Shown: positions 1 through 64,000 of the stretch, in pieces
Layout of the letters: every line of letters begins with the position of its first letter
Numbering within the stretch: the first letter of the stretch is position 1
NCBI RefSeq assembly: GCF_025960875.1
Contig: NZ_JAODLR010000002.1
Location: forward strand, 310,001 to 374,000
Source: Crystallibacter permensis
GTDB lineage: Bacteria; Actinomycetota; Actinomycetes; Actinomycetales; Micrococcaceae
DNA length: 64,000 nucleotides
Direction: 5' to 3'
Made by a program: the position numbers and the translations under genes
The notes under the pieces: generated by a model
The model's input: the letters and a program-made list of their open reading frames with translations, nothing else
Databases searched by the model: none
What the model was told of the DNA's origin: nothing

Positions 1-1
1 G

Positions 2-142
2 GAGACCAACCCTCCGGAGGTGCGCAACGAAGGCCAGATTGTGGCCATTGTCGGCCTCTCCGTGGTGCGGCCCGCAGAGTTCGTCATCTTCAAGCTCATG
101 CAGTCCGCCAACATGACCGAAATCGAAAGCACAGGAGCCTGA
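2..142 (+). CDS. Contractile tail sheath protein, C-terminal end (partial)
   Basis: The open frame runs in from the left edge and gives 46 residues before the TGA at 140-142. The segment ETNPPEVRNEGQ followed by VRPAEFVIFKL is the typical last strand of phage and eCIS sheath proteins, where this C-terminal arm knits neighbouring sheath subunits together. The sheath contracts around the inner tube to drive the spike into a target. The next gene encodes the tube, one base later, as in other eCIS and myophage loci. Only the tail of the gene is present, so its size cannot be given. Identity is supported by both the motif and the position. Confidence 0.8.
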   Translation, partial: ETNPPEVRNEGQIVAIVGLSVVRPAEFVIFKLMQSANMTEIESTGA

Positions 143-143
143 C

Positions 144-629
144 ATGCCGGGATCCAACAAAGCCCCCAGCGCGCAGCCGGGCAACGTCGTCGACCCGTAC
201 CGCGCGTACAATTTCAAGCTCATCGACCACGGCATCATGCAGGCCGCGTTCACCCGGGTCGAGGGGCTGGGCATCGTGGTCAACCGCGCGCTGTTCCGTG
301 CCGGCGGCGAAAACAGCGTGGTCCGGGCCATCCCCATGCAGGTGAGTTACCCGCCGGTGAAGCTCTGGTACGGCGTCACGGATTCGGACGAACTGCTACG
401 CTGGCTCTTCACCGCGGTCAAGGGCCGGGTGGAACGCCGCGATGTGTCCCTGGCCCTGCTCAATGAGGCCGGCACGGACCATGTCCGCCGCTGGGACTTC
501 ATCGGCGCCTGGCCCTGCGAATGGCAAGGCACCCCGCTGGACGCGCTCGGCGACGAACTCGCCATAGAGTGCCTGACCCTCACGTTCGACCGGCTGGAAC
601 TGGCAGATGACGGAAACCAGGCCCCGTAA
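144..629 (+). CDS. Inner tail tube protein (T4 gp19-like)
   Basis: This 161-aa protein has the usual size for a phage T4 gp19/eCIS inner tube subunit. The segment DPYRAYNFKLIDHGIMQAAF is the family's N-terminal strand (Y-x-F-x-v-x-i-d...aaFt-e-v-x-G), and the C-terminal half has the WPCEWQG...ELAIECLTLTFDRLEL pattern that closes the barrel. Subunits stack as hexameric rings inside the sheath and form the conduit for cargo. It begins one base after the sheath stop, and its 3' end overlaps the next gene by 23 bases, so the genes are co-transcribed and probably translationally coupled. Confidence is high for the family. Which of several tube paralogues it is cannot be told. Confidence 0.85.
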   Translation: MPGSNKAPSAQPGNVVDPYRAYNFKLIDHGIMQAAFTRVEGLGIVVNRALFRAGGENSVVRAIPMQVSYPPVKLWYGVTDSDELLRWLFTAVKGRVERRDVSLALLNEAGTDHVRRWDFIGAWPCEWQGTPLDALGDELAIECLTLTFDRLELADDGNQAP

Positions 630-1908
630 AGCCGTGGCCGAGAGTCTGCGCCGGATAGCCGACGCCCTCGACCCGGCCCCGCAACCGAAAGACGTGGCGG
701 CGGCGCCTGCTGCCGCGGCTAAACCCGGTGCCCCGGAGCATTGGCTGGCCAGGCTGGAAGAGGCCGGCGTATCCACCGCCGCCTATCGAACGGGAGCGGA
801 GCCGGAAGGGGCTGCCCGGAACGAAAAGGATTCCGTGCGTTCATCGGGCGGGATCCTCGCCACCGGACTGCGACATCTTGCCCGCCTCTTCGCCCACAAG
901 CCCGGACAGCAGGAAGCAGGAATAACGACGGCGGAGGCACCGGTACCAGCGTCCGAACGAACGCAGGCACGGACGGCACCAACCGCGGCCGGAGCGGAGC
1001 AACGCCAAGACTACGGAGCACCGGTGCGGCGCGCCGGATACGCCGAGCCGAAAAGGGCCGGGAAACCCAGCGCAGTGACGTTCCCGCCGCAGGACGCACA
1101 ACCCCGGCCGAGGCAGGCAGCGGGCGCAGCACCTCCCGGTTCCCCGGCGGAAACCGGGGCGAGAGGCAGTTCGCTGCATCTGCCCACGGGGGCCACCAGT
1201 CCGGTTCCGGAAGCGTGGGGCCGCAGTCCGGTTGCCCCGAGGAATGCGGCGGAACCGTCTCCGGGCACGCCGGCGCCTCCTCCGGGACCAGCCGATCCGG
1301 CCCAGCGGACGGATGACGCCGTTCCCCGAAGTACGGCCGATCCCCGGAGCACGGATCCTGAAGGCAGGAGTCCAGGGCTGCACCCGCCGGTTGCCAGCGG
1401 CCGCCTGGTCTTGAACGTCGGCCGCGGACCGGAAGACCGCTCCGTGCCGGGAGCCGTTCCACGGTACCGGGCCGCCGTTTTCCGGTCCGGCGACGGGACC
1501 AGCCGTCCCACAGTCCCTGGCAACGGCAACGCCAACGGCGCCGAGACGGCAGGCAAGGACGGCGCCAACGAGGCTGTTGCAGGGCAACGCCCGGGTAGCA
1601 CAGGAAGTCCTGCCGGATTCGATATCAACGGGTCAGCAGTCCCCTACCAGTCGTCGTCGCTCCTTGCACCGGCGCAGCAGGCCAACGCGGACACCGGCCA
1701 GAAGCAGGACGCTTTTCCCGCCTCCGGCGCCGCATCGCCGGTGGGGCCGAACGTTCCCGCGGTGCTCCCGGCGGCGCCGCCCTGGCCGGACCTGCCAGGG
1801 CAGAACCGGTTGGCCGGATCGGCAGCGGCCGTCCAGGCGGCGCAAGGACAATGGCTGGATGCCCTCGCCCGGGCCTCCCGGCTGGCGGCCGAACAAGGAG
1901 CCCGCTGA
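607..1908 (+). CDS. Proline/alanine-rich, mostly disordered protein of the eCIS locus
   Basis: This 433-aa protein has ordered-looking ends and a long low-complexity middle. Residues 1-25 (MTETRPRKAVAESLRRIADAL) form a probable helix. Residues 45-60 and the last 40 (PPWPDLPGQNRLAG, then a helix ending GQWLDALARASRL) also look structured. Between them lie about 300 residues rich in P, A, G, R and T. It starts inside the tube gene and its stop overlaps the next ATG, so it is firmly in the operon. I do not recognise a family. Its place between tube and LysM adaptor would suit an assembly factor, tube linker or a very degenerate length ruler. Third-position GC and the unbroken frame support real coding. 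Function is unknown. Confidence 0.7.
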   Translation: MTETRPRKAVAESLRRIADALDPAPQPKDVAAAPAAAAKPGAPEHWLARLEEAGVSTAAYRTGAEPEGAARNEKDSVRSSGGILATGLRHLARLFAHKPGQQEAGITTAEAPVPASERTQARTAPTAAGAEQRQDYGAPVRRAGYAEPKRAGKPSAVTFPPQDAQPRPRQAAGAAPPGSPAETGARGSSLHLPTGATSPVPEAWGRSPVAPRNAAEPSPGTPAPPPGPADPAQRTDDAVPRSTADPRSTDPEGRSPGLHPPVASGRLVLNVGRGPEDRSVPGAVPRYRAAVFRSGDGTSRPTVPGNGNANGAETAGKDGANEAVAGQRPGSTGSPAGFDINGSAVPYQSSSLLAPAQQANADTGQKQDAFPASGAASPVGPNVPAVLPAAPPWPDLPGQNRLAGSAAAVQAAQGQWLDALARASRLAAEQGAR

Positions 1909-2645
1909 TGGAACATGTGTCCTTCCTGATCGAGGAAACCGGCGAGCACCTGAGCTGCCTGCTCAACCCCGAATCCCTGGTCATGACGCGAACCGCAGGC
2001 GTAGAAACCCGCCGGTCCTCCGGCGGCCGGCTGACCGGGACGTCGCTGGCCGATGATCCGCTGCTGTTCACCGGCGGCGGCCGGACCGAGCTGCAGCTGG
2101 AGCTGCTCTTCGACGTCGATCTGGCGCCCGAAGGCGTTCCGGTATCCGACGTTCGGCAGATGACCCGGTCCATCTGGAAACTCGCCGAAAACTCCGCTGA
2201 AGCCGCGCGCCGCCGTCGTCCTCCGCTGGCCTGCCTGGCATGGGGAATGGCGTGGTTTATCCCGGGCATCGTGACCGAGGTAGCCGAACGCTTCGACCGC
2301 TTCGCACCGGACGGCTCGCCGCTGCGGTCGTGGATGAAGCTGCTCTTTGTCCGGGTGGGTTCCGCCGCGGACGAGCCCGGCGGTGAGAGCTACGAGCTCG
2401 CCCAGCGGCTGCCGCCGGTGGACGTCACGGCACCCGCCGTCGGCTCCGTGGAAGTCCTGGGCAGCGGGACGGATGAAACCAACGAGGAGGGCGTACCCGC
2501 TGTCCATCCCACGGACCTGGGGCTGCTCTCGCAGGCGGCCTTCGGAACCCCGCTGCTGTGGAAGGAACTGCTGGACTACAACGGGGTCGATGATCCTTTC
2601 CATTTCACCGGGCCGCTGGCCGTGCCGCCGCTCTCCGAAGGCTGA
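1908..2645 (+). CDS. CIS tube/LysM-type baseplate adaptor
   Basis: A 245-aa protein. The ATG at 1908 overlaps the previous stop (ATGA) and is preferred over an in-frame upstream start. The N-terminus (VSFLIEETGEHLSCLLNPESL, then a DPLLFTGGGRTELQLELLFD segment) matches the 'contractile injection system tube' fold, in which a gp53/Afp7-like protein caps the tube. The C-terminus (PLLWKELLDYNGVDDP...GPLAVPP) reads as a shortened LysM module, as in Afp7/PVC7 proteins. It is therefore likely the hub adaptor joining tube to spike. It sits next to the VgrG-like spike gene, the usual eCIS order. Confidence 0.78.
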   Translation: MEHVSFLIEETGEHLSCLLNPESLVMTRTAGVETRRSSGGRLTGTSLADDPLLFTGGGRTELQLELLFDVDLAPEGVPVSDVRQMTRSIWKLAENSAEAARRRRPPLACLAWGMAWFIPGIVTEVAERFDRFAPDGSPLRSWMKLLFVRVGSAADEPGGESYELAQRLPPVDVTAPAVGSVEVLGSGTDETNEEGVPAVHPTDLGLLSQAAFGTPLLWKELLDYNGVDDPFHFTGPLAVPPLSEG

Positions 2646-2648
2646 CCC

Positions 2649-4172
2649 GTGCAACAGGTCCAGGGGCTGCCGGAATTGATCATCTCGCTGGGACGTAGGC
2701 GGCTGTCGGCAGCCGAAACGGGCGCCGTCATCTCGGTGGAGGTCCGGTCCGTCCTCGGCAGTCCCACACAATGCCAGCTCACCTTTCAGGCGGATTCGGT
2801 CTTTGCCGGAGCGCGGGAGCTGGCACCGGCAACCGGCGACGCCCTGAAAGTGGAGGTCGCCGGCCGGCCGGAGACGCTCTTCGCCGGGGACGTGACCGTG
2901 GTGGAGCGCAGCTACGCCGCGGATGCCACCCGGCTGCTGCGGTTGCGCGCCTATGACGCGCTGCACCGGCTGCGCAAGAGCCAGGTCACCCGGCTGCTGG
3001 AAGCCACGGACCTGGCCGCCTTGGCCATGACACTCTGCCAGGGCACCGGACTGCAGGTCAAGGGCGGCACGCAGAAAGTCGGACCGGTGTACCAGTGCGG
3101 GCGGTCGGACCTGGCGGTGCTCGCCGAATGCTGCGCCCAGGCAGGACGGTACCCTGTGGTCGCCGGGCGGGAACTCCTGCTGGTCCCGCTGGCCGGGGAC
3201 GACGACGGCGAACCGCTTGAGCTGGAACTGGGCGGCAACCTGCATTCGGCCGAATTGGAACTCAGCCAGGAGCCGGCCTTCCGCAGCGCCGATGTGGCCG
3301 GCTGGCATCCTGCCCCGGCCACCGCCGTCCGCGCCCGCGCTACGGAGGACACCGCCCGCGCACACGTCAAAGCGGATGCCGCGCCCGCCACCGTGGGTGG
3401 CGGCGGAGCGCTACACCGGCGCAACGGCTTGTTCTCCGACCGCGCCGGTGCGGAGGCACTGGCCCAGGCCGAACTGGACGTGCGTGCGGCCGGTGAAGCC
3501 ACGGCGGAGCTGGTCGTGGAGGGAGATCCTGCGCTCCGGCCGGGCCGCCGGATCCGCCTGCGGGGAGTCGCCGCGGAGTTCGAAGGCACCTACGCCGTGT
3601 GCGCCGCTGCCCATATGATCGACCGGACCGGCTATGAGACCGCCGTTTCCACCCGGCCGCCGGGGCCGCCGCCGGACCGGGCCGCCGATGTGGCCACGCT
3701 CGGCATTGTCACGGACACCGAAGACCCGCAGCAGCTCGGCCGCGCCCGGGTCTCGCTGCCGGCCTACCCCGACCTGGTCACCGGGTGGTCTCCGGTCCTG
3801 GTCGCCGGGGCCGGGCCGGACAAGGGAGCGGTCATCCTGCCGGCAGCCGGCGACCACGTGCTGATGCTGCTGCTGGCCTCGGACCCGGCCAACGCCGTTA
3901 TTCTCGGCGGCCTTTACGGGATGCGGCAGCCCCCGGATGCCACGGTTCGCGGGCCCCGCGGCGGCCGGTACACCGTGCGAACCGCGGACGGCCAGCAGCT
4001 GATGCTCGACGGCGCCGCCCACAGCTTCACCGCTACCGACGGCCACGGTTCCGCCGTCGAAATGGGACCTGACTTACTGCGGATCAGCGCCGCGACGGAC
4101 CTGGTCATCGAGGCTCCGGGCAAGGGGCTGCGGATCCGCGCGCGCACCGTGGACTTCGAGGAGGCACCGTGA
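2649..4172 (+). CDS. VgrG-like spike / late control protein D (Afp8 type)
   Basis: A 507-aa protein with a GTG start three bases after the previous stop. Residues 1 to about 330 correspond to the gpD/gp27-like ring (GAVISVEVRSVLGSPTQCQLTF, LLRLRAYDALHRLRKS). The next part, TLGIVTDTEDPQQLGRARVSL...GWSPVLVAGAGPDKG, is the gp5-like OB-fold, ending in a short beta-prism (GGRYTVRTADGQQLMLDG). The trimer forms the membrane-puncturing spike on which the PAAR tip sits. No lysozyme or extra effector domain is fused, so it looks like a plain structural spike. Its stop overlaps the next gene by four bases. Confidence 0.87.
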   Translation: MQQVQGLPELIISLGRRRLSAAETGAVISVEVRSVLGSPTQCQLTFQADSVFAGARELAPATGDALKVEVAGRPETLFAGDVTVVERSYAADATRLLRLRAYDALHRLRKSQVTRLLEATDLAALAMTLCQGTGLQVKGGTQKVGPVYQCGRSDLAVLAECCAQAGRYPVVAGRELLLVPLAGDDDGEPLELELGGNLHSAELELSQEPAFRSADVAGWHPAPATAVRARATEDTARAHVKADAAPATVGGGGALHRRNGLFSDRAGAEALAQAELDVRAAGEATAELVVEGDPALRPGRRIRLRGVAAEFEGTYAVCAAAHMIDRTGYETAVSTRPPGPPPDRAADVATLGIVTDTEDPQQLGRARVSLPAYPDLVTGWSPVLVAGAGPDKGAVILPAAGDHVLMLLLASDPANAVILGGLYGMRQPPDATVRGPRGGRYTVRTADGQQLMLDGAAHSFTATDGHGSAVEMGPDLLRISAATDLVIEAPGKGLRIRARTVDFEEAP

Positions 4173-4507
4173 AAATCCTGGTACTGGCTGGCACCACCCG
4201 GTGCGGCCATGACGGCCTGGTCGGGCCCAAGGCCTCCCAGACCTGGGTGCGGATCGGCGGCTCGCCCGTCCTGGTCGCCCACGATCCGGAAGGCAGGCCG
4301 ATCGCTGGCTGCCCGAACATCGGCCTGAACATCAAGCCGTGCACCAATACGCTCACCGTCCACACAGGCTATTCCGGCTTCATCTGTATCGGCGAACGCG
4401 CCGTCTGCCTGGACTCGGTCACCGGATTCACCGACGGCACACCGCCGGGAGCGGTCAAGTACACGGTCCGCTCCCCCGGCCAATCCTTCACGGTGGCGGC
4501 GTCATGA
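4169..4507 (+). CDS. PAAR-like spike tip protein
   Basis: A 112-aa protein starting at a GTG that overlaps the VgrG stop. It has repeated short turns rich in Gly, Cys and Thr (CGHDGLVGPKASQTWVRIGG, PIAGCPNIGLNIKPC, YSGFICIGERAVCL), the look of PAAR or DUF4280-type tip proteins that sharpen the spike with a metal-bound cone. The cysteines near 12, 52, 61, 76 and 83 could hold that metal. Position directly after the spike gene and before gp25 is the standard eCIS order. No cargo domain is attached. The exact tip family is uncertain, but its role is fairly clear from size, motif and place. Confidence 0.68.
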   Translation: MKILVLAGTTRCGHDGLVGPKASQTWVRIGGSPVLVAHDPEGRPIAGCPNIGLNIKPCTNTLTVHTGYSGFICIGERAVCLDSVTGFTDGTPPGAVKYTVRSPGQSFTVAAS

Positions 4508-4938
4508 GCATGCCCCGCTACCGCTCGCTGGCCATGGTGCATCCAGATTTCGACGCCGACGCCGGTCCCGCCGGGCTGCGGCTGGCTCCGGGCGGCGGGC
4601 TGGCCAGCGTGACGGATGCGGCCTCGGTCCGCCAGTCGCTGCTGCTCCTGCTGAGCACCCGCCCCGGCGAGCGCGTCAACCGTCCGGACTACGGCTGCCG
4701 GCTCTTCCAGCTGGTCTTCGAACCGGCCGGCGATACCACCGCCGGACTCGCCGTGCACTACGTGGCCCGGGCCATCGAACGCTGGGAGGACCGGATCAGC
4801 ATTGTCTCGCTCGACGCCGGCCGGACCCCCGAGGAGCCGGCGCTGCTGGAGATCCGGCTGCACTACCGCATCCGCGCCACCTCGCAGGAAGAGCAGCTGA
4901 CCGTGGTGGTACCCCTCGGCAACGGAGGCCCCTCGTGA
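4504..4938 (+). CDS. gp25-like baseplate wedge protein
   Basis: A 144-aa protein. The ATG at 4504 overlaps the previous stop (ATGA) and replaces a longer in-frame start lying inside the PAAR gene. The central segment SVRQSLLLLLSTRPGERVNRPDYGCRLFQLVFEP is the gp25/GpW hallmark: the R-x-G-E-R motif that in T4 gp25 nucleates sheath polymerisation, followed by a PDYG-LF strand. Size fits the family. Its partner is baseplate J, encoded immediately downstream with a four-base overlap. Identity is nearly certain. Confidence 0.9.
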   Translation: MSMPRYRSLAMVHPDFDADAGPAGLRLAPGGGLASVTDAASVRQSLLLLLSTRPGERVNRPDYGCRLFQLVFEPAGDTTAGLAVHYVARAIERWEDRISIVSLDAGRTPEEPALLEIRLHYRIRATSQEEQLTVVVPLGNGGPS

Positions 4939-7505
4939 GCATCCCGGTCCCCAACCTCGACGACCGCTCCTTCATGGAGCTGGTGGCCAGCGCCCGCGAG
5001 CGCATCAGGCAGGTGGACCCGTCCTGGGAGCCGACCGTGCATGACCCGGGCATGGTCCTCGTGGAGGCCTTCGCGCATCTGACCGACATGCTGCTCTACC
5101 GGCTCAACCGGGTACCGGAGAAGCTCTACACGGTCTATCTGAACCTGCTGGGCACGTCGCTGCGGCCGCCGCACGCGGCCCGGACGCTGCTCGAGTTCAC
5201 CCGCCAGGAGCCCGACGGCGGTCCGCTCACCATCCCCAAGGGGACCCAGGCCGGCTGCCCGCCGGGCATCCCCGGCGCCCCGCAACCGGTGTTCAGCACC
5301 ATCGAGGACGCCGTCCTCGAAGCCGGGCAGGCCATCGTCCGGGTCGCCGCCGTCGACGCCACGCTGCACGAGGCCGTCCCTGTCGGCACCGGGACCGGGC
5401 GGCCCGGCCAGGTCCTGCAACTACCCGCCGCGCCCGCCGTCGCCGGCGAGGGTCTGGCCGTCGGTGTCGAGGTACCCGCAGGAGCCCGGCTCCGCAGCGG
5501 CAATGCCGTACTGGTTGACGGCGTCGCGTACCGGACCTGCCGCGATGTGCAGGCCTTCGCCGATGCCGGTCCCGGCGAGTCCGCGGTCCGCGTGGACCGC
5601 TTCTCCGGAACGTTGGTCTTCCCGTGGTGGCCCGAAGGCGATGCCCAGCCGCCGCCGGCCCCGGCCGCAGGCGCGCGCATCATCGCCTGGTTCCGCTCCG
5701 GCGGTGGCGCCCAGGGCAACGTGCCGGCCGGCTCGCTGACCGTACTGCGTACCCCGTTGGACGGGCTGACCTGCACCAATCCGGAACCGGCTACCGGCGG
5801 CAGGGACGCCGAACCGCTCTCGGAGGCGCTGCGCCGGGCACCGCAGGACTTCCAGGCCCGCGACCGCGCCGTCACCGCCCGCGACTACGAATCGCTGGCG
5901 GCGCGCCACGGCGGCGTCGGCCGGGTACGCGCGATCACCCGGCGCGAAATCTGGGAATTCGCCAATCCGGGCGAGGTTGAAGTGGTGCTGGTTCCGCACG
6001 TTCCGGAGACGGACCGCCGGGACGGCAGCGTCACGGAGGACCAGCTGCGCAGCTACGCCCGGGACCAGGTGGTCGAGGAAGTAGCCGCCCACCTGCGCGA
6101 GCGGGCCACCATCGGCGCGGTGCCGGTGGTGCGGTTTGCGCGCAGCAAGCAGGTGCTGGTCCGGGCCCGCGTGCACGTGCGTCCGGATGAGGACGCCGCC
6201 GGCGTCCAGCGCCGGATCCTGCAGCGGCTGCACTCGGCGATCAACCCGCTTCCCGAGGGCGGCACCGGGTACGGTTCCGGCTTCGGGAATCCGCTGCGCG
6301 TGTCCAACCTGTACCGCGTGATGGAGGAGGCCGAACCCGGCGTCGAGTATGTGGACCGCGTGCAGCTGGAAGTGGAGCAGGTCCCGGACCAGGACGCCGT
6401 TTCCCTGGTGCGCGCCGCGGGCCGCCCCGGCAGCTGGTTCGTCGCGGGCGGCGATACGCTCTTCCGCACGCTCAACTGGGGCCGGGGCTGGGAGGCTTGC
6501 GCCGATTTCGACGGCGAGACCATCCGTGTCGTCGTCCCGTACCCCGAGCCGGGCCCCGGCCGGACAGCCGCTGCCTTCCCCGGCAAAGTCGCCGTGGCCA
6601 CCACCACGGACCGCGGCTCGCGGATCTACCTCAGCGATGACCTGGGCGAAAGCTGGCGCCGGGCGGCCGAACTCGGTTTCGCCATTGCGGATCTGTCCTG
6701 GGTCTCCCGCGCCGGCAGGCCGGTCCTGCTCATGGCCGGAGCCCGCGGGCTCTACGAACTCCCGGATGAGCCGGGCGCCGGACCTGTCCAGAACGTGGTG
6801 GACCCGACGGACCCAGACCGCGGCTTCTACACGGTGGACGCCTTCATGGATGTGCGGGGGCAGACCGGCGTGGTGCTCGCCGCGGAAGCCGCCGCCGGCA
6901 TCTGGCTTTCCCCGCGCGACGGCGCCCCCGAGTCATTCCACCGCATCAAGACCAAAGGCGACGACGTGCGCTGCATGGCCATTCAGTACGACGGCCCGGC
7001 CACCTGGCTGTGGCTGGGCCGCGCTGTGCCCGAGGGGTCCGGCGCAGGCTGTGCCCGGCTCAAATTGGTGGAACTGGACCGCACACGGTTCGATGAGGCC
7101 CTGGCCGCCTCCTGGGAGGAACTCACCGACGGCTGGAGCGGCGGCAGTTGTTCCAGCCTGCACATCCTCGGGAGCACGGCCTACGCAGCAACGTACAGCA
7201 GCGGCGTGATCGCGCTGGATCTGTCCGGCGGCGGCAGCTGGGACCATCGCGAAGTCAACTGCGGCCTGCCGCTGCGGGACCGGGCCAGATTCGAACCGGT
7301 GGAGTCTGTCTCGGGGGCCATTGACGACGACGGCGGGCAGCTGGTTCTCGCTGCCGGCCCGCGCGGCATCTTTGGTTCCGACGATGCCGCACAGCTTTGG
7401 CATAGCCGTTCCAGACGCGTGGTCGACGATGTTGTCACGCTGCCCGACACCTGGCTCTTCTGCTCGGGCGACCACCAGATCGAGGTGGTGCATTCCGATG
7501 GCTGA
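4935..7505 (+). CDS. Baseplate J-like wedge protein fused to a BNR-type beta-propeller
   Basis: An 856-aa protein, GTG start. Residues 1 to about 490 are the eCIS/phage baseplate J (gp6-like) protein: DPGMVLVEAFAHLTDMLLYR near the N-terminus, then FQARDRAVTARDYESLAARH and VRVRPDEDAAGVQRRI-type segments. Residues of about 495-856 form a separate domain with BNR/Asp-box repeats (TLFRTLNWGRGWE, IYLSDDLGESWRR near residue 560, IWLSPRDG, IFGSDDAAQLWH), which suggests a 5-7 bladed propeller. Such domains often bind glycans or other surface ligands. A propeller on a wedge protein could face outward and take part in target contact, but this is inference. The last eight bases overlap gpI. Confidence 0.85.
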   Translation: MSIPVPNLDDRSFMELVASARERIRQVDPSWEPTVHDPGMVLVEAFAHLTDMLLYRLNRVPEKLYTVYLNLLGTSLRPPHAARTLLEFTRQEPDGGPLTIPKGTQAGCPPGIPGAPQPVFSTIEDAVLEAGQAIVRVAAVDATLHEAVPVGTGTGRPGQVLQLPAAPAVAGEGLAVGVEVPAGARLRSGNAVLVDGVAYRTCRDVQAFADAGPGESAVRVDRFSGTLVFPWWPEGDAQPPPAPAAGARIIAWFRSGGGAQGNVPAGSLTVLRTPLDGLTCTNPEPATGGRDAEPLSEALRRAPQDFQARDRAVTARDYESLAARHGGVGRVRAITRREIWEFANPGEVEVVLVPHVPETDRRDGSVTEDQLRSYARDQVVEEVAAHLRERATIGAVPVVRFARSKQVLVRARVHVRPDEDAAGVQRRILQRLHSAINPLPEGGTGYGSGFGNPLRVSNLYRVMEEAEPGVEYVDRVQLEVEQVPDQDAVSLVRAAGRPGSWFVAGGDTLFRTLNWGRGWEACADFDGETIRVVVPYPEPGPGRTAAAFPGKVAVATTTDRGSRIYLSDDLGESWRRAAELGFAIADLSWVSRAGRPVLLMAGARGLYELPDEPGAGPVQNVVDPTDPDRGFYTVDAFMDVRGQTGVVLAAEAAAGIWLSPRDGAPESFHRIKTKGDDVRCMAIQYDGPATWLWLGRAVPEGSGAGCARLKLVELDRTRFDEALAASWEELTDGWSGGSCSSLHILGSTAYAATYSSGVIALDLSGGGSWDHREVNCGLPLRDRARFEPVESVSGAIDDDGGQLVLAAGPRGIFGSDDAAQLWHSRSRRVVDDVVTLPDTWLFCSGDHQIEVVHSDG

Positions 7506-8067
7506 CCCGTTGCTGAACATCCTGCCGGAGGTCTTCCGCACGGCGGCGCACACCAACCGCCCGCTGCAAGCGCTGGCCGCCGCGGCCGCGGACATGCATG
7601 CGCCGGCGCACCGGGTGCTGGCTGACTTGCCCGAGTACTTCGATCCCTACCGGGCGCCGGAGCGCATGCTGCCCTACCTCGCGCGGTGGGTGGATCTTGA
7701 TTGGCTGGCCACCGGCGTTCCGGGCACGGCCGGCAGCGTGGGCGGAACCCTTCGACCGGACCGGCTGCGGGACCTGGTGGCCAACGCCGCCGAGCTCTCG
7801 GCCAGCCGCGGCACCGCCGGCGGGCTGCGGCGTTTCCTCCACCTGGCCACCGGCGTCCCCGGCTTCAGCATCGACGACGTTCCCGGCGCGTTCCACCTGA
7901 ACGTTGCCGTGCCGGCGGCCGCGGCGGACCAGCTGCTGCTGATCAGGCGGATTGTGGAGGGCAGCAAGCCGGCCCACACGACCTGCCGGATCGAGATCGA
8001 AGCCGCCGGGCCGGAGCCGCAGGAACCCGAACCGGAAGAAACCGAGCCGGAGGAAGCCGGATCATGA
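7498..8067 (+). CDS. gpI-like tail protein of the baseplate
   Basis: A 189-aa protein. The ATG at 7498 sits inside the end of the J gene and is the first start giving a P2 gpI-like N-terminus (MADPLLNILPEVFRT). The segments YLARWVDLDWLATG and LSASRGTAGGLRRFLHLATG are typical of the tail_P2_I/Afp12-like group that completes the wedge with J. The last 25 residues are a Glu/Pro repeat (EPEPEETEPEE), unusual for gpI and probably flexible. The stop overlaps the ATG of the next gene by four bases. Confidence 0.83.
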   Translation: MADPLLNILPEVFRTAAHTNRPLQALAAAAADMHAPAHRVLADLPEYFDPYRAPERMLPYLARWVDLDWLATGVPGTAGSVGGTLRPDRLRDLVANAAELSASRGTAGGLRRFLHLATGVPGFSIDDVPGAFHLNVAVPAAAADQLLLIRRIVEGSKPAHTTCRIEIEAAGPEPQEPEPEETEPEEAGS

Positions 8068-8555
8068 GCACAGGGAACCGCAAGCCGCTCATTATTGCCG
8101 CGGTCTGTGCTGCCGTCGCCGTCGTTATTTTCGCCCTGGGTGCCGGGTTCGGGGGCCGCGACGCGGACGGCGCCGCGGGTTGGCAGGACCGCTTCGACGG
8201 TATGGAACTCAGCGCCGGCCTGGACATCAACGAGCTGCAGCCCGCGGGTGGAAACTGCCGTGTTGACGGAGACGGCATCACCATCACCGGGTCCTGCACA
8301 CTGACGGTCGGTGAGTTCGGCGGGCCTTTCTCCCTGCAGGCCACCAAGCGCGCGGAATTGGTGCCGGCCGCGCCGGTGAACCTGAGGCTCGCGGTAGAAG
8401 GCACCAGCACCCGGCAGGATGTAGGGGCGGGCTGCCGGATTAATCTCGTGTTCGGCCGCTCCGGCGGCGCTTTCACCCTCACCTGCCAGCTCATCACTGT
8501 CCCGTGCGCTGTTGAGCTGGGACAAGGCAGAGACTGCTCGAAGGAGTCAGAATGA
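8064..8555 (+). CDS. Membrane-anchored protein of the eCIS locus, unknown function
   Basis: A 163-aa protein, ATG at 8064 overlapping the gpI stop. Residues 9-30 (PLIIAAVCAAVAVVIFALGAGF) form one transmembrane helix or uncleaved signal anchor without a lipobox. The rest is an extracytoplasmic, mostly beta domain (DRFDGMELSAG, then GITITGSCTLTVGEF, LRLAVEGTSTRQD, CRINLVFG) with five cysteines that could pair. I do not recognise the family. Tight coupling to gpI and the downstream PASTA protein suggests that it helps dock, tether or release the injection system at the cell envelope. That is inference from context only. Confidence 0.65.
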   Translation: MSTGNRKPLIIAAVCAAVAVVIFALGAGFGGRDADGAAGWQDRFDGMELSAGLDINELQPAGGNCRVDGDGITITGSCTLTVGEFGGPFSLQATKRAELVPAAPVNLRLAVEGTSTRQDVGAGCRINLVFGRSGGAFTLTCQLITVPCAVELGQGRDCSKESE

Positions 8556-9604
8556 CGGACCAGGACGCACCGATGAGCCAAATCGAAATGACGCTGAGTT
8601 CATCCCGCATCGAGTTGGAGGACGGGACGGGTGCTGTGACGGCTTCGGTCACCAACGCCGCTGCCAAACCCCAGCGCGTGGTGCTGCGGGTCTTCGGCGG
8701 CGAGTTCGTTGCACCGCCCAAACCAGCTACCGGCGGCGCCCCGGAATCGGAGCACCCGCCGTCCCACCGTCCCAGCGTGCCGCCGCCGGATCCACCGCCC
8801 GACCCTACGGAGTGGGCCACCATCGACGAGAGCCTGCGGACCATTCCCGCCAGCGCCACCGAGCAGTACACGGTCTCCTTCGACGCGAAGTCCGCGCCAG
8901 GCGGCTCCTACTCCGTCAAGCTCAACGCCTACTCCGCCGATGAGCCGCCGGAGGCCAACAGCGGGCAGGTGCTGACGCTGGAGCTGGTGGTTCCGGCGCA
9001 ACCGGCCAAGCCGGAACCGAAGAAATTCCCCTGGTGGATTGTCGCCGCAGCCGCCGGACTCGTGGTGGTGATCGCCGTCGTTGTTTTCTTCCTTTGGCCC
9101 CGCAAGACGGAAGTGCCGCTGCTGACCGGCGGAACCCTGGAACAGGCGCAGGCAGCGCTGGTGGCAGCGGGACTGGGCGGGCAATTCAACCCGGTGGAAA
9201 GCACGGAGCCGCCGGAGACCGTGCTGAGCCAGGATCCGGAGGCCGGTACGGAGGTCGAACCCGAATCCATCGTTACGGTTGGCTTCGCAGTCGAGCAGAC
9301 TGTCGAGGTGCCCAACGTGATTGGCCAGCCGGCCGGTGCTGCCCGGTCAGGACTTCAGGACAGCGGCCTCCAGGTGGCGCTGAATCCGGCATCGACCTGC
9401 AGCATCAACGACAGCGGCTGCATCGTGCGTGGCCAGCTGCCGGAGGGTGGCGAACGCGTGCCGGTCGGCTCCACGGTGATGCTCACTATCAGCCCGTTCG
9501 TGTTCACCTTCCCCTGGCCCACCGACGTTTGCACGGTGATTTTCTGCGAACGGCTGGAGGTGGACGAGTTGGAGCGGATAGAGCTGCCGGACCTCGGCCG
9601 CTAA
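8552..9604 (+). CDS. Single-pass membrane protein with PASTA repeats
   Basis: A 350-aa protein starting ATG 8552 inside the previous stop. Residues of about 5-145 form an Ig/CARDB-like beta domain (IEMTLSSSRIELEDGTGAV, WATIDESLRTIPASATEQY, YSVKLNAYSADEPPEANSG) on the cytoplasmic side. Then come KKFPWWIVAAAAGLVVV, a transmembrane helix near 158-181, and two PASTA units (VPLLTGGTLEQAQAALVAAG... and VPNVIGQPAGAARSGLQDSG...). PASTA domains in Ser/Thr kinases and PBPs sense muropeptides or the cell wall, and here there is no kinase. Linked to eCIS genes, it may anchor or sense the wall for the injectisome. A paralogue lies at 11173. Confidence 0.78.
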   Translation: MTDQDAPMSQIEMTLSSSRIELEDGTGAVTASVTNAAAKPQRVVLRVFGGEFVAPPKPATGGAPESEHPPSHRPSVPPPDPPPDPTEWATIDESLRTIPASATEQYTVSFDAKSAPGGSYSVKLNAYSADEPPEANSGQVLTLELVVPAQPAKPEPKKFPWWIVAAAAGLVVVIAVVVFFLWPRKTEVPLLTGGTLEQAQAALVAAGLGGQFNPVESTEPPETVLSQDPEAGTEVEPESIVTVGFAVEQTVEVPNVIGQPAGAARSGLQDSGLQVALNPASTCSINDSGCIVRGQLPEGGERVPVGSTVMLTISPFVFTFPWPTDVCTVIFCERLEVDELERIELPDLGR

Positions 9605-10377
9605 TCTGCCGCGGATCCCGAGGAGCGGATGGCATTGATGATCGCCGGCAGCGAGTAGATGAGCATCACCAGGGCCCAGACCAGCGCCACCACCGCCGTC
9701 ACGATGGCCCATAAGTGATCGCCGATGGCCACCACCGGGCCGGGCAGGAAGCCGTGGATGAAGCCGAGCACCAGTTGCAGCACCACGGACACCACGACCA
9801 GCGCCATCAGACCTTTGACGCGCAGGAACCTCGGCTGGGACAGCACCAGGAAAACACCGAAACAGATTTTCAGGAAGAGCAACAACCCCAGCAAAGCCGC
9901 CGCCTGCCCCGTGGAAAAGCTGCCCCAGATCGCCAGGTAGGCCAGCGTGCCGAAGGGCGCGGCGACGAACAGCCCGATCATCAGCATCAGCGTGGCCAGC
10001 GCCGCGAGCCCGGCCAGCAGGCACATCACCACCCACAGCAGCGAAACCACCAGTGTGACAACGCCTTGAAGCCTGCCATAAATGCGCAGGGGAATCAGCA
10101 GGCTCAGCCCCACCATGAGCACGCTGAACAGCAGCAGCCCATCGATGAAGGCCAGGAAACCTATGCCGGCGCCGGGCGGCTGCGGGACCTCGCTGCCGGA
10201 GCCCGCCAACAGTTCTTCAGGCACCCCCAGCTCCAACGCCGCGCCGCTGGACGCACGTGAAGGCGGCCCGTCCAACAGGAGGACGGGCAACCCAACTTCC
10301 ACCAGGACCACCAGGACAGCAGCGACTACCGCAAGGAAGTACAACGGCCGGCGGAGACCGCCGGCTGCACCCGCCAT
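9601..10377 (-). CDS. Polytopic membrane protein, unknown function
   Basis: A 258-aa, very hydrophobic protein with about six or seven transmembrane helices, for example residues 13-34, 72-95, 104-140, and a last one near 225-250. It has short loops and no catalytic motif I can name. The only larger soluble part is the outer loop around 38-70 (RASSGAALELGVPEELLAG). It is convergent with the PASTA gene, the stops overlapping by four bases, and is probably co-transcribed after the small membrane protein at 10400-10597. It could be an envelope partner of the eCIS, but nothing in the sequence proves a link. Confidence 0.7.
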   Translation of the reverse strand: MAGAAGGLRRPLYFLAVVAAVLVVLVEVGLPVLLLDGPPSRASSGAALELGVPEELLAGSGSEVPQPPGAGIGFLAFIDGLLLFSVLMVGLSLLIPLRIYGRLQGVVTLVVSLLWVVMCLLAGLAALATLMLMIGLFVAAPFGTLAYLAIWGSFSTGQAAALLGLLLFLKICFGVFLVLSQPRFLRVKGLMALVVVSVVLQLVLGFIHGFLPGPVVAIGDHLWAIVTAVVALVWALVMLIYSLPAIINAIRSSGSAAD

Positions 10378-10399
10378 GCCCGCAGTGACCCGGCCTGGC

Positions 10400-10597
10400 C
10401 TAATCCGTCCGGCCGTGCGTGACGTAGGACAGGATCAGGAACACCCCGCCGAACACCATGAACGCGATACCGGCGACGGTCAGCCACAACTGGTTCAGGA
10501 CCAAGCCCAGCACCAGGAGTACCAGTCCGAGCCCGATCGCGCAGAACCAAGCGATCCTGCCCCGGGCGGTGAACAGCGGAACGGTATATTGCGGCAT
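10400..10597 (-). CDS. Small two-helix membrane protein
   Basis: A 65-aa protein starting at the ATG at 10597 on the minus strand, preceded by a purine-rich ribosome site (AAGGGGGATTGAA). This start is better than a longer upstream in-frame one. Residues 14-34 (IAWFCAIGLGLVLLVLGLVL) and 38-60 (LWLTVAGIAFMVFGGVFLIL) are two transmembrane helices joined by a short turn, ending THGRTD. It precedes the polytopic protein by 22 bases, so the two form a pair. Small paired-helix proteins of this type are common in actinobacteria and have no assigned role. Confidence 0.6.
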   Translation of the reverse strand: MPQYTVPLFTARGRIAWFCAIGLGLVLLVLGLVLNQLWLTVAGIAFMVFGGVFLILSYVTHGRTD

Positions 10598-11172
10598 TTC
10601 AATCCCCCTTCTTCGGCGCCGGGATTCCGGCGTCCGTAGCCGCAATTTTAAGGTCTTCGTCCCCCGCAGGCGATCGGAAAACAGTCACGATCAGGCCGCT
10701 CTTGCACCGCTCCAGCGACGCCGGGCGTTTCCAAAACGTTACCTTCCGCCGGGCAGCCGACCTCTGCACGATGCAGCCCGACAGCGGGCCCAAAAAGACT
10801 CCTCCGGATCCGCTATCAGCGGGGCAAACAGACTCTGGTGGCGGCCGGTTCCGAGGCGTACCATGACGATTGTTTGACGCCAAGGGCCGTCGCAATTGAC
10901 GGGCCAGCGGCGGGAGCTTCTGAAGTGTTCTGGAGGCGGCTGTGTGGGACTTTGGTAGCGGTCATGTGTGAGGCGAGGAAAGCACCGCCCGCTTAACCCT
11001 CCGCGCAGTTCCCGAGAACATCAGCATCTCCCCCCGATCCCGTCTCAGACCAGGATGGGCAGCTACAACGGACCGTTCCGTCGGCAGAGCCGCCAGGACC
11101 TTATTAATCTCGCGCCCACGTCCGGCGGCGCCGATAGCGAGACATAACTGAAACTATGAGGAGGGGGCTCCG
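10598..11172. other. Intergenic region between divergent membrane-protein genes
   Basis: About 570 bases separate the small membrane gene (minus) from the second PASTA gene (plus). It must carry both promoters, but I see no clear -35/-10 pair. A minus-strand frame of 98 codons at 10599-10895 has atypical composition (many Arg, Pro, Ser) and overlaps the start of the small gene, so I do not call it. Just before 11173 there is a strong ribosome binding site, GAGGAGGGGG, seven bases before the ATG. Confidence 0.5.
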
Positions 11173-12117
11173 ATGAGCGGGATCGAGATGACCTTGAGCG
11201 CCGGCAGCATTAAGCTCGAACAAGGAGTGGGGGCGGTGGCCGCGTCGGTGACAAACACGGCGGCTGAATCACAGCGCGTGGTGCTGCGCGTCTACGACGG
11301 GAACGGAACTGCTCCCCCGGCAACCGGCGAGCGCCAGCAACCAGCAAGCTGGGCGACTATCGATGAAAGTCTACGCACCATTCCCGCGGGCGCAACCGAA
11401 CAGTACAAAGTCGAGTTCGACGCGAAGGGCGCGCCCAGCGGAACCTATTCGGTCAAACTCAACGCCTATTCAGCCGACGAGCCACCGGAGGCTAACAGCG
11501 GTGAAGTACTCGGCTTGGAAATAGCCATCCCGCCGACCAAAGAACCTGCCAAGCCGAAACCGTTCCCTTGGTGGATGGTTGCGGCCGGAGCCGGCCTGCT
11601 CGTGGTGATCGGCGCCGTCGTTTTCTTCATGTGGCCCAGAGGTACCGAGGTACCCCAGGTGGCGGACGGAACGCTGAGCCAGGCAGTTGAGCTACTGGAG
11701 AAAGCAGACCTCCAGCCAAAGGTCCAGACGGTTGAAAGCGACCGCGCCCCTGACACGGTCCTCACGCAGGATCCGACGGCTGGGACCAAAGTCGAACGCG
11801 AGTCCTTGGTGTCCCTTGAGGTGGCAATCGAACCGGCGGATGACTGTCTGCCCGGCTACGTCTACCGACTTGTTGTTCCCGACGACGAGATTTGCGTAAC
11901 ACCGGAATCCGCGGCGCAGGTCCTGGTCGATAACGAGGAAATCACGCAGCTCCGGCGCAAGCCCAATCCGCCCGGCGGCCCGTACGGAATAAACACTTGC
12001 CTTCAAGGTTTCGTGTGGCGTGACGCGTACAACGGCGACCAGATCTGCGTCACCGTCGAGACACGGTCCCGCACCGCTCAGGAGAATGCCGAAGCTGACT
12101 CCCGCAGAGCGCCATAA
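11173..12117 (+). CDS. Second PASTA membrane protein, with C-terminal CxxG-type repeats
   Basis: A 314-aa paralogue of the protein at 8552. The N-terminal beta domain is almost the same (IEMTLSAGSIKLEQGVGAV, WATIDESLRTIPAGATEQY, LNAYSADEPPEANSG), followed by a transmembrane helix near 131-155 (PFPWWMVAAGAGLLVVIGAV) and one PASTA unit (VPQVADGTLSQAVELLEKAD). The end differs: two copies of a C-x2-G-[YF]-V-[YW]-R...D-x-I-C-V-T motif (CLPGYVYRLVVPDDEICVTP, then CLQGFVWRDAYNGDQICVTV). The motif recurs in secreted actinobacterial proteins of unknown role, probably as disulphide-bonded loops. It has its own strong ribosome site and likely its own promoter. Confidence 0.78.
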   Translation: MSGIEMTLSAGSIKLEQGVGAVAASVTNTAAESQRVVLRVYDGNGTAPPATGERQQPASWATIDESLRTIPAGATEQYKVEFDAKGAPSGTYSVKLNAYSADEPPEANSGEVLGLEIAIPPTKEPAKPKPFPWWMVAAGAGLLVVIGAVVFFMWPRGTEVPQVADGTLSQAVELLEKADLQPKVQTVESDRAPDTVLTQDPTAGTKVERESLVSLEVAIEPADDCLPGYVYRLVVPDDEICVTPESAAQVLVDNEEITQLRRKPNPPGGPYGINTCLQGFVWRDAYNGDQICVTVETRSRTAQENAEADSRRAP

Positions 12118-12151
12118 CGCGGAATCCCTCGGCCCCACAGCCTCATCCAAA

Positions 12152-12177
12152 CAACGACGGCGGGTGGTTGCGTTGCG
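12152..12177 (+). repeat. Direct repeat, left copy, beside the P450 gene
   Basis: This 26-base stretch (CAACGACGGCGGGTGG...GTTGCG) recurs with one mismatch at 13534-13559 in the same orientation. The two copies bracket the P450 gene. It may be a shared transcription-end element, a relic of a gene duplication or the trace of an insertion. Confidence 0.6.
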
Positions 12178-12196
12178 GGCCTCCAATACGCGAGGC

Positions 12197-13444
12197 CTAC
12201 CCGAAGCGGACAGGCAGCGTTTGGTAGCGCGTCCACAACGGCAGCGGTTCGAGCGCGAGCTCGGAGCGGTCCACGGCCAGCCGCAGGTTGGGATTGCGTT
12301 CAAACAGGATGCCCAGCGCCACCCGGGTCTCCAGCCGCGCCAGGTTCGCCCCGAGGCAGTAGTGCACGCCATGGCCGAACGAGAGGTGGTTGTTGGGGCG
12401 GCGGTCAATATCGAAGCGGTCCGGATCCTCGAACATGTCCGGGTCGCGGTTGGCCGCCTGCGTCAGCGGAACCACCGACGCACCGGCCGGAATGGTGGTG
12501 TCGTGCCAGACCACTTCTTCGGTCGCGGTGACCGGTTCAGTTCCCCCGACCGGGCTGTTGTAGCGCAGAACTTCTTCGACAGCCCCACGCCAGAGTTCCT
12601 CATCACCCGAGGCGCCGCGTAGCCGGTCGAGCTGATCCGGGTGGTCAAGCAGGGTGACCACGGCGTTGGTGATCAGGTTGTAGGTGGTCTCGTACCCTGC
12701 AGTGATCAGCAGGAACGCCATGGCGACCAGTTCGTTCTCATCGAGGCGGTCGCCTTCTTCTTCAGCATGGATCAGCCCGGTCAGGATGTCATCGCCCGGC
12801 TCGGACCGCTTATGTTCGATCAGCTCACGGACCAGCTCGGTCAGCTCGTTGATTTCCCGGATCCAGCTGTCCTGGCCATAGTCGGCCGCACCCGCAATCA
12901 GGGCCTGCGTGCCCTTCTGGAAGCGGTCCCGGTCGGCGTCCGGAACCCCCATCATCTCGTTGATCACCGTCGACGGGATCGGCAGCGCGAACTGTTCGCG
13001 CAGATCTACAGGTCCGCCCGGTTCGAGCCGATCAAGCAGGCCGTTGGCCAGCTCAGCCACCCGCTCGCCAATCCGGGCGATTGCCCGCGGCGTGAACGGC
13101 TTGACCACGAGCATACGCAACCGCCGGTGAGCCGGATCGTCCATCATGATCATGCTGTAGGTAGTCAGCAGCTTCATCGGCTCCCGTGCCGCCACCGGGA
13201 ATTGCTCCAGGAACCCCGGCCCTTTCCCGCCCGGCGACCGCTGGAATCGCTCATCGGTCAATAACGTCCGGCAGTCGGCATAGCGGGAGACCATCCACAG
13301 ATCCTGGTCGCCCAGATAGGCCAACCGCCCGCGGTAGACCGGCGCGTTTTCCCGCAGCCATGCGTAGTGAGCATAGGGGTCGGCCAGGAACTCCGGGCTC
13401 CCCACCACGATCGGATGTCTGACTACCTTTTGAGGAGTTGTCAT
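12197..13444 (-). CDS. Cytochrome P450 monooxygenase (class I bacterial type)
   Basis: A 415-aa soluble P450 with all diagnostic motifs: the I-helix oxygen-binding stretch (FLLITAGYETT), the K-helix ExxR (EEVLR), the DRFDIDRRPN meander and the haem loop FGHGVHYCLG with its cysteine ligand at about residue 363. Substrate recognition regions do not name a substrate. No ferredoxin or reductase gene is adjacent, so electrons must come from elsewhere. The gene ends the minus-strand block containing an enolase-superfamily enzyme and an amino-acid transporter, but 166 bases and a hairpin separate it from them, so it is probably a separate unit. Bounded by a 26-base direct repeat. Confidence 0.93.
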   Translation of the reverse strand: MTTPQKVVRHPIVVGSPEFLADPYAHYAWLRENAPVYRGRLAYLGDQDLWMVSRYADCRTLLTDERFQRSPGGKGPGFLEQFPVAAREPMKLLTTYSMIMMDDPAHRRLRMLVVKPFTPRAIARIGERVAELANGLLDRLEPGGPVDLREQFALPIPSTVINEMMGVPDADRDRFQKGTQALIAGAADYGQDSWIREINELTELVRELIEHKRSEPGDDILTGLIHAEEEGDRLDENELVAMAFLLITAGYETTYNLITNAVVTLLDHPDQLDRLRGASGDEELWRGAVEEVLRYNSPVGGTEPVTATEEVVWHDTTIPAGASVVPLTQAANRDPDMFEDPDRFDIDRRPNNHLSFGHGVHYCLGANLARLETRVALGILFERNPNLRLAVDRSELALEPLPLWTRYQTLPVRFG

Positions 13445-13533
13445 GGTGACTCCCGGAATTCGCTTTGACGCCTCTGGAGGACGGTATCAACATTGTCTGC
13501 CCTGAGGGTGTCCGGTTCCAAGGGACCTACAAC

Positions 13534-13559
13534 CAACGACGGCGAGTGGTTGCGTTGCG
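13534..13559 (+). repeat. Direct repeat, right copy, beside the P450 gene
   Basis: Second copy of the 26-base element at 12152-12177, one base different, in the same orientation. Its central GGCGAGTGG is also one arm of the hairpin at 13541-13571. Confidence 0.6.
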
Positions 13560-13571
13560 CTTCCACCCGCC
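13541..13571 (-). terminator. Possible transcription terminator after the enolase-superfamily gene
   Basis: GGCGAGTGG at 13541-13549 pairs with CCACCCGCC at 13563-13571, nine base pairs with one mismatch and a 13-base loop. It lies 40 bases past the stop of the minus-strand gene at 13611. There is no run of T, which is common for actinobacterial terminators but weakens the call. Confidence 0.35.
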
Positions 13572-13610
13572 GTTTCGCTCGGTCTGCTTATTGAGAACCA
13601 GCGCCAACCG

Positions 13611-14723
13611 TCACGCAAACACTTCGCACTCGGTCACCGTAAGCTCGGCAAGGATGTCGGTGTCCACGTCGACGCCGAGACCAGGCCGTTCGGTGATCTG
13701 GACGTCGGGCAGAACGTACTGCAGGTCCCCCAGTTCCTTCGCGAACTTCATCGGCCCGGACAGTTCAGTGGAAACGATGTTGGGATGGCTAAGGGCCAGA
13801 TGGAACCCCGCAGCCGAAGCGATACTTGACTCGAGCATGGAGCCGATCTGCACTTTGAGTCCCCCGAGTTCAGCCTGCGTCGCCAAGCGGTGGCAGGGCG
13901 TGATGCCGCCGCTCTTCATGAGCTTCAGGTTGACCATGTCCACCGAGCGGTCGCGGACGAACCGTGCAAGGTCGCCGGCATCCACCACGGATTCGTCGGC
14001 CATGAGCCGCGCGCTCGTGTCCTGTCGGAGCAGGCGGAATCCGTCAATGTCGTCGGCGAGGATTGGCTGCTCTATCCAATCGATGCCGAACGGCTCAAGG
14101 GCCCGGATCATGACGCGCGCCGTGGCCGGATCGCCCCACCCCTGGTTCGCATCCACCCGGATGGCGAGGTCGTCCCCGATCGCCGTCCTAACGGCCCGAA
14201 CGCGCTCCACGTCCTGCCCGTCGTCGCTGCCGAGCTTCATCTTGAGGTGCCGGTAGCCTTCGCCGCGCGCTTGGACTGCTTGTTCGGCGAGCACTTCGGG
14301 CTCCAGAATGCTCATCACCCGCGCGATCGTCGGCTGCTCTGGCCGGCGGCCTCCCAGGAGTGCGTAGATGGGTCGCCCGGCAGCTTTTCCGGCCAGATCC
14401 CAACAGGCAATGTCGACGGCCGCCTTCGCCGCACCGCATCCCTTCAACGACTGGTCGAGCCGCTGATGGATGGCCGTGATGTCCCGCGGATCCATTCCCA
14501 GGATGGCCGGAATCAGCTCGGTCTTGAGCGCTTCGACCGTTCCGGTCGGCGTTTCTCCGGTGATGTGCCCATCCGGAACGCTCTCGCCGTAGCCCACCAG
14601 TCCGTCGTCGGTCTCAAGGGTCAGGATGATGCTCGGCATCGAATCGTAGGTGGCATACGAAACAACGAAGGGTTCCAGCAGCGGAACATCGATGAGCGCG
14701 ATGGTGGCGCGGGAGATTTTCAT
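13611..14723 (-). CDS. Enolase-superfamily enzyme, muconate-lactonizing subgroup (racemase/epimerase type)
   Basis: A 370-aa protein with the full catalytic set of the MLE subgroup: KMK at 161-163 (the K-x-K base), metal ligands D191 (RVDANQGW), E218 (DWIEQP) and D243 (MADES), and the opposite base K267 (NLKLMK). GSMLES follows. Lysines on both faces fit proton exchange at an alpha carbon, as in N-succinylamino-acid racemase, dipeptide epimerase, hydroxyproline-betaine epimerase or cis-3-hydroxyproline dehydratase. The neighbouring amino-acid ABC transporter and COG3375 GNAT favour an amino-acid derivative as substrate. It starts 65 bases after the ATPase gene, in the same direction. The exact reaction cannot be read from the sequence. 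Confidence 0.85.
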   Translation of the reverse strand: MKISRATIALIDVPLLEPFVVSYATYDSMPSIILTLETDDGLVGYGESVPDGHITGETPTGTVEALKTELIPAILGMDPRDITAIHQRLDQSLKGCGAAKAAVDIACWDLAGKAAGRPIYALLGGRRPEQPTIARVMSILEPEVLAEQAVQARGEGYRHLKMKLGSDDGQDVERVRAVRTAIGDDLAIRVDANQGWGDPATARVMIRALEPFGIDWIEQPILADDIDGFRLLRQDTSARLMADESVVDAGDLARFVRDRSVDMVNLKLMKSGGITPCHRLATQAELGGLKVQIGSMLESSIASAAGFHLALSHPNIVSTELSGPMKFAKELGDLQYVLPDVQITERPGLGVDVDTDILAELTVTECEVFA

Positions 14724-14788
14724 TCGAAACTCGCATTCAAGAGAGGGATAGGGGTGGGACTGACCAGGGACGCTGACGGTACGCCCGG

Positions 14789-15598
14789 CTACATGACGCT
14801 GTTGAGGAAGGCTGTGGTCCGGGGATGCTGCGGATTGTCGAACACCGCGGCCGGCACACCCGATTCCACCACCACGCCTCCATCCATAAAGACGACGTTG
14901 TCCGCGGCGCTGCGGGCGAAGCCGATCTCGTGGGTCACGACAATCATGGTCATCCCGTCGGCGGCGAGTGTCCGCATCACGTCCAGGACATCGCCGACAA
15001 GCTCGGGGTCCAGTGCGCTCGTTGGCTCATCGAACAGCAGGAGCTGGGGGTCCATGGCGAGCGCCCGGGCAATCGCGACGCGCTGTTGCTGCCCGCCCGA
15101 AAGCTGCGCCGGATAAGCCTTCGCCAGGTGGGCGAGGCCCACCCGGTCCAGCAACTCCATTCCGCGCTTGAGCGCCTGCTGCTTGGGCACCTTCTTCACT
15201 CCCACGGGCGCGGCCCAGATGTTCTCCAAAGCGCTCATGTGGGGGAACAGGTTGAACCGCTGGAACACCATGCCGATGCTGCGGCGTTGCCGGGCTACCT
15301 CGCGCGGGTTCATTTCGAAGACCCGGTCCTGGCGCTGGGCGTAGCCGATCAGTTCGCCGGCCACAGAGATGCGGCCGCCGTCGATCCTCTCCAAATGGTT
15401 GATGCAGCGCAGGAACGTGGACTTGCCGGAGCCGGATGGGCCCAGGAGGCACATCACCTCACCGGCATTGACGGTCAGTGAGATGCCTTTCAGCACCTCC
15501 ACGCTGCCGTACTGCTTGCGGACGTTGCTGGCAACCAGAAGCGGTGACGCCGTTGCGGCGGCGGGTCGGGTCCGGTGGGTTGCGAGGGCGTCAGTCAT
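14789..15598 (-). CDS. Polar amino-acid ABC transporter, ATP-binding protein
   Basis: A 269-aa ATPase with Walker A (GPSGSGKST), Q-loop (GMVFQRFNLFPHM), signature (LSGGQQQRVAIARAL), Walker B (LLLFDEPTSALDPE) and H-loop (VVTHEIGFAR). The FNLFPHMSALEN stretch and the size place it in the GlnQ/HisP group that powers uptake of amino acids or opines. The start lies inside the permease gene by eight bases, so the two are translationally coupled. About 20 extra N-terminal residues (THRTRPAAATASP) precede the domain. Confidence 0.92.
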   Translation of the reverse strand: MTDALATHRTRPAAATASPLLVASNVRKQYGSVEVLKGISLTVNAGEVMCLLGPSGSGKSTFLRCINHLERIDGGRISVAGELIGYAQRQDRVFEMNPREVARQRRSIGMVFQRFNLFPHMSALENIWAAPVGVKKVPKQQALKRGMELLDRVGLAHLAKAYPAQLSGGQQQRVAIARALAMDPQLLLFDEPTSALDPELVGDVLDVMRTLAADGMTMIVVTHEIGFARSAADNVVFMDGGVVVESGVPAAVFDNPQHPRTTAFLNSVM

Positions 15599-16571
15599 TG
15601 ACCGGTCCTTTCGATTCTGGCTGCTTGCCTTTGCGGAACGAGGACATGAGCCGGCCCAACGGCGTGGGCCCCGGCTGCCGTGCGCTTCCGCGGCCGTAGT
15701 GCCGTTCCAGGTAGTACTGCGGCACGGACAGCACCGAGGTCAGGAAGAGATACCAGCAACTAACGACGACGAGCAGCTCCACCTGGCGGAGGTTTTGCGA
15801 GGAGATCTGGGTGGCCACGGTGTAGAGCTCAAGAACCGCGATGACGGACAGCAGGGACGTGTTCTTCAGCATCGAGATGGTCTCGTTGCCCATCGGCGGA
15901 GTGATCACGCGCATCGCCTGCGGCAGCACTACCCGAAAGAGGGTGTAGGCCGGAGACATTCCTAGCGAGGCGGCCGCCTCTTGTTGGCCCGCATCCACCG
16001 AGACCAGCCCGCCCCTGATGATCTCCGCGGAATACGCGGCCTGGTTCAGGGTCATGGCCAGCAGCCCGGCGGTGAAGGCCGGCACCAGCGTGTTGGTGTC
16101 TACCGAGAACACCGTGAAGTCCGTGAACGGGATGCCCAGGGATATCTGCGAGTACAGCAGCCCCAGGTAGCCCCAGAAGACAATCTGGATCAGCAGCGGG
16201 GTGCCGCGGAATACCCAGACGTAGAACCAGGCGAAGGCGTTCATCACGGGGTTTTTCGACAGCCGCATCACCGCCAGCAGCACGCCGAGGACGGTCGAGA
16301 CGAGCATGGAAACGACGGTCACCACCAGGGTGAGGCCGATTCCGCTGAGGATGCGCGGGTGGAAGACGTAGCTGCTGATGGTGGCGTGGTCGATATTGGG
16401 GTTGGTCCACAGGGACGAGAAGAGAGCGACGAACCCCAGGGCGAGTGCCCCCGCGACGATCCACCGCCACGGATGCCGCAAGGGAACAGCGACGACGTCG
16501 TCCGCCGTGCTGGCCGTGGTGCTACCCGTTTCTCCTACATGCGGGGCGGGGAGGGTGCTCACCTGCTTCAT
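15591..16571 (-). CDS. Polar amino-acid ABC transporter, permease
   Basis: A 326-aa membrane protein of the HisM/GlnP type with about six helices. The first is near residues 38-56. The EAA loop QEAAASLGMSPAYTLFRVVLPQAMR, which docks on the ATPase, lies near residues 195-220. An extended N-terminus of about 30 residues precedes the first helix. As a single permease it probably works as a homodimer. Both ends overlap neighbours (8 bases with the ATPase, 4 with the binding protein), so the three genes form one transport operon. Confidence 0.92.
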   Translation of the reverse strand: MKQVSTLPAPHVGETGSTTASTADDVVAVPLRHPWRWIVAGALALGFVALFSSLWTNPNIDHATISSYVFHPRILSGIGLTLVVTVVSMLVSTVLGVLLAVMRLSKNPVMNAFAWFYVWVFRGTPLLIQIVFWGYLGLLYSQISLGIPFTDFTVFSVDTNTLVPAFTAGLLAMTLNQAAYSAEIIRGGLVSVDAGQQEAAASLGMSPAYTLFRVVLPQAMRVITPPMGNETISMLKNTSLLSVIAVLELYTVATQISSQNLRQVELLVVVSCWYLFLTSVLSVPQYYLERHYGRGSARQPGPTPLGRLMSSFRKGKQPESKGPVND

Positions 16572-17509
16572 GGTTTGGTCCCGCCCAGGTTGAGCCCGGT
16601 TTCCTTGACCGTGTAATCGGACAGGTCGTACTTCGCCAGGATCTTGTCATAGGTGCCGTCGGCGATGACCGCCTCGAGGGCTGCGAGGATGGCCTGGCTC
16701 AGTTCCTTGTCCTCCTTGAGGATGCCGATCCCGGTGTAGACGGGGTTGTAGCCGGCCGGATTCGCGGGGTCCTTCACGATGTCGAAGATCTTGCCGTCCC
16801 CGGCGGTTTTGGCGGCATAGGCTGCCACTGCGGAATCGACGACATCGGCGGAGGCCTTGCCGGAACGGACTGCTGTCTGCACATCGGTTTCCAGCGGCAG
16901 CTCGGCAACGTTCACCGGCTCGGAGCCCTTGTCCTTGCACTGCTGGTCGTAGCTGCGGAGGATCTCGCCCTGCACCGTGGCCTTCTGCACGGCGACGTTC
17001 TTGCCGCACAGGTCCAGCACGGTGGTGATGTTCTCCGGATTGCCCTCCGGGACCAGGATGGAGAACCCGGCGTGGAGGTAGTCCACGAAGTCCAGCGTCT
17101 CCTGGCGCTCAACGGTGTCGTTCATACCGGACATGATGATGTCGTTCTTGCCGGACTGCAGTGACGGAATGATGCTATCGAATGCCTGCGTCTGCAGTTC
17201 CAGCCGCACGCCCAGCTTGGCGCCCATCGCCTGGGCAAGGTCGTAGTCCAGGCCCGTGAGTTGCTGGTTTTCATCGAACATCTCCAGCGGCGGATAGGGA
17301 ATGTCCGATGCCACCTTGATCACGCCGGCCGATTTGTATTCCTCCGGCAGGGCCGCTGCGGCGGCGGGGTCGATCTCGGCGGTGGAGATTGGCTGCGGCG
17401 CTGCAGCCGGGGCGGCTCCTCCCGCACACCCGGTGAGTCCGACGAGGAGGCTCAGGCTGGCGACGCCGAGGACGTGGCGCACGGTAACTGCTCGATTTTT
17501 GTGGCGCAT
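16568..17509 (-). CDS. Amino-acid ABC transporter substrate-binding lipoprotein
   Basis: A 313-aa protein. The signal peptide ends in a lipobox, LVGLTGC, so the mature protein is lipid-anchored outside the membrane. The family 3 solute-binding fold follows (IKVASDIPYPPLEMFDENQQ, GLDYDLAQAMGAKLG, SGMNDTVERQETLDFVDYLH). The D-x-x-R-type motif in that last segment usually contacts the ligand's alpha-amino and carboxyl groups, so an amino acid or derivative is likely. Its stop overlaps the permease start by four bases. A 26-base gap separates it from the upstream GNAT gene, which suggests a shared transcript. Confidence 0.92.
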   Translation of the reverse strand: MRHKNRAVTVRHVLGVASLSLLVGLTGCAGGAAPAAAPQPISTAEIDPAAAAALPEEYKSAGVIKVASDIPYPPLEMFDENQQLTGLDYDLAQAMGAKLGVRLELQTQAFDSIIPSLQSGKNDIIMSGMNDTVERQETLDFVDYLHAGFSILVPEGNPENITTVLDLCGKNVAVQKATVQGEILRSYDQQCKDKGSEPVNVAELPLETDVQTAVRSGKASADVVDSAVAAYAAKTAGDGKIFDIVKDPANPAGYNPVYTGIGILKEDKELSQAILAALEAVIADGTYDKILAKYDLSDYTVKETGLNLGGTKP

Positions 17510-17535
17510 TGTTTACTCCTGGTGTTGGGTGTAGG

Positions 17536-18402
17536 TCATGCCTGGCTGGGTTTGGTCAGCCGGTACCAGCCGGTCCGGGTGACTCCGGTGGCGCTGTAGC
17601 CGGACGTGAAGGCGGATTCGAAGATCCCGCGGATCGTCAACCGCCATTGGCTTGCTTCGGCGGGCTTCGCGGCCCTCAAGGCGACGATGTCCTGCGGTGC
17701 ACGGCACCAGAGGGTGCTCGGGGTTTCGCGGAGCAGTGGCAGGGAGTCAGGGCCGTATTCAAGAATGTGGACCAGGTCCGATTCGGGCAGCTGCGGCTCT
17801 TCGACTGAACCTTCGCTGCAGTTGATGCTCCGCGTGGAGGTCAGCGGCCAGATGGCGACGAGCCGGTCGCTTTCGTCGTTGGCGTTAATGTCGTCCTGCA
17901 TTTCGCCATAGAAATCACGGGCGTACTCCGTGGCGTGGGCGCCGAGTTTCGTCAGGTTGAAGCGCGCGTTCCGGCTGACCAGCGGGTCGAACGTCCAGGT
18001 CATCGTGTCGATGCCGCGGGCAAGGGACCAGGCCCGCTGGTGCTGTTTGAGGGCGAAGCCCACGCCTTTGTCAGCAGTCCCGGGAAGGACGCCGGCGATC
18101 AGCGAATAGGTTGTCCGCCCTCCCGGGGAGACGATGCCGACGGCGGCCCCGCACAGCACCCCGTCCGCCCTATAGGCGGCGGAAACATTGCAGCCGGCGT
18201 GGGAGATGCTCCGGAGGAGATCGAAGGGAACGGGCGCTCCGTGGGGAGACATTCCCCAGATCGAGATGAGCAACTCTTCAACGTCCCGGAGTCTTTCGCG
18301 GTCGTGTTCATCGACAACCCGGACGCCGGCTCTGGCGGCGGCAGCGGCCGCCGCTTCCTCGGCCTGGCGTGCTGCCGGGTTGGCTTCAACTGTAAGTGAC
18401 AT
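17536..18402 (-). CDS. COG3375-type GNAT acyltransferase
   Basis: A 288-aa protein of the 'predicted GNAT' COG3375 type. The acyl-CoA-binding half is seen in AYRADGVLCGAAVGIVSP, then YSLIAGVLPGTADKGVGFALKQHQRAWSL, where the usual Q-x-x-G-x-G/A loop is replaced by a longer version. TWTFDPLVSRNARFNLTKLG is the signature of this group. In Geobacillus, related enzymes succinylate D-amino acids and work with an N-succinylamino-acid racemase. The racemase-like gene at 13611 makes that pathway plausible here, though no desuccinylase is seen. It is probably the first gene of the minus-strand operon, divergent from the PucR-type regulator. Confidence 0.75.
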   Translation of the reverse strand: MSLTVEANPAARQAEEAAAAAAARAGVRVVDEHDRERLRDVEELLISIWGMSPHGAPVPFDLLRSISHAGCNVSAAYRADGVLCGAAVGIVSPGGRTTYSLIAGVLPGTADKGVGFALKQHQRAWSLARGIDTMTWTFDPLVSRNARFNLTKLGAHATEYARDFYGEMQDDINANDESDRLVAIWPLTSTRSINCSEGSVEEPQLPESDLVHILEYGPDSLPLLRETPSTLWCRAPQDIVALRAAKPAEASQWRLTIRGIFESAFTSGYSATGVTRTGWYRLTKPSQA

Positions 18403-18497
18403 GCGTCAACTATGGTCTGAGCGGGCTAGCCGTGACTTCAGCGCCCGGCACCAACCTTCATCCTTTGCCTTGTGGTCCAGCACAAACCGCCGGTAAC

Positions 18498-20105
18498 GTG
18501 CACGAAGTGGTCACCCTCGCGAAAACCCCGGACAGCATCGGCTTGTCCGACCTCCTGCAAGTACTGGAGCGTTCCGGACTGCTGGTCCGCTCGTATGACA
18601 ACTCCCCCAAGCTGTCCCTGACCAGCCCGGCCCTCTACGACCCGCTCGCGCCCCTCGAAGGGTTCCGCGGCGAGATCCTGCTGGGGATAGGCCTCCATCC
18701 TGCAGATCCAGGGACCAACGACGTCGTTCGAAGCGCCGCCAGCGCTGGTTTCGGCGCGATCGTCCTGAAGCAGCTCTCCCAGGACATCGACGAACTCGTC
18801 AATACTGCCGTCGAAGCCGGTATCGCTCTGTTAGTGGTGGACGACGCCGTCGGCTGGCGGCAGCTCTACGCCCTCCTGGAATCGGCGCTGAGTACCGCGG
18901 CAGAAACCAGCAGATCGCCCTCGCCGTTGGGGGCAGGTGACCTGTTTGCCTTGGCCAATGCCATCGCAGCCATGGTCGGCGGCGCCACCACCATCGAAAA
19001 TCTCCAGGAACAGGTACTGGCCTACTCCGCCCTCCCCGACCAGCCCATCGACGAGGACCGACGGAACGGAATTCTGGGGCGGCAGGTTCCCTACTTGCCG
19101 GAAAACGCCGAGCAGTACGCGTCTGTGTTCCAGTCCCGCGGCGCCGTGCACATCAAGGGCATCGGCCCGGCGCTGGACCGGTTGGCCATCGCTGTCCGCG
19201 CGGGGAACCAACCGTTGGGTTCCATTTGGGTGGTCGACTCCAACGGAGATCTGGATTCCGAGGCGGAGCAGGCACTGGAGCGCGCGGCCGATATCGCTGC
19301 CCTCCATATGCTGCGGGCCCGCAGCACAAACGATCTGGCGCGGCAGCAACGGGCAGAGCTCCTCCGCCGTCTTCTCGAAGGCGGCGACGACGTCCAGCTC
19401 ATCGCGGAACAGCTTGGGCTCAAGCCGTCTGGCCCCTTCGTCGTCGCCGCTTTCCAGCCGGAGCTCGGGCAAGCCGATGAAATCTCGCTGATCCGCCTCG
19501 TAGACCTTGTCACCACGCAGTGCGAGTCCCACCGGCAAGGCGCCCACTGCGTCCTCATCGGCACCACCATCTATGCCCTTTTCACCGACGCCGCTGCGTC
19601 GGCCATAGCGTCCATCGAAGCCCTTACCCGCCGCCTTATCGAACGGTCCGCCGCCACTCTGTCGGTCCAGCTGCGGGCGTCTACCGGGTCTATGGCCGCA
19701 ACCGTCGCAGGCATCAGCCGTTCACGGCACGACGCCGACCTTGTTCTGTTGATGCTCGCTTCCGGTCGCAGCGCAGGTGACTATGCCAGCGCCGAGGAAG
19801 TACGCAGCCGGCTGACCCTGCTGGAACTCGCGGCACAGTTCCGGAACACCCCGCGCCTCATGTCCCCAGCAGCAACCAGAATGCTGGAGTTCGATGCCAA
19901 GTCCGGCACCGAGTACGCCAAGACGTTGCGGACCTACCTCGATTTCTCCCGTGACTCCGCCAAGACTGCCGCCGCTCTTTCGCTGCACCAGAACACCCTC
20001 CGCTACCGCCTACGGCGCCTCAGCGAACTCTTCGGCATTGACCTGGACCAGCCCGAAGACACCCTGGTTTTGTGGCTGAGCCTGCACCTTCAGGAACTGC
20101 TCTGA
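18498..20105 (+). CDS. PucR/CdaR-type transcriptional regulator
   Basis: A 535-aa protein from the GTG at 18498. Further-upstream starts reach into the GNAT gene and give an unlikely N-terminus, so I take the later one, although no good ribosome site decides it. The N-terminal PucR sensor (IGLSDLLQVLERSGLLVRSYD) is followed by a GAF/PAS-like middle and the C-terminal HTH_30 domain (LRTYLDFSRDSAKTAAALSL, HQNTLRYRLRRLSELFGIDL). Members respond to purines, sugars or amino-acid derivatives. It is divergent from the GNAT-ABC-racemase operon, which it most likely controls from the roughly 95-base gap. Confidence 0.88.
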   Translation: MHEVVTLAKTPDSIGLSDLLQVLERSGLLVRSYDNSPKLSLTSPALYDPLAPLEGFRGEILLGIGLHPADPGTNDVVRSAASAGFGAIVLKQLSQDIDELVNTAVEAGIALLVVDDAVGWRQLYALLESALSTAAETSRSPSPLGAGDLFALANAIAAMVGGATTIENLQEQVLAYSALPDQPIDEDRRNGILGRQVPYLPENAEQYASVFQSRGAVHIKGIGPALDRLAIAVRAGNQPLGSIWVVDSNGDLDSEAEQALERAADIAALHMLRARSTNDLARQQRAELLRRLLEGGDDVQLIAEQLGLKPSGPFVVAAFQPELGQADEISLIRLVDLVTTQCESHRQGAHCVLIGTTIYALFTDAAASAIASIEALTRRLIERSAATLSVQLRASTGSMAATVAGISRSRHDADLVLLMLASGRSAGDYASAEEVRSRLTLLELAAQFRNTPRLMSPAATRMLEFDAKSGTEYAKTLRTYLDFSRDSAKTAAALSLHQNTLRYRLRRLSELFGIDLDQPEDTLVLWLSLHLQELL

Positions 20106-20107
20106 GC

Positions 20108-20371
20108 ATGGCGGAAACAATCCGCGTACCCACCCTGCTACGAATACAGGGCATGACCGCAACACCAGCCATCTGTATTGGCATCGCCGATTCCATGGAA
20201 CTGGCTTTGGCACGTCGCTCTGCCGCGCAAACGCTCGCCGAGCTTGTGCAGGCTTGGAGCAATCCGCTGCCAGAGGCCGTCGTGGCCGCGGCGATTAGAC
20301 ACTTGGCAGTGGCGGAACACTGGGCGGAACTCCGCCGCAAACTGCCTGACGCAGAATATCCAACGCCCTAA
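20108..20371 (+). CDS. Short hypothetical protein
   Basis: An 87-residue frame begins two bases after the PucR-type gene's stop (ATG at 20108). It is moderately charged, with Ala and Leu helices (ELALARRSAAQTLAELVQAW, AVVAAAIRHLAVAEHWAEL). No ribosome site or known motif is seen. It may be a real small helical protein co-transcribed with the regulator, or a chance frame. I keep it with low confidence because it is uninterrupted and directly follows the gene. Confidence 0.3.
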   Translation: MAETIRVPTLLRIQGMTATPAICIGIADSMELALARRSAAQTLAELVQAWSNPLPEAVVAAAIRHLAVAEHWAELRRKLPDAEYPTP

Positions 20372-20826
20372 ACTGCCCGCCTGAATCTCGAGATCAGCGG
20401 CCACTACATACGCGAAGACAGCCGTCGTCTCCTCCATATGGGTGACGGCTACACTATCTCGATTGGCGGCAGTCTGAAGGTCCCCATATTCGCTTGGCAC
20501 CAGTGATTGGTCCCCCTTAGACCCCGCCATGAGCTCCGGTCTCCCGAGCGTGATGCGTTGCCGGACTATATCCTATGGATTTGCGATGACGGCTCCCGTC
20601 GATCGAAATCACTTGCGAACGGGTACCAACGTTGTGGTCTCGAGACCATCACGATTCCAGGTGTCCCCTGCCCACTCCTCCTTAAACAACGAATTTGCAA
20701 TAGGCCGACAGTTAAGCCTCTTTGCTTCTCACACCTCTGAGAAAATGCCCCCTGCTGAACGAACGCAGTTGGCGGGTGGTTAAGCTGGAGACGCCCATCC
20801 GCCATTGCGTCCTGGCTGTGCAGTTG
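20372..20826. other. Non-coding stretch at the left edge of a lower-GC segment
   Basis: No convincing gene here. Short frames in all directions have random composition. The base composition drops compared with the left side, and this continues to about 23.9 kb. It is probably the trailing region of the minus-strand gene at 20827. Confidence 0.45.
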
Positions 20827-23055
20827 TCAGCTGGCCGGCCTCAGGGCGGCCTGCCATGCACCCACCGCTCGCGCAGAACTCAACGTCCAGGTGGTGGTAC
20901 CACTTACTCCGGCTTCTGCTTGTGGGCGATCAGCTAACACGGCAATCTGGCCGCCAGCTGATTCCCAACGTTCGATCCACCCGTTCGGCGGAGTAGCTCC
21001 CGGCGTACCTGAATCAAAGCCGATTCCGCCAATAAGCATGGCGCCACTGCTGGCCGTAGTGATGCTTGGAACACTGATACTGGTAGCCGCATATGAGGCG
21101 TCGACGGCTGTGACGGCTGAACTGTCTAATGGTTCGGCGTTATCGACGCCGCCATAGGCGGTTACTCCTGCGCCCCACTTCGCGGCCTTGTCCATGGCCC
21201 AAATATGGCTTGTCGGCTCAGACGAACCCACCACGCGATAGTAAGCGAATACTCTTGCACCCGACGTCGAAGAACTGTTGATTGAGAGGCCCTCCACTAG
21301 TGGGGTCCACCCCGTCGGAATGGAAGCCATAGAAGGCGCGAGATCAGCAGTTATTGTCGCAACCAGCACATCCCCGGCTTTAGTTCCGGCCGGCGGACTC
21401 AGGGTGACGTTAGTCGACGCAGCCTGGTAGGACGTCGTTGAATTTCCGACGGTCACACCGGTCTGTGGAGCGCCGGGACTAACTGTTACCGTCGAAGTGC
21501 TGGACGTCATGCCTGCACTGTTAGACGCAGTCATCTGCACGGTATAGGTGCCGGCGTCAGTATAAGTATGTGATGGGTTCTGCGATGTGGATGTCGTTCC
21601 GTCCCCAAACGTCCATTCATATGACGTCGGCGCACCCGTCGATGTGTTGGTAAACGTTACTGGCAAAGGGGCAGTACCCGATGTCGGAGTGGCGGTAAAA
21701 GACGCGGCGGGTGGCGCTTGAGCTGTGCCAATCGGCTCGTCTGAATACCAGTACCGCTTATTCACATTATCGCTCGCCAGGACGACCAAGCCGGTTTGGC
21801 TGTTGACGCTTTGCTTGGAGGTCGTCACGTTGTTCATGTTGGGCGAGGCGGAGCTCTGGATGACGGGAGTGCCACGTCCCTGCCCAAAAACCGGGTTATC
21901 CATCGAGGCCGTCTTGCGGTAAATGCTGCCGGCTACACCCGAATAGGCACAACCGGTAACCGATGTACTCGGTGCTGTCTGGAAAACATGCACCGCACTA
22001 TTGTGACTGTCTAAGACTACTTGGGGGCGCGATACACAATCACCGGTCGTCGAAATGGTGGACTGCGTGAATGCTCCTGTACCAGGCTTGAACACCAGCA
22101 ATAACAATTGAGGCAGCGTCTTATCGGTAGACGTATCGTTGAGCCCGGTCTTAACTGCTGCATACACCCGGCCGGCATTATCGGACTGCAACGTCTTGAG
22201 ATTCAGGTGGTCGTCCGCCTGACCTTTGCCTTGAATCGCCGGTTTAAAATTCCATGATGACGGCGATGTAGGGGTAGTTCCATCCGTGCGGGTCGCCCAG
22301 TAGACGGATCCATCGCTCTGGTCGCTCCACATCACACCGATCTTGTTCTTGAACGCCACGACCGCCGAAAGATCATCGGGCGAAGGATTCGGATCAGCGA
22401 CTGGAAGGATGAAGGGAGCAGCCCAACTGATGCCCCCGGGCGCGGACTGGTTGACGTAGACAGTGTTGGTGAACCCCGTAGTTGAATTGCCGGACACTTG
22501 GGTCCACGTCGCCCAAATTGCACCCGTCGTGTCCTCGTCGATAGTCATCGACTCGCTGCTGTTGTTCGTTATCGTGGTGGGAAATCCGGCGTCCAGTGTG
22601 TAGGTACCGCCCGAGTAGCTATAACGATAAAGCTTGGCGGGCTGGCCCGAAACGGACGCCACGGGCGACGTGTCATTCGATACTGTGACAATGTGTGAGG
22701 CGATGTAAAGGTGACTGCCGTCCCATAACGTGTCCGACAACGTGTTGCTACGGCTATCGACCAAGACGCCGGTATTCACCCAAGTGTCTTGACTTCGGTC
22801 CAGCTTGTGTATCACCCATCCTCTGTTGGACTCCCACATATTCGCCCACCATGAGCCATCGTTCCACCAGAGCTTACTTTGCGGCTTGTCTGATGTAGGC
22901 GGATTCTTGACGCCTGAGTAGCTAATACTCGGATGCCCGTAGTCAGCAACTGCCGAAGCGTAAGCCGGTGTCGCAAAAGCCATCCCCGCGGCCACTAGGC
23001 ACATAACAAGAAACTGCCCCAGCAAGCGGGGTGCTCCGGCATTTATCTTCATCAT
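20827..23055 (-). CDS. Secreted PKD-domain protein
   Basis: A 742-aa protein. Residues 1-33 are a Sec signal (LGQFLVMCLVAAGMAFATPAYA). The next roughly 400 residues are Ser/Thr/Asn/Trp-rich repeats that look like a beta-propeller (WWNDGSWWANMW, YIASHIVTVSND, IWATWTQVSGNS, VYWATRTDGTT). A PKD domain follows near residues 450-525 (YEWTFGDGTTSTSQNPSHTY), then a C-terminal jelly-roll-like domain (AGDVLVATITADLAP, GWTPLVEG, AVGAWQAALRPAS). PKD domains mediate protein-protein or carbohydrate contact outside the cell. No sortase motif or anchor is present, so it is likely released. Lower GC and different codon use than neighbours suggest acquisition. It is next to a polysaccharide operon and could be a surface or matrix protein. 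Confidence 0.82.
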   Translation of the reverse strand: MMKINAGAPRLLGQFLVMCLVAAGMAFATPAYASAVADYGHPSISYSGVKNPPTSDKPQSKLWWNDGSWWANMWESNRGWVIHKLDRSQDTWVNTGVLVDSRSNTLSDTLWDGSHLYIASHIVTVSNDTSPVASVSGQPAKLYRYSYSGGTYTLDAGFPTTITNNSSESMTIDEDTTGAIWATWTQVSGNSTTGFTNTVYVNQSAPGGISWAAPFILPVADPNPSPDDLSAVVAFKNKIGVMWSDQSDGSVYWATRTDGTTPTSPSSWNFKPAIQGKGQADDHLNLKTLQSDNAGRVYAAVKTGLNDTSTDKTLPQLLLLVFKPGTGAFTQSTISTTGDCVSRPQVVLDSHNSAVHVFQTAPSTSVTGCAYSGVAGSIYRKTASMDNPVFGQGRGTPVIQSSASPNMNNVTTSKQSVNSQTGLVVLASDNVNKRYWYSDEPIGTAQAPPAASFTATPTSGTAPLPVTFTNTSTGAPTSYEWTFGDGTTSTSQNPSHTYTDAGTYTVQMTASNSAGMTSSTSTVTVSPGAPQTGVTVGNSTTSYQAASTNVTLSPPAGTKAGDVLVATITADLAPSMASIPTGWTPLVEGLSINSSSTSGARVFAYYRVVGSSEPTSHIWAMDKAAKWGAGVTAYGGVDNAEPLDSSAVTAVDASYAATSISVPSITTASSGAMLIGGIGFDSGTPGATPPNGWIERWESAGGQIAVLADRPQAEAGVSGTTTWTLSSARAVGAWQAALRPAS

Positions 23056-23890
23056 CGTACTTTCATGAATAGGAATTATTTAGCCACCCGGCATGGGTGG
23101 TCCCAGTACTCATCCGAAGGTAGCTGAATGCTGATGCTATCAATACAAGTCGATACGGTCACGAATAACTTTACATTTTTCCTTCCTCCTTCCTTAAACC
23201 TGGTGTTGGAGGTCCTGCGGCCAAAAAGTCCCATTACTGACTAAGATTACGAATCCATTACGGACTACTCGGGCTGGATGAACTGATAAACCAAACGATG
23301 AAAAACAAATCGGGTACGGAGAGCTCATTGCATCTCCTGCGGCGAGTGCGTTTTAAGGAATCGTTTAAGTTCTTTTGCCAATAGGGAACTGTGGTCAGTG
23401 ACAGTTCGAAGTGCGTCTCTCAGCACGCCCATCCCACGAAGTCAATACCCAATTTGCGGTGGCACAAGCATTCCAGGATCACTGCTATCGTGACTCATCA
23501 TTCAGCTATCGCTCATCGCTACAGCTTTGGGGAGTGTTATTGAGTATTGGCTGCTGGCGAATCGCAGGTAGTACTAATATTGGGGATGGAGAGACATGCG
23601 CGGGTGGATTTCTCGGCAGTTTATGGGGGCTGAACCACACTTTTTCTGCCTTAATTATTCGCGGGCTACGGTATACGTCGACACATAGGGTCAGCTTTAA
23701 ATACCGGCCATTTCATTGCCGGCTATACGGCGGAGCTACCGCAACAACCCTTCAGGGCGATGCCCTGCAATTGGACACAGAAGTGTGTCCTAAAGGGCTA
23801 AATCATTCTTTTAGGCCTTATTTCTGCTGTTCGCCCTTCAAAGCCAACAGCAGTTCGAATGTCAGCAAACAAAGCATGTGGTGATTTTCT
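23056..23890. other. Long lower-GC intergenic region, probably regulatory
   Basis: More than 800 bases between the divergent PKD gene and the first glycosyltransferase gene. GC is clearly lower than in the flanking DNA and there are runs of A and T. The frame of 157 codons at 23411-23884 has odd composition and no ribosome site, so I do not call it. The region probably holds the promoters for the secreted protein and for the polysaccharide operon. I recognise no riboswitch. Confidence 0.5.
23084..23100 (-). promoter_or_regulatory. Inverted repeat in the leader of the PKD protein gene
   Basis: CCACCC at 23084-23089 and GGGTGG at 23095-23100 with a five-base spacer form a small perfect hairpin about 30 bases before the minus-strand start. 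It could be an operator or an RNA hairpin. Nothing shows which. Confidence 0.35.
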
Positions 23891-24727
23891 ATGTCTATTC
23901 CTCATTTTTTTTCGGTTTCGACTGAGTGGCAGGCGCCAACAGTCAGTGTGGTTATTCCCACCCTGAACGAGGCCAAGAACATACCTTGGGTCCTTAACCG
24001 CATGCCGTCCTACGTGGATGAAGTGGTCATTGTGGATGGGCGATCGCACGACAACACGGCCGGTGTTGCCAAGGCCGTGAGGGAGGATGTGGTCATAGTT
24101 GAGGAGCCGCGTCCGGGCAAAGGAGTAGCACTGCGCGCCGGTTTCGCTGCGGCCTCCTCTGACGTCGTGGTCATGCTTGATGCAGACGGCAGCATGGATC
24201 CCCAGGAAATCGGCTGGTTTGTCGCTCCTCTCCAACACGACTACGACTTCGTTAAGGGGTCGCGCTATGTCACGGGCGGTGGGTCCGAGGATCTGACGTG
24301 GCTGCGAAATGCAGGAAACAGGGCGCTGACCGAACTGGCCAACACGGTCCTGCGCAGCAACTACTCGGATCTTTGCTACGGATACATCGCCTTCCGACGT
24401 GAGTGTCTTTCGGTCCTCAATCTGGAGTCCGACGGATTTGAAATTGAAACAGAGCTGATTGTGCGCGCAGCCAAGGCAGGCCTACGCATTGCCGAAGTAC
24501 CCAGCATCGAGCTCAACAGGATCTCGGGCGATTCGAATCTACAGACTTTTCGGGACGGTTGGCGGGTTCTACGGACAATGGCGCGGGAGTTCGCCTCTTG
24601 GGATGCTCCCACTGCCGGAGCCAGGCCAGAGGCCCTGCGGCGTGTGAAGTACACGTATCCGAACCTAACGGTCCCGCGGACGCCAACGGATCCCCGGAGC
24701 CTTCTGACCGGCGTGGAAGGAAAATAA
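23891..24727 (+). CDS. GT2 glycosyltransferase, dolichol-phosphate-mannose-synthase-like
   Basis: A 278-aa protein with the GT-A fold of family 2: VSVVIPTLNEAKNIPWVLN, VDEVVIVDGRSHDNTAG, the P-G-K-G loop (RPGKGVALRAGFAAASSD) and DADGS, the metal-binding D-x-D equivalent. This subgroup moves a sugar from a nucleotide donor to a polyprenyl phosphate or early lipid-linked acceptor. There is no membrane segment at the end, so it works in the cytoplasm at the membrane face. It opens the polysaccharide operon and lies one base before the next glycosyltransferase gene. Confidence 0.87.
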   Translation: MSIPHFFSVSTEWQAPTVSVVIPTLNEAKNIPWVLNRMPSYVDEVVIVDGRSHDNTAGVAKAVREDVVIVEEPRPGKGVALRAGFAAASSDVVVMLDADGSMDPQEIGWFVAPLQHDYDFVKGSRYVTGGGSEDLTWLRNAGNRALTELANTVLRSNYSDLCYGYIAFRRECLSVLNLESDGFEIETELIVRAAKAGLRIAEVPSIELNRISGDSNLQTFRDGWRVLRTMAREFASWDAPTAGARPEALRRVKYTYPNLTVPRTPTDPRSLLTGVEGK

Positions 24728-24728
24728 C

Positions 24729-25727
24729 ATGTCAAGCATCGCGCAAGCATCCACAGTCTCGGTCGTCATCTGCTGCTACACGGAGGAACGTTGGGATCTG
24801 TTGATCAAGGTCATTGCCTCCGTCCAGAATCAGACGTTGGCACCAAGTCAAGTTATCGTCGTCGTCGATCACGATGCGGACCTGTACAAGCGCCTGGTCG
24901 GCACCGTCCAGGACGTCATGCTCGTGGAGAACGCGGAGAAACGAGGCCTGTCCGGTGCGAGGAATACCGCGATCCGTCTGGCCAGCTCGGATATTGTTGC
25001 CTTCATCGATGATGACGCCGAAGCGGCACCCGACTGGCTGGCGAACTTAACGTCCTTTTATGACGATCCGGATGTCCTGGCCGTGGGAGGACTCGTCGAA
25101 CCGAACTGGACAAACGGCAGGCCTGCCCATTTTCCCGAGGAACTCGACTGGATTGTCGGGTGCAGCTACCGAGGCCTACCCAAGGTCGCGACGGAGGTCC
25201 GGAACGTCATTGGGGCCAATATGTCCTTCCGGCAATACGTGCTGCAGCAGGTTGGAGGGTTTAACCTTTCCCTCGGCCGGCTAGGGTCCGTTCCGCTGGG
25301 TTGTGAAGAGACCGAACTGTGCATCAGGGCCACAATGGGCTCCCCCGGATCGCGGATTGTCTACCAGCCTGAGGCCGTCGTGCGCCACCATGTACCTGCC
25401 CAGCGGGGGACGCTTCAATACATGTTGGCCAGATCCTGGTCGGAGGGGATTTCAAAGGCCCAAGTCAGCCACGTGGTAGGCCACAAAAGGGCGCTGAAAC
25501 AAGAACGGCGGTATGTTCGCAGCGTGCTTTCCCGTGCGGTCCTGTCCGGAGTTCGCCAGGGTGTGAAGCGCGGGGACTTCAACGGGCCTCGTCAGGCGGG
25601 GACCATTCTCGCCGTCCTCGCAGCCACGACGGCAGGATATATTCGTGGCCGTGTCCTCGCACATGCCGCGCGAAAGCGCGTCAATGTGGCCTCCGGGACG
25701 GCCATTGTGGGGACGCCTGGTGAGTAG
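24729..25727 (+). CDS. GT2 glycosyltransferase
   Basis: A 332-aa protein with a family 2 catalytic domain in residues 1 to about 230: VSVVICCYTEERWDLLIKVI, LSGARNTAIRLASSDIVAFI, then DDDAEAAPDW as the D-x-D motif and CEETELCIRAT near the acceptor site. The last 90 residues are basic and may contact the membrane (LSGVRQGVKRGDF...AGYIRGRVLAHAARKR). It probably adds one sugar to the growing lipid-linked repeat. The eight-base overlap with the next gene ties it into the operon. Confidence 0.87.
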   Translation: MSSIAQASTVSVVICCYTEERWDLLIKVIASVQNQTLAPSQVIVVVDHDADLYKRLVGTVQDVMLVENAEKRGLSGARNTAIRLASSDIVAFIDDDAEAAPDWLANLTSFYDDPDVLAVGGLVEPNWTNGRPAHFPEELDWIVGCSYRGLPKVATEVRNVIGANMSFRQYVLQQVGGFNLSLGRLGSVPLGCEETELCIRATMGSPGSRIVYQPEAVVRHHVPAQRGTLQYMLARSWSEGISKAQVSHVVGHKRALKQERRYVRSVLSRAVLSGVRQGVKRGDFNGPRQAGTILAVLAATTAGYIRGRVLAHAARKRVNVASGTAIVGTPGE

Positions 25728-27000
25728 CGGCACAGGCGAGATGTTCGAGCTCGCGCCGGCCATGGACAGTAGTCCTCCGGAGCAGTGGGTGGGAGTGAGA
25801 TGGGTCGGTGAAGTCGAACTGGGCTCCCTCTCGCAGCATTCGCAGCTGCGGCTCCTCAAGTCCAAGGGCTATGACCGCGCTCGGCTGCTCATCCGCGAAG
25901 GTGCAGCGGTTCGCGGTTTCGTCGATGTGGACGCTGTCGGGGGGGTGCTTGATCGGCAGGCCCTCGACGCCGCCATCGCCTCCCTCCCGCAGGTTACGTC
26001 GATTCATCCGGCGGGCTCGAGTCCGTCGATCACGGTGGTTGTGTGCACACGGGACAGGGCGCCGTTGCTGCGCGGCGCCCTGCAGGCAATACTGCGTCTC
26101 GACTACCCTAATTTCGACGTAGTCGTTGTGGACAACGCGTCGAAGACCACTGAGACGAGGGATTTGGTCCACGAGGAATTCGCGGACCCTCGCGTCGGTT
26201 TTGTCCTTGAACCCGTACCGGGGCTATCCAACGCCCGCAACACCGGACTTGGCCTTGCCAAGGGAGACATCGTCGCCTTCACCGACGACGATGTCATCGT
26301 CGACGGGGCATGGCTCCGGGAGATCGCCGCCGGATTCGATAAGGACCCGGCTGCCGTCTGCGTCACAGGCTTGGTGCCCGCAGGCGAGGTGCGATCGCGC
26401 GCCCAGCACTACTTCGACGAGCGGGTCAGCTGGTCGAAGAGCGTGGTTCCGCAGGTCTACTCGCTAACCAAGCCACCTACAAACATGCCGACTTTCCCCT
26501 TCTGCATCGGGGCCTACGGAACGGGAGCCAATTTCGCCATCGATCGCCGCGCAGCCTTAGAGCTGGGCGGTTTTGATGCGGCCCTGGGTGTGGGGACACG
26601 GACGGGCGGTGGCGAAGATATCGACATGTTCACCCGGGTGATCCTTGCAGGGCATTCCCTCGTAGTCCAGCCGTCCGCTATCGTCTGGCACCGCCATCGC
26701 GACGATATGGAGGCGCTGCGGGTGCAGGCCCGCGGATATGGCAACGGGCTGGGAGCGTGGTTGGCCAAAATCATGATGAACCCGCGGACAGCCCGCCTAG
26801 CCTTGGTCAGGAGTCCTCGAGCCGTACGCAATCTACTCCGGAACGCCCGAGTTACGAAGGGCAACGGCGCCGGCAGCACGGCTCCGGACCCCACGAAGGA
26901 TCCGGAAGTCCGCAAGGTCCTCAGGCTCGAGCTTCTGTGGGTCATGCGCGGGCCGTTCAACTACCTGCTGCAACGCCGTGCCGCCAAGGATACCGTCTGA
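25720..27000 (+). CDS. GT2 glycosyltransferase with an extra N-terminal domain
   Basis: A 426-aa protein from the GTG at 25720. An upstream in-frame start would overlap the previous gene by over 80 bases, and an ATG at 25750 is another option. The first 100 residues form an extra domain (RWVGEVELGSLSQHSQLRLL, YDRARLLIREGAAVRGFVDVD) of the kind seen ahead of actinobacterial GT2 enzymes. The catalytic part follows (ITVVVCTRDRAPLLRGALQ, VVVDNASKTTETR, SNARNTGLGLAKGDIVAFTD, DDD). EDIDMFTRVILAGHSL resembles the acceptor-end motif. It probably adds a further sugar to the repeat. Confidence 0.85.
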   Translation: MSSGTGEMFELAPAMDSSPPEQWVGVRWVGEVELGSLSQHSQLRLLKSKGYDRARLLIREGAAVRGFVDVDAVGGVLDRQALDAAIASLPQVTSIHPAGSSPSITVVVCTRDRAPLLRGALQAILRLDYPNFDVVVVDNASKTTETRDLVHEEFADPRVGFVLEPVPGLSNARNTGLGLAKGDIVAFTDDDVIVDGAWLREIAAGFDKDPAAVCVTGLVPAGEVRSRAQHYFDERVSWSKSVVPQVYSLTKPPTNMPTFPFCIGAYGTGANFAIDRRAALELGGFDAALGVGTRTGGGEDIDMFTRVILAGHSLVVQPSAIVWHRHRDDMEALRVQARGYGNGLGAWLAKIMMNPRTARLALVRSPRAVRNLLRNARVTKGNGAGSTAPDPTKDPEVRKVLRLELLWVMRGPFNYLLQRRAAKDTV

Positions 27001-28520
27001 TGGTTCGGCCCGAGGGACACTTCCACGCGGACAGCACCGCAACCCGGCGGCAACGGGAGAAGGTCATCGGCCCGAGCCTCTTCGGTCGTGGCCTGCTCTA
27101 CGTCGTGGTTTGGTCCCTGCAGCTCGTCGCCGGCATCATAGTGTCGCCGGTCCTCGCCCATACGCTAGCTCCGGCCGAGTTCGGGGCACTGGCAGCAGGA
27201 ATTGCACTCCATCAAGCGATTGCCGCGCTCGCCCTTTTTGGTTTTGACCGGGCACTGGTGCTTCAGCGGGCCGAAGACAACAATAACGACAATGCCCGGG
27301 GTCTCATTGCCGTGGGGATGTCGTTCGCGTTGCTGGTCACCGTTGTCTTCGCTTTGACCGCGCCGCTGTGGAGGGGCGCCCTCGGGTTCGGTCAGCACGC
27401 CGAGTTAGTTTATGCGGTCATCCTCTGGACGGTACCGGCTGCCTCCGTCCAGGTAATGCTCTCCCTGCTGCTGGCGGAAGACAAGTTCCGTCCCTTCGCG
27501 CTGGTCAGCGGGCTGGCCGCGATAGGTGGCCAAGTCGTTGGCCTCATCCTGCTTTTCGGTCTCCGTAATGACGCCGGGACCTATGCCCTAGGCGCAGTGG
27601 GAAGCCAGATCGCGGCCATGCTGGTAGGCATCGTCCTCACCCGTCCGTCGTTGCGCGGATTGGCCAATTGGCGGGTTACTCGACGAGCGCTCAAGCTCGG
27701 TCTGCCCTTGACCCTGGCCGGCATCGCCTACTTCCAACTCAGCGCCGGCGACCGTATCATCGTCCAGATGATTTTGGGAGCCGAGGAAGTAGGCCGCTAC
27801 CAGGCAGCGTACGTCATCGGCTCGATCGTCGTTCTTCTGATTACTTTCACCGGCACGGCATGGACTCCGCGGTTCGCGGCCTTGGTCGATAATGCTGAAC
27901 GCTGGGAGCTGGCGACCCGTGCCCGCGACGAACTATATCGGGTATTGATGCCCGTGATCTTGGGAGTCACCCTCGCGGCCCCATTTGCCCTGCAGATCGT
28001 CGTGCCGCAGTCCTTCCGGCCGGAGACCCTCACAGGCGTGGTTTTCCTGATTGCGCTGTCGGCCTTCCCTGTTGCTGCCGGCGCTGCATCCTGCCAACTG
28101 CTGCTAACCCAGCGCCGAGGCAGCGTGATCGGCTTGATGACCGGCGTTGCGGCAATGGGTAGCATCGGCCTAAACCTCCTGTTGGTGCCTCTATGGGGAA
28201 TCTTCGGTGCGGCCACAGCCGCCGTCGCTGCTTACATGCTTCTGGCCTTCCTGCAACGGATCGGGCTTCCCAAGACACAGGTTTGGCGGAGGCCTACGCC
28301 AAACCTGATCGCTGCCGTTCTCGCTGTCATACTGCTCGCCAGCGCCACCACGCTCATACCGCAATCCCCTGAGTGGAACCTGGTCCGGCTGGCCTTCGCG
28401 TTTGCTTGCCTGCCGTGGTTTATCAGGTCACTCAGGTCCGCGCGCAGTTCACTCGAAAGCTTTCCGGATCCGGGCATCAGCCCTCCCGCAACGGACCAAA
28501 AACTCAGCCAAGGAAGTTAA
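27000..28520 (+). CDS. Polysaccharide flippase (Wzx/MATE-like), first copy
   Basis: A 506-aa protein whose ATG at 27000 overlaps the previous stop (TGATG). It has about 12-14 transmembrane helices, starting with GRGLLYVVVWSLQLVAGIIVSPVLA and the LAPAEFGALAAGIALHQAIA motif of the polysaccharide-biosynthesis flippase family, then FDRALVLQRAED. It should move undecaprenyl-linked oligosaccharide across the membrane. The operon holds a second, different flippase at 35096. The cytoplasmic tail is Ser/Pro-rich (DPGISPPATDQKLSQGS). Confidence 0.85.
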   Translation: MVRPEGHFHADSTATRRQREKVIGPSLFGRGLLYVVVWSLQLVAGIIVSPVLAHTLAPAEFGALAAGIALHQAIAALALFGFDRALVLQRAEDNNNDNARGLIAVGMSFALLVTVVFALTAPLWRGALGFGQHAELVYAVILWTVPAASVQVMLSLLLAEDKFRPFALVSGLAAIGGQVVGLILLFGLRNDAGTYALGAVGSQIAAMLVGIVLTRPSLRGLANWRVTRRALKLGLPLTLAGIAYFQLSAGDRIIVQMILGAEEVGRYQAAYVIGSIVVLLITFTGTAWTPRFAALVDNAERWELATRARDELYRVLMPVILGVTLAAPFALQIVVPQSFRPETLTGVVFLIALSAFPVAAGAASCQLLLTQRRGSVIGLMTGVAAMGSIGLNLLLVPLWGIFGAATAAVAAYMLLAFLQRIGLPKTQVWRRPTPNLIAAVLAVILLASATTLIPQSPEWNLVRLAFAFACLPWFIRSLRSARSSLESFPDPGISPPATDQKLSQGS

Positions 28521-28526
28521 GACCAC

Positions 28527-30704
28527 ATGACCCTGTCAGAGCAAGACCAATTCCGTTCCCACAGGCCGGCCATATCTTCGCGCCGGATGTCGTGGGAACT
28601 CGTTTTGGCAGCTTGTGGATTGTTGGCCGCCGCCCTGATCGCACTGGATGCCAGCGACCCTGTCTCGGGAGCCTTCAGATTCATCGTTTGGATGGTACTG
28701 CCCGGATGGGCGATCGTCCGGCGATTTCCGATCCCCGATCCGGCAGGGCGGTTGGTCTGCACCGCGGTGGCCAGCGCGGTGACGTCGTCGCTCCTGGCGG
28801 TCCTCATGGGATGGGCGGAAATCTGGCATCCGCGCTCCGTGGCGGTGTCGGTATTAATCGCGTCTTGCGCGCTCCTCGTGCTCAAGCCGGCAGATCCCAA
28901 GCGTAGGAAACAAGCCGCCGTTGCCACACTGTCCCAAACAAAGGGCTTCAAGAGCTACCTTCCCTGGTTCTTCCTGGCTGCGGCTGTACTGCTGTGGGCC
29001 ATTGCCCTCCCGATGGCCGATGCGCAGCTGCTGGGCGATTTGGGACTGCTGACCGAGCTGCCGGTGGTCTGGTACCTGGCCGTCGCGCTCAATTTGGGTC
29101 TGTGCGTCTGGGGAATTGCTAAACCACGTATCAGCGGCCGCTGGTTCCTGGCTACAGCGATTACCGGTCTGACGGTCATGCTTTATGCCACCGCCAGCCT
29201 ACTGGCGGAGGTTCCCCGCCTGCCTTGGGTTTATAAGCATATTGCAGTGACCGACTTCATCAGTGCGGCTGGTCAAGTGGATCCCTCGATCGACATCTAC
29301 AACAGGTGGCCCGGTTTCTTCGCCACCAGCGCCTTTCTGGGCGAAATGAGCGGCTATTCCGATGCCGTCAGCTACGCATCCTGGGCCGAAATTGGCTTCG
29401 CGCTGGTAGACGTCACGCTCGTTCTCGCCATTGCGCGGACCCTGTCAAAAAACCCGCGGGTCTATTGGACCTCAGCTCTCGTTTTCGTGGTGACTAACTG
29501 GGTCAACCAGAATTACTACTCCCCTCAGGCATTTTCGTTCACCCTTTACCTGACGATGTGCCTCATTGCGCTCACCTTCCTTCGCGGAAATCCCATCCGG
29601 TGGGTTGGGGCGGTTGAGCGCCGTTTGCTCCGGCGGCACCGTGCGCTGCCGAAAGCAGACGCCGCGACGGCTTCCAACCGCAGGCTAGGAACGGCTGCTA
29701 TCACCGCGATGATCGTCCTTCAAGCGGTTATCGTCGTCGGACACCAATTGACCCCCTACCTAGCGATCCTTGGCCTCTTTCCCCTATTTATAGCGGGCTA
29801 CTTCCGGCCGCGCTGGCTAGGACCCGTGTTGCTCCTTATGGCCATCGCGTATCTGGTGCCCAATTTCGAATACGTCGAAAAGAACTACGGACTCTTCTCC
29901 GGGTTCGATGTGTTCTCTAATGCCAGCAACACGCCACGGGCCGAACCCTTGACCAATGCAGGCCGACTCGCAGCTCACGGCGCCATCGTGTTGTCGATCC
30001 TAACGGGATTACTGGGCGTGGCAGGCTATGTCCGGCGGCTGCTCCGAGGGGAAGTCCGAACGACTTTGATGGTGGCGTGGCTCGCGGTCGCCCCAGCTTT
30101 CGGGTTGCTGGGGCAGTCCTACGGCGGGGAAGCGCGTTTTCGGGTCTACCTGTTTGCACTGCCCTGGCTGGCGATAGGTGTTGCCTGGCTTTTCTGGTCG
30201 GCAAGCGTACGAACCCGTAAGACTGCAGTAAAGCTGACCGCTTGCTTGGCAATCATGACTACGCTTTTTACTACGGTATATTTCCGGCCCGAGGCGGACT
30301 ACCGGGTATCCCGAGAAGACGTGGTGGCTGGTAAATGGCTGGATCAGCAGGTGCGGCAGAACGACCTTGTCTTCGAGACGAACTACTTCTTCCCCCTTCT
30401 GATCGGGCCAAACTACCCGCACTACCTCGAGGGAGGGACGATTACCTCCTTGACGGAATTCCTTGCCGCCCACCCTGGCCGCGTGACAGCCCAAGACGTC
30501 GAAAACCATGCCAAGGGCATCCGGTCTGCCGAGAACATCTATCTTGTCTTCTCCGACAGGCAGTATAGGCACGCGGATGCGCACAAGCTGTTCGAAGCGG
30601 AGACGCTACCGAAGCTTGAGCAGGAGATGTTCCTCAGCGCCGACGCCGACAAGGTGTTCGACAACGGCGCCGTCCGCATCTACCGGCTCGGGGGCATGCA
30701 ATAA
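28527..30704 (+). CDS. Large polytopic membrane protein, probable polysaccharide polymerase or transferase
   Basis: A 725-aa protein with about 14 transmembrane helices and a roughly 120-residue soluble end (DYRVSREDVVAGKWLDQQVR, NYFFPLLIGPNYPHYLEGG). The segment NWVNQNYYSPQAFSFTLYL is characteristic of large actinobacterial membrane proteins found in surface-polysaccharide clusters, often called O-antigen-polymerase or GT-C-like. The loop with DIYNRWPGFFATSAFL may hold catalytic residues. In this operon it would be the polymerase (Wzy role) working with the flippase six bases upstream. The soluble end is probably outside. Assignment is by context and topology. Confidence 0.68.
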   Translation: MTLSEQDQFRSHRPAISSRRMSWELVLAACGLLAAALIALDASDPVSGAFRFIVWMVLPGWAIVRRFPIPDPAGRLVCTAVASAVTSSLLAVLMGWAEIWHPRSVAVSVLIASCALLVLKPADPKRRKQAAVATLSQTKGFKSYLPWFFLAAAVLLWAIALPMADAQLLGDLGLLTELPVVWYLAVALNLGLCVWGIAKPRISGRWFLATAITGLTVMLYATASLLAEVPRLPWVYKHIAVTDFISAAGQVDPSIDIYNRWPGFFATSAFLGEMSGYSDAVSYASWAEIGFALVDVTLVLAIARTLSKNPRVYWTSALVFVVTNWVNQNYYSPQAFSFTLYLTMCLIALTFLRGNPIRWVGAVERRLLRRHRALPKADAATASNRRLGTAAITAMIVLQAVIVVGHQLTPYLAILGLFPLFIAGYFRPRWLGPVLLLMAIAYLVPNFEYVEKNYGLFSGFDVFSNASNTPRAEPLTNAGRLAAHGAIVLSILTGLLGVAGYVRRLLRGEVRTTLMVAWLAVAPAFGLLGQSYGGEARFRVYLFALPWLAIGVAWLFWSASVRTRKTAVKLTACLAIMTTLFTTVYFRPEADYRVSREDVVAGKWLDQQVRQNDLVFETNYFFPLLIGPNYPHYLEGGTITSLTEFLAAHPGRVTAQDVENHAKGIRSAENIYLVFSDRQYRHADAHKLFEAETLPKLEQEMFLSADADKVFDNGAVRIYRLGGMQ

Positions 30705-31520
30705 ATGCCAAGCATCAAAAAGAGTGGGCCCAAAGCCAAGCTAGTCTGGATGGGCGGAGCCATCCTCGTTGTCAGTCTGGGGCTCGCCTGGGCCAATGAG
30801 AGTTTCGGCCGCATGCCGGTCGGGGACCTTCCGGGCTGGAAGCAGACCCACACCCAGGATTTCTCGACTCCCGCGGCAAAGGGCAAGGTTGGGGCTGTTT
30901 ACGGGCCTGAGATGAGGGGCTATGCCGGGTTCTCGGATACGTCGGGAATTGGCACCTACTCGCCGGATTCGGTCCTCTCGGTCGCCAACGGCAAACTGGA
31001 CTACTTCCTTCATGTACAGGACGGGACTCCTCACGTGGCATCGGTGATTCCCTTCGGGTATGCAGGACAGACCTATGGCCGGTATTCGATCCGGTTCCGG
31101 GCTGACAGCCTTCCCGACTACAAAATTGCCTTCATGCTGTGGCCGGTGAGTGACGAATGGAACGAAGGCGAGATCGATTTCCCCGAAGGAACACTCGATC
31201 GGCCCCTCTATGCAAGTTCCGCTGTAAAGGGCTCGCTGGGCAAAAGCGGGATGCGGTTTGACCCGCCGCAAAAGGTCTACGCATCCGATGCTGCCACGGG
31301 CTGGCATGTGGCAACCACGGAATGGACTCCGGGCAAAGTCAGGTGGTTTTGGGATGACCAACTGATCGGCGAAACGGGTGTGCCTTCGGGCGTTCCCGAC
31401 ACGGATCTTCGGTGGACGTTACAGGCGGAGACCAGGGATGCGGCGAAGGATGCGGCAAATACGAGTGCTTCCGGGCACATAGAAATAGATTGGGTAGTTC
31501 AATATGCCTACGCTCCGTGA
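30705..31520 (+). CDS. GH16-family glycoside hydrolase or transglycosylase, membrane-anchored
   Basis: A 271-aa protein starting directly after the previous stop. Residues 12-30 form a signal anchor. The GH16 catalytic motif is clear: E156-I-D158-F-P-E161, with E156 the nucleophile and E161 the acid/base. The strand before it (YKIAFMLWPVSDEWNEG) and RWFWDDQLIGE later fit the beta-jelly roll. GH16 enzymes cut or rearrange beta-1,3/1,4-linked glucans or galactans. In polysaccharide operons they often trim or release the polymer, which suggests a beta-glucan-type product here. Confidence 0.85.
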   Translation: MPSIKKSGPKAKLVWMGGAILVVSLGLAWANESFGRMPVGDLPGWKQTHTQDFSTPAAKGKVGAVYGPEMRGYAGFSDTSGIGTYSPDSVLSVANGKLDYFLHVQDGTPHVASVIPFGYAGQTYGRYSIRFRADSLPDYKIAFMLWPVSDEWNEGEIDFPEGTLDRPLYASSAVKGSLGKSGMRFDPPQKVYASDAATGWHVATTEWTPGKVRWFWDDQLIGETGVPSGVPDTDLRWTLQAETRDAAKDAANTSASGHIEIDWVVQYAYAP

Positions 31521-32070
31521 AATCAGTCTTAAGTCATCTGCGGAGGGCACACCCATCTCGCCCATCGCGTATTGGTGGTACAGCCTCTGTTTGCTGCCGG
31601 TCGTGCCCAAGTTCGCTCGGTGGCGCCTGCTCGTGGCATCGGGCTTGGATGTCACCGGAGTGAGCATGGAATCGGGTGTCAGGATCAGCAACCAGAATGT
31701 CAGCGTGGGCCGCGGCTCCTACCTCAACCATGGGGTGCTGCTTGGCGGATCGGCAGCAATCCGGATTGGCGAAAAAGTCGCCATCGGACATGACGCAATG
31801 ATTATCACTTCAACCCATGAGGTAGGTCCATCATCGTGCCGGGCCGGTTCCGGAGTATCGGTGGAAAAGCCCGTGACGATCGGTTCCGGAACGTGGATCG
31901 GGGCGCGCGCCCTAATCCTACCGGGGGTCAACATAGGTCCCGGCTGCGTCATTGCAGCAGGCGCTGTGGTCAACAAAGATTGCCAGCCGGACGGCTTGTA
32001 TGCGGGGGTGCCTGCGAAGCGCATCGAAGATCTGCAGGAAAGGATTCTCAACGATGACGGGGACATTTGA
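31504..32070 (+). CDS. Left-handed beta-helix acyltransferase (WbbJ/LacA-like)
   Basis: A 188-aa protein, ATG inside the end of the GH16 gene. Hexapeptide repeats are visible in VRISNQNVSVGRGSYLNHGV, IRIGEKVAIGHDAMIITSTH, TIGSGTWIGARALILPGVNI and GPGCVIAAGAVVNKD. The histidine in TSTHEVG is in the catalytic position, and the tail YAGVPAKRI is the usual cap. It likely transfers acetyl (or another acyl) from CoA to a sugar of the repeat unit. Tight overlaps on both sides put it in the operon. Confidence 0.88.
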   Translation: MPTLREISLKSSAEGTPISPIAYWWYSLCLLPVVPKFARWRLLVASGLDVTGVSMESGVRISNQNVSVGRGSYLNHGVLLGGSAAIRIGEKVAIGHDAMIITSTHEVGPSSCRAGSGVSVEKPVTIGSGTWIGARALILPGVNIGPGCVIAAGAVVNKDCQPDGLYAGVPAKRIEDLQERILNDDGDI

Positions 32071-33448
32071 TTCGATGTCAGGCCAGGAAGGAGACCACGT
32101 GGAGGGCACTGCAAAGGCGGCCCCGCTTCACCCGGCGCTGGCCAAGGTCTTCGAAGCGCTCGACCGATCAGGTTTTCCGTGGTTGCTGCTGCGGGGCCAA
32201 GATGACTTGGCTCAGCCTCAGGGCGACGTCGATATCCTCGTGTCCGAGGACATGCTGCCGAGACTGGATGGGTTGCTTCGCGAGGCTGGCGTGCACCGGG
32301 TAGTCGCTCCGGGCCATGGAAGCCATCGTTTCTATTTCAGTTTCGATCCCGGGCAAGACGCGTGGGTTAAGATCGACGTCGTCTCACAAGTCGCGTTCGG
32401 CCGCGCCCAGCAATGGCCGACTCCCCTGGCGGCTTCCTGCCTTCGCAGGCGTGCGCGGCAGGGGTCCCTGTGGCTTCCCGACGAAAATGATCAGGCTTGG
32501 CTGGAGTTGCTCCATCTGCTGCTGGACAAGGATGAGATTCCTTGCGGAAGGGCCGAAGCCGCTTTGTTTGCAGCCGCGGTGGCGACGGTGAAAAATCCGG
32601 TTGCGATGTTCCTTGAGGAAGTGGCGGGGCCGCGCACTGCTGCCTGGCTGGTCGATTGGGTCCGGGCCGGGAATCCGTCCGATCTCCCCGAATACGCAGC
32701 CCGCCTGCGGGACCACTGGACTCGCAAAGCACCTGCACGTGCCCGTCTGCGTCGGGGAACAAACAAAGTCCTGAGGCTGGTTAGTCCGGTCTTGAAAGAC
32801 CGGTGCGCCAAGGGCATGATGATGGCCGTGATGGGACCGGACGGCGCAGGAAAAACCAGCCTGCTGCAGGGCGTCGGCGTCGGCTTTCCCGTTCCGGCCA
32901 AGTACGTCTACATGGGAATGTGGGCCGCTGGCCCTTGGGACAATTGGCTGCATCGCGTGCCAGGCGGGCGGACCGGCCAGAAGGTACTGCGCCTGCTTCG
33001 CGGCGGGGTTATGGCCAGATACCAGTTCCTTCGCGGTCGGCTGGTTCTGCTGGACAGGGTCGCCTATGATGCGTTGTTACCGGGGTCCATCGACAACACC
33101 GTCGGTGGCAGACTGACGAGAAATCTTGCATTCGCCTTAGCGCCGGTGCCCGAGGTCCTCCTGGTGCTCGATGCTCCAGGAGAGGTCATGTTTGCGCGCA
33201 AGGGCGAGCATTCGGTCGACGTGCTCGAAACCTGGCGGAAGGCCTATTTGGAATTAGCGGAGCAACTCCCGGGTTCCAAAGTGCTCGATGCTAGCGCCCC
33301 CCAGGAGCAGGTTCGCCGGCTCGCCACCGACATTGCCTGGCGCTGCTTCATTGGCGATCACTCCCCCTCGGCTTCGAAAAAGGCACTGACGGAGCGGGGC
33401 GCGAATGTGGCGGAGCAGCAAGCGGGCGTGACGGAGCTGCTGCTATGA
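32054..33448 (+). CDS. Two-domain protein: nucleotidyltransferase-like plus thymidylate-kinase-like
   Basis: A 464-aa protein from the ATG at 32054, overlapping the acyltransferase gene. Residues of about 30-230 resemble the nucleotidyltransferase domain seen before kinases in polysaccharide loci (WLLLRGQDDL, then GDVDILVSED near residue 58, where D-x-D would bind metal). From about residue 255 a P-loop kinase follows (MMAVMGPDGAGKTSLLQGV), with LLDRVAYDALL as a DRY-like motif and VLLVLDAPGEVMFARKGEHS as the lid. True thymidylate kinases are about 210 aa. This fusion is more likely a sugar or lipid kinase for the polymer. Substrate is unknown. Confidence 0.72.
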   Translation: MTGTFDSMSGQEGDHVEGTAKAAPLHPALAKVFEALDRSGFPWLLLRGQDDLAQPQGDVDILVSEDMLPRLDGLLREAGVHRVVAPGHGSHRFYFSFDPGQDAWVKIDVVSQVAFGRAQQWPTPLAASCLRRRARQGSLWLPDENDQAWLELLHLLLDKDEIPCGRAEAALFAAAVATVKNPVAMFLEEVAGPRTAAWLVDWVRAGNPSDLPEYAARLRDHWTRKAPARARLRRGTNKVLRLVSPVLKDRCAKGMMMAVMGPDGAGKTSLLQGVGVGFPVPAKYVYMGMWAAGPWDNWLHRVPGGRTGQKVLRLLRGGVMARYQFLRGRLVLLDRVAYDALLPGSIDNTVGGRLTRNLAFALAPVPEVLLVLDAPGEVMFARKGEHSVDVLETWRKAYLELAEQLPGSKVLDASAPQEQVRRLATDIAWRCFIGDHSPSASKKALTERGANVAEQQAGVTELLL

Positions 33449-34089
33449 CCATTTGGGACCAGACGAAGGCCGCTTCTGCGGCGCACCCAGGGCTGGATAC
33501 AGCAGACGCCGATGCGCTCACCCTACACCTGTGGCGGCGGCTCGATTTCCGTTTCCTGCTCCCGGTGCTGGAGCCTGGGAGGGTCGGATATGCAGGAGCC
33601 GTCGACGCCGAAACAGTTGCCGCGTTGCGTCTGCTCGATCCGGACGCGGACTTTGTACCCGTTGACGGAAGCCAGACATATGAGAACGAGTTCGACGTCA
33701 TACTGTTGCATTCCCCAGACCGACGCACCTTCGAATCGGCAGTGGCGGCCATGAAGCCGGGCGGCTGGATGTGTGCGGAAGTCCGCAGTTCGTTGCTCCG
33801 CACATCCGGGTCCCGCACTTTGCTGGGGTGGGAACGCACCTTTGTCCGGGCCGGGCTGCAGGACGTTGGCGTGCACTGGCATGCACCGGGGCTGGAATTC
33901 CCCTCGCGGATAGTACCTGTCGCCTCAGCCATGGCGGTGCGGGACGCCCTCTCGCGGCACCAGCAGGTCCGCATGGGAAAGGCGAAAGAACTGATTGGCC
34001 GAACGGCGCTGGCACTGGGGCTGTTCGCCGCAGCAGTTCCGGAAGGAACGGTTATAGGACGACGTCCTTGTCGTGGGGATCTGAATTGA
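33445..34089 (+). CDS. Small methyltransferase-like protein, probably degenerate
   Basis: A 214-aa protein overlapping the previous gene by four bases. DVILLHSPDRRTFESAVAAM followed by KPGGWMCAEVRSS resembles the end of a class I SAM-methyltransferase fold (strand 4, then 'KPGG'). The first part (LEPGRVGYAGAVDAETVAAL) stands where the glycine-rich SAM loop should be, but G-x-G-x-G is not intact. It may be inactive, a structural partner or a different enzyme. Within the operon it lies between two kinase-like genes. Function is uncertain. Confidence 0.5.
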   Translation: MTIWDQTKAASAAHPGLDTADADALTLHLWRRLDFRFLLPVLEPGRVGYAGAVDAETVAALRLLDPDADFVPVDGSQTYENEFDVILLHSPDRRTFESAVAAMKPGGWMCAEVRSSLLRTSGSRTLLGWERTFVRAGLQDVGVHWHAPGLEFPSRIVPVASAMAVRDALSRHQQVRMGKAKELIGRTALALGLFAAAVPEGTVIGRRPCRGDLN

Positions 34090-35099
34090 ACCTCATCGAT
34101 CATGTTCTTCACGAGCGCTACCAGGAATTCGGCTTGGACCGCCACGGGATAGGGCGAGACTGGACGAGTGTCCTGCTCACTCCCCAGTTCGTCACTTCGC
34201 GTCACGTCGTTGCCCTTATTTATCCGGCTGGTGAACTGCGCGCACGTCTGGTGGTGAAGGTACCGCGGCAACCCGGCGACAATAAAGGGGTGCAGCGGGA
34301 AGCGGATATGCTGCGGACGCTCCAATCGCTGCATAGCGGCAACGTTGCCGGCATCCCAGAAGTAGTCGCCGCCGTCGACGTCGGCGACCACACGGTCCTT
34401 GTCGAAACTGCTGTCCATGGGCTGCAACTTGATCCGGATAGGGTAGCGACAGACGTTGCCGATGCCCAACGCGCTGGGAATGAGTTCGTCGCCCTGCTGC
34501 CCACAACTCGACCGGCATCAGCTAACACGGACTGGTATGGGCGGACTGTCGCCCAGCCCCTGCAAGCGCTCGCCAACCTCGTGCCCTCAGAGCCCGAGGT
34601 AGCGTCATTGGTTGAGCGTACCCACCAATTGCTCTCGCCGCTTCGTTCTGTCCAACTGCCAGCGGTCTTCGAGCATGCTGACTTGAGCCATCCAAATATC
34701 TTCATTCAATCCGACGGTTCGCTTCAGGTAGTCGATTGGGAGAGATCGTCAATCGACGGACTGCCTGGACATGACCTGGTGTTCTACCTTCAGTACGTGG
34801 GTGAGTCCGCCGTTAAGGCCTTTGCGCGCGAGCAACAGGTTGAAGCGTTTGACGCAGCATTCGGGCCATCGGGGTGGGCTCTTGCGCCGGTGCGGAACGA
34901 ATTGCGGCGGAGAGAAGTGGATCCGGACCTCTTGCCAGCTCTGGTGATCGCCACCTGGGCCCGTTCTGCTGCGACGTTGGCGTATCGTCTGGATGGCCCG
35001 CAGTCCCGGGGACAGTCCGAAGCACAGGTGCGGGACGCCGTTGTCAACGATAGGGACTACTGGCTGTGGCGGCATGCGGTGGAACGCGGGCTGCCTTGA
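34086..35099 (+). CDS. APH/choline-kinase-fold phosphotransferase
   Basis: A 337-aa protein. The likely start is the TTG at 34086, overlapping the previous stop (TTGA). A longer frame reading back to 33771 lies across the neighbouring gene. The kinase fold is shown by RARLVVKVPR (the ATP-binding lysine), EADMLRTL, then the catalytic loop FEHADLSHPNIFI (H-x-D-x4-N near residues 198-205) and VVDWERS, where D is the metal ligand. Related kinases phosphorylate small molecules or sugars, and the polysaccharide context suggests a sugar or polyol. It is unlikely to be an antibiotic-resistance gene. Confidence 0.78.
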   Translation: MNLIDHVLHERYQEFGLDRHGIGRDWTSVLLTPQFVTSRHVVALIYPAGELRARLVVKVPRQPGDNKGVQREADMLRTLQSLHSGNVAGIPEVVAAVDVGDHTVLVETAVHGLQLDPDRVATDVADAQRAGNEFVALLPTTRPASANTDWYGRTVAQPLQALANLVPSEPEVASLVERTHQLLSPLRSVQLPAVFEHADLSHPNIFIQSDGSLQVVDWERSSIDGLPGHDLVFYLQYVGESAVKAFAREQQVEAFDAAFGPSGWALAPVRNELRRREVDPDLLPALVIATWARSAATLAYRLDGPQSRGQSEAQVRDAVVNDRDYWLWRHAVERGLP

Positions 35100-36571
35100 G
35101 AGGCAAAGACGCTGCCGAAGAGAGCCTGGAGAGGCCCGGAGCCCTGGCGCGCGCCGGAGCGAAGGGCGCGATGTGGCAGGGGCTGGCGCAAGGTGTCGCC
35201 AAAGCCATTGTTTTGGCCACGACCATCGTTCTCGCACGGCTGCTGTCGCCAGAGGAGTATGGGCTGGTGGCGCTGGCGCTGGTCCTTATCGCCTACGCGG
35301 AAACCCTTGCGGACGCCGGCGTTGCCCAGGCTCTGGTCTATTTGCCGCGAACAAAGGAAGCAGCGCGGGCGGCGCTGTTCATATCCGTCGTGGTCGGTGG
35401 CCTGTTGTCAGGCATTGCGTTTGCCTCAGCGCCGGCCATCGCCGGCTACTTTAAGAGTCCCGAAGTGGGACCGCTCGTACAAGTCCTTGCCGTGTCCCTA
35501 CTGGCAACGTCACTATCCGCGGTCCCGGATGCCTTGCTACGCCGGGAATTGGATTTTCAGCGGATAACCGTAGCAACGGTTATCCGGGCGACGGGCACCG
35601 GTGCGGTCACGGTTGGATTTGCATTTGCCGGTTATGGAGCGTGGTCCCTCGCCATAGGAACAGTGGCGGGTTCGCTCTTATACGCAATCGCATGCTGGAT
35701 CCTGTTACCGGACCGAGTGCCCATGCAGATCTGGCGGGTGCGCAGGCAGGACCTGAAGGCGAATCTTCATTTTGGCATCCCAGCAGCAGGAAGCACCCTG
35801 TTGGCCAAGCTCATTTTCGACATCGATTACCTTATCATCGGCGGAATGCTTGGCGCGCAGGCATTAGGCTATTACACTTTGGCATTCCGCTTGCCGGAGT
35901 TCGTCATCCTCAACGTGTTCTTTGTTCTCTCCACAGTGACATTTCCACTGTATTCTCGTGCTCGGAACGATCCGGACAGGCTTCGGAGCGGCTATCTCAA
36001 GAGCGTTCAGATCCAGGCCGTTTTTGGCGTCAGTGCCGGCGTGGGGCTTGCAGTAGTGGCCCCGGTCCTTGTCCCGGTTCTCTTCGGCGGGCGATGGATG
36101 GATGCGGTGCTGCCGCTCGTATTTCTGGCGCTCTACGCGGCGGCGCGGTCGCTGGGAGTCGGCGCCAACGATGTGTACAAGGCCCTAGGCCGGCCTGGGA
36201 TCTCGATAAAGATCTCGCTCATTCGGCTGCTAATTTTGGTTCCGGTTCTGCTTTACGCCACCCAATGGGGCATCGTGGGCGTTGCCTGTGCCCAGTTCTG
36301 CGTCGCTTTGGTGTTTGCACTGGGAATGCAGATCGTGGCGGCTAAGGTCCTGGACCTTCGACCGTCTCAACTGCTGCGCGCGGTGGTCCCGGGGCTCTCC
36401 TGCGGTGTGGTGGTCGCTGTCGTGGGCTTGGCCGGACTCGTTCCTATCGAGAGTGAACTAGCAGCGCTAACCGCTCTCATTACGGCTGGCGTTGCAGGCG
36501 TCTATTTGCTCATCAGGTTCGCGTTCCGCCCGCTGCATGACGAAGTCCTGCAGTTATTTCTCCGCCGTTGA
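35096..36571 (+). CDS. Polysaccharide flippase (Wzx-like), second copy
   Basis: A 491-aa protein. TTG at 35096 overlaps the previous stop in the same style as the gene before it. An ATG at 35066 is possible. It has 12-14 transmembrane helices. AMWQGLAQGVAKAIVLATTIVLARLLSPEEYGLVALALVL is, in pieces, the hallmark of the WzxC/RfbX group, and EFVILNVFFVLSTVTFPLYSRARND and the GGRWMDAVLPLVFLAL stretch support it. It differs from the flippase at 27000, so the cluster has two exporters, perhaps for two lipid-linked products or one exporter plus a partner. Last gene of the plus-strand operon. Confidence 0.87.
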   Translation: MRGKDAAEESLERPGALARAGAKGAMWQGLAQGVAKAIVLATTIVLARLLSPEEYGLVALALVLIAYAETLADAGVAQALVYLPRTKEAARAALFISVVVGGLLSGIAFASAPAIAGYFKSPEVGPLVQVLAVSLLATSLSAVPDALLRRELDFQRITVATVIRATGTGAVTVGFAFAGYGAWSLAIGTVAGSLLYAIACWILLPDRVPMQIWRVRRQDLKANLHFGIPAAGSTLLAKLIFDIDYLIIGGMLGAQALGYYTLAFRLPEFVILNVFFVLSTVTFPLYSRARNDPDRLRSGYLKSVQIQAVFGVSAGVGLAVVAPVLVPVLFGGRWMDAVLPLVFLALYAAARSLGVGANDVYKALGRPGISIKISLIRLLILVPVLLYATQWGIVGVACAQFCVALVFALGMQIVAAKVLDLRPSQLLRAVVPGLSCGVVVAVVGLAGLVPIESELAALTALITAGVAGVYLLIRFAFRPLHDEVLQLFLRR

Positions 36572-36620
36572 GCCATGATGTCCTGAGACTATGCAAATCC
36601 GGCAAGTAGCGGCAGACGGA

Positions 36621-37757
36621 TCAGGCCCGAAGGGCATTGTCTAACTCTTCGAGGTACTCCTGCGCTACCGTTTGCCATGTCCTGGTCGCGGCTTCGCTAA
36701 GGCCATCGGCCGTAGGCATTCGGTCATTAGTCAGGCGATGAACAATATGGTCGACAAGCGCTTGCTGGTCTTCTTCTACAGTCAACAGAGGGTGAGCGTC
36801 TTGTTCACGCGCGGCTACCGGGCTCGCCACAACAGGAAGGCCTGCGGCCAACGCCTCCCGGACGGAATTTCTGATGCCTACTCCATGCTCATCTGGGAAC
36901 ACCGCAACGTCAGCCGAGTGGAATATGTCAGTGACAGATGGAACATTCGCAAGGATCTGGACTCTCTCGGTAGCGAGTGACAGCACTTCCGGTGTCGGCT
37001 GCCGACCGGCGATCACGAACTTGGCCTCTGGTACGCGCTGCCATACTCTGGGTGCAATTTTGCCGATGAGCACCTGGACGCTGTCGATGTTAGGCCCGTA
37101 GTTGAGGCTGCCGACGAAGCAGACTGTGCGGCTATTCCCCTTCCTGCCGGTATGTGCGGTGTGTTCGACGCCGTTGGGAATGCTCCGGACCGGGCGGTTC
37201 AGTGCCTCCGTCCATTCAGCGGCGTCCTGAGCGCCAACCGTGAGAAGACGTGCCCGTTCCGGTAAGCGGCGTTCGGTCTGCAACACGGCCACGCTCTTAA
37301 ACCTCCGGTAGTAGGACCGCCAACCGCCCACCATCCCGCTGTCCATCCGCAACCTCTTCGACCAAGGATCGACCGTCTGCAGGGCCATCGGTCCATACAA
37401 GTGATTCGCCAGGAACAAAACGTGCGGACCATGCATCAGCGTGGCATCGCACTGTCGAGACAGCCTCGTGGCGGTACTGACCGCTTCCAGGGTGGCACGT
37501 TCACATGCACCCACATCAAACCGGCTGGCCAAAGAGTGAAGGATGGCGGCCCGTTGTGCCCGCGGAGTTAGTACATGAACGGCTTCGCAGCGGGAGCGCA
37601 CCTCGTCCGGCAACTCTACAGAGCCGGAGTACGTGAGGAGGGTGACCGCCACGTCCGAGGGCAAGTTACGGATGACCTCGTAAGGGATCATTGAACTGCC
37701 GTCTCCCCGGACAGGGTCCCGGTTGGGCACGCTTTCAGCCACATACAGAAGTCTCAT
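36621..37757 (-). CDS. GT4 glycosyltransferase
   Basis: A 378-aa retaining GT-B enzyme. The first half begins MRLLYVAESVPNRDPVRGDG and the second carries the GT4 pattern: RTVCFVGSLNYGPNIDSVQVLI, IAGRQPTPEVLSL, SADVAVFPDEHGVGIRNSVREALAAGLPVVAS, with E in the E-x7-E position. It is convergent with the flippase gene, 49 bases away, so it has a separate promoter but probably serves the same polysaccharide. Its strand sets it apart from the main operon. Confidence 0.87.
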   Translation of the reverse strand: MRLLYVAESVPNRDPVRGDGSSMIPYEVIRNLPSDVAVTLLTYSGSVELPDEVRSRCEAVHVLTPRAQRAAILHSLASRFDVGACERATLEAVSTATRLSRQCDATLMHGPHVLFLANHLYGPMALQTVDPWSKRLRMDSGMVGGWRSYYRRFKSVAVLQTERRLPERARLLTVGAQDAAEWTEALNRPVRSIPNGVEHTAHTGRKGNSRTVCFVGSLNYGPNIDSVQVLIGKIAPRVWQRVPEAKFVIAGRQPTPEVLSLATERVQILANVPSVTDIFHSADVAVFPDEHGVGIRNSVREALAAGLPVVASPVAAREQDAHPLLTVEEDQQALVDHIVHRLTNDRMPTADGLSEAATRTWQTVAQEYLEELDNALRA

Positions 37758-37860
37758 TGCTGGATCCTATCCAATGCGCTGCGACTGCCGCTCGGATGTG
37801 ACGGCGTCCCCTCATCTGCAGGAGTACGACGTCGGATGGTTACTTTTTCAGAACTGGCTT

Positions 37861-40800
37861 TCAGCCCTTAAACACCGCGTCGATGACGCCTTGGGCCCAT
37901 TCGAGGACGGCTTGGTCGGAGAGGTCGCGGCCGCCGATGCGGGAGGTTTTGGGCTTGGGGATGAGGATGAAGTCGAGGTTGGGTTTGACCTGGGAGCCGG
38001 GGTACATGCGGTTCAGGCGCATGGTCTTGGACTCGGGCAGGGATGCGGGGGCGAACTTGATGAAGTTGCCTTGCAGCGCCACATCAGTCAGACCAACCTC
38101 GCGGGCACCAACCCGAAAGCGTGCCACGGCAATGAGGTTCTGCACGGGCAGGGGCGGTTCGCCATAACGGTCCGTCAGCTCCTCCACAACCTCGTCGATA
38201 CCCTCAAGAGTCGTCGCGGAGGCCAGCTTGCGGTAGGCCTCCAGCCGCAGCCGCTCTCCCGGGACGTAGTCGTGCGGGAGGTGCGCGTTGACGGGCAGCT
38301 CGATCTTCATCTCGGCGGCCTTCTCTTCGGCCTCGCCGCGGTAGTCCGCCACGGCCTCGCCGACCAGCCGGATGTACAGGTCGAACCCGACGCCCTGGAT
38401 GTGGCCGGACTGCTCGCCGCCGAGCAGGTTGCCGGCGCCGCGGATCTCGAGGTCCTTCAGGGCCAGCTGCATGCCGGCGCCAAGCTCGTTGTGGGACGCC
38501 ACGGCCTTGAGCCGCTCCAGCGCCACTTCGCCCAGCGGCTTCTCCGCCGGGTAGAGGAAGTACGCGTACGCCCGCTCGCGGCCACGGCCCACGCGGCCGC
38601 GCAGCTGGTGCAGCTGGGACAGTCCGTAGTTGTCCGCACGGTCCACAATCAGCGTGTTGGCGTTGGAGATGTCCAAGCCGGTTTCGATGATGGTGGTGCA
38701 GACCAGTACGTCGAAGCGCTTCTCCCAGAAGTCCACGATGATCTGCTCGAGCTTGGATTCGCTCATCCGCCCGTGCGCCACTTCCACCCGGGCTTCCGGC
38801 ACGAGTTCGCGGATGTGCGCGGCGGTGGCGTCAATGGAGGAGACGCGGTTGTGCACGAAGAACACCTGGCCCTCGCGCATCAGCTCTCGCCGGATGGCCG
38901 CCGAGGCCTGCTTGTCCGTGTACCCGCCGACGTAGGTCAGCACCGGATGCCGCTCTTCAGGGGGCGTGGCCAAGGTGGAGGTCTCGCGGATCCCGGTCAG
39001 CGACATCTCCAAGGTCCGCGGAATCGGCGTCGCACTCATGGCCAGGACGTCCACATTGGTGCGCATCTTTTTCAGCGCCTCCTTGTGCTCTACGCCGAAG
39101 CGCTGCTCCTCATCCACGACGACCAGGCCCAGATCCTTGAAGTCCACTTCCTTGGACAGCAGCCGATGCGTGCCGATGACCACGTCCACCGTGCCGTTCT
39201 TCACGCCCTCGATGGTCTCCTTGGATTCCTTGGCGGTCTGGAAGCGGGAGAGCGCCTTGACCCGGATGGGGAAACCGCTGAACCGCTCGGAGAATGTCTC
39301 GTAGTGCTGCTGCGAGAGCAGGGTGGTGGGCACCAGCAGCGCCACCTGCTTGCCGTCCTGCACCGCCTTGAACGCGGCGCGGACGGCGATCTCGGTCTTG
39401 CCGTAGCCCACGTCGCCGGAGACCAGGCGGTCCATGGGGATCTCGCGCTCCATGTCCTGCTTGACCTCGTTGATGGTGGTCAGCTGGTCCGGCGTCTCGA
39501 TGTAGGGGAATGCCTCCTCCAGCTCGCGCTGCCAAGGGGTGTCCGGGGCGAAGGCGTGTCCGCGCGAGGCCATCCGCGCCGAGTAAAGCCGGATGAGCTC
39601 GCCGGCAATCTCCTTGACCGCCTTGCGCGCCTTGTTCTTGGTATTCGCCCAGTCCGAGCCGCCCATCTTGGACAACGCGGGCGCCTCGCCGCCGACATAG
39701 CGGGTGACCTGGTCCAGCTGGTCCGTGGGCACAAACAGCCGGTCCCCCGGCGCCCCGCGCTTGGACGGCGCGTACTCCAGCACCAGGTATTCGCGCATGG
39801 TCTTGGTGGGTCCGGCTCCGGAAGAGCGCTGCAGCAACTCGATGAACTTGCCCACGCCGTGCTGCTCGTGCACCACGAAGTCGCCCGCGGTCAGCTGCAA
39901 AGGATCGACGGCGTTGCGGCGCTTCGAGGGCATCTTGCGCATGTCGCGGGTGCCGGCAGCCGAGGTCCGGCCCAGCAGGTCCGCTTCGGTGAGCAGCCCG
40001 AGCTTCAGTCCGTCGAAGACGAACCCCTTGCCCGCACTCGCCGTCGTAATTTCGATGATGCCCGGCTGCGGCTGGTCCTCGAGGGAGTCGACGCGGGTGG
40101 CGGGGATGTCATTGTCGTGGAAGAGCTCGGCCAGGCGCTGCGCGGGGCCGGGGCCTTCAGTGGCGACCACGACGCGCCACTGGTCGCGGACGCGGGAGCC
40201 GATGAACTCCATCATTTCGGCCACGTCGCCCTGGTAGCCGCGGGGTTCGCGCGCGCTGACGGTCAGCGTGTCCACGTCCAGCACGGTTTCATCGTCCGGG
40301 TTGAAGGAGGTGATGGACCACCAGGAGACCTTGCGGTCCAGCGCGGTGGTGCGGGTGTCGGCCAGGGAGCGGAAGCTCGCCTCGTCCAGGTCCCCCTGCA
40401 GCGCCAGGTCCAGCGGGGCGTCGCCGCCGTCGGACGCCGTGGCCCACGCCGCGGCGAGGAACTCCGCGTTGGTCGCTTCGAGATCGTGGGCGCGGGCGCG
40501 CACCTTTTCCGGCTCAATAACGACGGCGAGGGAGCCTTCCGGCAGCTCGCCCAGGAACGGGACCATGGCGTCCACCAGCACCGGGGCCAGCGACTCCATG
40601 CCCTCGACGGCGATGCCGCCGGCTATCTTTTCCAGCATGTCCGCCGCGGCTGGCATCTGGGATTTCAGCCTCGCCGCCCGGCTCATCACGTCCGGGGTGA
40701 TCAGCAGCTCGCGGCACGGCGGGGCGTACAGCGCGTTCGGGTGTTTGACGTTCTCCCCGGAGAGGCTGCGCTGGTCGGCCACCGCGAACCAGCGCATCTG

Positions 40801-41433
40801 GTCCACCTCGTCGCCGAAGAAATCGATGCGCACCGGATGGTCCTCGGTGGGCGGGAAGACATCCAGGATGCCGCCGCGCACAGCGAACTCGCCCCGGTGC
40901 GTGACCATGTCCACCCGCGCGTAGGCGGCATCAGCCAGCCGCCGGACCACGGACTCGAAGGAGACCTCGTCCCCCACCTTCAGCGACACCGGCTTCAGCT
41001 CGCCCAGGCCCTTGACCAGCGGCTGCAGCACCGCGCGCACTGGAGCGATGACTACGCGGAGCGGCCTGGCGCCGTCGTCGTACTTGAGCCGGCGCAGTAC
41101 GGACAGACGCCGGCCCACCGTGTCCGAGCGCGGGGAAAGCCGCTCGTGCGGGAGCGTCTCCCAGCTGGGGAACTCCTCGATGGACTCGCCCGGCAGGTAG
41201 CAGCGCAGCGCCGTCGCCAGGTCCTCGGCCTCGCGCCCGGTAGCGGTAACCGCAAGAACGACGCCGGATTCCTGCCCCTCGACCATCTCCGCCAGCAACG
41301 CCGCACGCAGCCCGGGAGGCGCGCCGATCTGCAGATCCTCGCTGCGCTCCCCCGTCGGCCGGGACGCGTAAAGCCGTACCCGCTCGAAGGACTTATCTTC
41401 AGCGAGGGCAGTCCGCAGTCCGTTCAGGCTCAT
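37861..41433 (-). CDS. mfd: Transcription-repair coupling factor Mfd
   Basis: A 1190-aa protein, full length for the family (about 1150-1220). It starts MSLNGLRTALAEDKSFERVR. It has the UvrB-homology part at the N-terminus (EEFPSWETLPHERLSPRSDT), the CarD-like RNA-polymerase interaction domain (LTAGDFVVHEQHGVGKF), and the RecG-like translocase with Walker A (SGDVGYGKTEIAVRA), the DEEQ box (VVDEEQRFGVEHKE), RVGRGRERAYAY and the C-terminal D7 part. It pushes RNA polymerase off lesions and recruits UvrA. The gene is intact. A diverged fragment of its 5' end lies at 51920-52060. A core gene flanking an accessory island. Confidence 0.97.
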   Translation of the reverse strand: MSLNGLRTALAEDKSFERVRLYASRPTGERSEDLQIGAPPGLRAALLAEMVEGQESGVVLAVTATGREAEDLATALRCYLPGESIEEFPSWETLPHERLSPRSDTVGRRLSVLRRLKYDDGARPLRVVIAPVRAVLQPLVKGLGELKPVSLKVGDEVSFESVVRRLADAAYARVDMVTHRGEFAVRGGILDVFPPTEDHPVRIDFFGDEVDQMRWFAVADQRSLSGENVKHPNALYAPPCRELLITPDVMSRAARLKSQMPAAADMLEKIAGGIAVEGMESLAPVLVDAMVPFLGELPEGSLAVVIEPEKVRARAHDLEATNAEFLAAAWATASDGGDAPLDLALQGDLDEASFRSLADTRTTALDRKVSWWSITSFNPDDETVLDVDTLTVSAREPRGYQGDVAEMMEFIGSRVRDQWRVVVATEGPGPAQRLAELFHDNDIPATRVDSLEDQPQPGIIEITTASAGKGFVFDGLKLGLLTEADLLGRTSAAGTRDMRKMPSKRRNAVDPLQLTAGDFVVHEQHGVGKFIELLQRSSGAGPTKTMREYLVLEYAPSKRGAPGDRLFVPTDQLDQVTRYVGGEAPALSKMGGSDWANTKNKARKAVKEIAGELIRLYSARMASRGHAFAPDTPWQRELEEAFPYIETPDQLTTINEVKQDMEREIPMDRLVSGDVGYGKTEIAVRAAFKAVQDGKQVALLVPTTLLSQQHYETFSERFSGFPIRVKALSRFQTAKESKETIEGVKNGTVDVVIGTHRLLSKEVDFKDLGLVVVDEEQRFGVEHKEALKKMRTNVDVLAMSATPIPRTLEMSLTGIRETSTLATPPEERHPVLTYVGGYTDKQASAAIRRELMREGQVFFVHNRVSSIDATAAHIRELVPEARVEVAHGRMSESKLEQIIVDFWEKRFDVLVCTTIIETGLDISNANTLIVDRADNYGLSQLHQLRGRVGRGRERAYAYFLYPAEKPLGEVALERLKAVASHNELGAGMQLALKDLEIRGAGNLLGGEQSGHIQGVGFDLYIRLVGEAVADYRGEAEEKAAEMKIELPVNAHLPHDYVPGERLRLEAYRKLASATTLEGIDEVVEELTDRYGEPPLPVQNLIAVARFRVGAREVGLTDVALQGNFIKFAPASLPESKTMRLNRMYPGSQVKPNLDFILIPKPKTSRIGGRDLSDQAVLEWAQGVIDAVFKG

Positions 41434-41635
41434 GGTCTTTCATCCTTCTCTTCCCCGGCAGGGCGCAACACGAATACCCGAAGTTCAGCAGAACTCCGGG
41501 GTCACGGATAAAAGTTTACCGCCAACGACTGACGTTCAGAGCCGGAAGCCGGTCGGGGATCAGCTAACAAGTTCGGCATCGACCGCCACACGCGTCGGCT
41601 CAAGCAAAGCACGACGGCCGTGCTGCCGAAAACAA

Positions 41636-41956
41636 TCAGTCCAGCCCAAACGCAGCTTTCAATCCGTCGTCAACGGCAGCCATGGTGGTCACAGATAATC
41701 CACCCAGAATCTGCCGGACATCGTCCTCGGGCCACATCTCCACGATGTCGTCACAGAGGATCCGACCGTAAACGCACTCGTTCTCAGGTATGGCAACAAT
41801 GGAGCGGAGCTCTGGTTTGTCGGAACTCGTGATGCGAGCCACCAGCACTGTTGGCAGAGCTCTGTTGCGTTGATTATTCGAAACGATGACGTAGTACTTT
41901 TCGTCTTCCATCGGAGGAATGGTCGCGGCGCAAACCTGACCTCGCAGCACTTGCAT
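41636..41956 (-). CDS. MazF/PemK-type toxin
   Basis: A 106-aa protein. RGQVCAATIPPMEDEKYYVIVSNNQRN is the family's N-terminal strand-loop, followed by VLVARITSSDKPELRSIVAIPENE (where the first Thr/Ser equivalents sit) and the helix MWPEDDVRQILGGLS. Size fits sequence-specific mRNA endoribonucleases of the MazF group. It lies five bases after a small basic protein gene, the usual antitoxin-toxin layout. The canonical 'GDVV..DLNPT' start is altered (GQVCAATI), so the exact subfamily is open. Confidence 0.75.
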   Translation of the reverse strand: MQVLRGQVCAATIPPMEDEKYYVIVSNNQRNRALPTVLVARITSSDKPELRSIVAIPENECVYGRILCDDIVEMWPEDDVRQILGGLSVTTMAAVDDGLKAAFGLD

Positions 41957-41961
41957 TCGGC

Positions 41962-42294
41962 TCAGTCGTCCGCAGCATTTAGCGGCATGCGGGAGTTGCG
42001 CCGGCCCCCGCGTCGAGACTCCGAATCCCGGCGGTATTCAGAATCCCGTGCCAGTTCCCGGTAAGCCCTTTCTTCAGCAGCTTCATTCAGCGCCTTCAAC
42101 CCCGCCTCGAACACAGCATGCACGAGTTTGGCCTCGCTCGCATCGCGGTCAATTTTCTCTGACAGCGCCTCCAGCCGCTCAGGCGAGCGCCGTATCATCT
42201 CGAGGTCACGCCGGTCGCGGGCAGACAAGGGAACGGAAAGGCGTCCCGCAGAATACGATTCAATCTCTTGTGCCGGCATGCCTACATTCTGCAT
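41962..42294 (-). CDS. Probable antitoxin to the MazF-type toxin
   Basis: A 110-aa protein taken from ATG 42294. Starts at 42318 and 42279 are also possible. The middle is helical (LSARDRRDLEMIRRSPERLEAL, DASEAKLVHAVFEAGLKALNEA) and the end is Arg/Ser/Asp-rich (RDSEYRRDSESRRGGRRNSR), like the toxin-binding tail of antitoxins. It is coupled to the toxin gene with five bases between them. No known DNA-binding fold is obvious. Partnership rests on position and size. Confidence 0.6.
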   Translation of the reverse strand: MQNVGMPAQEIESYSAGRLSVPLSARDRRDLEMIRRSPERLEALSEKIDRDASEAKLVHAVFEAGLKALNEAAEERAYRELARDSEYRRDSESRRGGRRNSRMPLNAADD

Positions 42295-42387
42295 CACTTG
42301 ATGCTTCACTTTCAACACAACACTATCCTCTACCCTGACTGCAAGAACGAACAGGAGTCGCCGCGGAAAGCATCGGCGCGCCCTCCT

Positions 42388-42813
42388 TTACCCAGCGGCA
42401 TTAATTCGCGTGGAATGACGCTGCTTCGATCCTTCGGGAACGAGCTGAGAAATGCGCTGAGGGCTAAGGCCAAGCATGAACCCGATGTCCCGCACTGTCA
42501 GGCCTGATGCTTTGAGCTCTTTGATGGCCCGACGAGACAGAAGCAATGCCTCAAAGCGTGACTCTTCTGCCTGCTTGGCCATTTGACGTGACGCCTCAAC
42601 GACATCCGCCTGGGCCTGAGGCAAATCTGGAATGACGGTAACTTCGATCGACTTCGGATCGAGGCCCTTCATTACCGCAACAGCATCGGCGGCCATTCCG
42701 GCCACCTGGTCGAGTCGTTTTGCTTGGCTAAATACGCCCGCAACTTCCGGCACTTCGATAGCCCACCAACTGCCCGAACGGAACGCCTTTGCAGTGACTT
42801 TCAATGCGATCAC
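42388..42813 (-). CDS. HicB-type antitoxin with C-terminal helix-turn-helix
   Basis: A 141-aa protein, GTG start at 42813. The first 60 residues fit the partial RNase-H-like HicB fold (VTAKAFRSGSWWAIEVPEVAGVFSQAKRLDQVAGMAADAV), followed by a helix and then an HTH: SRRAIKELKASGLTVRDIGF, MLGLSPQRISQLVPEGS. HicB binds and inactivates HicA and represses its own operon through this HTH. Its start overlaps the stop of a broken hicA (42810-42919), so it appears to be an orphan antitoxin. Confidence 0.75.
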   Translation of the reverse strand: MIALKVTAKAFRSGSWWAIEVPEVAGVFSQAKRLDQVAGMAADAVAVMKGLDPKSIEVTVIPDLPQAQADVVEASRQMAKQAEESRFEALLLSRRAIKELKASGLTVRDIGFMLGLSPQRISQLVPEGSKQRHSTRINAAG

Positions 42814-42919
42814 TTCCCTAACTGCTTACCGATCGAGTCCGCCGTGAGGACGTTAAGTTCAGGCCCTCCTCCTTGGCAAACCTCTTCAGCTCCCTCAGCA
42901 GCACTCGAAGTTTGACCAC
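42810..42919 (-). pseudogene. Decayed hicA toxin remnant upstream of hicB
   Basis: From a GTG at 42919 the frame reads VKLRVLLRELKRFAKEEGLN, the start of a HicA-like toxin, then stops after 33 codons. In another frame the last codons read SIGKQLGK and end in a TGA that overlaps the hicB start, as in intact hicAB pairs. A HicA needs 60-85 residues and a His in a G-S-H motif. Only about 110 bases remain and that motif is missing. I read this as an internal deletion plus a frameshift. Confidence 0.5.
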
Positions 42920-42948
42920 ACAATCCAATCTAAGCTCGAACGTTCTTC

Positions 42949-42968
42949 TTGTCTAGAAAGCTAGACAA
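42949..42968. promoter_or_regulatory. Palindrome, probable HicB operator
   Basis: TTGTCTAG, a 4-base spacer (AAAG) and CTAGACAA form a perfect inverted repeat about 30 bases before the hicA remnant. A weaker TCTAG...GTAGAC element lies at 42975-42989. HicB-type antitoxins repress by binding such sites. Confidence 0.5.
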
Positions 42969-43031
42969 ATATTATCTAGGCGCGTAGACGAGTTCCAACC
43001 GCACGGCCAACCGCGACGCAGTCCGGGACTA

Positions 43032-43421
43032 TCAGTCGTCCGGCTCGTAATGCGATTCGAACTTCTCCGCGCTCATCGCGTAGCCGTCAGTGCCGTCCTC
43101 GTTGTTGTAGACCAGATAGTCGCCGCTGTTGTAATGGGTGCGGCCTTCCTTGGTGGCCACGCTGCCCGATTCCCGCGCGACCTCGGCCCAGACCGGGGCC
43201 GATTTCACATAGGCCCCCCGTCGGATCTGGCGATAGGTGGCGGTGAAGACGTCGGCATCGACCGTATAGATGTCGCCGTCGTTATCTACTAGCCAGTCCC
43301 CGGGTTTGCCGTGCTGCTCTGCACCCCACTTGCGGTAGGTAAGGCCCTGGGTCTCCAGACGCAGCGGAACGGCAACGACGTACTGGTCCGGCCTGCGTCG
43401 GTAGCTGCGGAGTTCACTCAC
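43032..43421 (-). CDS. 129-aa protein with an internal repeat, unknown function
   Basis: The protein contains two similar halves: KPGDWLVDNDGDIYTVDADVFTATY and NSGDYLVYNNEDGTDGYAMSAEKFESHY, each 'GD[WY]LV...Y...A..F...Y' of about 30 residues, with charged linkers. Similar repeat units occur in actinobacterial proteins of unknown role. It is 15 bases after the patatin gene, in the same direction, and so belongs to the TIR-STAND/patatin operon. It could be a regulator, immunity-like partner or sensor. No signal peptide and no catalytic motif. Confidence 0.65.
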   Translation of the reverse strand: MSELRSYRRRPDQYVVAVPLRLETQGLTYRKWGAEQHGKPGDWLVDNDGDIYTVDADVFTATYRQIRRGAYVKSAPVWAEVARESGSVATKEGRTHYNSGDYLVYNNEDGTDGYAMSAEKFESHYEPDD

Positions 43422-43436
43422 ATCGGTCCCTTTCGG

Positions 43437-44606
43437 TCAGGCGTGCGGCAAGTCAAAGACGGTGCCGAAATCAGTGTCGCGCACATCCCGCTCCCCGGCC
43501 AGCCTGCCGAGCCGGTGCAGCGTTTCCATGTTTTCCGGAGCGTCCATGGCACTCAGCGAGCGGACGTTCTCCGGTGCAGCCAGTGCTTCATCCAGGGTCC
43601 GGATGCTCTCAGGGCGCAGGTCCACGTTGTACCGCAGGTAGCTCATCAACGGCGTGCCGGCGAGCAGATCGCCGTCGAGCTCGCCCACTTCCCGGTCCAG
43701 CACCCTGGCGGTGGGACTGGTAGACATCCACTGGAGCATCGTCTCCTGCAGCACCGCGCAGTCCTGCATCACGGACATCAGCGCGCTGATGGCGTGGCTT
43801 GCGGCCAGTCTTGCCTTGCGGACCGAGGGATCCGACGCCCCGGTGCCGACTGAGACGATCAGGAGCTTGTCTGCGCCGGTCTCCCAGCCCACCCCGTAGC
43901 CTTTGAGCGAGGCATACATGAATGCCTGCAGCGCGGGATTGTTGTACGGGCTGACGCCGCCGTCCACAAAGTTGCCGGTAATGGACTCCCGACCAGAAGC
44001 GCCCGTTATGGTGATGGTCTCCGGTTCAAAGTACGACGGCGCCGCAGTAGACGCGCGGACCACCTGCCACAGGTGATAATCACCGTTTCCCATCCTGCCG
44101 TTCTCCCCTGCCGCGAAATACCTGCCGCCGGGGTTGTTACTCACCGGCCAAGGACTCCCGGTATCCAGACGTTTGAGTACCACCAGCAGTCCGGTCAGCA
44201 ATTCAGAGCCGCACAAGGTGGTGTCCGCGCCGAACAACTGTTTCAGCTCGTCGGTCAGCCCTGCCTCGCTGTACTTGGCGCGCAGCAGACCCTGGCGGAA
44301 CAGGCTCCGCTCAAACACGCGGTGCCCGAGGTTGAAGTACTTTTCCCGCAACTCTGCGACGCTCAGTCCCTGGGCCAGAGCCGCTGCGATGATCGCCCCG
44401 GTGGAGGTCCCGGCGATCAGGTCGAAGTAATGGCACAGCCGGAAATCCTTCCCGCCGCCATGGCGGTCCCGGAGCAGGTCCTCGACCTTTTCCAGGATGC
44501 CGAGGCTCAGAATCCCGCGCAGGCCCCCGCCGTCGAGGGCGAGAATGCGCTTGGGTAGGCCGTCCGGATGGAAATGTTCGTCAAGGGTCAAAGTCTGGTA
44601 TGCCAT
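43437..44606 (-). CDS. Patatin-like phospholipase
   Basis: A 389-aa protein with the patatin catalytic dyad: the oxyanion loop DGGGLRG near residues 24-30, the nucleophile serine in GTSTGA near residue 67, and the acid in FVDGGVSPYNNPA. It should hydrolyse membrane lipids. CapV and other patatin effectors of antiphage systems degrade the membrane when activated. No cyclic-nucleotide synthase is adjacent. Instead a TIR-STAND-WD40 gene lies 36 bases upstream in the same direction, so the two may act together. There is no secretion signal, so it acts inside the cell. Confidence 0.85.
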   Translation of the reverse strand: MAYQTLTLDEHFHPDGLPKRILALDGGGLRGILSLGILEKVEDLLRDRHGGGKDFRLCHYFDLIAGTSTGAIIAAALAQGLSVAELREKYFNLGHRVFERSLFRQGLLRAKYSEAGLTDELKQLFGADTTLCGSELLTGLLVVLKRLDTGSPWPVSNNPGGRYFAAGENGRMGNGDYHLWQVVRASTAAPSYFEPETITITGASGRESITGNFVDGGVSPYNNPALQAFMYASLKGYGVGWETGADKLLIVSVGTGASDPSVRKARLAASHAISALMSVMQDCAVLQETMLQWMSTSPTARVLDREVGELDGDLLAGTPLMSYLRYNVDLRPESIRTLDEALAAPENVRSLSAMDAPENMETLHRLGRLAGERDVRDTDFGTVFDLPHA

Positions 44607-44642
44607 GGTCCTGGAGCTCCCTCCTATCGCGTTGGTGTTGCG

Positions 44643-47600
44643 TCAGCCGGCTTTGCCGCCTGGGACCGGAAGCTCCGGGCAGGGCGGGTCATAATCGAAA
44701 TCCGACGATATCCATTGGCGCCACTCCTGCTCGCTGATATTCCTGGTCAGCTTGGCGCACAAGGCGTTCGTCCAGTCTTTAGGGACCGGCCACACGCGCA
44801 CACTGTTGTCCTGACTGCCCGAAATGACCTGCCGGCTGTCGCTGCTGAAGGCAACAGTTTTCACTGCGTCCCAGTGTCCTGCCATCGGATCACCGATCGA
44901 CTTGCCGGTCGCATCCCACAGACGCACCATCCGGTCGGCTCCCCCGGACGCTATGTACCGGCCGTCCGGGCTGAAAGCTACGTGGTTCACCGCGCTCTCA
45001 TGTCCGCGCATAGGTTCCGCCGCCGGCTCGCCGGTGTTCGCGTCCCACAGGCGTACCGTCTTGTCACTGCTGGCCGAGGCAACCCGCTTTCCGTCGTGGC
45101 TGAATGCCACCCCGTTCACCGCTGCTTCATGCCCGGCAAGCGCATCGCCCCGTTGTTTTCCGGTCTTCGCGTCCCAGAGCCGCACCGTCTTGTCATCGCC
45201 GCCGGAGACTATCAGTTGCCCCTTGGGACTGAAGGCGACGCCGTTTACGTCGCCTTCATGGCCGATCATCGGCTCCCCCACCGGCTCGTTGGTCTCCGCG
45301 TTCCACAGGCGCACGGTCTTGTCCGCGCCGCCGGAGACGATCAGCTTCCCGTCGGGACTGAAGGCGACACTGTTTACGTGTCCTTCATGGCCAGTCATGG
45401 GCTCCCCTACCGGATCTCCTGTCTCCGAGTTCCACAGGCGCACGGTCCCATCCGCGCCGGCAGAGACCACTTGATTTCCATCCGGGCTGAAGGCAATCCC
45501 GAGCACCGGGCCCTGATGCCCGCTCATCTCCCCTTCGGCCGTTCTGGTGCCCAGGTTCCAGATCGTCATGGTGCCGTCACCACCGCCGGAAACGGCGCGG
45601 TCTGCTTCGGGGCTGATCCCCAGGCTCAGGACCCAGCTGGCCTGCTCCATCGGGACGCTGGCCGCGTTCCAGAGACGGATGGTGCCGTCACCCATGCCTG
45701 AAAGGATCCGCCGGCCGTTCGAGCTGAAGTCCACGCTCCACACTTCCAGCCCGTGACCGGTCATCGCCGCGCCGATCGGCTCGCCCGTTTCCACATTCCA
45801 CATTTGCAGGGTGTAGTCCGTACTTCCGGAAACCAGCCGTTCTCCGTCCGGGCTGAAAGCAACACTTAGCACCCAGTTGGTGTGCCCGGTCATCGTTGCG
45901 GAAGGCTGGCCTGTAGCCAAATCCCACAACACTACCCTGCGGTCGTTACTGGCCGAGGCGAGCCGGTTTCCATCGGGGCTGAACGCGACGCCGTTGACCT
46001 GTCCGCCGTGCGCCTCCAGTACGAACAACTGCTGGCCGCTGATCGCGCCCCAGACACGGACAATGTTGTCGGCGCCGCCGGACGCAATCCTTGTCCCCGC
46101 TGGATCGATCGCGACACTCTTCACCGGGCTGCCGGGGACTCCCATCGGCCCCATGAGCTGCTCGCCACTCTCCGCGTCCCACAGCCGTACCGTGCCGTCT
46201 TCGCCGCCCGAAACAATGCGCGCCCCGCCGTCGTTGGGGCTGAAAGCAACACTGTTGATAAACCCGTCGTGCCCGGTCAGGGGCTCCCCTCGAGACTTGC
46301 CCGTCTCCGTGTCCCACAGCCGGATCGTCCCATCCTCGCCGCCGGAAACAATGCGTGCGCCGCCGTCGTCGTCGGGACTGAAAGCCACGCTCTTCACTGC
46401 GCCCTCGTGCGCCTTCGCCTGCTCCCACACCTGCTCACCGGTCTCCGCGTCCCACAGCCGAATAGAGCCATTGGCGCTGCCGGAAACCGCCAGCTTTCCG
46501 TCCGGGCTGAACGCTGCACTGTTGACAGGAGATGCCGGCCTCTCCTCGGAGGCGGGAGTCACCTGCACCATCTTGTGGACATCGCGCTGGGCAACGACAG
46601 CGCCCACAATGACCCTCTCGCCTTCCGATGTTTGCACCAGCGACTGCGCGGCCAGCATTTGCTGCATGCCACGTAGCTCGCCTCCGGGGCGGGCCCCGGC
46701 CAACATGGACTGGCCTTCGGCAGCCAGCTGCAAGGCGGTGGCCTCCTTGTTGTGTGCTATGGCTTCGTTTGCGTTCGCGCGGGCTTCCTTTTGGGCAATG
46801 GAGGCGAGGACGAAGCCGAGCACAGCAACGAGTGCGATGACAGCCGTTACCGCCAGCACCATTCTGAGCACCTTCGACCGTTTCCGCAGCACCGCCGCGT
46901 GCGCCTCGGCTGCTTCCTGTTTCTCCCGGGCGGACCGCAGCTCGGCTTCCTTCCGCCGCTTCTCCGCCGCACTCCGTTTCTCTTCCCGGGCACGTGATGC
47001 CAGGAGGAAAGCGCGGTTCGGATCCAGCCGGTTCCGGAATCCGGGTCGAGCGGACAGCCGTTCGGCACCGATGAGTCTTCCCCCTTCGAAGAGCCACGCT
47101 TCATTGCGGGAGCTGCGTTCCCAAGCGGCTGCTGCACGCTCAAGGTTGTCCGCCTCTTTGAGGTCCTCCCGCTCGGCGGCGAGCCACCCGGCCAACTCGT
47201 CCCACTGGCGCAAGAGGCTCTCCAGCGCCACCTCGATAACGGTTTCCCCGCCGCGGTTGTCCTGAACCAGCAGGCGCTTGTCCACCATCGCATCGACCAG
47301 CGGGCGGGCATCGCCCGGCAGATCGGCCAGACTTGCCACCCTGCGGATGGGCTGATCGTTGTCCGGATTGATCGTCGCCAGCCACGGAATGAAGGCAGAC
47401 CGCAGCAGCGCCAGCTGCCGCTGCCGCTGCTCAGGGTGATGGGATAGCAGCGCGTCGACCTCCGTCTGCACCACCCGCTGCAGACCGCCCATCGCCTGGT
47501 ACTCGGCAAGGGTAAGTTGGCCGCTGGCGCCATAGTCCTGATAGAGGCGCGCAAGGGTCAGGGCAAGCAGCGGCAAAGTGTCTGCCCCTGCAGTGCAGTC

Positions 47601-48905
47601 GGCCAACAGGCGGTCCACCAGGGCCGGCTCCAGCGTCAGCGGATGTCCGGCCGCCGTGGCCCGGGCAGCGGGGCCGAGGATGACTTCTTTGAATTGGACC
47701 ACAGGCATCGGTTTTAGCTCGTCGAACACAACGCTTTTAATGCCGACCAGTTGCGGGGCGGTCTGCAGCGCCTCGTAGAAATCCGCACGGATGGTGCTGG
47801 CCACGATGAGCGCCGGCCCCGTACCGTCGTCGTACTCAAGCAGCCGCGCCACCAAGTCCAGGAAGCCAGCGGCCTCTGGACCCGCGTCCGCGTTGAAAAG
47901 TTCCTCGGCCTGGTCGAGCGGCAGAACAAGGGTGGGCGCCGGTGATTCCTCCAATGATTCAGGGTCCTCAGTTTCCTCCGGAGCCTCCTGCAGCCGTTCC
48001 GCAGCGACGTTCCGGGCTTCCAGCAGCCATTCCCGGATGCGGTCGGTGTTGTTTCGCACGCAGGCTTCCTTGATCTGCCCCAGCGACGGATGCCTCAGCC
48101 CCAGCCCCGTGCGCAGCTCCTGTACGGCGCGGGCGAACCCCTGCTCTCCGGTGAGTGCGCTGCGCTCCGGACGCACAATCTCCAGCGGCAGGAAATGACG
48201 GTCCTCCCGCCGCAACCGCGGCAGCAGTCCCGCCCGCAGGAATGAGGACTTGCCTGTCCCGGAGGGGCCGAGGATCACGAACAGGGACTCCACCCCGGAA
48301 CTGCGCATCCCCCGCAGCGCGTCGAGGCCCCGGACAATCTGACCGTCCCTGCCGAAAAACACCGCCGCGTCCGTTTCCTGCAGCGGCTCCCATCCCCGGT
48401 AAGGGGCCCGGTCCGGATCGCTCGACGGCGGCCAAGCGAAATGTTCCGCCCCGATCCCGGCCTTCCGCAACCCCCGGCGCAACTGCTGCAACGCCTCCGT
48501 ACGAAAGACGACGACGCCGGCCCTTCCGTTTGTGTTGACCGGGATCTCGCTAGCCGGACCATCACCGAACAGGTCGCAGCGCTGCCACTCGCGGGTGATG
48601 CTCTCCACAGGTTCGAGCCGTGCGCACAGGATCAGTTTGCCGAGGTTCTCCGCCGTCCGGTACTCGGTCAGGCATTCGCGCGAGGATTCCCAATGAGCCG
48701 AGATCAGGCAGATCACCACCTCGCAGCGCTCGTTGGCCCGACGCAGTGCCTCCTTCCAGCGCTCGCCCGGTGCGATGCCTGTGTAAGGATCCAGGTCCAG
48801 GAAGATCTCGTCCTCCAGCCCCGGCACCTGCTCCACGAGCCAGCGTTTCAACGCGATGGCCTGGAGGCTGTCTCTGCTCGAATGGCTCAAGAAGACGCGA
48901 GACAT
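44643..48905 (-). CDS. TIR-STAND-WD40 giant protein (putative defence sensor/NADase)
   Basis: A 1420-aa protein. Residues 1-130 are a TIR domain (RVFLSHSSRDS, EDEIFLDLDP, VVICLISAHW; the glutamate near 81 in CLTEYRTAE fits the NADase residue). From about 165 a STAND ATPase begins (PYRGWEPLQETDAAVFFGRD), with Walker A GPSGTGKSS at 213-221 and Walker B VLPLDQAEELFN. One transmembrane helix lies near residue 700. Residues of about 790-1375 form 14 WD40 repeats (GTIRLWD, GTVRLWD, KTVRLWD and so on), enough for two seven-blade propellers. In related systems the propeller senses a ligand and the TIR depletes NAD+. It opens an operon with patatin. GGGGTGAG is a good ribosome site. Confidence 0.87.
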   Translation of the reverse strand: MSRVFLSHSSRDSLQAIALKRWLVEQVPGLEDEIFLDLDPYTGIAPGERWKEALRRANERCEVVICLISAHWESSRECLTEYRTAENLGKLILCARLEPVESITREWQRCDLFGDGPASEIPVNTNGRAGVVVFRTEALQQLRRGLRKAGIGAEHFAWPPSSDPDRAPYRGWEPLQETDAAVFFGRDGQIVRGLDALRGMRSSGVESLFVILGPSGTGKSSFLRAGLLPRLRREDRHFLPLEIVRPERSALTGEQGFARAVQELRTGLGLRHPSLGQIKEACVRNNTDRIREWLLEARNVAAERLQEAPEETEDPESLEESPAPTLVLPLDQAEELFNADAGPEAAGFLDLVARLLEYDDGTGPALIVASTIRADFYEALQTAPQLVGIKSVVFDELKPMPVVQFKEVILGPAARATAAGHPLTLEPALVDRLLADCTAGADTLPLLALTLARLYQDYGASGQLTLAEYQAMGGLQRVVQTEVDALLSHHPEQRQRQLALLRSAFIPWLATINPDNDQPIRRVASLADLPGDARPLVDAMVDKRLLVQDNRGGETVIEVALESLLRQWDELAGWLAAEREDLKEADNLERAAAAWERSSRNEAWLFEGGRLIGAERLSARPGFRNRLDPNRAFLLASRAREEKRSAAEKRRKEAELRSAREKQEAAEAHAAVLRKRSKVLRMVLAVTAVIALVAVLGFVLASIAQKEARANANEAIAHNKEATALQLAAEGQSMLAGARPGGELRGMQQMLAAQSLVQTSEGERVIVGAVVAQRDVHKMVQVTPASEERPASPVNSAAFSPDGKLAVSGSANGSIRLWDAETGEQVWEQAKAHEGAVKSVAFSPDDDGGARIVSGGEDGTIRLWDTETGKSRGEPLTGHDGFINSVAFSPNDGGARIVSGGEDGTVRLWDAESGEQLMGPMGVPGSPVKSVAIDPAGTRIASGGADNIVRVWGAISGQQLFVLEAHGGQVNGVAFSPDGNRLASASNDRRVVLWDLATGQPSATMTGHTNWVLSVAFSPDGERLVSGSTDYTLQMWNVETGEPIGAAMTGHGLEVWSVDFSSNGRRILSGMGDGTIRLWNAASVPMEQASWVLSLGISPEADRAVSGGGDGTMTIWNLGTRTAEGEMSGHQGPVLGIAFSPDGNQVVSAGADGTVRLWNSETGDPVGEPMTGHEGHVNSVAFSPDGKLIVSGGADKTVRLWNAETNEPVGEPMIGHEGDVNGVAFSPKGQLIVSGGDDKTVRLWDAKTGKQRGDALAGHEAAVNGVAFSHDGKRVASASSDKTVRLWDANTGEPAAEPMRGHESAVNHVAFSPDGRYIASGGADRMVRLWDATGKSIGDPMAGHWDAVKTVAFSSDSRQVISGSQDNSVRVWPVPKDWTNALCAKLTRNISEQEWRQWISSDFDYDPPCPELPVPGGKAG
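44790..46535 (-). repeat. Tandem WD40 repeats inside the TIR-STAND gene
   Basis: About 14 units of 40-46 codons each, with the pattern V-x-S-V-A-F-S-P-D-G...S-G-x-x-D-x-T-[VI]-R-L-W-[DN]...GH. Some units are nearly the same in DNA (for example units ending VRLWNAET and VRLWDAKT), so unequal recombination could change copy number. Confidence 0.75.
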
Positions 48906-49115
48906 GTTCTCACCCCTGGTTCCGTGCGCAGAAGCACTTCTAGCGGTGGCAACCGCGAGCGGGTACCACCGTTCAGTTCATCAGGGGAGCGTTACTGGGG
49001 CGTTACGGCCCCTCCTTGCGCCAACATACGGTAGCGGTGAACAAGCGCGTCCTCGACAACGCCGGGCCCTCACGCACGCCTCGGCCGCCCAGTATGTTCC
49101 GGCTGGTGAGCCTGT

Positions 49116-50372
49116 CTAGTCCTGCCGGAGCCGATCGATCTGGCCTTTGACCAGCGTGGGAATGTCCGCCGGTACGGACGGGAACCGCTCCGTCGCCGTG
49201 TCGAGCGCAGCGTCCAGCCGGTCAAGGGTCTCGTCGACCGTCTTTTCCGCCATCCGCCGCGGGATACCCCAGGTAGCCCCTTCATCGGCCAGATGGCTGC
49301 GGGTCATCCGCGTGATGTTCTCCATTCCGCCAACCCAGAGGCCCGCGGTCACGGTCGCGGGAAGGAAGGCCAGAGTGGGCACGACATCGTAAAGCGGTGA
49401 GACCGTCAGCCCACCCGGCGTCAAGAGAACAGAGGTGTTCTTGGCATGGGCATCGGCATTGCATAGTGCTATGTTGACGATGACCTGGCGCAGCAACACC
49501 TGCAGCTGTTCACGCGGGTTGCGGGCATACTGGCGCAGGACCCGTGAAATCTTGACCAGGGACGGCCGGACGGCCGGAGTCCCGTCCTCGTTTTTCACGC
49601 GCGAGTCCGAGTACTTGGCCAGCGGCGGTGAGCCGAGCATCTGGCAGCCGTCTTCCTGGTGGATCCGTCTGGTGCCCCCGTTCCCGGGTTCCCGGTCGTA
49701 GCGGGTGACCATCAACGCCGGCCTGCCTTGGGCGCTGGCTTGCAGGGAGACCTCGGCGGCCGGCGTTGCGGCGGACGCGACGGTCATCGCCCAGCCCTCT
49801 GCGGCGGCCATGCCCGGATACTCGATCTTCTCCGGCTTGATGATGTGGGTGGACAGCGCCCCTTCAAGCGGCAGTGCCCACCCCTCCAGTGTCCGGGCAA
49901 GCAGCAGCTTGGACTGGACCCCGCCGAGCGAGCTGCGGACCACGCCGCCACCGGCCACGGGCCACTGCGGCAGGGTATCCAGCCGTGCGGCCACCTCATC
50001 GTCGGTAAGGGGCTGGTAATGCCCGCCTCTGTTCGGCTTGAAGCCTTCCGGTCCGACGGCGACGGCGCCGGCACACTCCCAGCCGATGGCTTCCAACAGG
50101 GCGAAGTCATCGTAGGCGGGAACTCCTGCCGCTGCCGCTGCGGAAGCCCGCTGTTCGCCTTCAGGCAGCAGGTTCGCGAACCAGTTCCGCGTTGGCACGG
50201 GCCCGACTGGCTCGGCGGCCACCGGCAGGGAGCAGGAGAGCAGAGGCTGGCCGGCATGGCGGGTCACGGTTTCGGGAGTGTAGCTGAAGGTGGCGCTGCG
50301 GTTGCGGTGGATCTCGATGCGTCCGGTCAGCTGGCCGTGCAGGAGGACGTCGAGCCGGCGGACGGCAGGCAT
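49116..50372 (-). CDS. hipA: HipA-type serine/threonine kinase toxin
   Basis: A 418-aa protein. It has the HipA N-terminal couple domain (RRLDVLLHGQLTGRIEI, NWFANLLPEGEQR), the Gly/Ser-rich ATP loop SLGGVQSKLLL, THIIKPEKIEYPGMAAAEGW, the catalytic loop CNADAHAKN and YDVVPT, the DFG equivalent. HipA in E. coli phosphorylates glutamyl-tRNA synthetase and slows growth. Its own activation loop serine is not obvious. The start overlaps the hipB stop by one base, the usual antitoxin-first layout. Confidence 0.93.
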   Translation of the reverse strand: MPAVRRLDVLLHGQLTGRIEIHRNRSATFSYTPETVTRHAGQPLLSCSLPVAAEPVGPVPTRNWFANLLPEGEQRASAAAAAGVPAYDDFALLEAIGWECAGAVAVGPEGFKPNRGGHYQPLTDDEVAARLDTLPQWPVAGGGVVRSSLGGVQSKLLLARTLEGWALPLEGALSTHIIKPEKIEYPGMAAAEGWAMTVASAATPAAEVSLQASAQGRPALMVTRYDREPGNGGTRRIHQEDGCQMLGSPPLAKYSDSRVKNEDGTPAVRPSLVKISRVLRQYARNPREQLQVLLRQVIVNIALCNADAHAKNTSVLLTPGGLTVSPLYDVVPTLAFLPATVTAGLWVGGMENITRMTRSHLADEGATWGIPRRMAEKTVDETLDRLDAALDTATERFPSVPADIPTLVKGQIDRLRQD

Positions 50373-50623
50373 CAGCTGCCCTCCGCTCCGTTGCCGGAGG
50401 CCGGCGTGCCTTTTGGAGCGAGGGCAAAGTAGCTGCCCAGGATCTCCAAGGCCTTCAGCGCAGTATCAAGGGAGACACTGCCGGATCCGTTCTCGAAAGC
50501 GATGATGGTTCCGCGCGAAACGCCTACCCATTCGGCCAGTTCGCCCTGGGTCATACCCTGCGCCTTGCGCTGCTGGCGCACGTAGCGGCCAAAATCGGCC
50601 GCACCGTAGCCCGGTACCCACAT
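50372..50623 (-). CDS. hipB: HipB-type antitoxin (Xre-family HTH)
   Basis: An 83-aa protein with a single helix-turn-helix of the Xre/Cro family (GRYVRQQRKAQGMTQGELAE, WVGVSRGTIIAFENGSGSVS, LDTALKALEILG). It should bind HipA and repress the operon from the two palindromes just upstream. GAGAGGGC is a fair ribosome site. The last residues (ALAPKGTPASGNGAEGS) could be the HipA-binding tail. Confidence 0.9.
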   Translation of the reverse strand: MWVPGYGAADFGRYVRQQRKAQGMTQGELAEWVGVSRGTIIAFENGSGSVSLDTALKALEILGSYFALAPKGTPASGNGAEGS

Positions 50624-50635
50624 ACTGCCCTCTCA

Positions 50636-50667
50636 CTTTGTCGCCTATTTTGAACATTACGACAAAG
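50636..50667. promoter_or_regulatory. Inverted repeat upstream of hipB (proximal)
   Basis: CTTTGTCG at 50636-50643 and CGACAAAG at 50660-50667, a perfect 8-base pair of arms 16 bases apart, lie directly before the hipB start. Spacing and place fit an operator for a dimeric HTH repressor. Confidence 0.5.
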
Positions 50668-50671
50668 AAGC

Positions 50672-50699
50672 GCGAATGTCCAAGATAATGGACATTCGC
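50672..50699. promoter_or_regulatory. Inverted repeat upstream of hipB (distal)
   Basis: GCGAATGTCC at 50672-50681, an 8-base spacer and GGACATTCGC at 50690-50699 form a perfect 10-base inverted repeat. With the proximal one it makes a two-site operator, as in E. coli hipBA, though the sequence differs. Confidence 0.55.
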
Positions 50700-50776
50700 T
50701 GGTGTGGACCTAAATGCCCAACATTATGAGCATCGCACCGAGTTCCTGGCACACCGGCAGGAACTCCTGCCCGGCC

Positions 50777-51817
50777 CTATTCCGTATGTCTTTTACCGCC
50801 ATCTCCTGCGGAGTCGCGCTCCGGCGGCCGGTAGCCGGCGACAGCGGCGCGGATATCGCCCTCTTCGTGCCCGCCCTTCTTCTTGCCGAACGGCAGCACC
50901 TTCAGCAGCGGGTGCAGGATGGCCATGATAACGAGGCCCCACGCGAGTCCGAGGACAGCCGAGCACAGGGTGTTCACGAGCCAGGCTAGGAAGCCACCGG
51001 CCACCGGGATCCCGGCGAACGGGCCCTCGAGGACGTGGACCAGGTCGTACGGCGCGTGCCAGCCGAGGGAATATACCCCCTGGAGCATGATGTGCCCACC
51101 AACCCAGAGCATAGCAATCGTCCCGACGAAGGTGATCGCAGCGAGCACGGCGGGCATGCCCTTGACGAGCAGCGCGCCAAAGCGTTTCGCGCCCGCGGAG
51201 TTTTTGGTGGTCAGGTGCAGGCCGATGTCGTCCATCTTGACGATGAGCCCGACGGCGCCGTAAACGATCGCCGTAATCGCAATCGCCACGACAACCAGGA
51301 TGAACGCCCGGACCCACAGCGACTCGGTGGCTACCTCGTTCATCGAGATGACCATGATCTCGCAGGACAGGATGAAGTCGGTGGTGATCGCGCCCTTGGT
51401 GACCTTAGCCTCCGCCTCAGGGCCCCGTTCGACCGCCGGTGTGTGCTCGGCCTCATGGTCACCACGGACCTTGTGCCAGACCTTCTCCGCACCCTCGTAG
51501 CAAAGGTAGGTGCCGCCCAGCATGAGGATGAACGGGATGATCACCGGGATGAAGGCGCTGATAAGCAGCAGCGCCGGAAGGATGATCAACAGCTTGTTCC
51601 GGAGCGAGCCCCAGAAGATCTTTTTGATCATCGGCAGTTCGCGGGACGGGTCCGCCCCGGATACGTACTGCGGAGTCACAGCGGCGTCGTCGATCACCAC
51701 ACCGGCGGCCTTGGTCCCGGCCCTGGCGGCACCGGCAGCGACGTCGTCCACCGAGGCGGCCGCTATGCGGGCCAGGGCTGCGACGTCGTCCAGCAGGGCA
51801 ACAAGGCCGCCGCTCAC
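50777..51817 (-). CDS. DUF808 (YedI-like) membrane protein
   Basis: A 346-aa protein. I choose the GTG at 51817 (VSGGLVALLDDVAALARIAA), which is preceded by GGAG at the right distance and matches the family's usual start. A longer version begins at TTG 51832. The N-terminal AAASVDDVAAGAARAGTKAAGVVIDDAAVTPQYV is highly typical. Then come several transmembrane helices (LLIILPALLLISAFIPVIIPFI, LILVVVAIAITAIVYGAVGL and others). The family is widespread and its function unknown. Last gene before the mfd fragment. Confidence 0.9.
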   Translation of the reverse strand: MSGGLVALLDDVAALARIAAASVDDVAAGAARAGTKAAGVVIDDAAVTPQYVSGADPSRELPMIKKIFWGSLRNKLLIILPALLLISAFIPVIIPFILMLGGTYLCYEGAEKVWHKVRGDHEAEHTPAVERGPEAEAKVTKGAITTDFILSCEIMVISMNEVATESLWVRAFILVVVAIAITAIVYGAVGLIVKMDDIGLHLTTKNSAGAKRFGALLVKGMPAVLAAITFVGTIAMLWVGGHIMLQGVYSLGWHAPYDLVHVLEGPFAGIPVAGGFLAWLVNTLCSAVLGLAWGLVIMAILHPLLKVLPFGKKKGGHEEGDIRAAVAGYRPPERDSAGDGGKRHTE

Positions 51818-51919
51818 AGATCGTCTCCGCAATGCACGACGGCGGACTGATGGTCGTGGAGGTCACAGTTGACGCGCATGATCAGCATGCTTTGAGTATA
51901 TGACGGCGGGCGGCCCGGC

Positions 51920-52060
51920 TGGCAGCAACGCGGCGCGCAGTCCCGGACACGCGCCAACCTGCGGATCCTCGCTGCGCTCGCACGCCGGCCGGCATTCGTA
52001 AAGCCGCACCCCCTCGAAGGACTTACCTTCAACGAGGGCAGGCCAGCCTTCCGTTCAGTC
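51920..52060 (-). pseudogene. Diverged fragment of the mfd 5' end
   Basis: Aligned by eye with 41291-41433, this stretch matches over about 140 bases at a little over 80% identity and in the same orientation. Translated, it reads ALVEGKSFEGVRLYECRP, then CERSEDPQVGACPGLRAALL, against ALAEDKSFERVRLYASRP and GERSEDLQIGAPPGLRAALL of Mfd. One extra base near the 5' end breaks the frame with the start. Similarity stops abruptly beyond 51920. It is the remains of a second, foreign or duplicated mfd start. Confidence 0.75.
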
Positions 52061-52115
52061 ACAGCCCTCCAACAGCAGCTACCGGGGCTGCCACAAAGGA
52101 CACCAAAACTGATTA

Positions 52116-52145
52116 TTGACAGCGTCAGATGGGCGGCTGGACAAT
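52116..52145 (+). promoter_or_regulatory. Possible sigma-70 promoter for the 52-61 kb operon
   Basis: TTGACA at 52116-52121, an 18-base spacer and GACAAT at 52140-52145. The first is a perfect -35, the second a 4-of-6 match to the -10. It is upstream of the gene at 52290 in the right direction. Confidence 0.4.
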
Positions 52146-52289
52146 ATGGGAACGAACGTAATCCATGTCTTTTATGGTCATTTTCCACTCTGTTAGGTGA
52201 CCCGAACACGCCATCTGGTGATTGTGAAAGTCCCTGTATCCGGCAGCGGCCTTGCTGCACTTTATTTCGCTGAGTCCAGGGAAAAAATT

Positions 52290-53207
52290 ATGCGCGCCAG
52301 CGTTCAAGATTATTGGTCCGCTTTTAATGCTCCGCTTGAGGGCCGCGTTCCGTTCATGTATCTCGACGTCAAAGGCTTCGTCAGTACCGGCGTCGGAAAC
52401 CTGATAGATGCTACTGCACGGGAACTCTCGCCGCCGACTCCCGCCGAACGCGATGCATCATTGCGGATTACCCGGGCTATCGCATGGCAACGAAACGGCG
52501 GCGGCCCTGCTGACCCTGCTGAGATCGACGCTGAGTGGGACAGAGTAAAGTCCCGCATGGATCTGGCGCCGAGAGGCGGCGGGCATTTCGCTCCCCCAGT
52601 AACTTCCCTGCACATCACGAACGAGGAAATTGATCGGATCGTGGATGAAAAGCTGCATCAGATGGAGACCGTGCTCAAGGGCCGGTCGGATTTTTCCTCT
52701 TTCGATGCCTGGCCTGCAGACGCGCAATTGGCCTTGCTCAGCATGTCCTGGGGCATGGGTCCTATGTTCAGATTTCCCAGGTTTCAAGCGTTTGTATCGC
52801 AGAGGAACTGGACAGGTGCTGAGGCAGAGTGCCGATTCAATCCGGAAGTCGGAACGATCGTCACACGCAACAATCTCAATCAGCAATGTTTCCGGAATGC
52901 AGCCCGTGTAGATGCAGAAGGTCTCGACCCAGAAGTGCTGCTGATCAGAGGCGGTTCGCAGGGGCCTGTGGGCCCCGACACTCTGATTGACTTGGCGACG
53001 ATAGCCGGAGTCCAGTCGGCCCTTATAGCGCTCGGATACGATCCGGGCTCAATCGATGGCATAAGCGGTAGCCGGACCACCGCAGCTATACGGCAATTCC
53101 AGACAGATCAGGGTCTGGCCTCAGACGGTATCGCCGGCCCTAATACGCGCACTGCTTTGGCCGCAGCGCTTGGTCAGCTCGGCATTCAATCGGTAAATGG
53201 AGGCTGA
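52290..53207 (+). CDS. Lysozyme-like protein with a peptidoglycan-binding repeat
   Basis: A 305-aa protein from the ATG at 52290 (AGGGA eight bases before). A GTG at 52197 would add 31 residues with poor context. Residues 10-40 read NAPLEGRVPFMYLDVKGFVS then TGVGNLI, like GH24 lysozymes. E17, D26 and T33 are spaced close to the E-D-T triad of T4 lysozyme. DAQLALLSMSWGMG is like the helix that packs behind. The end (IAGVQSALIALGYDPGSIDG, then TTAAIRQFQTDQGL) is a PGBD_1 domain. There is no signal peptide, so it is not Sec-exported. First gene of the four-gene operon. Confidence 0.7.
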   Translation: MRASVQDYWSAFNAPLEGRVPFMYLDVKGFVSTGVGNLIDATARELSPPTPAERDASLRITRAIAWQRNGGGPADPAEIDAEWDRVKSRMDLAPRGGGHFAPPVTSLHITNEEIDRIVDEKLHQMETVLKGRSDFSSFDAWPADAQLALLSMSWGMGPMFRFPRFQAFVSQRNWTGAEAECRFNPEVGTIVTRNNLNQQCFRNAARVDAEGLDPEVLLIRGGSQGPVGPDTLIDLATIAGVQSALIALGYDPGSIDGISGSRTTAAIRQFQTDQGLASDGIAGPNTRTALAAALGQLGIQSVNGG

Positions 53208-53210
53208 AGG

Positions 53211-53969
53211 ATGAACGCCTTCGACTTGGAAATGAGCAATCCCTTCCCTGCCGGATACGACCGTTCCTATGGAGGCCCGGGGCAGGGAGGACATGTTTCG
53301 GAGCACTGGTACATTCAGTACGGCATGGATCTCGGCGCTCCCGGTGGCACAGGGGTTCACGCAGCCTTCGACGGACATATCACCAAGCTGAATACACAGA
53401 ATATCAATCTCTCAACCGGCAAGGTCTATGGGGCGGAAGTCTTTATGCGCTCCCACAATGACCGAATGGGAGCGTTCTTCACGCATCTGAACGATCTGCC
53501 CTCGAGTCTGTCACAAGGTTCGCAAATCACCCTGGGCCAGCCGCTGGGACGAGTCATCGCCACATCTACTCCTCACGTACATATGGCCTTGGTTGAGATC
53601 GTCAACGGCCAGTATGTGGGTGTCGATTTGTACCAGTTGTTCCAGTCAACGGCGAACACGACGGACACTTTCACCGTCACCTTCCACCAGAACGGCACAA
53701 CGCCGCCTTCCTACGCAGGCGGAACCAACGGCGGAACCGGCGAGTTCGGGGAGTTCGGCACGCTATCCACTGTGTATGAGATTCAAGGTGCCCTGATCGC
53801 GCTCGGGTATGATCCCGGCGCACGGGACGGCATCAGCGGGCCCCGAACGACAGCGGCCATCATGCAATTCCAAACGGCCAATGGCCTCGTTGCCGATGGA
53901 TTGATGGGTCCGATAACCCGCGCCGCTATGGGCGCGGCTTTGGTTGCCGCAGGTCTAATCCCGGGCTGA
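53211..53969 (+). CDS. LytM/M23-like protein with a peptidoglycan-binding repeat
   Basis: A 252-aa protein starting three bases after the previous stop. Residues of about 28-135 fit the lasso-like M23 fold: YIQYGMDLGAPGGTGVHAAF, FFTHLNDL and HVHMALVEI. However, the first zinc histidine (expected four residues before D40 as H-x3-D) is a glutamine (Q36), while D40, H92, H122 and H124 are present. It may be inactive or use other ligands. The last 60 residues are a PGBD_1 domain almost the same as that of the previous protein. No signal peptide. Confidence 0.7.
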   Translation: MNAFDLEMSNPFPAGYDRSYGGPGQGGHVSEHWYIQYGMDLGAPGGTGVHAAFDGHITKLNTQNINLSTGKVYGAEVFMRSHNDRMGAFFTHLNDLPSSLSQGSQITLGQPLGRVIATSTPHVHMALVEIVNGQYVGVDLYQLFQSTANTTDTFTVTFHQNGTTPPSYAGGTNGGTGEFGEFGTLSTVYEIQGALIALGYDPGARDGISGPRTTAAIMQFQTANGLVADGLMGPITRAAMGAALVAAGLIPG

Positions 53970-54018
53970 GCTGGTCACCGGTCCTTCAACCCTCCTGCCA
54001 CTATCCGAGGAGCGCATC

Positions 54019-56997
54019 ATGAGCGGCAGCTTCCGTTTCGGTGTCTTTCGTCCCGACGACCTCCTGGTGCTTGAATTCGAGTTCCATAACGTGGATCTGG
54101 CTGACGATGGCCGCGCGGTCGTACCCCATGTGGACCCGGGCGGTGCATTCGCCGTCGTACGTTTTCCACCTCAGGCGATAGCCGAAGAGGTATGGGATGG
54201 ACCTGTAGCCAGGCCGCCTATCCGCACCGCCCTTTCGGGTCCTACACGTTTGGTGTTTCGTCTACCCACAACCGGTGCGCCGATCCCGTTGACCGTCGAG
54301 GGACTGCTCGATTGGAAAACGTGGGAGCCAGCGCTCTCCGCGGCGGCGCTACCGCGCGGAACAGAACCGGGAGAAACAAGCCCGGAGTTGGTGCCACCGG
54401 ATGATCTGGAAACGGCCATCGAGTTCCCCCATCGTCTGCAGCTCTCACCGGATGCTCTGGGGCAGTGGCGGACGCTGCACGGCACTACCGATGTCGAGGA
54501 CGTGCACCAACTGTGGAGCGCGGTGCTTTGTACACAGAATAGTGACGGCAGTACCAGCCCGGGTGCCGACGTCCGCGCGCTTGCGGACCGCACTGGACCC
54601 ACCCCGTTCATCTCTTCACTGACCGAGGACGAGCGGCACGAGATTGTTCAGCTCAGCTCCAACTTCCGCATAGAACTCCCCCCAGCTGCGGGCGTCTCCC
54701 GGTACAGACCGGTTCCGATCAAGGCGAACAGACTGGAGCTGACCGCGCTGGGCGCAAACGCAGACCTCGAGAGCGAGTGGGAGTTTCCCCTGCTACCTCC
54801 CGAAGAGTTGCAAGGCAGCGGCATCGAGCCTTTGGGGCTTCGCCAATATCAGCATGTTGCTACATTGGGCCGCGACCATTTCGTCCGGACGGTGCGGCTC
54901 GGCTTTCTGTGCGGAACCGGGCACCGGGCCGTACTGGTGAAAACCGTCGAGCGACTCCCTGACGGTATCGAAGTAGTAGGACAGGCGCCAGGCGGCGGCG
55001 CGCTTTTCAGCTCCAAGGGCTACCTGCTGCGGAAATTGGAAGTGGTGGTCCAGGAACCCGTCATCAACTACGGCCCACTGGCCAAGGCATATGCCTATGA
55101 AGGCCGCGAATTTCCGCTGAGCAGCATTCGCCTCACTACAACATCTGCAGTAATTTATCCGTGGGCGGAAGGTGACGGGCCGTTCTGGCTGCTGGATCTG
55201 GAGCGGAATCTGCTGCGCTTCAACGCCACGGGCACCGATCTTGTCGGCAGTGCCCTGGATTTCACCCTTCCCTTGATGTTCGTCCCCTACGATTGGATCG
55301 ACCATCACCGGACCATCGCCGCCGTATTCCATAACCAGGATCCCGGCATGGTGGCCACCATCGGGTTTTCCGGTCGGCATCTGGCCGTTGCTCCGCCTGG
55401 CGACAGGCCTGGTTCTACGGTCTTGAAGGTGGACACTATCCGCTATGACATTGAGCAGCCACCCCACACCGCCGACCCGGCACCCGATTTTCCCATGAAC
55501 GCCGCCGGCGCTCCGCGGTCCTACATTCCGCGTTTCCTGCCCCGCGTCGCCTCCATAACTGCCTCCATCCCTGCTGTGGATGATCTCCTCGGAACAGGCA
55601 CGGTCTCCGAGCTTGTCCCCGACCCCGACTATCTGAAGCAGGGGTTCGATAATGCCGGCAACCCTGCACAGACTTTTGTGCGGATGCGTGACGAACTGCC
55701 GATCGCACTTCCATCGCAACGCGGCGGCGGCTTGGCCAGCCCCGCACAGAATGCGAAGGCCTTATCCCGGACGCTGGGACCTGTCTCGTCCCCGGAACAA
55801 CTGCAGCAGGGAAAACTGGATCTGTCCGCGTTCAAGGATACGAAGTTCCTGGGCACTATCCGGCTGCTCGATCTACTACCGGCCGACCTTCCATTCGATG
55901 GCTCCGCAGCAGCCGCGGCTGCCCCTCCAAGTCAGGCCGAGCTGGATAATCCTCAGTTCAAGGTCAATCCGCCCCGGCTCACATCCCGCCGTATTCCCGC
56001 CGCGACGGGTGCCGCCCCGACCGTTGAGTCCCGGTTTATCTGGAAACCTACACTGCTGCCGGAATATGATTTCGGCTTCCTCAAGATCGGCATGCAACAG
56101 GCGGATCTGCTGCTGGATGCCACCACCCTGCTGACCCAGGAAGGCGAGGGCGGTGCCGTCGTTATCGGACGGCTGCGGAATATAGAGCTGACCTTTGCGG
56201 AGGCACTGAGCGCGGTATTCGGCACGCTCTCTTTCCGTGCCGAAGCCGGCAGGAAGATGGAGGTCGGCGCCAAGGATGTCAAGATCGCTTTCGCTGGTCC
56301 ACTGGAATTCGTCAACGCCCTGCAAAGCATCCTGCCCTCCGACGGGTTCGACGACCCTCCGTTCCTGACCGTCGACTCGCAAGGGGTTGTCGCCGGATAC
56401 ACCCTCGGTGTGCCGAGTATCGGCGTGGGCATCTTCAGCATCCAGAACATCGCCCTCACCGCCGCACTATCAATCCCCTTCACGGACCGTCCGGCGGGAG
56501 TGCGGTTTGCGGTCTGCGAACGGCACAAGCCTTTCCTGCTCACCGTCAGCCTCTTCGGCGGAGGCGGGTTCTTCGCTGCCGGTGTTAGCGCCAACGGTCT
56601 GGAACAGGTCGAGGCTTCTCTGGAGTTCGGCGGCAACATTAGTCTGAATCTGGGAGTCGCTTCAGGCGGCGTCTCCGTGATGGCTGGAATTTACTTCGGG
56701 CTGACCGGTACCAGCGTCACTCTCACCGGTTACCTGCGGTGCGGCGGGTATCTGGATGTGCTGGGGCTGATTTCCATCTCGCTGGAGTTCTATCTGGCAT
56801 TCACCTTCCGCAAGAAAGACCCTGGCAGCGAGGTTTGGGGCCAGGCGAGCCTGACTGTGAGCGTGAAGATCGCATTCATCAGCAAGTCGATCAGCTTATC
56901 GGTGGAACGCCGGTTCGCTGGATCCGGCGGGGATCCGACGTTCGCACAGTCTGTCCGGCCTTCCGATTGGGTCGGCTATCTTCAGGCGTTCGCCTGA
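54019..56997 (+). CDS. Giant protein (992 aa) of unknown function
   Basis: I do not recognise a family. The N-terminus (FRFGVFRPDDLLVLEFEFHN, then AFAVVRFPPQAIAEEVW) looks like a beta-rich, non-secreted domain. The middle has VIYPWAEGDGPFWLLDLE and PLMFVPYDWIDHHRTIAAVF. Residues of about 837-968 are glycine-rich and strictly alternating in polarity (FLLTVSLFGGGGFFAAGV, LEFGGNISLNLGVASGG, GYLDVLGLISISLEFYLAFT), as in transmembrane beta-barrels or amyloid-like sheets. It has no Sec signal. The 49-base gap to the LytM-like gene has a GAGGAG-type ribosome site. It is probably the partner of the 1398-aa protein. Confidence 0.6.
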   Translation: MSGSFRFGVFRPDDLLVLEFEFHNVDLADDGRAVVPHVDPGGAFAVVRFPPQAIAEEVWDGPVARPPIRTALSGPTRLVFRLPTTGAPIPLTVEGLLDWKTWEPALSAAALPRGTEPGETSPELVPPDDLETAIEFPHRLQLSPDALGQWRTLHGTTDVEDVHQLWSAVLCTQNSDGSTSPGADVRALADRTGPTPFISSLTEDERHEIVQLSSNFRIELPPAAGVSRYRPVPIKANRLELTALGANADLESEWEFPLLPPEELQGSGIEPLGLRQYQHVATLGRDHFVRTVRLGFLCGTGHRAVLVKTVERLPDGIEVVGQAPGGGALFSSKGYLLRKLEVVVQEPVINYGPLAKAYAYEGREFPLSSIRLTTTSAVIYPWAEGDGPFWLLDLERNLLRFNATGTDLVGSALDFTLPLMFVPYDWIDHHRTIAAVFHNQDPGMVATIGFSGRHLAVAPPGDRPGSTVLKVDTIRYDIEQPPHTADPAPDFPMNAAGAPRSYIPRFLPRVASITASIPAVDDLLGTGTVSELVPDPDYLKQGFDNAGNPAQTFVRMRDELPIALPSQRGGGLASPAQNAKALSRTLGPVSSPEQLQQGKLDLSAFKDTKFLGTIRLLDLLPADLPFDGSAAAAAAPPSQAELDNPQFKVNPPRLTSRRIPAATGAAPTVESRFIWKPTLLPEYDFGFLKIGMQQADLLLDATTLLTQEGEGGAVVIGRLRNIELTFAEALSAVFGTLSFRAEAGRKMEVGAKDVKIAFAGPLEFVNALQSILPSDGFDDPPFLTVDSQGVVAGYTLGVPSIGVGIFSIQNIALTAALSIPFTDRPAGVRFAVCERHKPFLLTVSLFGGGGFFAAGVSANGLEQVEASLEFGGNISLNLGVASGGVSVMAGIYFGLTGTSVTLTGYLRCGGYLDVLGLISISLEFYLAFTFRKKDPGSEVWGQASLTVSVKIAFISKSISLSVERRFAGSGGDPTFAQSVRPSDWVGYLQAFA

Positions 56998-57028
56998 AAC
57001 CGGTCCAGACGAATATCGGAGTCAGCGC

Positions 57029-60000
57029 ATGATTCGACATCAGCTCGTGCAGTGGATTCTGCTGCCTAACGGGCTTACCTCTGACGGGCTCCTGGCGGCA
57101 TCCGTGTTTATTGCACCAAGGCTACGTCCCGGGCAGGCGGCCACGCTGGCTGATTTTCCGGACTTTGAAGACTGGCCGGACACGCTCCGAGGATTGACTC
57201 TAAATTTGGAGCGGGGTGACGGCGCCACTACGGCACCGCGGCAGGTCATGGTTCATAGAAGCAGCCAGCTGTGGCAGGCGCTTTTTGTCCCAGCTACCAA
57301 GGTCCGTGCCTTCGCCTTCGCTGACTTCGCGGACCGGCCGCTGGTCAGCTACCCGGTGAAGGAAGTGCTGAACCATTTACGCAACCGATGGGCAACCCTG
57401 GCGGCACGCAATGTGGACGACCTTCCGCTGACCAGTTCGAATGCCTCGCCGATGGGTTCTGGGCGGGAGCACCGGGACGTGCCTAACCTCGCGGGACACT
57501 TTGAAGAGCTGCTCGACGCCGGCCGCATGGATATTTTCGAAGGGGTCAGGAACGGCGAGCAGCTTTCGGCCAGACTGGATGAGAGGCTCCGCGACTCGGC
57601 GGCTCGGGCCCGTGAACTGCGCGGACAGCACAGCTACGAGCCGCAGGAACTGATCCGTCCGTTCGGTAGTGGGGGAAGTCCTGCCGAAGCGTTCTATGCA
57701 CTGGCCGGGTTCCATGCACGGCCGCTGAGAGAACCCGCAGATTTTCCAGCGGACCGGGAACAGGCAAGAGCCATACTCGAAGAGAAGCTGGATTTCCACG
57801 ATCATCTCTCGTCGCTAGGCGGCCACCCTGCGGTGCTCCGTAGCCTCGGCCTAGTCCTGGATCTGGTGGTCGACCCCAATTTTGTGCCAGTGAACAGCGA
57901 TGACGGTCCGCCGACTATGCTCCGGCTAAGGGTGGAGCGGCCGTCTTCCTTCCCGGCAAGGGAAGATTCAAATGCGGAAACATGGAACTGCGACGTCACC
58001 CCGTGGACCAGCTGCCGGTTAGCGGAAATCGACGGCTCCGCCTTCTTCAATGCAGCCGATCGGACCCAGCGCAAGGATTTCGCCCATGGGTTCCTGCATC
58101 TGGACCCGCAGCGGTACGAAGCGGCGGCGGTGGATGTCGACGGCCTGGCGCTCAAAGCCCTGAACATGGCAGCCACCTTGCAGAACCAGGAGAACCGGGA
58201 GCAGCGTCCCCTTGAGGAACCGGAGCGTGACGGTGTCCCCGCCGCGCGGACCGGCGGTGTCGCCCTGGTGCACGCCGGCCATGCAGAGGACCTGCATAAC
58301 GACTTCTATCAGGCCCGCGCAAACAACGACATCTTGGAGCAAGAACCGGACCATCCGCCGGTCCTTGCCGCAGAGGACCTGATCCGAGGCTACCGGATGG
58401 ACATCTGGGCCGCCGGGCATTGGCGGTCCTTGCACCAGCGGCATATGACTTACACCCCGGCACGGGATCCGGGCCTGTCCTTCGATACCGACGACGAAGG
58501 AAACGTCGAGCTCTCGCTGACCACCGATATGGGTTCCCCGGGCCAACCCGCCGACCCTGATGGCGCGCTCTACGTTCATGAAGCCCTGGTCACATGGGAC
58601 GGCTGGAGCCTGTCCGTTCCGCGGCCCGGAGACGCCGTCCTGCAGGAACCGGCGGCACCGGAGGCTGGGACGGATATTGGCAGCATGCAGCTGTCCATCT
58701 CCACGTCTCCAGCCCCTGGAACGCTGCCCCGGCTTCGGTTCCAGGACGGATACCGGACCCGGCTCCGGGTCGTGGATCTGGCCGGCAACTCGTACAGCCT
58801 GCCGGGCGCCACCAGTTCCAGCGACCTCCTGGACGGAACCGGGCGCCCGGAATACGTCACGACGGCCCCGGCCGATGCGTTGCCGTACCTCCGCTTCGAG
58901 CCGGTTCCACCGCCGGAACTTGTACCCAGGCATCCGTTTAATCCCGGCGAAGGTCTGGAACGGCTTGTCATCCGCAGCACGCCCGGACAATCTGCAAGCG
59001 ACTACGCGCGCTCCGGCGAAGTAGCCGCAGGCACGGCCTACCGCTTCCACGAATTCAGCGACCGGCACCTGGCTGCAGCGAAATCCTCCCTACAAATGTT
59101 CGAGACCCACGGCATGCTTGACGAGGCCATCGACGCCGCCCGCGGCCTGTCCGCGTCCGAGGCCGAATCACGGGTGCAGCGTTTTTATGACATTGCGGTC
59201 CGGGAGAGCGGCACATTTCACGACAGCCCGGGGGCAGAGTTCAACACCATCGGAAGCCACAATGGGGAACCCCAGGGGTACGTCACGATCGACGCTGACG
59301 CGGTGGACCTTCCCTACCTGCCTGACCCGCTCTGCGCGGGCGCCAAGATTCGGGTATGGCTGCACCCCGGCGAAGCTGAAACTGTGCTTGACGTTCCCTT
59401 CAGCTTCGCCGCCGGAACCGGCGTGCATCAGCCGTCGCCGCTGCGCCTTCGGCTGGAGGAAGGCGATTACTATGCCGGCTATGACGGGAATCTGGTTACG
59501 GTCCGGCTTCCAGCTGGCCGCACCTGCCGGCTCCGGCTATCCTCGCTGCTTGGCGGAGACCCGGACTTGTTCGGGATCATGGGCTGGTGCCGCAGTGAAC
59601 TCGGACAAGCCGAGTCCGACGTCGTGTACGAGGCGATAAGGAACAGCACCCACTGGATGACAACCCCATGGCGGGACCTGGTCCTGGTCCACGCCGTCCA
59701 GCGCCCTCTGGACCCCCCGTCCCTGGTACTGAACGCAGCCGATTTCCACGGCTTCAGGTCCGTAGCACGAAACAGAGGTAGCGCTGCTGCGGATTTGGAA
59801 GGTGAACTGTACTTTGACCTGCCGTCCACGGCCCAGCTGGACCTCTCCGCCTCATGGGACGACGTTGTGGACGACCCGCAGAAAAGCTACTCAAGCGCAC
59901 AGCACATGGTCCATTCGGTGCACGGGGATGTCTTCTCCCTCCCGATACCCGAGCCGTTCGGCACGCCATGGATCCCTGAATTGGCCCCGCTGATCGAACC

Positions 60001-61225
60001 ACGCGACGAACGTACTGTTGCCTTCCGGACCCACGGGTGGGAGAACGAATCCCCCGAGTCACGGCGCCTGCAGCTTCTCGCCGACAGCGGACAGCCGGGT
60101 CTGCCGGCCGCTGAGCGCCGCAGGCTCGAAGCCGGCGCATCCCAGCTCGAGAAGCTGCGGTCCCACGAGTTCGGCGACACCAAGTACCGGCGGGTCTCCT
60201 ACCTGCCCACCGCAGCTACCCGGTTCCGGGAATACTTTGATCCGGCCATGCCTGCCGCAGACGGCCAGGCGGCCGGCGTACCTGTGACCATCGATATCCT
60301 CAGCAGTGCGCCGCCGGCAAAGCCCGTGGTGCAGCAGGTCTTGCCGCTCATGGGCTACGCCCAAACGCAGGAGAACGGCGGTGGAACTACCAGCACACGC
60401 AACGCGCTCGGCTTGCGCGTGTGGCTGGCACGTCCGTGGTTCTCCTCCGGCGCCGGCGAAAAGCTTGCCGTAGTCTGCAACGGTGGAGGACCGCTGACGC
60501 ATGAAAGCACCCAAGCACGCGAAATAACGTTCATAGCCCAAGATCCTGCCCATGGCTCGCCGATGCCGCAGCCACTGACTGCACGGTCTTTCCCCACCGC
60601 AGACGCACCACTATGGGGACAGGTCATCGTGTCCGGCCATACCAGCGACACGGCGCTCTTCACCCCACAGTGGGATGAAGACAGCGATGCCTGGTATTGC
60701 GACATCCAGTTCGACACCGGGAGCGCCTACTTCCCGTTCGTCCGGCTAGGGCTGGCCAGATACCAGCCAATGTCAGTTGCCGGCTGCGAATTGTCCCCAC
60801 TTGTTCCCACCGCATTCGTCCAGACCGTGCCCCACCGGAGCCTCACCATCTTTCCAGCCTCAGACGGCACCATCACCGTGTCATTGACCGGTCCGGCCCC
60901 GTCGTCGTACCGCGACGCCCAAGGAGACACTATCGCAGGGACAAATCTCGTGATCGCCGTTGTGGAGGAGCAGGACCTGCGCATCGAAGACCCGTACGTC
61001 GGCTGGGAGGCCGTTAGCGCTGACACTGAACTCGCCGCCATAGCGAACCAGGACGGAACCACCACTTGGTCCGGCCCCATACAGGTACCCGCCTCGGCGG
61101 GAAGGAAACTACGTCTGGCCGTTCGCGAGTATGAACTGCACCCCGCTGACGACCTCAGCGCCGGACCGGCCGCCAGCTTGGTTGCGACCCGTCGGCTCGT
61201 CCACGCCGACGTTGTACCGCTGTAG
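57029..61225 (+). CDS. Giant protein (1398 aa) of unknown function
   Basis: The largest protein after the TIR-STAND gene, 31 bases behind the 992-aa gene. No known family is visible to me. It looks multi-domain and mostly beta. An N-terminal part contains VSVFIAPRLRPGQAATLADF-like text (SVFIAPRLRPGQ, DFPDFEDWPDTLRG). A helical stretch lies near residues 150-270 (AGHFEELLDAGRM, ARAILEEKLDFHDHL). There is a middle domain with RGYRMDIWAAGHWRSLHQRH and a C-terminal domain with SAYFPFVRLGLARYQP, then LSPLVPTAFVQTVPHRSLTI. No transmembrane segment and no signal. Good codon use along the whole length supports real coding. It ends the operon. Confidence 0.6.
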   Translation: MIRHQLVQWILLPNGLTSDGLLAASVFIAPRLRPGQAATLADFPDFEDWPDTLRGLTLNLERGDGATTAPRQVMVHRSSQLWQALFVPATKVRAFAFADFADRPLVSYPVKEVLNHLRNRWATLAARNVDDLPLTSSNASPMGSGREHRDVPNLAGHFEELLDAGRMDIFEGVRNGEQLSARLDERLRDSAARARELRGQHSYEPQELIRPFGSGGSPAEAFYALAGFHARPLREPADFPADREQARAILEEKLDFHDHLSSLGGHPAVLRSLGLVLDLVVDPNFVPVNSDDGPPTMLRLRVERPSSFPAREDSNAETWNCDVTPWTSCRLAEIDGSAFFNAADRTQRKDFAHGFLHLDPQRYEAAAVDVDGLALKALNMAATLQNQENREQRPLEEPERDGVPAARTGGVALVHAGHAEDLHNDFYQARANNDILEQEPDHPPVLAAEDLIRGYRMDIWAAGHWRSLHQRHMTYTPARDPGLSFDTDDEGNVELSLTTDMGSPGQPADPDGALYVHEALVTWDGWSLSVPRPGDAVLQEPAAPEAGTDIGSMQLSISTSPAPGTLPRLRFQDGYRTRLRVVDLAGNSYSLPGATSSSDLLDGTGRPEYVTTAPADALPYLRFEPVPPPELVPRHPFNPGEGLERLVIRSTPGQSASDYARSGEVAAGTAYRFHEFSDRHLAAAKSSLQMFETHGMLDEAIDAARGLSASEAESRVQRFYDIAVRESGTFHDSPGAEFNTIGSHNGEPQGYVTIDADAVDLPYLPDPLCAGAKIRVWLHPGEAETVLDVPFSFAAGTGVHQPSPLRLRLEEGDYYAGYDGNLVTVRLPAGRTCRLRLSSLLGGDPDLFGIMGWCRSELGQAESDVVYEAIRNSTHWMTTPWRDLVLVHAVQRPLDPPSLVLNAADFHGFRSVARNRGSAAADLEGELYFDLPSTAQLDLSASWDDVVDDPQKSYSSAQHMVHSVHGDVFSLPIPEPFGTPWIPELAPLIEPRDERTVAFRTHGWENESPESRRLQLLADSGQPGLPAAERRRLEAGASQLEKLRSHEFGDTKYRRVSYLPTAATRFREYFDPAMPAADGQAAGVPVTIDILSSAPPAKPVVQQVLPLMGYAQTQENGGGTTSTRNALGLRVWLARPWFSSGAGEKLAVVCNGGGPLTHESTQAREITFIAQDPAHGSPMPQPLTARSFPTADAPLWGQVIVSGHTSDTALFTPQWDEDSDAWYCDIQFDTGSAYFPFVRLGLARYQPMSVAGCELSPLVPTAFVQTVPHRSLTIFPASDGTITVSLTGPAPSSYRDAQGDTIAGTNLVIAVVEEQDLRIEDPYVGWEAVSADTELAAIANQDGTTTWSGPIQVPASAGRKLRLAVREYELHPADDLSAGPAASLVATRRLVHADVVPL

Positions 61226-61229
61226 CCAA

Positions 61230-61370
61230 CTACACAAACGCGGAGCAGCCCGTCATCGCCCGCGCCACGATGAGCGAGTTGATGTCGTAGCTGCCCAGGA
61301 GCGGTGTGCCCGTCGGCACCGAGGAGCATGCCAGCCAGGTGAAGGTTGACTTGGCCATCGGGGCCGGGAC
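61230..61370 (-). pseudogene. Acyl-CoA dehydrogenase C-terminal remnant
   Basis: Reading the minus strand to a TAG at 61230-61232 gives LGSYDINSLIVARAMTGCSA, the end of a glutaryl-CoA-dehydrogenase-like protein (TYEGT-x-DIN-x-LIVGR-x-TG-x-SAF). A second frame just upstream gives MLLGADGHT, like the MLGADGIT helix of the same family, so at least one frameshift or deletion lies between. Too short to function. Confidence 0.5.
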
Positions 61371-61417
61371 TATCTCCAGCTTCGGGCCCTCCTGGACCTG
61401 CGAAGACCTCCAACAAA

Positions 61418-61510
61418 GTCGGGCCGCGGGTCATGCAGAACGCGGACATTGTTCTTGATGAGGTGCGCATCCCGGATACCAATCTGCTGCCCGGCGCCAT
61501 CGGCTTCTCC
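61418..61510 (+). pseudogene. Acyl-CoA dehydrogenase internal remnant, opposite orientation
   Basis: The plus strand here reads RVMQNADIVLDEVRIPDTNL then LPGAIGFS, a middle part of glutaryl-CoA-dehydrogenase-like proteins. It lies on the opposite strand from the C-terminal remnant 50 bases to the left, so the gene was broken and partly inverted. Neither end continues as a gene. Confidence 0.5.
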
Positions 61511-61618
61511 GCGTACCCGCTAGTCCAGCACTCGTGCTCTGAGCCTCCGAATGTCAGCTCGGCTTATCCACCCAGCAAGCCAATCCAACAACTAGGCACA
61601 GCGTCTTTCGTTAGCTGT

Positions 61619-61915
61619 TCACCACGCCACGGTCGTATTCTCAACGATCTCGACAATTCGAGTTTCAGGCGTTCCCACCAGCGCCGGGGCAGCCGGAACA
61701 GACTTCCATACCTCTTCCTCAAGCCTGGCCAGAAACACGACGGCGCCTTCCTGAGTCTCGAAGTCCAGCTCAATCATGACGGAGTTGTCGCCCACGGGAC
61801 GGTAAATCCTGAAGGCACGAACGCCGGACCCTGCCCGGTCGAGCGGGTCAGTATCGAAGGCCCGCCGCCACATCGAAAAGTCCCGCACCTGATGCTCTAT
61901 CTGCAAGGTGTACAT
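61619..61915 (-). CDS. Small ABM-like (dimeric alpha/beta barrel) protein
   Basis: A 98-aa protein. LQIEHQVRDFSMWRRAFDTD, then GVRAFRIYRPVGDNSVMIEL and a final helix (AVVFLARLEEEVWKS) follow the pattern of dimeric alpha/beta-barrel proteins often named cyclases or antibiotic-biosynthesis monooxygenases. Many have no known reaction. It lies 41 bases before the PepSY gene, in the same direction. Size and pattern are good, function is open. Confidence 0.65.
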   Translation of the reverse strand: MYTLQIEHQVRDFSMWRRAFDTDPLDRAGSGVRAFRIYRPVGDNSVMIELDFETQEGAVVFLARLEEEVWKSVPAAPALVGTPETRIVEIVENTTVAW

Positions 61916-61956
61916 GAGCTATTTCCTACTCGTTCCATAGGCGTCCACCGGGTGGG

Positions 61957-62592
61957 TCAGCGGATCTGCTCCCCGCTGACGGCATCGATGACCACTTCCG
62001 TAAGTCCACCGCCCTCAGCACGGATTTCCACTTCCCACACCGGTTTGTCGCCCTCGTCCTCCAGCGACGCTTCCTCAAGGTCGCCGGCGGCGGCCCGTTG
62101 CGCGGTCTCGATCGCCTCGGTCAGGGAAACCGTCGCAGATTCGACAGCGAGCCGGTCTTCCTCGTCTGCGGGGCCTTTATCCCGTTGATCCAGTACCTCG
62201 CTGCCGTCCGCCAGCACCAACACCTCATGCTCGGTGCCACCGCTGATGAGCTCGACTTCCCAGCCCTGCCGATCGTCGCTGTAGTCGACATCCACTGCGG
62301 CGCTGCCCGGCACGGCCGTTACCGCAGTTTCGACGGCGGCGCGACCGTTGGAATCTCCGGTTGGCGGAGTGCCGGTCGCTGCCCCGGCTCCCGGACTCGC
62401 TTGCCCGGGAGACGCACTCTCCGCGCCCGGCGAAGTAGCCGCAGGAGACGGACTCGTCGCCTCCGGAGCCACCTGGGTTTGCGTGCCTTCGCCTGTGGTC
62501 GCGGGCCCATCTTCCGCCCCATCGCACCCTGTCGCAACCAAGACCACACCAGCGGCAACCGAAAACAAAGAAAGCAACCTTATCTTTTTCAT
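61957..62592 (-). CDS. PepSY-domain lipoprotein
   Basis: A 211-aa protein from ATG 62592. A longer frame would add 26 residues before the signal peptide. The signal MKKIRLLSLFSVAAGVVLVA ends in a lipobox with its Cys at residue 23 (TGC). A Ser/Pro/Thr linker follows (about 60 residues), then two PepSY-like units (AVETAVTAVPGSAAVDVDYS, DDRQGWEVELISGG...EVLVLADGSEVL, and AIETAQRAAAGDLEEA...VWEVEI...EVVIDAVSGE). PepSY lipoproteins may inhibit proteases or sense the envelope. It is divergent from nothing and lies about 100 bases after the FNT gene, which is on the same strand. Confidence 0.85.
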   Translation of the reverse strand: MKKIRLLSLFSVAAGVVLVATGCDGAEDGPATTGEGTQTQVAPEATSPSPAATSPGAESASPGQASPGAGAATGTPPTGDSNGRAAVETAVTAVPGSAAVDVDYSDDRQGWEVELISGGTEHEVLVLADGSEVLDQRDKGPADEEDRLAVESATVSLTEAIETAQRAAAGDLEEASLEDEGDKPVWEVEIRAEGGGLTEVVIDAVSGEQIR

Positions 62593-62690
62593 GGCTTCAT
62601 TCTCCGACGTATTGTTCCCGCCGTCGAGGGGCCGAGTCGGTCGCATAATCCCACGCGGGGCATTGCGCACATAAGCCTGTTCACCGGAAC

Positions 62691-63542
62691 CTAGCCGGAA
62701 TGGTGCGCGTCCTCCGGGTTCTCAGGTGAGTCCTCGCGCCGTTCCTTCACTAGCTTGCTGGCGCTCACCAGCCGCAGCGCGGTCACCAGCACAATCCCGC
62801 CGAGCACGTTGAAAACCACCACATAGGAAAACCAGCCGAGCCACTCAAGGTAGCTGATGTCAGCACCCGCGTGGATGGCGCCGAAGATCAGCAGCGAGTC
62901 CAGGATCGAGTGGAAGAGTTGCAGCCCGTAGAGCAGGAAAGCACCGACGACGGCGGCCGCGATCTTGCCGGTGACGCTGTCCGTCCCGTGCTGCATGCGG
63001 GTCATCAACGTAATGGTGCTCCCCGCCAACACGGCAAGACATACGGTCTGCCAGTTAAACCCGGCGTCGAGAAAGTGGTTGGCTTCCTTCGTGATGGTCT
63101 CGCTCCACTGCGGGAACGCCGTCATGATCAACGCCATGAACAGCCAACCGCCCACCAGGTTGGCAATGAGGGTGCCGCCCCAGAGCTTCCCGAGCTGCGC
63201 GTAGCTTGCCTCCCGTGCGACAACGGCCGCTATGGGCACCAGGAAGCCCTCCGTGAACAGCTCGCTCTTGGCTAGCAGGAGGGCGATGAGGCCTGCGCTG
63301 AACGCCAGTCCCGCGAGAAGATGGTTCCCGGTCTCGTGGAGCACGCCGAGGTAGGCCATAATGCCAATGCCTATCTCAAACCCGCCGAACAAGCCGGTGA
63401 TGAGCACGTCCCGAAAGGAGCGGTTCAGCCGCTGCGCGCCTTCCTCAACCGTGCGGTCGAAGGATTCCTCCACCTCCTCCTCAACCGGGCCTGAATTATC
63501 GCCAAGTTCCCGCCGGCGTGCATCGCCTTCGGTGTCGCTCAT
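62691..63542 (-). CDS. Formate/nitrite transporter (FNT) family channel
   Basis: A 283-aa membrane protein with six helices. It has the FNT features GLFGGFEIGIGIMAYLGVLH, LAKSELFTEGFLVPIAAVVA and NLVGGWLFMALIMTAFP, then SILDSLLIFGAIHAGADISY. Members pass small anions such as formate or nitrite as a pentamer. The N-terminal 35 residues are acidic (EGDARRRELGDNSGPVEEEVEE), a feature of the YfdC-like subgroup. The central histidine is not clear at its usual place, so the permeant ion is uncertain. Confidence 0.85.
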   Translation of the reverse strand: MSDTEGDARRRELGDNSGPVEEEVEESFDRTVEEGAQRLNRSFRDVLITGLFGGFEIGIGIMAYLGVLHETGNHLLAGLAFSAGLIALLLAKSELFTEGFLVPIAAVVAREASYAQLGKLWGGTLIANLVGGWLFMALIMTAFPQWSETITKEANHFLDAGFNWQTVCLAVLAGSTITLMTRMQHGTDSVTGKIAAAVVGAFLLYGLQLFHSILDSLLIFGAIHAGADISYLEWLGWFSYVVVFNVLGGIVLVTALRLVSASKLVKERREDSPENPEDAHHSG

Positions 63543-63729
63543 TCGTGCCGCCTATCCGCCGGAAAGTGTGTGGTCATTCTACTGTTTCCAAGATTTACGA
63601 CGACGACGGCGCGTCTCCCCTCCTGCCGGATGCCCGCCCAGTACAGGGTTTATGGTGTTCAACCGGAAACGGAAGACCTGCTTTCGGACACGGCAGCGTC
63701 AGACACGAAGCAATGGCAGCTCCGGACAT

Positions 63730-63768
63730 GGCTGCGGGCCGGTGGGAAAACCCCACCGGCCCGCAGCC
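63730..63768 (-). terminator. Strong hairpin terminator after the agmatinase gene
   Basis: GGCTGCGGGCCGGTGGG at 63730-63746 pairs perfectly with CCCACCGGCCCGCAGCC at 63752-63768 around a 5-base loop. It lies 23 bases past the stop of the minus-strand gene. A 17-base GC-rich stem without a T run is common for actinobacterial terminators. Confidence 0.75.
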
Positions 63769-63790
63769 AGCAATCAGAACACAAGGCAGA

Positions 63791-64000
63791 TCAGACAGCA
63801 GCTGCCTGCAAGTCCTCCTCCCCTACAAACGAAGCGCCCTTGTCCCGGTTGACCATCAGCGCCAGCAGGTCGAAGACCACCGTGGCTGCGGCAAGAGTGG
63901 TGACGTCGGCATGGTCGTAAGCCGGTGCCACTTCAACCACGTCGGCGCCGACAATGTTGATGCCGTTCAGCCCGCGCAGCAGCGCCAGCAGTTCGCGTGA
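63791..64000 (-). CDS. speB: Agmatinase/arginase-family ureohydrolase, C-terminal part (partial)
   Basis: The last 69 residues run out of the right edge. GINIVGADVVEVAPAYDHAD is the C-terminal signature of agmatinases, where D and E near the end of the manganese site lie, followed by TTLAAATVVFDLLALMVNRD. The enzyme splits agmatine into putrescine and urea, or a similar guanidino substrate. The rest lies outside the window. It is separated from the FNT gene by a strong hairpin. Confidence 0.8.
   Translation of the reverse strand, partial: SRELLALLRGLNGINIVGADVVEVAPAYDHADVTTLAAATVVFDLLALMVNRDKGASFVGEEDLQAAAV

Follow-up and report, generated by a model that had tools for sequence, protein, structure and literature searches.

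Hydrogenases and formate dehydrogenases are established cases of a signal-less partner hitch-hiking through the twin-arginine (Tat) translocase (PMC10924467), and features described for eCIS effectors are a hydrophilic N-terminal signal or DUF4157 (PMC11297309). Phage endolysins with a PG_binding_1 domain and M23 endopeptidases are also close to parts of the locus described here. PaoABC is reportedly a further Tat hitch-hiker complex. A complex as big as the one proposed below would be a large load for Tat, which counts against its export by this route.

The locus comprises four genes, g1 to g4, in a window of Crystallibacter permensis DNA (the whole stretch analysed, 64,000 nucleotides). With the Tat hitch-hiker complexes, its two giant genes, g3 and g4, share adjacency, a signal on one partner only and in part of the family, and a tatA gene near the pair in two loci. 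They differ from those complexes in that the giants are very large and mostly beta, that no cofactor or redox domain was found in them, and that the window copy has no signal.

Organization of the Four-Gene Stretch

All four genes lie on the plus strand. The gene g1 (52290-53207, 305 aa) encodes a lysozyme-like N domain without family match followed by PG_binding_1, and g2 (53211-53969, 252 aa) a degenerate M23-like domain, also with PG_binding_1. The first giant, g3 (54019-56997, 992 aa), is predicted to be all-beta with a long amphipathic beta meander at its C-terminus, and the second, g4 (57029-61225, 1398 aa), to consist of tandem Ig/Fn3-like sandwiches; each belongs to an undescribed family. 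The ORF coordinates confirmed the gaps of 3 (g1-g2), 49 (g2-g3) and 31 bases (g3-g4) reported in the first-pass annotation. Upstream of g1 there is a possible promoter (TTGACA-18-GACAAT, 52116-52145, plus strand) that matches at 10/12 positions and is not above chance, two promoter-like sites being observed in the region against 2.2 expected. No hydrophobic N-terminal signal was found in any of the four proteins (maximum 15-residue Kyte-Doolittle mean of 0.5 to 1.45 over the first 60 residues), in agreement with the earlier reading that none of them has a Sec signal.

The Giant Genes Recur as a Pair

When 84,980 species genomes were scanned with a pattern, 209 stretches coding for g3 relatives were identified. 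The loci studied were the best 80 of these by similarity to the window g3, so that the locus counts lean towards its nearer relatives; L058 and L074, both among the 80, come from one strain, and L044 and G004 are likewise a single strain. A g4 relative lies 3′ of g3 in 79 of the 80 loci, the remaining one being a contig end. Order and strand are the same throughout, with gaps of -11 to 309 bp, 75/80 of them within -20 to 60 bp (viral contig L043 included, L092 left out), and g4 likewise adjoins g3 in 8/8 plasmid loci and in 11/11 genome stretches inspected. The pair measures roughly 2,200 to 5,200 residues across loci, and ten named phyla are represented among the 72/80 loci that were placed. 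The trees of g3 and g4 agree with r = 0.92 over 47 shared rows, a value that none of 300 permutations reached; the alignments comprised 54 g4 and 47 g3 rows, split or truncated copies being omitted (e.g., L027) or entered as a single open frame (L040).

The recurrence of the giant pair across phyla is more than chance. Because adjacency is near-invariant and the trees match, we infer that g3 and g4 join into one complex and, as judged from sequence, they are very probably an obligate pair. The presence of the pair in ten named phyla without a family match in the libraries searched represents a large gap in bacterial annotation.

Seemingly long ORFs in L035 and L038 proved to be different frames, so that a g3-g4 fusion was discarded, and a role in anti-phage defence was set aside as PADLOC gave no match. 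A universal neighbour was also rejected, since flank clustering gave no gene beside most pairs; what it did return was synteny at the level of lineages (Aminicenantes and their relatives), families dispersed over the loci, among them transporters and sulfatases, and the g1/g2 set. The neighbouring ORFs, 85 in total (82 of 106 picked, 24 being removed manually on grounds of size or low plausibility, plus three plasmid ORFs), were compared with Pfam, and among the first 25 of 76 families listed none was present in more than three ORFs.

Predicted Folds of the Giants

The first-pass annotation placed both giants outside known families, and this held: window g3 and g4 had no match in Pfam, NCBIfam, PHROGs or PADLOC, and no described family was found in these libraries of which they would be ordinary members. 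Neither the g3 nor the g4 profile matched PDB sequences. For g4, one sub-threshold Ig-like Pfam match was obtained (E = 0.22), and 0/4 relatives scanned matched Pfam; for g3, 17 members gave hits to six families, each in one or two members, the best being Apolipoprotein (E = 5.3e-5) and the others having E of 0.015 or weaker.

The Foldseek searches on both predicted structures, proposed earlier as a check, gave generic matches in the best 50 rows per search, and these named no family. The g4 model (residues 204-1398) has a pLDDT of 84.6 and a pTM of 0.67; its best 50 fold matches are mostly generic beta-sandwich chains, none of them over the whole fold (TM at most about 0.3), and g4 is predicted to be a chain of Ig-like sandwiches. 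The g3 model, built from an alignment of 12 sequences, scores lower (pLDDT 68.4, pTM 0.53) and also lacks a whole-fold match among the best 50 per search (TM at most about 0.3). As these searches gave no whole-fold match, no activity was identified for the giants. Alpha-2-macroglobulin resembles g4 in its serial beta sandwiches, which give Foldseek matches, but the TM is about 0.1 and the CxEQ thioester motif occurs in 1/54 g4 rows, which ruled it out as an identity for g4.

The chain of Ig/Fn3-like domains in the g4 model would also fit a cell-surface fibre or adhesin made of g3 and g4, with g1 and g2 tethering it to peptidoglycan or clearing space there. This surface or matrix reading, which we regard as improbable, draws further on L077, where an LGFP-repeat protein is encoded with a g1/g2-like set on one side and the pair on the other, and on the resemblance of g2 to a wall binder rather than an enzyme. 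It is countered by the lack of a Sec signal and by the scarcity of LPxTG-like strings, which occur at any position in only 12/47 g3 and 7/54 g4 rows; a strict two-gene pair, moreover, is not what such a structure predicts.

Residues 860-967 of g3 form six predicted strands, each hydrophobic on one face and small and polar on the other. Contact with a membrane or lipid through this C-terminal beta meander is, in our judgement, possible but unlikely. Strands of this two-faced kind could equally form the interior of an ordinary double sheet. The same segment could serve a two-component membrane-damaging weapon, in which the g3 sheet would enter target membranes, g4 would bind the target and g1/g2 would digest the wall. 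Hydrolases near the pair are in keeping with such a weapon, namely a Tle1-like phospholipase (2/85), a patatin (2/85, one of them a plasmid ORF already annotated as patatin before inclusion) and a subtilase, but the neighbours are heterogeneous and these counts are raw tallies. No pore-former fold was found among the best 50 rows per search, and flank clustering revealed no recurrent small immunity-like partner gene, and we consider a weapon of this kind quite improbable.

The Wall-Binding Proteins g1 and g2

The near-identical wall-binding repeat previously noted in g1 and g2 was verified, the two PG_binding_1 copies being 68% identical over 53 aa (Pfam E = 2.9e-17 in g1 and 2.1e-16 in g2). 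In g1, residues E17, D26, S32 and T33 and a GxGN motif are invariant across 5/5 aligned rows (window and four relatives), all of which contain the pattern E-x8-D-x5-[ST] with GxG, presumably akin to the GH24/T4-lysozyme signature. The g1 N domain had no Pfam match, and hence no GH24 profile match; a profile search against PDB gave a single weak unrelated match (E = 0.48), and PHROGs an endolysin at E = 0.33 in 1/5 rows. The likeness of g1 to phage endolysins with PG_binding_1 consists of the wall-binding repeat, the absence of a signal, one tailed-phage relative (37% identity across 99% of the N domain) and what we take to be a lysozyme-like residue pattern, whereas its N domain is unmatched in Pfam or PDB sequences and it is host-encoded, adjoining giants.

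Like M23 endopeptidases, g2 shows a Peptidase_M23 match above the cut-off (E = 4.3e-9; 36.9 bits vs. 28.7) and an HxH motif, retained in the copies read except L047. Unlike them, in the window g2 and the four relatives read, the usual first metal-ligand His is replaced by Gln or Glu, so that, at the positions that we assume to be zinc ligands, the complete M23 set is missing in all five. Since a metal ligand is lost, the enzyme reading is weakened: M23 activity of g2 appears doubtful, and from its sequence the protein seems closer to a wall binder than to an enzyme. The description of both proteins as wall-hydrolase-like thus stood as regards PG_binding_1 in each and the M23 match in g2, and was weakened for g2 as an enzyme.

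Relatives of g1/g2 recur near g3-g4 in 5/80 loci, all in actinobacteria and in differing gene orders, and at the other 75 no relative of either N domain was present in the flanks examined (reaching at least 5 kb on both sides in 53/80 loci). The bare wall-binding repeat alone also matches weakly in L056, L059, L073 and L080. Each N domain was found in 2/396 genomes of the phylum, own genome counted. In a profile search, g1 relatives were also identified without giants in the surrounding stretches, in G229, in two Streptomyces plasmid regions and in one phage region. On these flanks a conserved four-gene operon is rejected, only the g3-g4 pair being conserved. The proposal of an undescribed system survives for the giants, which match no family in the libraries searched and stay neighbours across distant taxa, and is not supported for the four-gene unit. 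The g1/g2 set is a real yet optional accessory of the giant pair, and a functional link between them is fairly likely.

A phage-derived lysis or tail module had also been suggested. Beyond the tailed-phage relative of g1, this origin could invoke one IMG/VR contig, on which the pair adjoins terminase, capsid and protease genes. That contig is, however, one of 81 loci, with the pair and the phage genes on opposite strands; g3, g4 and the g2 N domain had no match in 50,697 phage records, nor did PHROGs match g3 or g4. A phage origin for g3-g4 is thus largely refuted, and a module of this kind is very improbable for the stretch.

Possible Relationship of the Giants with the eCIS

The eCIS reported near the window genes is real, as sheath (G000:C2:308880-310142, ending at the window start), VgrG-like (2649-4172) and baseplate-J genes (4935-7505) were found. 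It lies about 40-45 kb from g1, and in this genome the pair and the sheath gene are 55 kb apart. The earlier suggestion was a wall-targeting delivery or killing system, perhaps cargo for this eCIS. In the form examined, with the giants and the wall proteins loaded into, or acting with, the eCIS about 40 kb upstream, it received no positional support. What they share with eCIS effectors is that they are large signal-less proteins in an eCIS-bearing genome, g1-g4 all lacking a Sec signal; the giants differ in lying outside the eCIS cluster, in lacking DUF4157 (not found in any of g1-g4) and a hydrophilic N-terminal tag, and in having relatives with Tat signals. The average over the first 20 residues, a measure other than the score described in PMC11297309, is not hydrophilic for g3 (0.47) and g4 (0.19), and weakly so for g1 (-0.32) and g2 (-0.65).

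Co-occurrence with sheath genes was compared at the level of genomes. The sheath family PF04984 is present in 24/34 pair-bearing genomes reached through loci, in 4/5 genomes with g1/g2 beside the giants (three of them Streptomyces), and in 10/12 non-Streptomyces Actinomycetes isolates with the pair (one below the family cut-off) against 22/168 in a class sample (Fisher p of 1e-7 to 4e-7, with the background assumed to be 17/159 or 17/137 after removing Streptomyces). However, the difference was not significant in a phylum sample (3/11 pair carriers vs. 34/385, p = 0.07), nor did Streptomyces give a clear one (11/13 vs. 63/101, p = 0.14), and among ten genomes of the own genus two of the four with a sheath lack the pair. 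The sheath gene lies on the contig of the pair in 4/23 sheath-bearing relatives (one of 24 omitted), at about 30-394 kb and once within 100 kb, although linkage may be missed since the genomes are mostly drafts. The co-occurrence is a suggestive but confounded lead, as PF04984 also matches phage tails and the comparison is unmatched for genome size and isolate/MAG status. Overall, we judge loading into, or action with, the eCIS to be quite improbable.

Tat Signals and a Proposed Model for Export

A twin-arginine motif followed by an uncharged hydrophobic stretch before the core was detected in 23/69 g3 proteins vs. 2/442 internal windows, using a custom motif scan rather than a trained predictor, with control windows of 120 residues and some scanned stretches longer. 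The 69 were drawn from the 80 g3 by leaving out those with a cut 5′ end; because a charged residue interrupts the hydrophobic stretch, L066 and L070 were scored negative despite their RR motif. A start codon lies at most 45 residues before the motif in 23/23 positive proteins. Counted along the longest frame, the motif falls within residues 1-72 in 19/23, comprising 17/23 within the first 41 and two more between 42 and 72; later motifs occur at 103 in L067, 316 in L109 and 429 in L106. The same scan found no signal in g4 (0/80), nor did window g3 have one. In the 47-row tree, 13/24 rows of one half are Tat-positive and 0/23 of the half containing the window. Many of the Tat-positive g3 are mutually related (Aminicenantes/Acidobacteriota).

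We propose that the core module consists of g3 and g4, partner proteins that would join into one very large complex acting outside the cytoplasm. In one tree half a twin-arginine signal is frequent on g3 and absent from g4, so that g4 there would most likely fold against its partner in the cytoplasm and then hitch-hike through the Tat translocase. Outside, g4 would provide an Ig-like scaffold or adhesive arm, and the terminal two-faced meander of g3 might meet a membrane or a hydrophobic ligand. In the Tat-bearing half the pair is probably extracytoplasmic. Both Tat and Sec signals are lacking in the window proteins, for which export is extrapolated from the Tat-bearing half, and in the window's half an extracytoplasmic location is only slightly favoured. 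Since this half lacks Tat signals, release would follow another route; the module sometimes recruits g1/g2 with their common wall-binding repeat, whose simplest role would be anchoring to, or opening of, peptidoglycan at the site of action or exit of the giants.

Taken whole, this model of an extracytoplasmic complex with hitch-hiking in one half and g1/g2 as accessories has, in our estimate, somewhat less than an even chance. A broader and more tentative scheme is a horizontally spread machine whose giants assemble in the cytoplasm and cross folded, through Tat, sometimes with a TatA of their own, or by the wall-opening g1/g2 route, to form an undescribed surface or membrane device. If exported by Tat, the complex would be a very large folded load for this translocase, and the signal-less half with wall-binding partners would, if the scheme is true, allow two exit routes of one machine to be compared in nature.

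Where 400 bp or more of downstream sequence is available, tatA lies 3′ of the pair in 2/81 loci: 49 bp after g4 in S. meliloti LMB1 (L031), annotated as TatA/TatE family, and 12 bp after it in a Symbiobacteriaceae MAG (L103). The two tatA genes match Pfam TatA_B_E (E = 2.4e-9 and 6.2e-20), and both linked g3 carry an RR motif, recognized by eye in L031 and by the motif scan in L103.

Genomic organization of the four genes

The four plus-strand genes g1 (52290-53207), g2 (53211-53969), g3 (54019-56997) and g4 (57029-61225) are separated by gaps of 3, 49 and 31 bases, and g1 and g2 have a PG_binding_1 repeat in common, so that coordinates and domain matches agree with the arrangement described in the first-pass annotation. 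As it also stated, none of the four proteins carries a Sec-like signal. The giants, g3 and g4, had been noted there as matching no recognized family, and neither was matched by Pfam, PHROGs, NCBIfam or PADLOC; their profiles found nothing among PDB sequences, and a Pfam scan of four g4 relatives gave no match.

g3 and g4 form a conserved two-gene module

A g3 relative was found in two of ten genomes of the same genus (2/39 relatives overall) and in 11 of the 396 genomes of a phylum sample. Thirteen plasmid records also carry one; they come from Streptomyces, Rhizobium, Sinorhizobium, Cupriavidus, Diaphorobacter, Ruegeria and Agrobacterium. In all eight plasmid loci and all eleven genome stretches examined, g4 was present as well. 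When 84,980 species genomes were pattern-scanned for the C-terminal domain of g3, 209 stretches encoding a g3 relative came up, which need not equal the number of genes or species. Our locus set consists of the 80 best loci. A g4 relative lies downstream of g3 in 79 of these 80 loci, the lone exception being L092, whose contig stops 100 bases past g3. The g3-g4 gap ranges from -11 to 309 bp and falls within -20 to 60 bp in 75 of 80 cases (the viral contig L043 included, L092 left out). Ten named phyla are represented among the 72 loci of the set that could be placed. The g3 and g4 trees (FastTree, 47 shared rows) correlate with r = 0.92, a value reached by none of 300 permutations. Phyla are intermixed on the tree (11 phylum changes among seven phyla), with a Chloroflexi MAG, for instance, next to the actinobacterial group of the window; contaminated MAGs may account for some of this mixing.

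Flank clustering and a Pfam tally of the neighbours revealed no further gene family common to most loci. A four-gene unit conserved together was not borne out, as only g3-g4 recurs throughout: the core is an undescribed module of two giant partner proteins, spread widely and patchily. The giants are annotated as hypothetical proteins in the six examined plasmid records with annotation, and six of their accessions are not mentioned in the literature searched. No earlier description appeared in the libraries and literature searched, the latter mostly without subscription papers and by keywords, which are unreliable for an unnamed family.

Some g3 copies may be decaying, since the matched g3 stretch contains one in-frame stop in each of the L057 and L060 genomes (G444, G447). 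On two plasmids, L030 (Ruegeria) and L031 (Sinorhizobium), the g3 relatives exceed 3,000 aa; they show an RR signal motif and are extended by a long segment at the N terminus. On L043, an IMG/VR contig (1024-15221), genes for terminase, capsid and protease lie no more than about 3 kb from the pair, on the opposite strand, an arrangement read as either a prophage border or cargo.

g1 and g2 are optional companions of the pair

The N domains of g1 and g2 are rare: each occurs in 2 of 396 phylum genomes, this genome included (searched at E 0.001 for g1 and E 1e-10 for g2). Of the 80 giant loci, five nevertheless have g2-like domains in their flanks (L044 Arthrobacter, L047 Georgenia, and L077, L079 and L114 Streptomyces), and four of those five also have g1-like domains, the L079 copy being a 72-residue fragment. 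Flanks of 5 kb or more to either side are available for 53 of the 80 loci, so that copies may have been missed in others. These genes lie upstream, downstream or on the opposite strand relative to the giants, and all five loci fall in that half of the tree where the signal is lacking. The association is real and optional, and wall-binding accessories accompany the pair in some actinobacteria. The g1 relatives of genome G229, two Streptomyces plasmids and one phage have no giants in the surrounding stretches examined, which counts against a fixed g1-giant link. On the Streptomyces plasmids L135 and L136, the g1 relative stands directly behind a BTAD-type regulator, adjoined by phospholipase-D-like and DUF2235 genes in L135 and by an S8 peptidase in L136.

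An E-D-S/T pattern is present in g1, presumably resembling that of T4-kind lysozymes, but the g1 N domain had no profile match. By profile g2 is an M23 protein, and the copies read have Gln or Glu at what we take to be the position of the first ligand His; because of this replacement, g2 may only bind, without cleaving.

The pair is probably exported in part of the family

In 23 of the 69 relatives whose 5′ end is open, a twin-arginine (RR, Tat-type) motif and then an uncharged hydrophobic stretch come before the g3 core, compared with 2 of 442 internal windows of 120 residues. In each of the 23, a start codon is present no more than 45 residues ahead of the motif. No such signal was detected in g4 (0/80). 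Tat-positive g3 proteins are confined to one half of the 47-row tree (13/24 rows, versus 0/23 in the half of the window). Among the 81 loci whose sequence extends far enough, two have a tatA gene behind g4: L031, at a distance of 49 bp (Pfam E = 2.4e-9), and L103, at 12 bp (E = 6.2e-20). It is known that a partner lacking a signal can leave by hitch-hiking (PMC10924467), and in the Tat-bearing half g4 would ride out with g3. The giant pair is probably extracytoplasmic.

Predicted structures of the giants

The model of g4 residues 204-1398 (pLDDT 84.6, pTM 0.67) predicts a chain of beta sandwiches, and the PDB matches listed belong to generic chain types (Ig, Fn3 and macroglobulin-like), none exceeding a TM of about 0.3. 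The g3 model, from 12 sequences, is poorer (pLDDT 68.4, pTM 0.53). The last third of g3 is best conserved, and residues 860-967 would form six strands of 14-18 residues, one face hydrophobic and the other small and polar. The fold matches listed include outer-membrane barrels and lipid-binding proteins; since none is convincing, a membrane or lipid role is a guess. Among the matches listed, the structure search suggested in the first-pass annotation brought out generic or unconvincing ones.

Relation to the contractile injection system

The sheath gene (PF04984, a profile that also matches phage tails) occurs in 24 of the 34 pair-bearing genomes reached through the loci, L086 left out. Streptomyces, where it is present in 11 of 13 pair-bearing genomes versus a baseline of 63/101, explains much of this co-occurrence. 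Among non-Streptomyces Actinomycetes isolates with the pair it was found in 10 of 12 (the Nonomuraea match being below the cut-off, Georgenia and Amycolatopsis having none); the figure for the class sample, which contains Streptomyces, is 22 of 168. In the phylum sample, however, the difference is smaller (3/11 carriers versus 34/385 others; p = 0.07). Of 23 relatives, most of them draft assemblies, four have the sheath gene on the same contig as the pair, at about 30 kb in Agromyces kandeliae (L120, G464:C12) and about 290-390 kb in the other three. The co-occurrence is a lead, and the idea of the giants as eCIS cargo did not gain support from it.

Two PASTA-domain proteins (8552-9604 and 11173-12117), within or just after the eCIS cluster, are possible wall-binding parts of its particle. 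About 4 kb before the sheath gene, upstream of the window, the same genome encodes a 790-aa protein with a caspase domain (Peptidase_C14; L130:2355-4727). On the minus strand of the window are a 1420-aa nSTAND1 NTPase with WD40 repeats (44643-48905), whose PADLOC match to HEAT-ARM_XIII is probably owed to these repeats, its patatin-like neighbour (43437-44606), and a HipA-type protein (49116-50372; HipA_C E = 5.2e-40) kept with its neighbours in genome G004 of the same genus.
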